IMG/VR virus record: IMGVR_UViG_3300048918_000427
Location: 1 to 26,612 of that record
DNA length: 26,612 nt
Source: a virus
Reading direction: 5' to 3' (one strand)
This document shows positions 1-26,612 of this stretch, piece after piece. The translations under genes were made by a program, and so were the position numbers. The notes under the pieces are model-generated. The model ran no database searches. It was not told the origin of the DNA and was given only the letters and a program-made list of their open reading frames with translations. Position 1 is the stretch's first letter; each line of letters starts with the position of its first letter.

Positions 1-1918
1 TAATGAATTTAACCCTAGCCTCATTCAAAACATCTCCCTGCTGGGTTTCGTTAATCGTGACCATTCGCATTCCATGAAGCCGTACGATCTCCGGCGTCGC
101 CCCTCCTGGTTGTTTGTTCGTCACCATAAGAGACGCGTCCGAACCCATAGCGTAGTCACCCATCAGCGAGAACATAGTCTCCCGAAACGTAGACTTCCCA
201 TTCGCCCCGTCGCCCCACCAAACAAAGATTTTCTCTTCGCCTGTCTGCCCCGTCAGCGTATAGCCCATGACCCGCTGCACATACCCCTGCATATCTTCCG
301 GCAAGATTCGCCTCAGAAATTCCAACCACCTGGGGCAGGTCGCTTTCGGGTCATAAGCGACCGCCGCCCGCTTCAGCACATAGTCCTCCCGTTTAGGAGG
401 CCGGAATTCCCCTGACCTCAAATCAATCAGTCCGTTTTGGACCCCCAAAATCAGTGGGTCTGCATCTATCTGCCTTGGATAAAGGGACATGCCAGGCTCG
501 CTTTCCGCCAGAGTGATTGCGGCGTTGATCCTGGCGGCAGCCTGGCTTTTCATGGCGTGTGAGCGAAAGGCCTTGCGCCTGTCCTCGTCCTTAATTTTCA
601 TAGCCTCTGGGAACATGCTTTCGCATGAGTCCTTGGCCAGCCATTCGATATTCTTGCTGTCGTCCAGGACCCAGTGGTCTTGGTCCCAGATCAGCCAGTT
701 CTTCCAGGCATGCACCCGTCGCAGATCCACCCCGTGCAATCGAACCAGCCGGATCGCGTTGCCCAGATCAGTGAACCGTTCCTCGCGAATAGGGCCTGGG
801 TCATCCACAGGCGCGCCGTCAGGCCCAACCGGCGGGGTCGGGGGTATCCTGTCAGGAAAATCAAACCGATAGCTCCAGGACGGGTCTACCATGTTCGCCG
901 CCCAGAAAATTGAAGCAGCTGACCAGTTATAGTCCTTGCTAGCTACGTCCTCCCATTTCATCTGCAAAGCTTCTCGGCCAAACTTACCCCCACAGGATTT
1001 GTCTGGCTCTAAGAACTTAGCCGATTTAGCTGACCATTCGACAAACAGCTCGAACCATTCCGGCCCGTCGCCATCCCTGCTTTCCCGTTCCAAAGCTACA
1101 CAGAATGGAAACCACAGATTCCGATCGTCACTGGACACCTTTTCAAGAGCTGCCTTGACCCGATCGAATTCAGCCGGCGGCCTAGAGAATGGGTTATCCG
1201 GCCGACTGGCTGTTCTCCCACCACCTGGTTTCCGCTGGAAGTGGTGGTGCTCCTCCAAGAAAGAGCAGAGGGCTTCGATCAGTTTTTCAGCTTCCGCCTC
1301 TTCAATGAGAGGCAGATCTTTAAGGCCAACCTCGCCAGGGGAGCCGCCGTGCCAGACGTAATCCCCACCTGTATCAGGGTGGCGACCGAACGCTACGAAC
1401 TGCTGGCCTTGGCCAAGGAATTCGAGCTGGTCGTACTTAGGCTTGCCGTCCACAATAATATGAGACGTGAATTGGATATTCTTTTTCCGGAACCCATTGA
1501 CTGTCCTAAACGGGATCAGGCGCTTCGGAGGCTGGCCAACCCGGATCAGGATCTTGCCCCGGTCCTTGAACCAGTTCAGGACGAATTCTTCCGCCGCCTG
1601 AGCTCCAGCCTCACCCATGATATCAATATCAAACCCTGGGACAGTGGCAGATAAGATGCCAGTGCTGAGCTGCCGGGGGTACTGCCCTTCCCAACCGGCG
1701 ATCATCCTTTCAGATGCCTCGCCCATGTTCTGCCAGCCATTAATCTTAGGGGCCTTGCCTTCGATCGGGATAGGCGGGAACCCTGCGGACCTCAGCAGCA
1801 ATCGCCGTCTGGTCACTTCACCCGTGTTCGCAGGGAAGTGAAGGACTGTCCCCTTGGAGATCTTCCCACCAATTTTTGGGGGTTTACTACCGGAATCATT
1901 TGAGTCATCATCTGACAT
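1..1918 (-). CDS. Primase-helicase: Prim-Pol domain fused to P4/D5-type SF3 helicase (3' end off window)
   Basis: The frame opens at ATG 1918 and stays open for 639 codons to the left edge, so the C-terminus is missing. The first 200 or so residues look like a bifunctional primase/polymerase (Prim-Pol) domain: a GFDIDIMG motif near residues 95-102 supplies the two metal-binding aspartates, and a later QFVAFGRHPDTGGDYVW stretch matches the conserved G.H..TG..Y.W block. The C-terminal third resembles the D5_N/P4 primase region followed by an SF3 helicase: Walker A WWGDGANGKSTF near residue 567-578 and a TINET sensor-like motif near 618. It would prime and unwind phage DNA at the fork. The start lies after two tandem copies of a leader carrying AAGGA. 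Domain calls are from motifs, with no search run. Confidence is high for the primase-helicase role. Confidence 0.9.
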   Translation of the reverse strand, partial: MSDDDSNDSGSKPPKIGGKISKGTVLHFPANTGEVTRRRLLLRSAGFPPIPIEGKAPKINGWQNMGEASERMIAGWEGQYPRQLSTGILSATVPGFDIDIMGEAGAQAAEEFVLNWFKDRGKILIRVGQPPKRLIPFRTVNGFRKKNIQFTSHIIVDGKPKYDQLEFLGQGQQFVAFGRHPDTGGDYVWHGGSPGEVGLKDLPLIEEAEAEKLIEALCSFLEEHHHFQRKPGGGRTASRPDNPFSRPPAEFDRVKAALEKVSSDDRNLWFPFCVALERESRDGDGPEWFELFVEWSAKSAKFLEPDKSCGGKFGREALQMKWEDVASKDYNWSAASIFWAANMVDPSWSYRFDFPDRIPPTPPVGPDGAPVDDPGPIREERFTDLGNAIRLVRLHGVDLRRVHAWKNWLIWDQDHWVLDDSKNIEWLAKDSCESMFPEAMKIKDEDRRKAFRSHAMKSQAAARINAAITLAESEPGMSLYPRQIDADPLILGVQNGLIDLRSGEFRPPKREDYVLKRAAVAYDPKATCPRWLEFLRRILPEDMQGYVQRVMGYTLTGQTGEEKIFVWWGDGANGKSTFRETMFSLMGDYAMGSDASLMVTNKQPGGATPEIVRLHGMRMVTINETQQGDVLNEARVKFI

Positions 1919-1921
1919 GTT

Positions 1922-1967
1922 CGATGTGTCCTTCGTTTAAGGTCCGATGTGTCCTTGCTTTAAGGTC
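1922..1967 (-). repeat. Two tandem 23-bp repeats in the primase leader
   Basis: Positions 1922-1944 and 1945-1967 are head-to-tail copies differing at two adjacent bases (CG against GC). On the minus strand each copy carries AAGGACACATCG, so the Shine-Dalgarno-like AAGGA is duplicated; the proximal copy sits about 10 nt before ATG 1918. It could be a slippage duplication, a repressor or regulatory-RNA site, or a double ribosome landing site. Confidence 0.8.
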
Positions 1968-2019
1968 TGATGGTCTGAAGAAGGTACGCAGTTTTGGTCG
2001 GCTGCTAGATTTCGAACAG

Positions 2020-2055
2020 AAACCCTGGCGTCTTTGATTAGGCGTCAGGGTTTTT
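2020..2055. terminator. Hairpin with T-run, possible terminator
   Basis: AAACCCTGGCGTC (2020-2032) pairs with GGCGTCAGGGTTT (2041-2053), with two G-U pairs and an 8-nt loop; TTTTT ends the stem on the plus strand. On the minus strand the downstream T-run is weak (TTTCTGTT). It overlaps the last codon of the 60-residue gene, so it may attenuate transcription into the primase gene. Confidence 0.5.
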
Positions 2056-2220
2056 CGTGTGGGGGAAGAGGGTAGGAAACAAGAAGTGGTCTGCTTCTGT
2101 CAATTCCCGCCGTTCTCGTTTTAAAAGTTTCTTCAATTCTTGAAATTCTTCATCAACCTTTTTCCGCCGAACCCGCTCTCGGCGATTCCATTCTTTCATA
2201 CTTTCTTTTTTAGTCGGCAC
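2038..2220 (-). CDS. Small basic, helical hypothetical protein (60 aa)
   Basis: A GTG start at 2220 is chosen because a strong GGGAGG Shine-Dalgarno lies 7 nt upstream; an internal ATG (residue 8) has none as good. The product is very rich in Lys, Arg and Glu and should form a long charged helix, with a short FLFPTLFPHTKNPDA tail. No known domain is recognised. It sits just downstream of a terminator-like hairpin and upstream of the primase gene, so it may be co-transcribed with primase. A nucleic-acid-binding or primase-accessory role is possible but not shown. Confidence 0.6.
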   Translation of the reverse strand: MPTKKESMKEWNRRERVRRKKVDEEFQELKKLLKRERRELTEADHFLFPTLFPHTKNPDA

Positions 2221-2238
2221 AAATTTCCTCCCGTCAAG

Positions 2239-2272
2239 AAAAAGGGCAGCCAGACGATACGCTGGCTACCCC
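2239..2272 (-). terminator. Rho-independent terminator, minus strand
   Basis: Stem GGGCAGCCAG (2244-2253) with CTGGCTACCC (2262-2271), one mismatch, 8-nt loop. On the minus strand the hairpin is followed by TTTTTCTT. It sits downstream of the 2305-3006 gene and directly before the ribosome-binding site of the next gene, so leaky read-through could feed the primase operon. Confidence 0.8.
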
Positions 2273-2304
2273 AAAGTGTAAACGTCATATTTCCTATGAA
2301 GTGA

Positions 2305-3006
2305 TTACTTACGCGAACGCCCGACCCGCTTCGGAGCAGCGGCAGCCACGACTTCCTCTTCCGCTTCCTCCGTATCGTCCGGCACCGCGAACAGCGATCC
2401 CTTTTCCCAACCCACTAGGCTGAGGACTGGGAACTTGATACGGCCATATGCCTTGTTCGAGTGCATATAGCTGTCGACCCCGAGTTCCATAATCGGGTTC
2501 ATGCCTTCGTGACCGGCCATGCCGTCGCCGTACGCCACCATAAATTTCCCTACCGCGGTTCTACCCCCGGTGGAGTTCGTGATGAACGTCGCCGCAGTGG
2601 CTTCGGTGTACTTCTTGCCGACCGGCTTAAGAAGCATACGGGAAGTCGCGACCCATGGGTCACGGGGCTTGCCGTTCTGGTCGAGTTCCCACATCTCTTG
2701 GTCGTGGTCGCCAAGAGTCGAACGAGGGACAGGACGGTAGCGGTCCAGCGGCCTGCCAGAAACTTCCTGGGTCGGCTTGCTGTCGAACCACCTGACCCAG
2801 CCGACATACAACGCCTCCATAGAAGCGACGTATCGAGTGCCGACGGGGACTTCCTCGTTTTCCATACCGAGGAGCCAATCGCCCTTGTTGAACTTCAAGA
2901 GCTTGCCGATGATATTGCCGCCGGCCTGACTGGCGACCTCTTCCCCATATTCCTGGAAGAAGTTCTTGGCGGGTGGGACCTGATTGAGTTTTACGATTTC
3001 TGACAT
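2305..3006 (-). CDS. Conserved phage protein of unknown function, candidate ssDNA-binding role (233 aa)
   Basis: This is a complete frame from ATG 3006 with its own promoter region and terminator. I recognise the general pattern (a KFNKGDW...EEVPVGTRYVA block, then GWVRW and PRDPW) from hypothetical proteins of alphaproteobacterial phages and prophages, but no function is established to my knowledge. The mixed fold is followed by an acidic stretch (DDTEEAEEEVV) and a short basic end (PKRVGRSRK). An acidic tail is typical of SSB-like proteins that recruit replication partners, and no classical SSB is seen in the window. The ssDNA-binding idea is inference only. Confidence 0.8.
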   Translation of the reverse strand: MSEIVKLNQVPPAKNFFQEYGEEVASQAGGNIIGKLLKFNKGDWLLGMENEEVPVGTRYVASMEALYVGWVRWFDSKPTQEVSGRPLDRYRPVPRSTLGDHDQEMWELDQNGKPRDPWVATSRMLLKPVGKKYTEATAATFITNSTGGRTAVGKFMVAYGDGMAGHEGMNPIMELGVDSYMHSNKAYGRIKFPVLSLVGWEKGSLFAVPDDTEEAEEEVVAAAAPKRVGRSRK

Positions 3007-3054
3007 CTGGTTTCCGATTCTAGTTCCGTGGTTTTCCCGTTTCCGGGCATAAAG

Positions 3055-3083
3055 ACCTTATCATACCTTCGCGAAGGGGTAAA
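3055..3083 (-). promoter_or_regulatory. Likely promoter and operator for the 2305-3006 gene
   Basis: On the minus strand, TTTACC (3083-3078) is followed after 17 nt by TAAGGT (3060-3055). The spacer holds a perfect 12-bp palindrome CCTTCGCGAAGG (3066-3077) and ends in GTATGA, like the plus-strand promoters. An alternative -10, TATGAT, lies at 3065-3060. The palindrome is a good candidate repressor site. Confidence 0.45.
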
Positions 3084-3106
3084 CATATTATTTTTATGAA
3101 TAGGGG

Positions 3107-3135
3107 TTTACTTATCCATAAATATGAGACATATA
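3107..3135 (+). promoter_or_regulatory. Sigma70-like promoter, family member A
   Basis: TTTACT (3107-3112), 17-nt spacer, CATATA (3130-3135). It has the same spacer start (TATCCATA) and downstream leader (TCAAATCAACCC, then CGGAGAC) as the promoter at 7227. It drives the small-gene operon starting at 3169. Confidence 0.75.
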
Positions 3136-3168
3136 CATCAAATCAACCCTGAACCCGGAGACAAAAAC

Positions 3169-3393
3169 ATGACTTTCTCTCTTTCTATCGAAACCACTGA
3201 CGGCAAGACCTTCCCCTGGAAGTTCCTGTCCAAACTCACTGAAGACCAGGCGCGCACTGTGGCCATCAGCCACTTCAACGCCCGCCGCCACTACCGCCTG
3301 CCGGTCGTATCGGTCGCCTTGATCAAAGACGGCCAGGTGTGGGACGTGTACGACGGCCAGTGGGCCACCACGATTAACGGCTGGTGGAACTGA
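3169..3393 (+). CDS. Hypothetical small protein (74 aa)
   Basis: The start is ATG 3169, preceded by CCGGAG at good spacing. An in-frame ATG at 3124 lies inside the promoter -10 region and is rejected. The product begins MTFSLSIETTDGKTFPW and ends DGQWATTINGWWN, and looks like a small beta-rich fold with several aromatic residues. I do not recognise the family. It is the first gene of a coupled operon and its stop overlaps the next start (TGATG), so it is probably translated together with the cyclotransferase-like gene. Confidence 0.7.
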   Translation: MTFSLSIETTDGKTFPWKFLSKLTEDQARTVAISHFNARRHYRLPVVSVALIKDGQVWDVYDGQWATTINGWWN

Positions 3394-3995
3394 TGGCTAA
3401 AAAGAATAAACTCTACGTCCCTCGCCAGCGCTTCCATTCGTGGAGGCGCTTCGCTCGGCCGAGACGGGCTTTGGTGTGGGCTTACGGCTCAAACCTCAGC
3501 ATCGACCAGATGATCGACCGTTGCCCTTCAGCCTCGCCTATCGACAAGCTGACGCTCGGGAACACGCGCATAGTGTTCCGCGGCTTCGCTGACCTTGAGA
3601 CCCATGAGGGGTCCACGGCTGCCGGCGGGCTCTGGCGCATCGACCAGAAGTGCGAAGACGACCTTGACCGGTTCGAGGGCCTGTACCGGAAGCTGTATTT
3701 CATCGTGACCCACGGGTCAGAGCAGGAAGAGTGCCTGTTCTATCAGATGCGGTTCCCCCACGGGATCATGCCTCCGACCCAGGATTATTACGACCGGATA
3801 GCCGAAGGCTACCGGGACTTCGACCTGCAAATGGACACGCTGGAGAACGCCTTGGCTCATTCCTATGAAGACAAGGCCCTGACCCAGCAGCTATGGGAAC
3901 GGCGGAAGCGGCAGGGCAAACCCCCTTACGCTTTTCACCTGACCCCGCAAGACCTGAAAGAAGTAGGCATTAACCCGAAAAGGAAACGCGCATGA
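3393..3995 (+). CDS. Gamma-glutamylcyclotransferase-fold protein 1 (200 aa)
   Basis: VWAYGSNL near residues 28-35 matches the substrate-loop motif YGSNL of the GGCT family, and LDRFEG further on holds the usual catalytic Glu position. Known family members release 5-oxoproline from gamma-glutamyl amino acids or gamma-glutamyl amines; the phage substrate is unknown. A basic N-terminal extension precedes the fold and a basic tail (NPKRKRA) ends it. The start is ATG 3393 in a TGATG overlap; an upstream in-frame GTG at 3384 is less likely. Next gene overlaps by ATGA. A second GGCT-fold gene lies at 7289. Confidence 0.85.
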   Translation: MAKKNKLYVPRQRFHSWRRFARPRRALVWAYGSNLSIDQMIDRCPSASPIDKLTLGNTRIVFRGFADLETHEGSTAAGGLWRIDQKCEDDLDRFEGLYRKLYFIVTHGSEQEECLFYQMRFPHGIMPPTQDYYDRIAEGYRDFDLQMDTLENALAHSYEDKALTQQLWERRKRQGKPPYAFHLTPQDLKEVGINPKRKRA

Positions 3996-4219
3996 AATTC
4001 AAGTACGCAGACCAAACCCTGCAGGGTGTCCACTACCTCGATATTGTCAAGGCCATGCAGTCCCATTCCCTGTTCGACCAGGAAAAGCCGATGGGGGTCT
4101 ACATGAAGGAAGCGGCCGCCCGCGGCAAGATGCAATCCGGTAAAGTGATTCGGTCAGACACGGCCGATAACTTTGTCAAGGATCTGGTCGCGGCCGGCCT
4201 GCTCGAGGAGTTGAAGTAG
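3992..4219 (+). CDS. Hypothetical small protein (75 aa)
   Basis: ATG 3992 overlaps the previous stop (ATGA) with AAAGGAAA upstream, so the gene is translationally coupled. The protein looks mostly helical, beginning MKFKYADQTLQGVHYLD and ending in a hydrophobic amphipathic segment (VKDLVAAGLLEELK). That pattern is compatible with a small winged-helix or oligomerisation domain, but I recognise no family. The operon context suggests an early host-takeover or regulatory function (inference). Confidence 0.7.
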   Translation: MKFKYADQTLQGVHYLDIVKAMQSHSLFDQEKPMGVYMKEAAARGKMQSGKVIRSDTADNFVKDLVAAGLLEELK

Positions 4220-4221
4220 TC

Positions 4222-4386
4222 ATGGTCGAGCCTAACCGACTGATGGAGGTTCTGCTGCAGATCCGAGCGGATATCAGACGCCAGGATCAACGCATAGACC
4301 ACGAGTTCAGCGAAATTCGGGACAGTCTAAGACGGATTGACGAACGCATCGACGGCCTAGTCGCTAAACTTGAGAAAATCCAGTGA
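4222..4386 (+). CDS. Short coiled-coil protein (54 aa)
   Basis: ATG 4222 begins two bases after the previous stop; GGAG and GAAG lie upstream. The product starts MVEPNRLMEVLLQIRADI and continues with heptad-like spacing of Ile and Leu among Arg, Asp and Glu, ending LVAKLEKIQ. It should form a single amphipathic helix and probably a coiled coil. The stop overlaps the GTG of the next gene (GTGA), which supports it as a real coupled gene. Function is unknown. Confidence 0.6.
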   Translation: MVEPNRLMEVLLQIRADIRRQDQRIDHEFSEIRDSLRRIDERIDGLVAKLEKIQ

Positions 4387-4700
4387 CCCCGCACCTGGTT
4401 ATCCTTAAGCCAGACGGCGAAACCCTGTCCTATGTGATTACCCGGCTGCCGACGGCTGAAGAACTGCTCGACCTGATCGGCGGGTGGATCACAGAAGTTC
4501 CAGGTTTCACGTCTTGGGCAGGGTCGCCTTGCGTCGCATACTGCGACGAAGATGGCGACCGGCAGAACCTGCCGAAGAACATGCTGGCGACCAAGGCCTG
4601 GATGAAAGTCCACCCTGAAGCGTTCGATATCCTGACCGGCACTGTAGTCCTGGTGGTCGGCCCGCACGACTTCTTGCATGGGGAGTGCTGCAGTTCATGA
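4383..4700 (+). CDS. DUF3846-like protein (105 aa)
   Basis: GTG 4383 overlaps the previous stop (GTGA). The sequence carries the features I associate with DUF3846: a LIGGWITEVPG segment, then CVAYCDEDGDRQNLPKN with Asn-Leu-Pro, and a C-terminal DILTGTVVLVVG strand. Family proteins are common in phages and mobile elements and have no well-established biochemical role. It lies mid-operon, and its stop overlaps the next start (ATGA). The family call is from memory of the motif. Confidence 0.75.
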   Translation: MTPHLVILKPDGETLSYVITRLPTAEELLDLIGGWITEVPGFTSWAGSPCVAYCDEDGDRQNLPKNMLATKAWMKVHPEAFDILTGTVVLVVGPHDFLHGECCSS

Positions 4701-5014
4701 AATTCGAAGGCAAGCGCAAGCAAAAGCCAGTCACACTCTCAAAAACCCAGTTTACATCCTCAAAGAAAGATGACATAAGAACGACCATGAACCTGTACCC
4801 ATTCCACGACGTCGCCAAAACCGCAGCCCGGAGAATGGCTGAGGGTTGGGACATACATCAGCAGTTCACTTGCTCCGGCTGTGGCGTGAAGCAGACGATG
4901 GGCGATAAAAACAGATTCTTCACCGAAGGGAAGTGTGAAGAGTGCGGCCACATCACGGATATTCAGCGGAACGGCTGTAACTTTATGGCAATGACCAGGA
5001 TGACTAAACCATGA
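4697..5014 (+). CDS. Zinc-ribbon protein (105 aa)
   Basis: The start is ATG 4697 in an ATGA overlap, with GGGAG upstream; an alternative ATG at 4790 would begin at MNLYPFHDVAK. The C-terminal half has two Cys pairs, CSGC and CEEC, spaced for a zinc ribbon, with GKCEECGHITDI in the second and a later NGCNFM. This layout is familiar from phage hypothetical proteins. It probably binds zinc and may contact nucleic acid or protein. The 35-residue Lys-rich N-terminal part may be non-conserved if the shorter start is used. Confidence 0.75.
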   Translation: MKFEGKRKQKPVTLSKTQFTSSKKDDIRTTMNLYPFHDVAKTAARRMAEGWDIHQQFTCSGCGVKQTMGDKNRFFTEGKCEECGHITDIQRNGCNFMAMTRMTKP

Positions 5015-5202
5015 AAACAATCAAATGCAGTATCTGCCATAAGCCGATCCTCCCCCATCCTCTCAGTGGATGGGCAGGCGGCAATAACGCTGAGCCGGTC
5101 AGCCCCGGCAGGTGCTGTGATGAATGCGATATGACAGTCGTCATCCCCGAACGGATTTTTCGTATCGAACTCGCGCAGCAGGAGGGTCGCGTTCCTAAAT
5201 AA
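5011..5202 (+). CDS. Small Cys-rich zinc-binding phage protein (63 aa)
   Basis: ATG 5011 overlaps the previous stop (ATGA). The protein has CSIC near the start and CCDEC later, with the intervening LSGWAGGNNAEPVSPGR and the following VVIPERI. I recognise this as a widespread phage hypothetical protein with a treble-clef-like or ribbon zinc site. Its function is not known to me. It is the last gene before a 240-nt intergenic region with a strong terminator, so it ends the first plus-strand operon. Confidence 0.75.
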   Translation: MKTIKCSICHKPILPHPLSGWAGGNNAEPVSPGRCCDECDMTVVIPERIFRIELAQQEGRVPK

Positions 5203-5336
5203 CGTCCTGCAGCCAGTGGGAAAGCGGGTGAAGTCTCCCGTGTCTCCCCCAAGACGAAACGGCCTTGCGGTCGCCCAATAGTGGTCTCCGTTCTGTGGGG
5301 TTCGATAAGTCTGACGGGTCCTTTCTCGAACTGGTA
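5203..5336 (+). other. Non-coding stretch with hairpin potential; no gene seen
   Basis: No credible reading frame or tRNA is found. An inverted pair GTTCGA (near 5310) and TCGAAC (near 5325) can fold, and GGG/CCC segments near 5225-5252 can form a small hairpin. The stretch ends in the terminator at 5337-5378. It may be a 3' untranslated region or a small RNA. Confidence 0.3.
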
Positions 5337-5378
5337 AAAGGGTCGGCGCTTTATCCTTTCAGCGCCGGCCCTTTTTTT
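5337..5378 (+). terminator. Strong rho-independent terminator
   Basis: GGGTCGGCGCT (5340-5350) pairs with AGCGCCGGCCC (5361-5371) with one G-U pair; flanking A and T bases extend the stem and TTTTTTT (5372-5378) follows. It ends the operon that starts at 3169. Confidence 0.9.
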
Positions 5379-5390
5379 ATGAAAAAATTA

Positions 5391-5419
5391 TTTACATATT
5401 CATAAAATCATGTCATATT
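5391..5419 (+). promoter_or_regulatory. Sigma70-like promoter, family member C
   Basis: TTTACA (5391-5396), 17-nt spacer, CATATT (5414-5419), then TCTTGAAATCAAC before the CAGGAG ribosome-binding site of the helicase gene. It matches the promoters at 3107 and 7227 in spacing and leader. Confidence 0.8.
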
Positions 5420-5445
5420 CTTGAAATCAACTTCAGGAGAGACAC

Positions 5446-6927
5446 ATGGACCCCACCGTTCAGCAACAGAAATTCATCACTGCCCTCGTCAGCACCACCG
5501 CCAATATCGCGTTGGTCGCCAGGGCCGGAACCGGCAAGACCACCACCATCCTGCTCGGCGTCGCCGCTTACCATTCCGCCTATCCGCAGGATGAAGTGGT
5601 CGTCTGCGCTTTCAATAAAGCTATCGCCGTAGAGATCCAGGGCAAGTTGAAGGCCCAGGGGTACGACTGGCGCAAGGTCCAGGGTTCGACAATCCACGCC
5701 CTCGGCAATTCCATTCTGCAGAAAGTTTTCCCCTCCCAGATCGAGGGCAAGAAAATCCTGAACCTGGTTAAGGCCAGGAACGAGCCAGTCTTCGCCCAGT
5801 ACGGCGCGCAGATCATTTCCCTCGTCCGCTACGCCAAAGGCGCAGGCGTCGGGTTTTTCCAGGATATGCCGATCGGTGATCTGTCGGTCTGGTACAGGCT
5901 GGCTGAGCATTACGATATCAACGGTTTCGACGACACGTCAGAAATGGATGCTGTCGTGGCTGCCGCCCAGTCGATTTACCAGGCCTCCCTCGCCCAGACC
6001 GATATCATCGACTTTGACGATATGATCCTGTTCCCGCTGATTAAAAACCTGCGGGTCAGGTTCCCGAAGGATCTGGTCATCCTCGACGAAGCGCAGGACC
6101 TTTCCCGCGCCCGCCAGGCCTTGGCCAAGAAATTCGTCAAGCCGTTCACTGGCCGAATGGTTATCGTCGGCGACGACAAGCAGGCGATCTACGGGTTCTC
6201 CGGCGCGGACGCTGAAGCCCTGCAGAACCTCACGGTCGAGCTGAACGCCGTGACCCTGCCTCTAACGGTGACCTGGCGCTGCCCACAAGCGGTGGTCCGT
6301 GAGGCCCAACGGCTGGTGCCGGATATCGAGTGCGCCTCGACCCGTGAAGGTGAAGTCTTGCACCTGGACGCCCTGCCTGAGCTCACTGCGATGGACGCCA
6401 TTCTGTGCCGGAACACTGCGCCTCTTATCACCCTGGCCTATGGCCTGATCCGCAAAGGCGTCCCCTGCAAAGTCGAAGGCCGGGCGATCGGCGAAGGCCT
6501 GCTGACCCTGGTCGATCGCTGGAAGGTTTCTTCAGTCGACTCGTTCCTCCGCCGCCTCGAAGATTACCGGGCTCGAGAGATCCAGAAAGCGATGGCCCGC
6601 GGTAATGACGCCAAGGTCGAAGAGGTCACAGACCGAGTGGAAACCTTGGTCCAGATCTGCCAGGCTGTCACCGCCCGCCGGCTGCACACGCTGGAGGCAG
6701 TGCGCCAGTTCATTAACGACCTGTTCGCGGACGATGTAGCCGGGGTCTTGACCCTTGCCACTTATCACCGCAGCAAGGGCAGGGAATGGGGCAGGGTTTA
6801 TCTCTGGGAGCATTCTAAGCGTTGCCCCTCCCGCGCTGCTCGGCTGCCCTGGCAGCAAGAACAGGAACGTAACCTGGCCTACGTCGCCATTACCCGCGTG
6901 AAGGAGACCCTCGGCTATGTCAATTGA
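5446..6927 (+). CDS. UvrD/PcrA-like SF1 DNA helicase (493 aa)
   Basis: Helicase motifs appear in order: Q-motif region near residue 7, Walker A ARAGTGKTTT (25-34), motif Ia STIHALG (81-87), Walker B VILDEAQD (211-218), motif III GDDKQAIYGFSGAD (242-255), motif IV TWRCPQAVV, motif V LATYHRSKGREW and motif VI AYVAITR near the C-terminus. All ATPase residues look intact, so it is probably an active 3'-5' translocase acting in replication, recombination or repair. At 493 residues it is shorter than UvrD (about 720), with reduced 1B and 2B regions. ATG 5446 has CAGGAG upstream. It overlaps the next gene by 11 nt. Confidence 0.93.
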   Translation: MDPTVQQQKFITALVSTTANIALVARAGTGKTTTILLGVAAYHSAYPQDEVVVCAFNKAIAVEIQGKLKAQGYDWRKVQGSTIHALGNSILQKVFPSQIEGKKILNLVKARNEPVFAQYGAQIISLVRYAKGAGVGFFQDMPIGDLSVWYRLAEHYDINGFDDTSEMDAVVAAAQSIYQASLAQTDIIDFDDMILFPLIKNLRVRFPKDLVILDEAQDLSRARQALAKKFVKPFTGRMVIVGDDKQAIYGFSGADAEALQNLTVELNAVTLPLTVTWRCPQAVVREAQRLVPDIECASTREGEVLHLDALPELTAMDAILCRNTAPLITLAYGLIRKGVPCKVEGRAIGEGLLTLVDRWKVSSVDSFLRRLEDYRAREIQKAMARGNDAKVEEVTDRVETLVQICQAVTARRLHTLEAVRQFINDLFADDVAGVLTLATYHRSKGREWGRVYLWEHSKRCPSRAARLPWQQEQERNLAYVAITRVKETLGYVN

Positions 6928-7219
6928 CAAAGCCCGTATCCCGGCCCTCATGGCAGTCACTGACTACATGAGGGTCGAGTCTATCTTGGTCGAAAACTAC
7001 GGCCAGATCGCGTTAAGCGACCCCCAAGGATTGCATGAGCGATCGTTGGCTGCTGCGTTAAACCGGGCTGAACTGAAAGGACGGCCTGTGTCTGCAGAAT
7101 CAATGTTGGTTGAGTTGACATTGTTCCAGAAATTAACGCCAAGAAAAGCGCATAAGTTCATGATAGAAATCGCCGCTCTTCTGGCTCCGGAATTCGAAAG
7201 AGAAAGAAATATCCAGTAA
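6917..7219 (+). CDS. Hypothetical helical protein (100 aa)
   Basis: ATG 6917 lies inside the end of the helicase gene, with AAGGAG upstream, so it is coupled to it. The predicted protein is soluble and largely helical, with a central SDPQGLHERSLAAALNRAEL segment and a charged end (EFERERNIQ). No known motif or family is recognised. Close coupling suggests a helicase partner or accessory factor (inference). A promoter for the next operon starts 8 nt downstream and no terminator is seen between them. Confidence 0.7.
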   Translation: MSIDKARIPALMAVTDYMRVESILVENYGQIALSDPQGLHERSLAAALNRAELKGRPVSAESMLVELTLFQKLTPRKAHKFMIEIAALLAPEFERERNIQ

Positions 7220-7226
7220 AAGATGA

Positions 7227-7255
7227 TTTACTTATCCATAGGTTCATGACATATT
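7227..7255 (+). promoter_or_regulatory. Sigma70-like promoter, family member B
   Basis: TTTACT (7227-7232), 17-nt spacer beginning TATCCATA and ending TCATGA, CATATT (7250-7255), then TTCAAATCAACCCC and CGGAGAC. Nearly the same as the promoter at 3107 through to the ribosome-binding site. Confidence 0.82.
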
Positions 7256-7288
7256 CTTCAAATCAACCCCTGACCAACGGAGACTCAA

Positions 7289-7675
7289 ATGACTAAGGTG
7301 TTCGTGTATGGCACGCTCAAAAAAGGTTACTGGAACCACTCTCGGTTCATGAAGAACGCCCACTTCCTCGGGACCTGCCAGACGGCAGACCGCTATGTGA
7401 TGATCGGCCTCGGCTCGACTGTGCCGATGATCCTGTCGTCAGGCAAAGGCAAGCCGGTCCGCGGGGAACTCTATGAAGTTCCTGAGTCGGACATGCCGGC
7501 GATCGACCGCCTCGAGGGCGGCTATCGGAAGATCCGCAAGTACGTCGTGATGGACAGCGGCAAAGCAATCTTGGCCAGTTACTATGTCGGCCGGGACGCC
7601 TATGGCAGTGACACGCCGAAATGGGACGCTGGCAACGTCTTCAATTATCACCTGGAGGATGCATGCAATATCTGA
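7289..7675 (+). CDS. Gamma-glutamylcyclotransferase-fold protein 2, AIG2-like (128 aa)
   Basis: The N-terminus has VFVYGTLKKG, the hallmark of AIG2/GGACT-type cyclotransferases, followed by VRGELYEV and IDRLEGGYRKIRKYVV, which holds the catalytic Glu position and the final strand. Family enzymes cleave gamma-glutamyl amines or related isopeptide-like products by cyclisation. The length is typical for a stand-alone domain. ATG 7289 is preceded by CGGAG. It is only distantly similar to the protein at 3393, so the phage has two different members. The next tiny gene overlaps its end by 13 nt. Confidence 0.88.
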   Translation: MTKVFVYGTLKKGYWNHSRFMKNAHFLGTCQTADRYVMIGLGSTVPMILSSGKGKPVRGELYEVPESDMPAIDRLEGGYRKIRKYVVMDSGKAILASYYVGRDAYGSDTPKWDAGNVFNYHLEDACNI

Positions 7676-7785
7676 TCGTTTTCTTGTTCTGGTCATCGTT
7701 CGCCTTCGCTTGCGACGACCATCATCATACCCGTTGCACGTCGTGGACCAGCAGTGGGGGTACGACTTACACGGATTGCAAGTGA
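7663..7785 (+). CDS. Tiny exported Cys-containing peptide (40 aa)
   Basis: ATG 7663 follows GGAGG at short spacing inside the end of the cyclotransferase gene. The first 16 residues (MQYLIVFLFWSSFAFA) look like a signal peptide, with a possible cleavage after Ala16. The mature part has Cys at 17, 25 and 39, a CDDHHH start and a Ser/Thr/Gly-rich end. Cys17 directly after the hydrophobic stretch could be lipidated, although the lipobox is poor. It probably acts in the periplasm or envelope, perhaps against superinfection (inference). The His cluster could bind metal. Confidence 0.6.
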   Translation: MQYLIVFLFWSSFAFACDDHHHTRCTSWTSSGGTTYTDCK

Positions 7786-7826
7786 GAAAACCCGTGTATA
7801 ACCATGCCCTGCATAAACACGGGGTC

Positions 7827-8417
7827 ATGATAACCGAGGGTCCGGAGCAGTCCGAGATCCTTTACGACAACGGCCATACTTGGGTCAGCCCAAACAACCA
7901 GTGGAGATATTCTTTGGAAAAGCCGAACTACGCAAACATGAACGGCCCGCAATTGCTGGCCGCATATAACGCCCTGGCGGGAAAAACCCGGCGGGCGAAG
8001 TTCACCAACTTGGCGGAAGGCGTCACCGCCTGTGAAAAGGTGTGGAGCGCGAACGGCGGCGGGGAAGCCCCTGCAGTGACCAACGGGAAGGCCAAGGCCG
8101 AACCGAAGCCGGTTAAGCCCAGCAAGGCCAAGGCCAAGGCCAAGCCTGAGCCGAAGGCCGCTAAGCCGAAGCCTACCCCGGAGCCGGAGGAGCCCGCCAA
8201 GCGTGGTAGTCCACGGCTGCAGCGGAAGCTGAAAGTCTTGATCGACGAGAACCCGTATCGGGAAGGGACGCACTCTCATTCGCATTTCGAGGCGATGAAG
8301 GGTGGCAGGACGGTCGGGGAATTCTTCGCTGAGTTCACCTCAGAGAAGGACAAGGCCAGAGCCAGCCAAGGGCTGTCGAATGCCTTGCGGGCGAACTACG
8401 TCAAAGTTCTGCCCTGA
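7827..8417 (+). CDS. Ala/Lys/Pro-rich protein with C-terminal domain shared with 18464-18685 (196 aa)
   Basis: The N-terminal part (about 80 residues) looks globular. A central low-complexity linker of Ala, Lys, Pro and Glu resembles histone H1-like tails. The last 65 residues (KLKVLIDENPYREGT, FEAMKGGRTVGEF, NYVKVL) match the 73-residue protein encoded at 18464-18685, so this is a separate domain used twice. Similar domains occur in phage and proteobacterial proteins and may bind DNA, but no activity is established. The ATG at 7827 has only a weak GGGG upstream; GTG 7782, overlapping the previous stop, would add 15 residues. Confidence 0.75.
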   Translation: MITEGPEQSEILYDNGHTWVSPNNQWRYSLEKPNYANMNGPQLLAAYNALAGKTRRAKFTNLAEGVTACEKVWSANGGGEAPAVTNGKAKAEPKPVKPSKAKAKAKPEPKAAKPKPTPEPEEPAKRGSPRLQRKLKVLIDENPYREGTHSHSHFEAMKGGRTVGEFFAEFTSEKDKARASQGLSNALRANYVKVLP

Positions 8418-8629
8418 TGCCCAAGAAAAAGAAAAAGAGAGGGGGAGCCAGCCTCCCCTGCCCTACCTGCGGGAAAGACACCCACGTTATCGTCACCCGC
8501 AGGGGCGAGGGCAAAGTCATCCGGTTCCGGGGGTGCCTCAAGCACGAGGCCCACCGGTTCTACACCTGCGAAATCGCATCCACTGACCCCGCCCTTTACG
8601 CGGAGTATAACAGCTACAGAGGCGCTTAA
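8417..8629 (+). CDS. NrdR-like zinc-ribbon protein (70 aa)
   Basis: ATG 8417 overlaps the previous stop (TGATG). After a Lys-rich start (MPKKKKKRGG), CPTC and a later Cys pair (C near 45 and 57) flank HVIVTRRGEGKVIRFRGC, a pattern like the zinc ribbon of NrdR, which controls ribonucleotide reductase genes. The ATP-cone domain of NrdR is absent, so a regulator of that kind is unlikely to be complete. It probably binds zinc and, given the basic start, nucleic acid. Its stop overlaps the next possible gene (TAATG). Confidence 0.75.
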   Translation: MPKKKKKRGGASLPCPTCGKDTHVIVTRRGEGKVIRFRGCLKHEAHRFYTCEIASTDPALYAEYNSYRGA

Positions 8630-8775
8630 TGGAAATCATCGTTCAGATCATGTCTGAAATAATTGAGGATCACGCTCTTGAGCTGGCTCTTCGGACGGGG
8701 GATTATCTGCAGGCTTCGGAGCTTCTGGAGCTAGCGCATAAGTTACAAGGTCGATCCCCGCTTCACGAAACATAA
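8629..8775 (+). CDS. Possible small helical protein (48 aa), convergent with dCMP deaminase gene
   Basis: ATG 8629 is fused to the previous stop (TAATG), as in other coupled genes here. The product (MEIIVQIMSEIIEDHALELA start, then LQASELLELAHKL) is acidic, amphipathic and helical, which looks protein-like. However, 128 nt overlap the 3' end of the minus-strand dCMP deaminase gene, and that end encodes only a Pro/Glu-rich tail. Either both are read or one end is incidental. No family is recognised. Confidence 0.4.
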   Translation: MEIIVQIMSEIIEDHALELALRTGDYLQASELLELAHKLQGRSPLHET

Positions 8776-9148
8776 GCAGGGTAAACTGCGCGTCTGACGC
8801 CCAAGGCTCCCGGTCAAGAGGAGCCGGCGACAGAACCCGTTTCACCCCCCTCGAGACAATCGACTTAGCGCACTGGCTGCAGGGGAACATAGTCGTCGCG
8901 ATCGTCTGGATCTCAAACTTAGCGTGATCGAGGACGTTCCTTTCAGCGTGCTGCGTCAAGGCGTATTTCGTCACCTGATCCTGCAGGCGTTCCGGCGTGT
9001 CTGCCACGCCAGGCGGGAAGCCATTATAGCCAAGGGCCAGGTCCTTTCGGTTGACCCCGACTGCGACTGCCCCGACCTTGGTCGTGTCCTTGCTCCACTG
9101 GGCGACGTGATAGGCCAGGTTGATATGGCGGACGTCCCAGATATCCAT
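8648..9148 (-). CDS. Deoxycytidylate (dCMP) deaminase (166 aa)
   Basis: The zinc-dependent deaminase signature is complete: HAERN (residues 67-71; His67 ligand and Glu69 proton shuttle) and PCSQCA (89-94; Cys90 and Cys93 ligands). TKVGAVAV and GYNGFPPG match the nucleotide-binding part of dCMP deaminases. The enzyme converts dCMP to dUMP, feeding dTTP synthesis. The last 25 or so residues are a Pro/Glu-rich tail beyond the usual domain. ATG 9148 overlaps the MazG-like stop (ATGA), so both enzymes are made from one minus-strand operon with the upstream helicase gene. Pairing with a possible dCTPase fits a pathway drawing on dCTP. Confidence 0.92.
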   Translation of the reverse strand: MDIWDVRHINLAYHVAQWSKDTTKVGAVAVGVNRKDLALGYNGFPPGVADTPERLQDQVTKYALTQHAERNVLDHAKFEIQTIATTMFPCSQCAKSIVSRGVKRVLSPAPLDREPWASDAQFTLLMFREAGIDLVTYALAPEAPKPADNPPSEEPAQERDPQLFQT

Positions 9149-9528
9149 CAGACGAGATCCGACAGGTCAGGGGCAGTCCAGCCATCCGGTTTCACCACGT
9201 CATGCTTGGACTTACGGGCTGAGTTCGACCCGTCCGGCGCAGCCTTGATCTTCTTCATGTTGGCTGCGTGGACCCGTCGCCAAGCTTCGTCGAAGTCGAA
9301 CCCCGCCAGGTAGGCAGTCCCCATCGCCACATAGCAAATATCGACCAAGGCGTCAAGTTTCTTTTCCAGGGTCGAGGCGTAGCGGTATTCGTCCAGTTCC
9401 TCTTCCATGAACCTGAGGCGGAAGGGCTCGAGGTCAGGCGGCAGGATACGCGGCGGCCCGTCGTAAGTCAAGTCGAACTTAGTGTGAAATCCAATAATAT
9501 CGTCAAACATACCGTATCCTTCTTTCAT
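9148..9528 (-). CDS. MazG-like nucleotide pyrophosphohydrolase, possible dCTPase (126 aa)
   Basis: The helical core has FRLRFMEEELDEY, where Glu residues of the ExxE type bind Mg2+, and KLDALVDICYVAMGTAYLAG with the following Asp. This matches the all-alpha NTP pyrophosphatase (MazG/phosphoribosyl-ATP hydrolase) group of phages, as does the C-terminal KPDGWTAPDLSDLV. Such enzymes split (d)NTPs to monophosphates; relatives include dCTPases and dUTPases, and the substrate here is not decided by sequence. ATG 9528 overlaps the helicase stop (ATGA). ATG 9510 has AAGGA at ideal spacing and could be the true start. Confidence 0.85.
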   Translation of the reverse strand: MKEGYGMFDDIIGFHTKFDLTYDGPPRILPPDLEPFRLRFMEEELDEYRYASTLEKKLDALVDICYVAMGTAYLAGFDFDEAWRRVHAANMKKIKAAPDGSNSARKSKHDVVKPDGWTAPDLSDLV

Positions 9529-10934
9529 ACTACCCACTCCCGTTTGGGGTCCTGCAGGACCACAGTTGCTAAGTCGATCTTTTTCCTCATGGCATAGATA
9601 ATTTTATATTCCACCGTGTCCCGGGTCATGAAGTCGATCACGGTCACCCGGTCTTGCTTGCCCATGCCGGACGCCCGTTCCTCGCTTTGATCCCTATGTT
9701 CGAGGTTGTCCGTATTGGAATAGTAGACGATCAGCGACGCTTCGGACCAGTCCCTGCCCCTGCCGCCCGAGGCGGGGGTGGCGACCATGAACCTGCACTG
9801 TTCATCTTCCTTGAACTGGCGGCTGTTAGCTTCGCGGGTCTTGCGGTTGTGGCCATAGAAATCAACAGTCGACCATTCGCCGAATTCTTTCCTCAGCGCC
9901 GCGACCACCTTCTGCAGGTCTCGGGTATAGCTGCACCAGATCACAGCCTTGCCGTCGAAGTCGGCTAGCAATTCAACTAGGCTTTTCGTCCTGTTCTCTG
10001 GCACCGGGTAGACGTTCTTGGCTTCGTCTGTTACCCAACCACAGCAGAGCTGGTGCAGGCGCAGGGTTGTGGTGATAGACTGCTGGGACGTCATAAACAC
10101 TCCTGGCAGGACTTCGGCTGTGGCGTTTTCGTCCATCTCCCGATAGATCCGTTCCTGTTCTGGCGTCATCTCGACTTCGCGGGTGACGTACAGTTTCTCA
10201 GGAACGTCTGTGCAGTCTTTCAGCAGTTTCCGGTAGGACCAGGGGGAAAGCTTGTCCCACAGCTCATTGATATTATCCGTGTACCGAACAGGGACTTTGA
10301 TGCTGTACTTGCCGCCGACCCGCATGTGGCGGATGACTGCATACCGCTGCTCGAAGCCAGTGTATGAACTGAACCCCAACAGGCCTGGCCGCAGGAATTC
10401 GAACTGGCTCCATATGTCCAGGGGCGACCGAGGCGTAGGGAGCCCCGATAGAATACGGGCCTTGGTCGCCATCGGCCGCAGGATCTTCAGGACCCGTGTC
10501 CTGATCGCGTCCTCAGTCTTCAGGGTGACAGACTCGTCGATGACTAAGGTCGACTCGCCCCGCTGCAGGATATTGGCGCAGGCGTGCCGGATGCTGTCCA
10601 TCGAGGAGAAAGCTTCGACGTTGGCGACCAGGATATTCTGCCTGCCTTTATCTTTATTGTCCAAGACATTCTTAACAGATTTGATACCCCGCCGGCTGTC
10701 CCAAACCCCGATCACGGGGCGATCTGGATCTTCTAAATGTTTCTGAAGTTCCGTTTCCCATACGCGGTACGCGCCGGCGGGGGCGACAACGACCAGGTTC
10801 CTCCCACTAGACCGTTGCCAATCGTCAATCGTGACTTTCGTTTTACCAGTCCGCATCTGCATTAATAGGGCAAAGACGTCCTGGCCGTCCATCCTCTTGA
10901 GGGCTTCGGTCTGGTGGGCGTAATCGGGGAACAT
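9525..10934 (-). CDS. SNF2-like SF2 DNA helicase (469 aa)
   Basis: N-terminal MRTGKTK (27-33) is the Walker A motif, VVVAPAGAYRVW is motif Ia, VIDES (131-135) the Walker B position and SGLPTPRSPLDIW motif III. The C-terminal lobe has AVIWCSYTRD (motif IV), FMVATPASGGRGRDWSEA (motif V) and DQSEERASGMGKQD (motif VI). It is a compact phage SNF2-type translocase with DES in place of DEAH. Many phages encode one near replication genes; it probably remodels forks or recombination intermediates. There is no Shine-Dalgarno before ATG 10934 and a promoter ends 7 nt upstream, so the mRNA may be leaderless. Confidence 0.9.
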   Translation of the reverse strand: MFPDYAHQTEALKRMDGQDVFALLMQMRTGKTKVTIDDWQRSSGRNLVVVAPAGAYRVWETELQKHLEDPDRPVIGVWDSRRGIKSVKNVLDNKDKGRQNILVANVEAFSSMDSIRHACANILQRGESTLVIDESVTLKTEDAIRTRVLKILRPMATKARILSGLPTPRSPLDIWSQFEFLRPGLLGFSSYTGFEQRYAVIRHMRVGGKYSIKVPVRYTDNINELWDKLSPWSYRKLLKDCTDVPEKLYVTREVEMTPEQERIYREMDENATAEVLPGVFMTSQQSITTTLRLHQLCCGWVTDEAKNVYPVPENRTKSLVELLADFDGKAVIWCSYTRDLQKVVAALRKEFGEWSTVDFYGHNRKTREANSRQFKEDEQCRFMVATPASGGRGRDWSEASLIVYYSNTDNLEHRDQSEERASGMGKQDRVTVIDFMTRDTVEYKIIYAMRKKIDLATVVLQDPKREWVV

Positions 10935-10941
10935 GAGTATG

Positions 10942-10970
10942 ATAATAAACCAGTCCGGCCCTGGTGTACA
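10942..10970 (-). promoter_or_regulatory. Promoter for the SNF2-like operon, leaderless
   Basis: On the minus strand TGTACA (10970-10965), 17-nt spacer, TATTAT (10947-10942). The -10 lies 7 nt before ATG 10934, which places the transcription start at or within one base of the start codon. Confidence 0.7.
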
Positions 10971-10993
10971 TATCTTATTTTATAGTATATGAC
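10965..10993 (+). promoter_or_regulatory. Promoter for the 11027 operon sharing a -35 with the opposite strand
   Basis: TGTACA is self-complementary and is followed on the plus strand after 17 nt by TATGAC (10988-10993). The same six bases serve as -35 for the minus-strand promoter. An alternative -10 (TATATG, 15-nt spacer) overlaps it. Confidence 0.5.
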
Positions 10994-11026
10994 ATCAGTT
11001 CTTACCATGACGAAAGGAAAACCCCG

Positions 11027-11206
11027 ATGACCAAACTTCGCCTCAACGACTACCAAGCAGCCAAATATCGCCGCGCCCTGCAGCATGCAGGCTTCGCCAT
11101 TCCCGCCAACGCCGACAAGGTTGCGCTTTATCGCATGGTGATCGAGCGTGAGATTGACATGACCTCGTGGCGCTATCGCCCGACGCCAAATCTGGGCCGC
11201 GTCTAA
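11027..11206 (+). CDS. Hypothetical small basic protein (59 aa)
   Basis: ATG 11027 follows AAAGGAAA at good spacing; a longer in-frame start at 10964 lies in the promoter and is rejected. The protein begins MTKLRLNDYQAAKYRRAL and has a middle VALYRMVIEREI helix and an Arg-rich end (SWRYRPTPNLGRV). It is basic and probably helical, and could bind DNA. I recognise no family. It is first in an operon of small genes leading to the asparagine-synthase homologue, and a hairpin follows 1 nt after it. Confidence 0.7.
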   Translation: MTKLRLNDYQAAKYRRALQHAGFAIPANADKVALYRMVIEREIDMTSWRYRPTPNLGRV

Positions 11207-11230
11207 AAAAAAGCCGCCCTTCGGGGCGGC
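11205..11230 (-). terminator. UUCG hairpin after the 11027 gene; a terminator only in the minus direction
   Basis: GCCGCCC (11213-11219), TTCG, GGGCGGC (11224-11230). A run of A precedes it on the plus strand, so a T-run follows it only on the minus strand. As plus-strand RNA it is a very stable UUCG tetraloop that could protect an mRNA end or reduce read-through to the next gene. Confidence 0.6.
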
Positions 11231-11255
11231 CCCGCCTGACAAAAGGAACACAACA

Positions 11256-11405
11256 ATGATCAAGATCTTCGCCACTGGCGCAGCTCTGGCCGCCGCCCTC
11301 CTGACCTTCGACGCCCGCGCCGCCGCCTTCCACGCCACGCTGGAATGCCACGGCGGCCGCAACGTCGTTCTCTACCTCTGCGACGGCCAAGGAGAATCCC
11401 TATGA
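11256..11405 (+). CDS. Exported small protein with two Cys (49 aa)
   Basis: AAAAGGAAC precedes ATG 11256. Residues 1-24 (MIKIFATGAALAAALLTFDA start, then RAAA) form a typical signal peptide with an Ala-x-Ala site. The mature part is about 28 residues with two Cys (LECHGG and YLCDG) that could form a disulfide in the periplasm. The stop overlaps the next start (ATGA), supporting a real gene. The function is unknown. Small exported phage proteins often alter the envelope or block superinfection, which is only a guess here. Confidence 0.7.
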   Translation: MIKIFATGAALAAALLTFDARAAAFHATLECHGGRNVVLYLCDGQGESL

Positions 11406-11602
11406 CTAAAGTTGAAAAAATCATCGATGAAGTCAGCCTGGCCTCTGAGGCCTGCGTAGATAAGGAATATATTATATACGCTCGGGTTCTCGACCAGATC
11501 AAGTCTGGCCTGGCAGGGGGCGGGGATGAACGTATCGCCACAAAACTCGGCCGCAAAATCAAGGAAATCATCGAGGATGACGGACATCAAGCAGCTAACT
11601 GA
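11402..11602 (+). CDS. Hypothetical small helical protein (66 aa)
   Basis: ATG 11402 overlaps the previous stop (ATGA), with AAGGAG upstream; a longer frame from 11345 would run through the exported-peptide gene and is rejected. The product (MTKVEKIIDEVSLASEACVD start) has alternating charged and hydrophobic residues, with IKSGLAGGGDERIATKLGRKIKEIIED as its second half. It is probably a compact helical protein. No family is recognised. It overlaps the next gene by 26 nt, so the three small genes are translated as a unit. Confidence 0.7.
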   Translation: MTKVEKIIDEVSLASEACVDKEYIIYARVLDQIKSGLAGGGDERIATKLGRKIKEIIEDDGHQAAN

Positions 11603-11894
11603 CGAACGATCTAAAACCCACGGCGACTTTAACGACGTCTCCAATACGGCCCAAGCGTTAAAGTCGATCGTCCGCCAGGGCAAGGCTTACGGCAAGTTCA
11701 CGCCGACTCAGGCTGAAGGCCTGGACATGATCTTGCACAAGATCGCTCGCTGGGTCAACGGCGACCCGAACTTCCTTGAACACCTTATTGATATCGAAGG
11801 TTACGCCCACGCCACCCGTGTCCGGATCAAGCCTGAGCTGCGGGCGTCAGTGCAGGAAGCTATCGAGTCGGCGATCCATGGCCAAACGCCCTGA
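11577..11894 (+). CDS. DUF6378-like phage protein (105 aa)
   Basis: The start ATG 11577 follows ATCGAGG; an upstream in-frame start at 11526 would overlap even further and is less likely. The protein has ERSKTHGDFNDVSNTAQALK, then QAEGLDMILHKIARWVNGDP and a final LIDIEGYAHATR. This HGDF...LDMI.HKIAR...D..GYA pattern fits the DUF6378 type found in many phages, which has no fixed role to my knowledge; its His and Asp arrangement is reminiscent of a helical NTP-binding fold. The family label is from memory. Confidence 0.75.
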   Translation: MTDIKQLTDERSKTHGDFNDVSNTAQALKSIVRQGKAYGKFTPTQAEGLDMILHKIARWVNGDPNFLEHLIDIEGYAHATRVRIKPELRASVQEAIESAIHGQTP

Positions 11895-11988
11895 AGTTCG
11901 GATTGTTATGAAAGCAGCTTGGACCCCGGAAAGGCGAAAAATGCAATCTGAGTTAATGAGTATCGGTCGTCGAAGCGGGAGGATTTAG
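11878..11988 (+). CDS. Possible short basic protein (36 aa)
   Basis: ATG 11878 lies 17 nt inside the previous gene, and a second ATG at 11908 would give 26 residues. The product ends MKAAWTPERRKMQSELMS and IGRRSGRI. This WTPE.R..QSE pattern resembles the short basic helical tails of phage proteins. There is no clear Shine-Dalgarno, so translation would rely on coupling. It fills the gap before the asparagine-synthase gene exactly. Confidence 0.45.
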   Translation: MAKRPEVRIVMKAAWTPERRKMQSELMSIGRRSGRI

Positions 11989-11990
11989 CC

Positions 11991-13295
11991 GTGTGTGGGT
12001 TCCTCGCTCAGCTGGGTCACGACCAGTTATTCGACACAGCTTTCTTAAAAGTCCGGCATCGAGGCGTCCGCTCTAAAATCATGGGGAACATCGGCGGCCT
12101 GATGGGCCACGCGCGGCTGCCGATCGTCGGGCTGGATGAGTCCTATGACCAGCCGGTCGCTGTCGGTTCTTGGATGATCTGTTTCGTCGGCGAGGTCCTG
12201 GATTTTCGCGACCATGAACAGGATGAATCAGACTTGCCGTTGGTCGTCGAAGGCTGGATCGAGCATGGGCCGAAGGCCTTAGTCGGGCATGACGGGTTCT
12301 GGAGTATCGCCGCCATGTCTAATACTGAGCTGCATGTGGTGGCTGACTATCTTGGGCAGAAGCCGATTTATTACCGACCGGACGTGCTTGCGGCCGGGTC
12401 GGAGCCTGACGCCCTCGCCGCCCTCGGCCCGACTACCCCGGACGAAATCTATCTATCCAGTGTGATTAAATGGGGCTATTGCCCACAGATCGAGCGAACG
12501 CCCTACCGGGAGATCAAGCACGTCCTGCCGGGGGAGCACGTCTGCATGAACAAGGAGGGGGACGTCTATCGCAATATCATAGACCCCCTCGAGCCTAGAG
12601 CAGGTGACCTTAGGCTGGAGCTCGAGGCTGCCGTTCGCCGGAGAGTCTTGGCCGCTGACGTGCCTGTAGCGAGCCTGCTGAGCGGGGGTTTAGACTCGTC
12701 CATTGTTCACACCCTGGCAGCCAGACATGGGGACGTACACCCGCTCTACGTGGCCCTGGAAGAGGATCTGGGGGAAAGGCTGGCTGTCTCCGCTGTTGGT
12801 GGGGAAGTTCGGGAAGCCTATGGCTACTGGCCGGACGACGCCACAGCCCTAGGCTACATGCAAGAGCCAATCGACTTAGGGTCGCTCAAGCCCCAGATCC
12901 TCCTTTCCCAATCCGTTCCTCAGATTGTGTGCCTGACTGGCGACGGGGCGGACGAGCTGTTCTCCGGTTATGGCCGAGCCATGCGGTACGACTCCCAGTA
13001 TACCGACGTCTTTCATGAGCTCCCTGCCTGGCACTTGCCCAGGCTCGATCGGGTCATGATGCGCCACAGAGTCGAGGTCCGGTCGCCGTTCCTCGCCCGC
13101 AGGGTAGCGGAGATCGCCTTGTCCCTCCCATACAAAGCCCGGAAGAACAAGCAGATCCTGCGGGACTTGTTCAAGAATGATCTGCCGCCAGGGATTGCTG
13201 AGGGGAAAAAGAAACCGCTTCGGCCCTTGGACTTCGATCAGGAAAAACGGTCCAAACTGCTAGTCGCCCAGTTCCGGGAATTGACCTGGCCATAA
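11991..13295 (+). CDS. Asparagine-synthase homologue (class II glutamine amidotransferase plus synthetase domain, 434 aa)
   Basis: GTG 11991, after GGGAGGA, gives Met-Cys-Gly, placing the nucleophile Cys2 of class II amidotransferases. The N-terminal domain has HRG (23-25) and HARLPIVGL; but the NGE motif that supplies the oxyanion-hole Asn in AsnB reads VGE (66-68). The synthetase domain has the PPi loop SGGLDSS (231-237) and GDGADELFSGY (317-327), both intact. It is shorter than AsnB (about 554). The family makes amides from an acid, ATP and glutamine or ammonia. The substrate may be Asp, but a phage-specific acid such as a modified nucleotide is possible. Confidence 0.88.
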   Translation: MCGFLAQLGHDQLFDTAFLKVRHRGVRSKIMGNIGGLMGHARLPIVGLDESYDQPVAVGSWMICFVGEVLDFRDHEQDESDLPLVVEGWIEHGPKALVGHDGFWSIAAMSNTELHVVADYLGQKPIYYRPDVLAAGSEPDALAALGPTTPDEIYLSSVIKWGYCPQIERTPYREIKHVLPGEHVCMNKEGDVYRNIIDPLEPRAGDLRLELEAAVRRRVLAADVPVASLLSGGLDSSIVHTLAARHGDVHPLYVALEEDLGERLAVSAVGGEVREAYGYWPDDATALGYMQEPIDLGSLKPQILLSQSVPQIVCLTGDGADELFSGYGRAMRYDSQYTDVFHELPAWHLPRLDRVMMRHRVEVRSPFLARRVAEIALSLPYKARKNKQILRDLFKNDLPPGIAEGKKKPLRPLDFDQEKRSKLLVAQFRELTWP

Positions 13296-13315
13296 AAATA
13301 AATACTCGATTGGGG

Positions 13316-13344
13316 TTTACTTTTTATGAAATATGACATATATT
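13316..13344 (+). promoter_or_regulatory. Sigma70-like promoter, family member D
   Basis: TTTACT (13316-13321), 17-nt spacer, TATATT (13339-13344), preceded by TGACA as in the other family members. It drives the 13383 gene; GGAG follows before the start. Confidence 0.7.
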
Positions 13345-13382
13345 TTTATCCGTAGGGATCACCCCTATCGGAGAACAAACAA

Positions 13383-13754
13383 ATGGACTTAAATAGTTGC
13401 CTCCTCGGGCTCGAAGAGTTTGGGTTGTGGGAACGTCAGGTTGACGGGACATTCGTTATTACGTCATCCGGCCACTGTATGATCAACCCTGAAGCTTGGC
13501 CTTTACCGCCAGGGCCGACAGGAAAAGAAAAAAAGCGTACCCGTTCGATAGACGACGGGGAAATCGAAGCAGCCGATGGCTACCTCCATCGTCTGGTTGA
13601 ACTGGGTTTCCTAACTGAGGAAAAAGGTTCTGGTGGGATCTTTTATGTCACTGACCTTGGTTCCACCCGGATCAGGAATTTCCCCGGAGCCTTGAACCCC
13701 GGCGAACTTGGTTATTCTGCAACTTTACCAGTAGGGGCAAGATCCTTCCACTAA
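13383..13754 (+). CDS. Hypothetical protein, possible winged-helix regulator (123 aa)
   Basis: ATG 13383 follows CGGAGAAC at good spacing. The two halves each look like a short winged-helix: a LEEFGLWERQVDGTFVITSSG block and a DGYLHRLVELGFLTEEKGSG block followed by FYVTDLGSTR, a helix, turn and beta-hairpin order common in DNA-binding proteins. A linker with Pro and Lys (PGPTGKEKKRTRSIDD) separates them. No family is recognised. Having its own promoter fits a regulator, but DNA binding is inferred only from pattern. Confidence 0.7.
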   Translation: MDLNSCLLGLEEFGLWERQVDGTFVITSSGHCMINPEAWPLPPGPTGKEKKRTRSIDDGEIEAADGYLHRLVELGFLTEEKGSGGIFYVTDLGSTRIRNFPGALNPGELGYSATLPVGARSFH

Positions 13755-13959
13755 AGCCCAGCCGAAGGTGGCGCATATAACATCGGCAATACGTCGGGGA
13801 GCGTCCACGTGGCCGTTCCTTTCCTCTGGCCTTGCATGGCTGACGGCGTTGTGGTGGAAGCTCGGAATAAGCCGAGTGTGAAACTGTGGCGCTCGTTGGC
13901 TCCGGAGTTAATCCCAGGACGTGTCGGGCAGTTCGGCCCGTTATCAATGAGCTACGGAG
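13755..13959 (+). other. Intergenic stretch with hairpins, possible small RNA
   Basis: Several local inverted repeats are seen, including CTCGGAATAAGCCGAG (near 13859) and CGGGCAGTTCGGCCCG (near 13926), and the stretch ends in a strong terminator. A 74-codon open frame from ATG 13836 runs through the terminator into the next gene but lacks a ribosome-binding site, so I treat the region as non-coding. Confidence 0.4.
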
Positions 13960-13990
13960 CCCTGGATCGAAAGGCGGTCCAGGGTTTTTT
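13960..13990 (+). terminator. Rho-independent terminator
   Basis: CCCTGGATC (13960-13968) pairs with GGTCCAGGG (13976-13984) around a 7-nt loop; TTTTTT (13985-13990) follows. It separates the 13383 gene from the methyltransferase gene, which would need its own promoter or read-through. Confidence 0.85.
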
Positions 13991-14044
13991 CGCATCGGAC
14001 ATCCGCCGATCGCTGCGGTACACATTTAAAAAAAGGATCGACGC

Positions 14045-15283
14045 ATGGCCAAGGAATTAACAGCCATAGGAATTACCTGCGGGATTGGCTCGCTGCTGAT
14101 TGGCGCACGGTCTGCAGGATTCAAAGTCCTTGGCAATGTCGAGTGGAGAAAATATTACCACGAGACAGACGACCGTGGCCGGGATACGTTCACTGAAAAT
14201 TTCCCTGGTGCTATTTTCCCATATAGCCGAGAGCGCATGACCGAGGAAGAATTCCTCAGGTTCAGCAATCCTGACATCGCCTTGGCTCATCCTGAATGTG
14301 GAAACTTCAGCCAACTTAGTGGGTCCAATACCAATCGCGTCGAGAAGTTAAGTGACCCTGGGGACATCCCATTATTCGTAGAATTGGTTAACCAGTTTAA
14401 CCCCCGCTTTTTCGTGATGGATGATCTGCCCCGATCATTCATAGCCTACCCTATGAGCAAGTATGCCGAAGCTTTGCCTCAGTACGACCTATTCCCTGAA
14501 TGGGTCAGCAATTGGGGCTACGGCAATATCCAAAAGGGTCGCAATAGGCTTTTCATGCTGGGCGCTCTACGGAAAGAAAAATGGGCGTTTATTCCAGGTG
14601 AAATGGAACATAACTTGACAGTCCGAGACGTGATCGGCGACATGGGCGAGCCTGGCAGGTCCAACTATCCGAACCACGATCCCCATGATAACTCCCTTGA
14701 CTGCTTCCGCGCCTTGAACTGCGGCGGTTATCGGAAGCATAATTCCTGGGCGGAGACAGCCGAATATTTCCAAGACAAGAAGGGCGGCTACACCCTTGGC
14801 TATGAGCGAGTCGACGGTAGCATGGTGAAGCGGATCGGTTTCTTGAAAGGCCATTGGGACGGCCCTGCTCATGTTCTGACCGGCGGCAACGCGACCGTTC
14901 ACCACATTCGTTGCGACCCGTACACAATCAGGGAGCGCGCCCGCATCCAAGGCTTCCCTGATGATTTTATTTTCTATGGGTCCATCCTGAACGAGCGTGG
15001 CGAATGGTGCCACGACACCAATAACCACATGGTCAGGATGACCGGCAAGGCTATGCCGATCCAGTTCGGTGAGTACGTGTCCAAGCAGATCGCTGCGTTC
15101 ATAAATAAAAAACCGTTCCAGGCCAGCCGCCGCCGGGTCCAGAAACAGAATGAATATGTGAACGCCGCCAAGGAATGGTATTGCAAAGAGGTCGGTTACT
15201 CCAACCAGGAAGCCGCCTGCCGGGAATGCTGGCTGAAACAGAACTGCCTGATCCGCCAAGAAAAATATTCTATTGCCGCTTAA
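14045..15283 (+). CDS. C5-type DNA cytosine methyltransferase with atypical motifs (412 aa)
   Basis: AAGGA precedes ATG 14045. Motif I is GITCGIGSLLIGA (9-21), the SAM-binding loop. Motif IV reads HPECGNFS (82-89) where the family usually has GPPCQ.FS; the catalytic Cys85 is kept. Motif VI reads MDDLP (125-129) in place of ENV, so the usual Glu is an Asp. Motif VIII is QKGRNRLFML, motif IX RERARIQGFPDDF (296-308) and motif X GKAMPIQFGEYV (334-345). The protein ends in a Cys-rich tail with Cys 380, 392, 395 and 401. It likely methylates phage DNA or protects it; whether it methylates the usual C5 of cytosine is unclear. Confidence 0.85.
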   Translation: MAKELTAIGITCGIGSLLIGARSAGFKVLGNVEWRKYYHETDDRGRDTFTENFPGAIFPYSRERMTEEEFLRFSNPDIALAHPECGNFSQLSGSNTNRVEKLSDPGDIPLFVELVNQFNPRFFVMDDLPRSFIAYPMSKYAEALPQYDLFPEWVSNWGYGNIQKGRNRLFMLGALRKEKWAFIPGEMEHNLTVRDVIGDMGEPGRSNYPNHDPHDNSLDCFRALNCGGYRKHNSWAETAEYFQDKKGGYTLGYERVDGSMVKRIGFLKGHWDGPAHVLTGGNATVHHIRCDPYTIRERARIQGFPDDFIFYGSILNERGEWCHDTNNHMVRMTGKAMPIQFGEYVSKQIAAFINKKPFQASRRRVQKQNEYVNAAKEWYCKEVGYSNQEAACRECWLKQNCLIRQEKYSIAA

Positions 15284-15292
15284 TGTCTGGGA

Positions 15293-15329
15293 TTGTCCGA
15301 TGGACAACCCCATAAAAAGAAGACATATT
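15293..15329 (+). promoter_or_regulatory. Promoter with overlapping palindrome, family member E
   Basis: TGGACA (15301-15306), 17-nt spacer, CATATT (15324-15329). The -35 lies in the perfect palindrome TTGTCCGATGGACAA (15293-15307), which is a good repressor-site candidate. It reads into the gene at 15356. Confidence 0.7.
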
Positions 15330-15355
15330 CATATCTCCTTTGACGGGAGAATGAT

Positions 15356-15736
15356 ATGTCAAAAGTCAGCCTGAGCATTGTTGATAATTCACAGAATATA
15401 AACCCTGACGGTTCGAATGACCGGCAATTTGATTTCGGAGTGCCGTGGTTCAGTGAACAATGGGTCACGTGGAAACAAGGTCAAAATGGAAAACCTGACC
15501 GTCTTTGTTTTTCTATGTATCCTAAGGGCAGCGATTGGAAACATCGAGACGACACAACTAAACGTATGACTTTGATGAGTTATATCGGCGGTCTCCCTTT
15601 AATTAGGAAAAAAGAATGGGAGTGTAAAATGGAATTAAAAGGGGAAGACGCCCCTTATCATTACGTTGAACTGCCCACCGTAATAGATTGCCCTACGTGT
15701 CAAGGATTAGGGAAATTATATGATCTTCCTCGGTAA
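15356..15736 (+). CDS. Hypothetical protein with CxxC end (126 aa)
   Basis: ATG 15356 has GGGAG six bases further up; an ATG at 15351 stops after a few codons in another frame. The body (IVDNSQNINPDGSNDRQFD, EQWVTWKQGQNGKPDRLCF) is soluble and beta-rich looking. The end reads IDCPTCQGLGKLYD, similar to one half of a DnaJ-type CxxCxGxG zinc finger. I know of no family. It overlaps the thymidylate-synthase-like gene by 17 nt and likely supports the same process (inference). Confidence 0.75.
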   Translation: MSKVSLSIVDNSQNINPDGSNDRQFDFGVPWFSEQWVTWKQGQNGKPDRLCFSMYPKGSDWKHRDDTTKRMTLMSYIGGLPLIRKKEWECKMELKGEDAPYHYVELPTVIDCPTCQGLGKLYDLPR

Positions 15737-16571
15737 CAGTGTTTCCTTCCAGGCGATCCGCGAAGAGATCCGAATGCGGTTCGCCGCTGCACCCCTCGTC
15801 CAGACCGAACGCTGGCAGGGGGTCGCAGCCAACCAAGACACCCGCGAACTGCGGAACGTCTGCTTCGAGGTCTACCTGAAGGGGGTTGAGGACTTGGATC
15901 ACTGGCGGGAGGATATCCAACCGAACCTGCCGTGGGCAGACCGACACTTTGAGGACGAAAGAGTCGGAGGCCAGCCACTAAACCCCGGCGAGCAGTGGAA
16001 GAACTGGCCTTACGCCAACTCGGCGTCCAAGTTTAAAACTGAACGGTTCAATCATTCCTATATGGAACGGCTGTGGCCAAAGTACGCCAGGCGAACCACT
16101 GGCGGGACCTTGGCCAAGGGGAAAGCCCTAAGGAAGTATCCGCTTACCGACCCCAGACCCTTGCAGGGGATCGGCCACAGCTACGGCGACCTGCAGGATC
16201 TGGTCGAGCTGCTGGCCAAGGAACCTTACACCCGCCAGGCCTATATCCCGTTGTTCTTTCCTGAGGACACTGGCCTCGGCGACAGCGGCCGCAAGCCTTG
16301 CACCTTAGGCTATCAGATCATCGTGCGGGACTCGGAAGCCCATATCTGGTATCCTTTACGGTCCTGCGATTATGTCAGACACTGGGCGGACGATTGCTAT
16401 ATGGCCGTCCGCTTGCTATTGTGGGTCATGGAGGAATGCCGGCAAAGAAATTCTGACTGGAAGCAAATTTCCTGTGGCACATTTTCCATGCATATGACAT
16501 CATTGCATATCTTTTCCACAGATAGGCTAAATGATGAAATCGACCGGGCAACAACTCGTTCAGCAGATTGA
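15720..16571 (+). CDS. Thymidylate-synthase-fold enzyme, dCMP-type (possible dCMP hydroxymethylase, 283 aa)
   Basis: The fold follows ThyA: TRQAYIPLFFPEDTG (171-185) matches the Arg-rich loop, RKPCTLGYQ (191-199) places Cys194 at the catalytic Cys, RSCDYVRHWADDCY (214-227) matches the ThyA RSCDVFLG block, and SMHMTSLHIF gives the His-x-Tyr/Phe end. The residue in the place of ThyA Asn177 is Asp225. In ThyA this Asn reads dUMP; T4 dCMP hydroxymethylase (gp42) has Asp there, and Asn-to-Asp mutants of ThyA accept dCMP. So dCMP is the likely substrate, with transfer of a methyl or hydroxymethyl group from a folate. ATG 15720 has AGGGAAA upstream. Confidence 0.82.
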   Translation: MIFLGNSVSFQAIREEIRMRFAAAPLVQTERWQGVAANQDTRELRNVCFEVYLKGVEDLDHWREDIQPNLPWADRHFEDERVGGQPLNPGEQWKNWPYANSASKFKTERFNHSYMERLWPKYARRTTGGTLAKGKALRKYPLTDPRPLQGIGHSYGDLQDLVELLAKEPYTRQAYIPLFFPEDTGLGDSGRKPCTLGYQIIVRDSEAHIWYPLRSCDYVRHWADDCYMAVRLLLWVMEECRQRNSDWKQISCGTFSMHMTSLHIFSTDRLNDEIDRATTRSAD

Positions 16572-17172
16572 GGATGAAGCTGCGCTTTACGGCGTTCTGA
16601 AAAACGCAGACGAACAGGGCAGGACCCGATACGAAGTTACTTGCGGGGAATGCCACACCAAGGAAAACGTATTTCACTCTAGCATTAACCGATCGGAGCA
16701 ACTAACGACTCATTTCCGAAAACGAGGGTGGGTCCTGAACCCAAAGACTATCCCTTACTGTTCAACCCAATGTGTGAGAAAGGCAAAACAGACTATGAAA
16801 CAGGCATACCCTGCGCCAAAGACAGACACGGCGATCGTCACCCCGACCCCGACTATCGGGTCTGATATCCGGCTGACCCTGCGTGTCGGCGGCGTGATCG
16901 AAGAGCATTTCGACCGTGAGAAACGCCTTTATCACCTTGGTTGGTCAGACGAACGGGTGGCTAAAGAAACCAGCGCAGCCCTTGATTTTGTTCTCAAGGT
17001 GCGAAAGGAAGGGTTCGGCGAACTGGCAGAAGACCCTGAAATGACCCGCCTGCGGCTAGATATCAAAGCCCTGGAGGACCATGTGACTGAGGTCATGGTT
17101 AAGCTCAGCGGATCAGTCGACGAGATAAAAACCCGTTTCGATCGCATGTCCCACCACAAGGCAGCCGGCTAA
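16531..17172 (+). CDS. Zinc-finger protein with coiled-coil C-terminus (213 aa)
   Basis: It overlaps the thymidylate-synthase-like gene by 41 nt, with ATG 16531 or 16534 as start. Near residue 38 CGEC and near 77 CSTQC flank a basic segment, giving a zinc finger. The middle has a LGWSDERVAKETSAALDFV segment that looks like a helix-turn-helix, and the C-terminal third is helical with heptad spacing (LDIKALEDHVTEVMVKL). It is like hypothetical proteins of other phages and may be a DNA-binding regulator or recombination factor. The next gene overlaps by one base (TAATG). Confidence 0.8.
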   Translation: MMKSTGQQLVQQIEDEAALYGVLKNADEQGRTRYEVTCGECHTKENVFHSSINRSEQLTTHFRKRGWVLNPKTIPYCSTQCVRKAKQTMKQAYPAPKTDTAIVTPTPTIGSDIRLTLRVGGVIEEHFDREKRLYHLGWSDERVAKETSAALDFVLKVRKEGFGELAEDPEMTRLRLDIKALEDHVTEVMVKLSGSVDEIKTRFDRMSHHKAAG

Positions 17173-18239
17173 TGACCATCAGCGAAATCATAAACGAATA
17201 TGGCCGGAAGGCCAGCCGTGAATTCCCTGATCGTAATAAAACAGTAGGTGCTTCGGAAGTGGGCTTATGCGCCCGCCGGGTGCACTGGCAGAAGCATGGG
17301 ACGCCGAGGGATGAAATCATCAAGTCCACGACTCAGGTCGCTGACAAGCGGGGCGCAGCCCAAGTCCCTGGGAACTGGGGCGCGCATGTCCGGGGGTCGA
17401 CAATGGAAGAAGTCCTATGGTTTCCTGCCATGCGGGCTAAGTTTGGCGACAGCCTGAAACTGGCAGGGGCGGACCAGCGGACATTAACCCTGGGCGACCT
17501 GTCGGCTACGCCGGATGGCGTGGTCATAGGAAGGGGAGGAGAGCTTGTCAAAGGCGCTAAAGATGTCGTCGTCGAATGTAAGACGATTGATCCGCGGGTT
17601 AACCTGGTCGAAGAGAAATCAGAGAACGCCTTGCAAGTCCAGGTCCAAATGGGCGTTATCCATGCGGTTACGCCGTATCGTCCGACTCATGCGGTCATCT
17701 CTTATATTGACGCCTCGTTCTGGCACGATGTGGAAGAGTTCACGGTCCCGTACAACCCGGAGCTCTTCGAGAAGATGAAAGCCAGGGCCGCCAAGATCAT
17801 GCACGCTGACGTGCAGGACATGAAGCCTGAAGGCTGGATCAAAGGCGGCAAAGAGTGCAACTGGTGTCCTTGGGCGATCCGCTGCGGAGCAATGCAGAAC
17901 GCTGTACCAGCCGAAGAGAAACGACTGAACCCACAGGCCATCGCGGAAATCACGGACCTCTGCCGGCAGGGGCTGACCATTCAGAACCGGGTCAAGGAAG
18001 ACGAAATCGAGTTCAAGGAACTGCAGGATCAGATCAAGACTCGACTCAAGGATCTTGGAACAAACCGGCTCCCTGGCGTGGTGAACTGGTCGCCAGTGAA
18101 GGGTCGGACCAAATGGGACAGCCCAGCGATGATCGACGCCCTTAAGCAGAAAGGAGTCGAGGTCGAGCAATTCAGCTCGACTGGCGAACCGTCGTCTCAG
18201 TTGACGATCGACAAGAAGCTAGTCCTGCGAACCATTTAA
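17172..18239 (+). CDS. Cas4-like RecB-family nuclease with predicted 4Fe-4S site (355 aa)
   Basis: SATPDGVV (111-118) with Asp115 and VVVECKTID (132-140) with Glu135 and Lys137 form the PD-(D/E)XK nuclease core, followed by ALQVQVQMGV near 153-162. Cys33 in GLCARRVHW with Cys229, Cys232 and Cys238 in CNWCPWAIRC has the iron-staple spacing of Cas4 and AddB. It is most likely a DNA exonuclease acting in recombination or end processing. Such genes often stand near a ssDNA annealing protein; none is recognised here. ATG 17172 overlaps the previous stop (TAATG). The end overlaps a minus-strand gene by 21 nt. Confidence 0.88.
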   Translation: MTISEIINEYGRKASREFPDRNKTVGASEVGLCARRVHWQKHGTPRDEIIKSTTQVADKRGAAQVPGNWGAHVRGSTMEEVLWFPAMRAKFGDSLKLAGADQRTLTLGDLSATPDGVVIGRGGELVKGAKDVVVECKTIDPRVNLVEEKSENALQVQVQMGVIHAVTPYRPTHAVISYIDASFWHDVEEFTVPYNPELFEKMKARAAKIMHADVQDMKPEGWIKGGKECNWCPWAIRCGAMQNAVPAEEKRLNPQAIAEITDLCRQGLTIQNRVKEDEIEFKELQDQIKTRLKDLGTNRLPGVVNWSPVKGRTKWDSPAMIDALKQKGVEVEQFSSTGEPSSQLTIDKKLVLRTI

Positions 18240-18464
18240 TAAAGCCTTAAGCTTTTGCCTCGCCCCTTCTTCCTCAAGGGAGAGGGGGACGATTATATCT
18301 GGCAGGTCCATTGGTTTTTCAAAGATCAGCTTAGGCTTTTCAGGAACACGTATAGCGACCTTGACGCCGCAGTTTTGCTTCCACGGGTAATACCAGCGGG
18401 AGAAGCAACGGGCGTCTGCAGGGGTAGCCGCCGCGATTAACGCGACGGCTAAGACTCTCAGCAT
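18219..18464 (-). CDS. Exported small protein (81 aa)
   Basis: ATG 18464 is linked to the upstream stop by TAATG. The first 19 residues (MLRVLAVALIAAATPADAR) form a signal peptide with an Ala-x-Ala site. The mature part has CFSRWYYPWKQNC (a two-Cys aromatic loop) and a charged tail (LSLEEEGARQKLKALL). Such a sequence would be periplasmic with one disulfide. The function is unknown. It runs convergent with the nuclease gene and may be transcribed with 18464-18685 from the promoter region at 18726. Confidence 0.72.
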   Translation of the reverse strand: MLRVLAVALIAAATPADARCFSRWYYPWKQNCGVKVAIRVPEKPKLIFEKPMDLPDIIVPLSLEEEGARQKLKALLNGSQD

Positions 18465-18685
18465 TAGCCGAGCTTCACATATTCCTGACGGTTGCTAGTA
18501 TTCATGGACAAGATGGCGTTCCGACGCTCGATCGGGTCCTTCTTGTACTTGGCCTTGAAATCGCCGACAGTCTTCGAGACCTTCATGGCTTCGAAGAACC
18601 TGTGTGCGTCAGTGCCTTCCCGGCGGGGATTCTGCTTGACCAAGATTTTGATCTTCCGGTCGTCGCCCTTAAGCTCTGCGGGCAT
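18464..18685 (-). CDS. Stand-alone copy of the domain in 7827-8417 (73 aa)
   Basis: AAGGAG precedes ATG 18685 by about 10 nt. Residues 10-70 (KIKILVKQNPRREGT, FFEAMKVSKTVGDF, YVKLG) match the C-terminal 65 residues of the protein at 7827: both share NP.REGT, HRFFEAMK or SHFEAMK, TVG[DE]F and YVK. The protein is very basic. This suggests a small DNA-binding or nucleoid-type domain used alone here and tethered to a histone-like tail there. No activity is established for either one. Confidence 0.75.
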   Translation of the reverse strand: MPAELKGDDRKIKILVKQNPRREGTDAHRFFEAMKVSKTVGDFKAKYKKDPIERRNAILSMNTSNRQEYVKLG

Positions 18686-18725
18686 AATCGTACACTCCTT
18701 GTAGAAAACTTGGTCGGTGCAGCAT

Positions 18726-18754
18726 CAAATAATAAAGATGTTCAGAAAAGTAAA
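18726..18754 (-). promoter_or_regulatory. Candidate promoter for the 18464-18685 pair
   Basis: On the minus strand TTTACT (18754-18749), 17-nt spacer, TATTTG (18731-18726); TATTAT at 18734-18729 is an alternative -10. The -35 box is the same as in the plus-strand family. Confidence 0.4.
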
Positions 18755-18757
18755 TAC

Positions 18758-18790
18758 CTTATTTCAAATAAGCCTTTATGGTGGTATGAT
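18758..18790 (+). promoter_or_regulatory. Extended -10 promoter of the polymerase gene with palindrome, leaderless
   Basis: TGGTATGAT gives an extended -10 (TATGAT, 18785-18790). Six bases later is ATG 18797, so transcription would start on the start codon. The -35 position (TTTCAA, 18762-18767) is weak and lies in the palindrome CTTATTTCAAATAAG (18758-18772), a possible operator for both divergent promoters. Confidence 0.6.
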
Positions 18791-18796
18791 GTTAAA

Positions 18797-20629
18797 ATGA
18801 TGAACCTCCCAGAGACTTTACGCGGCCAAGGGGCTATCGGCATCGACCTCGAGACCTGTGACGTGGACCTGAAGACTCGTGGGCCAGGGGCGCATCGGGG
18901 CGGCTATATCTGCGGGGTATCGATCGGGACCGAAGCAGGGTTCCGGGCCTACTTCCCTGTAGCCCATGAGTCCGGCGAGAACATGGAAAAGTCCAAGGTT
19001 TTCAAATGGTTAGGCGAGCAGCTGATGCTGCCTGTACCTAAGATCGGGGCTCGCCTGGTCTACGACCTCAGCTTCCTGATGGCTGCCGGCATCCCATCGG
19101 TCGGCCCTTATTATGACGTCCAGGTGGCGGAGCCGCTGCTAGACGAGAACCAGTTTGTCTTCTCCCTTGATCGGATCAGTCAACAATATCTGGGGGAGAG
19201 TAAAAAGGGTCAGGAACTTGACGCTTTTTTAATAGAAAAATTCGGGAAAAAGAACCCCCGCAACCACATCTGGCGGGCTCCAGCGGATATCGTCGGTCCT
19301 TATGCGATCGGCGACGTGGACCTGCCCCTGCGGATATTTCCCCTGCAGAAAGCTGAATTGGAGAAACAGCAGCTATGGGATCTGTTCGTTATGGAAAGCG
19401 AACTGGTCGAGCTCCTGGCGAAGATGCACTTGCGGGGGGTCAGGGTCGATCTCAAAGCAACAGAAAAACTCGACCGAGCATACGAGCTCGAACACAACAA
19501 ACTGCTGAAAGGGATCAAACGCGACACAGGCCTGGACGTGAACCCTTGGGCTGCCAAGTCTGTCGCTCTGCTGTTCGATTATCACGGGCTGAAGTATCCT
19601 CTGACCGCCAAGACTAAAGCCCCGTCGTTCACTGCCAGTTGGCTCGACTCGTTCGACCACCCTATCGGAGCCCAGATCCGGCGTATCCGGTGGTTGGATA
19701 AAATGCGCGGCACATTCCTGCAGGGGTGCATTCTCGAGAGCCATCATAACGGCCGGGTCCATTCCCAGTTCAACCAGTTGAAGTCCGAAGAAGGCGGCAC
19801 CGTGACCGGCCGGTTCAGCTCGAGCCGGCCCGATCTCCAGTTCATCCCGACCAGGACAGAAGAAGCGAATCAGATTCGGGCGGCGTTCCTGCCGGAGACA
19901 GGGCAGTCCTGGGGCAAACTTGACTACAGCCAGATCGAATATCGGCTGATCGCCCATGACGCCTATTCGGCCGGCCTGAACGGGGCGGAAGAAGTCGTCC
20001 GCCGGTATAATGACGACCCGACCACAGACTTCCATGACGTGATCGCGAAGATGACCGGTCTGAACCGGGCCTCGGCCAAGACGATTAATTTCGGCTTGGC
20101 CTACGGCGAAGGGGTAACAAAGCTGGCAGGGCAGCTCCGGCTATCCATTCCTGACGCCGAAGATATGCTGCGCCGGTATCACTCCAACGCCCCATTCATT
20201 CGGCCGTTAGCCAAGATGATGTCAGGCCTGGCAGGAACCCAAGGCGAAATCCGGACCCTTATGCAACGCAAGCGCCGGTTCCATTCTTGGTCCCGCAGGC
20301 AGCCGAACGGCGAGTTGCTGGTTCTGGACCATTACTTTCCTGGCTCGCAACGCGCCTTCCTGCACAAGGCTCTTAACGCCCGCATCCAAGGCGGGGCGGC
20401 GGATATAATGAAGTTAGCTATGGTCCGAATTTATAAGTGCGGCGTCCTGGCTGTGACCGGCGTGCCGCACATGACAGTGCACGACGAGCTCGACCTGTCT
20501 ATCCCTCGGACCAAGGCAGGCAAAGAGGCCCTGCAGGAAGTCCGCCGTCAAATGGAAGAGGTCGTGGCCCTCTCGGTCCCGCTGAAGGTGGACGTGGGCG
20601 TGGGCAAGAACTGGGGCGTAGCCCACTAA
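18797..20629 (+). CDS. Family A DNA polymerase with 3'-5' exonuclease domain (610 aa)
   Basis: The start is ATG 18797, without a Shine-Dalgarno; the frame continues upstream but only through non-conserved sequence on the promoter. Exonuclease motifs: IDLET (16-20, Asp17 and Glu19), VYDLSFL (Asp90) and YAIGD (169-173). Polymerase motif A is LDYSQIEYR (375-383), motif B RASAKTINFGLAYG (424-437) and motif C VHDE (561-564). All the catalytic Asp and Lys residues are in place, so it should be an active proofreading replicase, working with the primase-helicase encoded at 1-1918. There is no 5' nuclease domain. A hairpin near 20643-20678 follows the stop but lacks a T-run in this direction. Confidence 0.95.
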   Translation: MMNLPETLRGQGAIGIDLETCDVDLKTRGPGAHRGGYICGVSIGTEAGFRAYFPVAHESGENMEKSKVFKWLGEQLMLPVPKIGARLVYDLSFLMAAGIPSVGPYYDVQVAEPLLDENQFVFSLDRISQQYLGESKKGQELDAFLIEKFGKKNPRNHIWRAPADIVGPYAIGDVDLPLRIFPLQKAELEKQQLWDLFVMESELVELLAKMHLRGVRVDLKATEKLDRAYELEHNKLLKGIKRDTGLDVNPWAAKSVALLFDYHGLKYPLTAKTKAPSFTASWLDSFDHPIGAQIRRIRWLDKMRGTFLQGCILESHHNGRVHSQFNQLKSEEGGTVTGRFSSSRPDLQFIPTRTEEANQIRAAFLPETGQSWGKLDYSQIEYRLIAHDAYSAGLNGAEEVVRRYNDDPTTDFHDVIAKMTGLNRASAKTINFGLAYGEGVTKLAGQLRLSIPDAEDMLRRYHSNAPFIRPLAKMMSGLAGTQGEIRTLMQRKRRFHSWSRRQPNGELLVLDHYFPGSQRAFLHKALNARIQGGAADIMKLAMVRIYKCGVLAVTGVPHMTVHDELDLSIPRTKAGKEALQEVRRQMEEVVALSVPLKVDVGVGKNWGVAH

Positions 20630-20683
20630 AAACGCCCGCTGGCTGGCCTCTTTGGTTCCTGGGGATACAGGAGGCCAGGACAC

Positions 20684-20714
20684 AAAAAAGCCGCCCAGCG
20701 AACGCCTGGACGGC
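20684..20714 (-). terminator. Rho-independent terminator of the tail operon
   Basis: On the minus strand GCCGTCCAG pairs with CTGGGCGGC around a 7-nt loop, followed by TTTTTT (20689-20684). It ends the fibre and small-membrane-protein operon. A second inverted repeat, CTGGCCTC with GAGGCCAG, lies just to the left. Confidence 0.85.
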
Positions 20715-20744
20715 TCTAGTATGGGACGAAGGCTATTCCAAGAA

Positions 20745-20933
20745 CTACCAGGGGTAGCTGTAGGGGACTCGCCCGACCAGGATCAGGATCAACAGGATAA
20801 TCAGGATCAATCCGACCACTCCCATGCCGCCATAGCCAGTGCCGTAGCCAAGCCGCCAGTTCGGGTTTACTGCAGGGCCGCCGAGGCCGCCGAGCAGGAT
20901 TATGACCAGGACGATAATAAGGATTGTGACCAT
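20745..20933 (-). CDS. DUF3309-like small membrane protein (62 aa)
   Basis: The protein has two hydrophobic helices (MVTILIIVLVIILLGGLGG and VVGLILIILLILILVGR) with a Trp/Tyr/Gly-rich loop between them, matching the DUF3309 pattern common in Alphaproteobacteria. It is probably an inner-membrane protein, in an N-in/C-in hairpin. The start is 4 nt after the previous stop. In this position, after the fibres, it could act as a holin-like or superinfection protein, but DUF3309 has no known role. Confidence 0.75.
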   Translation of the reverse strand: MVTILIIVLVIILLGGLGGPAVNPNWRLGYGTGYGGMGVVGLILIILLILILVGRVPYSYPW

Positions 20934-20937
20934 AGCA

Positions 20938-21105
20938 TTATCCGTGGATTGGCGGGCCGAAGACGCCCCAGCCTAGAAGCGCGAGCAAGACCCACCAGAC
21001 GATTGGATGGTAGCGCGCGTAAGGATTAGCGGGCTGCACATATGCGAAGCCCCAGAAGATCAGCCCGACGATCATGATGATCCAGAACAGAAGTCCTATG
21101 CTCAT
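20938..21105 (-). CDS. Two-helix membrane protein, holin candidate (55 aa)
   Basis: The start ATG 21105 follows CAGGAA; a longer frame from 21234 would overlap the upstream exported-protein gene. Two membrane helices (MSIGLLFWIIMIVGLIFWGF and VWWVLLALLGWGVF) flank a short YVQPANPYARYHPI loop. Small size, two helices and location after the tail genes fit a holin or a membrane-integrity factor (inference). ATG 21105 overlaps the previous stop by four bases (ATGA). Confidence 0.75.
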   Translation of the reverse strand: MSIGLLFWIIMIVGLIFWGFAYVQPANPYARYHPIVWWVLLALLGWGVFGPPIHG

Positions 21106-21284
21106 TTTTGTATTCCTGGTTTCGCCCAACAGTCCAGCGGTTGGTCTGTGTTCAACTGTTTGACCTGCTTGCAGATGTCTGCTGACGGCATTTGGATCGT
21201 AACGGCCGGGACCGGCTCGCATTTGCCAGGGCATTGCGCCCCGTGCAAGAAGACGATCAGGAACCAGACGAGATTGTCAGTCAC
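21102..21284 (-). CDS. Exported Cys-rich small protein (60 aa)
   Basis: ATG 21284 overlaps the last fibre gene's stop (ATGA) and the end overlaps the next start in the same way, which supports translation. An N-terminal hydrophobic segment (LVWFLIVFLHGAQC) is a probable signal peptide or anchor. Cys 18, 22, 38 and 52 suggest two disulfides in the periplasm. No family is recognised. The three coupled genes following the fibres look like an envelope-acting cassette. Confidence 0.7.
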   Translation of the reverse strand: MTDNLVWFLIVFLHGAQCPGKCEPVPAVTIQMPSADICKQVKQLNTDQPLDCWAKPGIQK

Positions 21285-21958
21285 CGGCGTCCACGGGCAA
21301 GCGCCGTCACCGTGAACGGCACTGGCGCAGAGGTCGACAGCACTGGGCCATTATGGATCTGCACCATCACAGCCTTCGCTGTCGTCGGCGTGTAGGTGAA
21401 GGTGACGTTATCTGAGCCGTTGTATGTGGTCGGCGTGTCGACGCCGTCCAGGGTAATCACCGTGGCGCAGTAGGGCTCGTCAGCGAAGTCGTTGCCGTCC
21501 AGGCGCACCGTCACCGGCGCGCCGCCCACCGGGGCGGTAGGCGGGATCAGCGCGACGATGTTCGGGTTGTTGATGACGTAGAGCGGGGCAGGCGGGAACG
21601 CCGCCAGGCCGCCTTGCTCGACCGAGACCGTATGCTGCCCCCATCCAGCTTGCGCGACCCCGAGGGGGAAGCTGACCTGGGTAGCTGAAATGAATGTCGT
21701 CGGCATAGGGTTGACACCGACGAAGGCGCGGCAGCTCGGGTCGAAGTCCGCGCCTGTGACCACGATGGTCGTCGGCGCGGCGTCCTGCAGGCCGACCACC
21801 TCCGGGCTAATCGACGTCACCGTGGGACGTACGAGGGGCGGCGGAGGCGTCGCTGCGGCTGCCTCCCGGTTCCAAGCGAAGCCGACCCATTTGTAGCTTA
21901 CGCCTTCGGGGAAGTCGACGACTTGATCAAGGACAGGCGCAGCGGGAAAGTCGAACAT
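21281..21958 (-). CDS. Tail-fibre/receptor-binding protein with IPT/TIG-like domains (225 aa)
   Basis: ATG 21958 overlaps the previous stop (TAATG); an in-frame start at 21988 is less likely. The first 30 residues (MFDFPAAPVLDQVVDFPEGV, then YKWVGFAWNR) are the shared fibre module. A Pro-rich linker leads to two IPT/TIG-like immunoglobulin domains: TVTSISPEVVGLQDAAPTTI and IVALIPPTAPVGGAPVTVRL each begin with the typical I.P..G......I pattern. This fits a virion side fibre or surface-binding protein. It is the last fibre of the array. Confidence 0.8.
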   Translation of the reverse strand: MFDFPAAPVLDQVVDFPEGVSYKWVGFAWNREAAAATPPPPLVRPTVTSISPEVVGLQDAAPTTIVVTGADFDPSCRAFVGVNPMPTTFISATQVSFPLGVAQAGWGQHTVSVEQGGLAAFPPAPLYVINNPNIVALIPPTAPVGGAPVTVRLDGNDFADEPYCATVITLDGVDTPTTYNGSDNVTFTYTPTTAKAVMVQIHNGPVLSTSAPVPFTVTALARGRR

Positions 21959-22896
21959 TATCCTATATCCTCTACCCAGAAGTCCCAAGCGTTGACTGAC
22001 TGGTGAATGCCTTTATTGACCACTGTGATCTTGCACATCTTGTCAGTCTCAGGCGGCGGGTTGATATCAAATACCAGGATCAGCTCGGTGCCGACGACAT
22101 TCGGGTCGACCCAGGTGCTCTTGGCGACGCCATCGAGGTAGCAGATGGAATCATTCCCCATCATGCCCCAGCCCCACACCTCGATGTGGTTCACGTTCGG
22201 CGTCCACTCCGAGTAGTAGTCTGGGTAGGTCGAGCGGATCTTGAAGCGCGGCTCGGTGAGAGTAATACTTTGATCGGGTGAGAGCGTCGGTTTGACGTTG
22301 ACGGGGCACGGCACGGTCGGCGGAGGCTCTGTCGTCCAGGGATAGTAAGGCGGCGTCACTGTCGCCGTAAGCTCAGTGGCTGAGACGAAGGTCGCCGGCC
22401 AGGCAACACCTGCTACCACAACTTGATCCCCTGCCAGGAAGTTCGCTCCCCGCAGGGTCAGGGTAACTGGCTCATTCATCGTGCCGACGTTTGGACTTAC
22501 AGAAGTCAGCCGCGGGCCGTCATATGTGATCGGCAGGTTATTGCTCGGGAAAGTCCCGGTGATATCGGTGTTCAGCACGCGGACGCTCTTCGACGTCGGC
22601 CCACCCCTGGCGGAGGAAGACACCGTGGCGGTCATCGCCGTCGGGCTGACGTAGCTGCTCGTCACCGTAGCGCCGTCGACTTGCACGACGCTGGTCGGCA
22701 AGAACCCACTGCCGTTGACCTGGATCGAAGCAGGCGCCGCCCCCTGCAGGCCAGTGTTCGGAACCAGACTTGTGAGAATGGCAGAGGGCACCGAGACGTA
22801 GGGCGCGCGGTCCCAGCGCACGCCGGTCCACACAAACGACGCGCCGCCGGAGAAGCAGTGCTGGCCGACAGTGGGTGTATCAGGCCAGTCGATCAC
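21958..22896 (-). CDS. Tail-fibre protein with IPT/TIG-like domains (312 aa)
   Basis: ATG 22896 overlaps the previous stop (ATGA). The N-terminal module (MIDWPDTPTVGQHCFSGGA, then FVWTGVRWDR) is a divergent copy of the shared module. Two IPT/TIG-like domains follow: ILTSLVPNTGLQGAAPASIQ and LTSVSPNVGTMNEPVTLTL. The last third (HIEVWGWGMMGNDS, DPNVVGTELILVFDI) looks like a third beta domain. IPT/TIG domains often bind sugars or proteins, so attachment to the host surface is likely. Confidence 0.8.
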   Translation of the reverse strand: MIDWPDTPTVGQHCFSGGASFVWTGVRWDRAPYVSVPSAILTSLVPNTGLQGAAPASIQVNGSGFLPTSVVQVDGATVTSSYVSPTAMTATVSSSARGGPTSKSVRVLNTDITGTFPSNNLPITYDGPRLTSVSPNVGTMNEPVTLTLRGANFLAGDQVVVAGVAWPATFVSATELTATVTPPYYPWTTEPPPTVPCPVNVKPTLSPDQSITLTEPRFKIRSTYPDYYSEWTPNVNHIEVWGWGMMGNDSICYLDGVAKSTWVDPNVVGTELILVFDINPPPETDKMCKITVVNKGIHQSVNAWDFWVEDIG

Positions 22897-23432
22897 GCAG
22901 CTACCCAGGCGGCGTTCTGGCGAACGTACTTAGTTCCATCGACTGGCGCTTCGTCAATCGCCACCTCGACCCATTGGACAGAGGTGCCGTCGTCGACCCA
23001 GACATGCAGGCTGGCGTCGGTCGTGTCGAACCATAGCATTCCTGGGGTCGGACTGGTGGGCGGCGTATCGCCTGAGTGCAAACCAAGCGGCTGCACCGGC
23101 TCCCAGCCGGCGTTCTTCCTGCCGTAGACACCATCGTTGGATGGCGCGTCGGCGAGCGGCGGCGGGATCTCGGCCCACGCTGCGTCCTTGCGGCTGTACG
23201 GCTTGGCGTCGAGCGGAGCCTCGGGGATGCCGCCGCCCATTGTCGACGGCACCCAGCCGGCGTTCTGCCTGGAGTACGGGTTGCCGGTGGAAGGAGCCTC
23301 CTCGACGTACTTGACCGAGGCTACAGTCGCTGGCCGCTTCCACGCGATCCCGTCCCAGACGTAGTTCACGCCGGTCGCCGTGTCGGTGAAGACCGTGTCC
23401 GGGAGCGGGTTGGCTGGGAAGTCAAAAGCCAT
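22893..23432 (-). CDS. Repeat-containing tail-fibre protein (179 aa)
   Basis: The shared module (MAFDFPANPLPDTVFTDTAT, then YVWDGIAWKR) opens the protein. Four copies of a roughly 18-20-residue repeat, EAP.DG..Y.R.NA.WV, follow at about residues 44-61, 70-87, 95-111 and 161-177, typical of trimeric fibre rods. Between them a TPGMLWFDTTDASLHVWVDD block resembles blocks in the protein at 25106. The start is ATG 23432 with AGGAAG upstream, three bases after the previous stop. Confidence 0.8.
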   Translation of the reverse strand: MAFDFPANPLPDTVFTDTATGVNYVWDGIAWKRPATVASVKYVEEAPSTGNPYSRQNAGWVPSTMGGGIPEAPLDAKPYSRKDAAWAEIPPPLADAPSNDGVYGRKNAGWEPVQPLGLHSGDTPPTSPTPGMLWFDTTDASLHVWVDDGTSVQWVEVAIDEAPVDGTKYVRQNAAWVAA

Positions 23433-23435
23433 GGT

Positions 23436-24443
23436 TCACTTCCTCGCCTTGAGAGTTGTGACTTCAGCTTCCAACTTCTTGACCTTAACCAGCAGCGCCG
23501 CCATCATCTTGACGACATCGACGCCTTCAAGAGTGGTTTCGGTCTCTGGTTTTCTGCGAGCGACGCCGAGTTCTTTGCCGAGCGCCAAGGCTTCCGGCGC
23601 AGTGGCGCTGAAACTGTTGCCGGTCGCGCCAACGGTGTCGATGACAAAGGCATCGCCAAAACCTGAAATGTGGAAGACGTAGACCTGACCGGCGTTGGTG
23701 TGGTGCTGGAATTGGTTTGAGCCGTGGACCTTTCTAATTATGCACCCGCTGCTGAAATCGATCCTCGCACCGTCGTTGAGTTGGAGGGCGATAACATCTT
23801 TAGCAACGGTGGAGGTGATCGTTCCAGCGCAACTCAAATTACTGTATATATACGACGTGCCTTGCTGAACTCTGAGCTGGGTGGCACCGCCGATGTTGAC
23901 GTCAACCTTGTTGGCGGCGTTCTGCACCGAAAGGTTCAACGTGCCGCTGGTGACGTTGAGACCGAACTGGCTGGTGCTGCCGTAGCCGTACAGGCAGATG
24001 CCTTCGGAGAAATCGTTGACGTCGGTCTTGGCGCTGGTGTTGCCCCAATGAAGGCCGCTGTTGTCACCCATGTAGAGGTCTGCGCCGCCATCCATGTAGA
24101 GGCCTTTGCAGCTATCCTCGGTCTTGAAGTTGATCCAGTTCGATTTAGTCCCCCAGCCCATGTAGGCTTGACGAGCACCGTCAACCATTCGCCATTCGAG
24201 ATTGCCGCAGCGGGTGGTGTCGCCCGGTGACAGCCAAAGCTGACCAACGGTACCATCGCCTATCGCTTTGACACTGGGCGCGAGCAGCCCACCGGTCATC
24301 GTGTCGCCGGTCTTCTCCACGAAATCGCCGGGCGCATTCATGCCGCCCAAGTCCCACGTTCCTGTCGCCGTATAGGTGTACGTGGCACCTCCTGACGAGT
24401 ACTCGTCGCCTACAGCCGGATTGGAAGGAAAATCAAAAGCCAT
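23436..24443 (-). CDS. Tail-fibre protein (335 aa)
   Basis: It starts with the module (MAFDFPSNPAVGDEYSSGGA, then YTYTATGTWDLGG). A FVEKTGDTMTGGL motif, common in phage fibres, begins the shaft, which continues as a Gly/Asn/Asp-rich beta region. The last 30 residues (VVKMMAALLVKVKKLEAEV) form a short coiled coil that may help trimerise the fibre, as in intramolecular-chaperone ends, although no S74 catalytic residues are seen. AGGAG precedes ATG 24443. It has no close DNA-level relative among the other fibre genes that I can see. Confidence 0.8.
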   Translation of the reverse strand: MAFDFPSNPAVGDEYSSGGATYTYTATGTWDLGGMNAPGDFVEKTGDTMTGGLLAPSVKAIGDGTVGQLWLSPGDTTRCGNLEWRMVDGARQAYMGWGTKSNWINFKTEDSCKGLYMDGGADLYMGDNSGLHWGNTSAKTDVNDFSEGICLYGYGSTSQFGLNVTSGTLNLSVQNAANKVDVNIGGATQLRVQQGTSYIYSNLSCAGTITSTVAKDVIALQLNDGARIDFSSGCIIRKVHGSNQFQHHTNAGQVYVFHISGFGDAFVIDTVGATGNSFSATAPEALALGKELGVARRKPETETTLEGVDVVKMMAALLVKVKKLEAEVTTLKARK

Positions 24444-24452
24444 GGTGCGCTC

Positions 24453-25106
24453 CTAGGCTGAAACGTTAAAGGTGATCTGGTTGCTGTCGGGTACGTCAGC
24501 GCCAGCCGTGCGGACGTGTATTTTCCAGTCACCCGTATCCATCTGCGACGGCTCGATGGTGAAGGTGATCGAGGTTGGGCTGACCACCACGACGTCACTG
24601 CGAACGGTTTCTGCGCCAGTGAATGGCGCAGCCCACACCACAACGCTATTCGCTTCGAAGCCGCTGCCGATGCACTCGCAGGGAGTGGTCGGCCATATCG
24701 TCCACGCCGAACCGGGCTGCACGCGATCCAGTCGCGGCGAATCCGGCGGGCGCGACAGGAAGTGGAACGGCAATTCGTTGGAGCGGTCGACCCGCACAGG
24801 CGCATCGCGCGGCGTCAGTTCGTTGACGCCGTTGACCAGCATCGTCATCTTGGTGCTGCTGACAAAGTTCGATGGCTTGGTGATGCCGTCGAAGTACACC
24901 ACGCTATTGGTCTGGAAACCGCTGCCGTTGATATCGACGGGCTTGTTTTGGTCGAAGGTGACATAAGCGTTATCCGGTACCAGCGAAGTCAGCACCGGCT
25001 CTGGCCCGACGCCGCGCTCCCACACACTCTTGGCGTTCCAAACCCAAGAGTTGCCCGCCTCTTGGTGCTCGTCGTTGATGATGGGATCGGCCGGGAAGGT
25101 CAGCAT
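24453..25106 (-). CDS. Tail-fibre protein with IPT/TIG-like domains (217 aa)
   Basis: ATG 25106 overlaps the previous stop (ATGA); a frame extended to 25220 lies inside the upstream gene and is rejected. The N-terminal segment (MLTFPADPIINDEHQEAGNS, then WVWNAKSVWERG) is a divergent module. VLTSLVPDNAYVTFDQNKPV opens an IPT/TIG-like domain, and RLDRVQPGSAWTIW with a later VVVVSPTSITFTI another. It is the third IPT-type fibre here; it probably contributes to host binding. Confidence 0.8.
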   Translation of the reverse strand: MLTFPADPIINDEHQEAGNSWVWNAKSVWERGVGPEPVLTSLVPDNAYVTFDQNKPVDINGSGFQTNSVVYFDGITKPSNFVSSTKMTMLVNGVNELTPRDAPVRVDRSNELPFHFLSRPPDSPRLDRVQPGSAWTIWPTTPCECIGSGFEANSVVVWAAPFTGAETVRSDVVVVSPTSITFTIEPSQMDTGDWKIHVRTAGADVPDSNQITFNVSA

Positions 25107-26248
25107 CAGAGACCCGCCTGCATCAAGCGTGCTTCGAGCACTTCGATGCGCGCAAGTAACGGGGCGATGATATCTTCCACCGCTGTTAGTTCTGTCGTCG
25201 TGGTGGTGAGATTGACGCAACCCGTGCCATCGGCATTACAGATTTGCCACGCGGCACCGCTGGTCGGCTTGTAGAGCGCCATGCCTGCGCCTGCACGTTT
25301 GGTGACGCGGCCACCGCCGTAGAACGTCACGCCGCTGTTGTCGGACACAATGTCGATGTTGGCGCTCATGTCGTTAGCGCCAGCGATCTGCAAGTAACGC
25401 GCATCGGCATCGATCTGCGTGATGCCGCCCGCAGCAGTAGTGCTTCCGACCCAGCCTGCTGACTGCCTGACGTAAGCCTGACCGTCGAGCGGCGCTTCCT
25501 CCAGATTAGTCTGCACCCATACGCCAGCCTGATTGATCATCATGTTGCCGGTGGAGGTGTCCCACCAAAGTTCTCCTGAGAACGTCGGGTCCGGCGCGGT
25601 GTCGCCGAAGTAGACTTCGGCCTTGGTTGCACCGCCGCCGCCGGAGGTCTGCACCCATTGCTGTGAAGTGCCGTCGTCGTAGAAAATGTAAACTTTGCCG
25701 GTGTCGCTCTCCATCCACTGCTGGCCGTGGAAGGCAACAGCAGGCGGTGCGTCGGAGACCAGCATCTGCGAGACGCTGACAGCGCCGCGAATGTGCTCGT
25801 AGAGTTGCAGCGTGTTGTTCCAGATCACCGTGTCCGTCGCCGCGATGGCCTTGCCGCCGATCCCCGGCAGGGAGGCCAGCGCGATTTCTGGCACCGATGG
25901 ATCGACGGTCTGCGCGATCCATGAGTAAGAGTGCAGCGGGTTCATCACCGCAGGCGTGAGGTCCGGCTGGTTGCTGGCGACGTTCCACACGCCTTGGAAC
26001 AGCGATTCCTGCGCCACCAGTTGCTCGACCCAGTCTTTCGGCGTGGCATGCAGCGCCGCTGTCGGCGGCCCGACCAGCGACAGAAAACCGAGCATCGCAT
26101 CGCCCGCTTTTTTCACATACGGGCTGGTCGCCTGAACGCCACCCGCGCCGGACACCCAGACCACACCGTCGAAGGTGTAGATCATGCCGGTGACGGCGTC
26201 GGTGTAGGTCTGCCCCGTGGTCGGAGCCGCCGGAAAATCGAAGGCCAT
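25106..26248 (-). CDS. Tail-fibre protein with module and coiled-coil end (380 aa)
   Basis: The shared module (MAFDFPAAPTTGQTYTDAVT, then YTFDGVVWVSG) is closest to the others of the MAFDFP type. A YVKKAGDAMLG segment matches the fibre shaft motif, two W-rich blocks (PPAVAFHGQQWMESDTGKVY and APDPTFSGELWWDTSTG) resemble the block in the 22893 protein, and a single EEAPLDGQAYVRQSAGW repeat follows. The end is a coiled coil (ITAVEDII-type, IEVLEARLMQAGL). It likely forms a trimeric shaft. CGGAGC precedes ATG 26248, 3 nt after the previous stop. Confidence 0.8.
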   Translation of the reverse strand: MAFDFPAAPTTGQTYTDAVTGMIYTFDGVVWVSGAGGVQATSPYVKKAGDAMLGFLSLVGPPTAALHATPKDWVEQLVAQESLFQGVWNVASNQPDLTPAVMNPLHSYSWIAQTVDPSVPEIALASLPGIGGKAIAATDTVIWNNTLQLYEHIRGAVSVSQMLVSDAPPAVAFHGQQWMESDTGKVYIFYDDGTSQQWVQTSGGGGATKAEVYFGDTAPDPTFSGELWWDTSTGNMMINQAGVWVQTNLEEAPLDGQAYVRQSAGWVGSTTAAGGITQIDADARYLQIAGANDMSANIDIVSDNSGVTFYGGGRVTKRAGAGMALYKPTSGAAWQICNADGTGCVNLTTTTTELTAVEDIIAPLLARIEVLEARLMQAGL

Positions 26249-26251
26249 AGC

Positions 26252-26612
26252 TTATGCTCCGAGGAAGACGAACTTGTTGACCGAGATAGACTTCGGCGTG
26301 ACATCCAGCGGCGTGCCGCTGCCACCGAGCGCCACAGTGTGCGTGTGGTTCGGCATGTCGACGGTGTGGGTGTGGTTCGGCAGGCTGACCGTGTGGCTGT
26401 GGTTATAGTCTCTGGTGTTGTAGCTGTCGGCTCGAATGTAATACTGCCCGGTCCCACCGGCAGCGATCTTGCCGGTCTGCGGTCCAACACCGACTGCATC
26501 GCTGAAGCCGAGAGCATTACTTGTCGTCTGAGTGCCGCCACCGGCAGACTGGTTGCTCGTCGTGACCGCACCCGCATCGTGCCCGCCGGATGTCATGTTG
26601 TGCGCAGGCAGG
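26252..26612 (-). CDS. Tail collar/fibre protein, C-terminal part (5' end off window)
   Basis: The frame is open to the right edge, so at least 119 C-terminal residues are seen and the start is outside the window. The sequence has AHNMTSGGHDAG and a Gly/Ser/Thr-rich segment, then repeated His-x-His motifs (HSHTVSLPNHTHTV, then DMPNHTHTV) and ends KFVFLGA. This matches phage tail-collar or receptor-binding tips, where HxH pairs bind metal in the trimer. The LPAHNM... beginning suggests a tail-collar domain. An in-frame Met (26596) is not a start, as coding continues upstream. Confidence 0.8.
   Translation of the reverse strand, partial: LPAHNMTSGGHDAGAVTTSNQSAGGGTQTTSNALGFSDAVGVGPQTGKIAAGGTGQYYIRADSYNTRDYNHSHTVSLPNHTHTVDMPNHTHTVALGGSGTPLDVTPKSISVNKFVFLGA

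Follow-up and report, generated by a model that had tools for sequence, protein, structure and literature searches.

What does a phage make of cytosine when a thymidylate synthase (TS) homologue, a MazG-like pyrophosphohydrolase, a dCMP deaminase and a homologue of the C5-cytosine methyltransferases are encoded close together? The window, that is, the whole stretch of DNA analysed here, is the complete IMG/VR record IMGVR_UViG_3300048918_000427 (26,612 bases, or 26.6 kb) and is probably a fragment of an uncultured phage. An earlier note on this DNA had read these four genes as a T4-like pathway giving hydroxymethyl- or methyl-dCMP. All four are real open reading frames at the coordinates it had given, as established by an ORF check and by Pfam and PHROG matches, with the TS homologue assigned through PHROG_160 and structure. 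A fifth gene, encoding an asparagine-synthetase (AsnB) homologue, alters the picture, and the trio of TS, C5-methyltransferase and AsnB homologues probably builds a bulky cytosine in phage DNA, not a T4-style hydroxymethyl- or methylcytosine.

The window also carries replication genes (primase-helicase, UvrD, SNF2, a family-A polymerase and a Cas4-like nuclease) and tail-fibre-like genes, and neither a terminase nor a capsid protein was recognised among the ORFs searched. In agreement with the earlier note, neither a nucleotide kinase nor a glycosyltransferase was detected in the window, whose sole P-loop ORF is the primase/helicase. Depletion of GC/CG dinucleotides was looked for as a trace of modification, and there is none.

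A TS-superfamily enzyme and its cassette

The TS homologue (15720-16571, + strand) has no match reaching the TS model of Pfam and is recognised by a profile search as PHROG_160, thymidylate synthase (3.8e-23), with relatives of at most 50% identity, nearly all full length, encoded in 105 phage records. In an alignment with E. coli ThyA and T4 gp42, the protein keeps Cys146, Arg126, Arg166, Ser167, Asp169 and His207, bears Thr at position 147 and Asp at position 177, and lacks the C-terminal tail of TS. This Asp occupies the location of Asn177 in E. coli TS and of Asp179 in the T4 enzyme and is invariant, as is the catalytic Cys, in 85 of 85 distinct relatives, confirming the dCMP-type Asp previously noticed in the window protein. 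The AlphaFold model (pLDDT 85.8) retrieves with Foldseek the CMP hydroxymethylase MilA, the dCMP hydroxylases 9IQC/9IQU and T4 gp42 ahead of dUMP-type TS, and the sequence profile likewise places MilA and 9IQU/9IQC on top. The TS homologues of modified-cytosine contigs identified by MetaGPA are marked by Asp at 177 and an altered residue 147, and co-occur with PRA-PH and dCMP-deaminase domains (PMC8670742). On these grounds, dCMP is a well-supported substrate of the predicted enzyme. A role as an ordinary dTMP synthase was considered and rejected, given Asp177 and the occurrence of ThyX beside the TS homologue in some relatives, where the latter would be dispensable for dTMP.

The group that would be added to dCMP is a separate matter. 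In T4 gp42, the D145N replacement abolishes formation of hydroxymethyl-dCMP, and an Asp or Glu three residues before the catalytic Cys is the proposed signature of hydroxymethylases (PMC6400193). The equivalent residue is Arg in 85/85 relatives of the TS homologue, and Ser94-x-Tyr96 of T4 has no clear counterpart in its N-terminal half, which aligned poorly. A TS-superfamily 5-hydroxy-dCMP synthase is known (PMC13390438), and because a flavin-dependent 5-hydroxylase of dCMP is among the closest matches of TS fold, the added group is not fixed as hydroxymethyl. The enzyme is best described as a candidate installer of a C5 substituent on dCMP, whether hydroxymethyl, hydroxyl or methyl. Neither the label "T4-like" nor the restriction to hydroxymethyl- or methyl-dCMP withstands these findings.

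On the opposite strand, an operon begins with an SNF2-type helicase (9525-10934, - strand; PF00176 5e-18), a replication gene linked to the module, and continues with the MazG/PRA-PH nucleotide pyrophosphohydrolase (9148-9537, - strand; PHROG_671 1e-23) and the dCMP deaminase (8648-9148, - strand; PF00383 9e-16, PHROG_174 2e-32). The MazG ORF may start at GTG 9537 or at an internal ATG at 9528 and contains a PRA-PH domain (PF01503 1.5e-10), and the deaminase bears the expected zinc motifs (HAE in TQHAERN, PCxxC in PCSQC), with homologues of 61-63% identity in two other viral loci, L021 and L023, that share the order deaminase-MazG-SNF2. The window MazG is 51% identical to a pyrophosphohydrolase of Brevundimonas phage Strzyga whose gene lies two positions upstream of that for the TS homologue, and this likeness ties it, opposite strand and all, to the TS pathway. 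Strzyga is one of several isolates with this TS family, including PMBT14, Almagne, Serbin, YenM_P744, Troje, SheckWes, Zuko and others, in which the cassette comprises a P-loop kinase, a MazG- or dUTPase-like pyrophosphohydrolase, a "partner" protein of 260-350 residues, the TS homologue, a dCMP deaminase or ThyX, and a family-A polymerase. The TS homologue, MazG-type pyrophosphohydrolase, kinase and dCMP deaminase form its conserved core; the linkage of TS homologue, MazG and deaminase exceeds chance. The earlier assignment of these three to one cytosine-modification pathway is thereby upheld, the kinase being present in relatives. The partner family displays invariant C/R/D residues with TS-like spacing, and an hhalign comparison gave no support for its being a degenerate TS paralogue. 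The ORF at 15356-15736 was considered as the partner absent from the window and was rejected, including by profile search.

A C5-methyltransferase homologue with altered motifs and its AsnB companion

The nearest known counterpart of the remaining genes comes from Synechococcus phage S-B43, whose CmoX forms 5-carboxymethylcytosine from carboxy-SAM (Cx-SAM). Arg350 of CmoX, at the position of HhaI Asn304, contacts the Cx-SAM carboxylate, an engineered M.MpeI N374K performs the same carboxymethylation, and the AsnB homologue CmoY ligates glycine after CmoX has acted (PMC12783734).

The window protein at 14045-15283 (+ strand; PF00145 7e-13; motifs HPEC, DDL and TGKAMP) adopts the C5-methyltransferase fold in a model of pLDDT 93.9, with CmoX (8YF3) eighth among its structure matches in the PDB. 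Its family was aligned as 30 members, no pair exceeding 85% identity. The motif IV Cys nucleophile is kept in 30/30, and the signature motifs are changed: Lys335 replaces the motif X Asn (30/30), Asp126 replaces the motif VI Glu (30/30) as ENV becomes D[DN][LN], and PPC becomes H-x-[ED]-C, with His82 three residues before the Cys in all 30 and Glu or Asp directly before it in 29, the exception being a Tyr. On the cofactor side, the ribose-binding Glu (29/30) and the adjacent Trp (27/30) persist. The motif I Phe and the adenine-binding Asp are lost; these correspond to F25 and D69, two of the four adenine/ribose contacts of CmoX, and their loss makes the cofactor doubtful.

When 84,980 genomes of bacteria and archaea were scanned as a control, one true family member came up, in a Myxococcaceae MAG on a contig of 75,335 bases, a length shared with the IMG/VR contig of locus L115, together with 79 ordinary C5-methyltransferases, mostly at 21-26% identity. 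These controls possess the motif I Phe and have PPC, ENV and GN in 76-78 of 79, against [ED]C, D[DN] and GK in the family. The isolates of INPHARED hold no close homologue, the best full-length match being about 24% identical. From its motifs, the protein would not qualify as a canonical DNA C5-methyltransferase; the earlier description as a C5-type methyltransferase holds for the fold and the Cys, and fails for the systematically altered catalytic motifs and for the near-obligate AsnB companion. Together, the altered motifs and this companion point to hypermodification of the CmoX/CmoY kind. C5-methyltransferases able to couple nucleophiles to 5hmC are known (PMC7176277), lending precedent to such chemistry.

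The AsnB homologue (11991-13295, + strand), a near-constant companion of the C5-methyltransferase homologue, had not been recognised in the first reading of the window. It combines a class II glutaminase domain (PF13522 4e-9) with an AMP-forming synthetase domain (PF00733 5e-30), matches 1CT9 at 1.5e-35, and conserves Cys2 and the SGG-x-DSS motif, the latter containing the SGGxDS ATP loop of the asparagine-synthetase domain. The oxyanion Asn of AsnB is replaced by Val, Ala or Ser in the family, leaving the amine donor doubtful. These features make the protein a candidate CmoY-like amide ligase; INPHARED isolates hold no close homologue (best full-length match about 23%). Upstream of this gene lies an accessory ORF for a small DUF6378-like protein (11526-11894, + strand; PF19905 0.0026, below its cut-off), and a similar ORF occurs at 11 of 42 loci encoding the C5-methyltransferase homologue.

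Linkage across viral loci and the proposed pathway

A scan of viral contigs with the single TS protein gave no matches. With the TS family alignment as query, 435 viral relatives were found and 80 of their loci were read, 10 of which have an AsnB homologue near TS; nine of these also have the C5-methyltransferase homologue, and in the tenth (L040) it lies farther off on the same contig (L119). An independent scan with the C5-methyltransferase homologue alone yielded 42 viral loci, bearing AsnB in 38, TS in 37, dCMP deaminase in 32 and the partner in none; several of the misses are short contigs. At the 79 control bacterial loci AsnB occurs once and the TS homologue never (Fisher p ~1e-25, a value that ignores shared ancestry). 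In the combined TS set, the partner is found in 51 loci and the C5-methyltransferase/AsnB pair in 41, with no overlap, the 41 including some contigs counted twice and representing 32 distinct TS sequences, the window's among them. The trio stays together while gene orders vary, from that of L021-L023, where deaminase-MazG-SNF2 lie on the opposite strand as in the window, to compact operons of kinase-AsnB-MazG-C5-methyltransferase(-TS) in L030, L054 and L072. ORFs for gamma-glutamylcyclotransferases were considered as members of the module and rejected, occurring at no more than 3 of 42 loci.

From gene content, near-obligate linkage, residue conservation and folds, all of which are observed, we infer substrates, order of steps, cofactor and product as follows. 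With a probability of roughly 0.6, the module joins a TS-family dCMP enzyme to CmoX/CmoY-like chemistry in a two-stage hypermodification of cytosine, and does not follow the T4 scheme. At the nucleotide level, MazG would clear competing (d)CTP-type nucleotides, the TS-family enzyme would add a C5 substituent to dCMP, most likely hydroxymethyl or hydroxyl, a dNMP kinase encoded in relatives and not in this fragment would charge the modified dCMP for replication, and the dCMP deaminase would supply dTMP synthesis. At the DNA level, the Lys-type C5-methyltransferase homologue would flip out the modified cytosine, its conserved Cys would attack C6, and a carboxylate-bearing group would be added from carboxy-SAM or another donor, the carboxylate held by Lys335, whereupon the AsnB homologue would adenylate and amidate that carboxylate. 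No tblastn match to E. coli CmoA was found in the window or the fetched loci (flanks of up to 10 kb), so Cx-SAM would have to be host-derived.

It is linkage that suggests the TS product as the substrate of the C5-methyltransferase homologue. Tentatively, the latter may have been repurposed for TS-made C5-substituted cytosine (5hmC or 5-hydroxycytosine), its Cys and H-x-[ED]-C/Asp pocket activating the base for addition of the carboxylate group that AsnB would then amidate, which would constitute a third route to hypermodification. In the literature searched, no paper brings asparagine synthetase and thymidylate synthase together with DNA modification in phages, and the combined module is undescribed both there and in the isolates searched.

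A single pathway is preferred because TS is linked as tightly as AsnB (37/42), and because base-side and cofactor-side residues of the C5-methyltransferase homologue are both changed. The same observations render unlikely a pair of independent modifications, in which the C5-methyltransferase and AsnB homologues would modify unsubstituted cytosine within a short motif, giving 5-carboxymethyl- and then 5-carbamoylmethyl-cytosine, and TS, MazG and deaminase would either modify no more than part of the dCTP pool or serve to supply nucleotides. Such a scheme draws on the direct match of the carboxylate-position Lys and the AsnB companion to CmoX/CmoY, and on the glutaminase domain also borne by the second-largest published ligase cluster (PMC12783734), but CmoX retains for plain cytosine the ENV Glu and the PPC that are altered here, and CmoA was not found in the window or fetched loci.

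A T4-like replacement by hydroxymethyl- or methyl-dCMP, accompanied by an ordinary C5 DNA methyltransferase, is improbable. Asp177, MazG and the deaminase would suit it, as would the dCMP methylase of XP12-type phages (PMC5175136), but Arg stands where T4 needs Asp145 (PMC6400193), the C5-methyltransferase signature motifs are missing, AsnB is near-obligate and no glucosyltransferase is present. Were dC fully replaced by hmdC, a canonical C5-methyltransferase would moreover be left without a free C5 position.

Both dCMP deaminase and MazG are common among phages without modified bases, which counts towards a scheme with no DNA modification, where TS and its neighbours would balance dNTP pools and the C5-methyltransferase and AsnB homologues would act on host molecules. 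That scheme is very improbable, since ThyX in some TS-bearing relatives removes the need for TS in making dTMP, Asp177-type TS is enriched on modified contigs (PMC8670742), and the DNA C5-methyltransferase fold and its Cys are retained.

If the two-stage pathway is true, the anti-restriction defences of phages would extend to a new base chemistry, and a natural C5-methyltransferase-fold family with a rewritten active site would become available for DNA labelling. The pathway would join two modification logics hitherto separate, those of TS-family dCMP enzymes and of a C5-methyltransferase with an amide ligase, a pathway that the labels "thymidylate synthase" and "DNA methyltransferase" conceal on such genes.

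Comparison with known systems

The window pair resembles CmoX/CmoY (PDB 8YF3) in its C5-methyltransferase fold, Cys nucleophile, cationic residue where HhaI has Asn304, and adjoining AMP-forming ligase of the asparagine-synthetase family (38/42 loci). It differs from CmoX, at 22% identity, in bearing Lys rather than Arg, HPEC rather than SPPC and DDL rather than ENV, substitutions that are family-wide for the Lys (30/30), the His at the position of Ser95 (30/30) and the Glu/Asp at that of Pro97 (29/30), and the pair would be missed by a filter on SPPC and Arg350 (PMC12783734). The window ligase has a glutaminase domain, whereas SpCmoY (L142:635-1450) has none, and in place of a CmoX/CmoY/CmoA set, no CmoA is seen, and the pair is coupled to MazG, a deaminase and a dCMP enzyme of the TS family, joined in relatives by a kinase.

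With T4 gp42, the TS homologue shares the TS fold, the Asp179 equivalent, a Thr after the Cys and the lack of a TS tail, and with the gp42/gp56 pathway a MazG-type pyrophosphohydrolase and a dCMP deaminase. It departs from gp42 in its Arg for Asp145 and an identity of about 16%, and from the T4 pathway in belonging to a phage with a family-A polymerase and no glucosyltransferase, whose DNA-level step falls to the C5-methyltransferase/AsnB pair. AfhB (9IQU/9IQC), the flavin dCMP 5-hydroxylase or 5-hodCMP synthase, is likewise of the TS superfamily and among the nearest structures, and shares with the window protein dCMP as substrate, predicted in the latter. In the AfhB-like CIP9 protein, Asn replaces D169 and Glu stands at Cys-3, and by profile the sequence match is weak (1.5e-6).

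Strzyga, PMBT14, Serbin and Gordonia phage Troje share the TS family (35-50% identity), MazG and deaminase with the window, but have a kinase and the unannotated partner of 260-350 residues in place of the AsnB and C5-methyltransferase homologues. Similar in logic are the 5hmC carbamoyltransferase contigs of MetaGPA, in which TS with Asp177, PRA-PH and dCMP deaminase are likewise followed by a transferase on modified cytosine, which is a carbamoyltransferase there (PMC8670742) and would be the C5-methyltransferase/AsnB pair here.

The C5-methyltransferase homologue and a second methyltransferase

A cysteine cluster, WYC...ACxxCWL...C, is conserved in the C-terminal 40 residues of the C5-methyltransferase homologue (14045-15283, + strand) and recurs in most of its homologues, where it is possibly a zinc-binding DNA-recognition module. 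One of the related viral loci, L021, encodes a second DNA methyltransferase of the N6/N4 type (6635-7540; PF01555), flanked by the thymidylate synthase (TS) homologue on one side and the C5-methyltransferase homologue on the other. A domain similar to this enzyme appears to be fused to the C-terminus of the C5-methyltransferase homologue in locus L025 (7314-9620).

The partner protein and other reading frames

In the other class of phages, the TS homologue is immediately preceded by a gene for an unannotated partner of 260-350 aa (L001:14144-14983, L003:11942-12730, L004:6637-7446), a family with no Pfam match. Residues C115, R136 and D147 are invariant with TS-like spacing (alignment A2). This pattern suggests that the partner could be a degenerate paralogue of TS, or else a heterodimer subunit, but a profile comparison was not significant. 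Within the window, two gamma-glutamylcyclotransferase-fold (AIG2-like) ORFs occur in a single phage (3384-3995 and 7289-7675, + strand), showing no conservation with the module, and the minus strand carries a row of tail-fibre-like ORFs (21281-26611) in which, judging by eye, IPT/TIG-like segments are repeated.

AsnB and its upstream neighbor

Upstream of the asparagine-synthetase homologue AsnB, a small protein beginning (I/L)(I/V)(L/V)G..NP(H/Y) occupies the kinase place of other loci (L106:612-1127, L020:4839-5258, L024:4317-4700); it has no Pfam match and bears a faint resemblance to a uracil-DNA-glycosylase motif. The glutaminase domain of the AsnB family (window 11991-13295) retains Cys2 and one invariant Arg (alignment A4). 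The same alignment places Val, Ala or Ser at the oxyanion Asn of Escherichia coli AsnB, and the domain may therefore not be a normal glutaminase.
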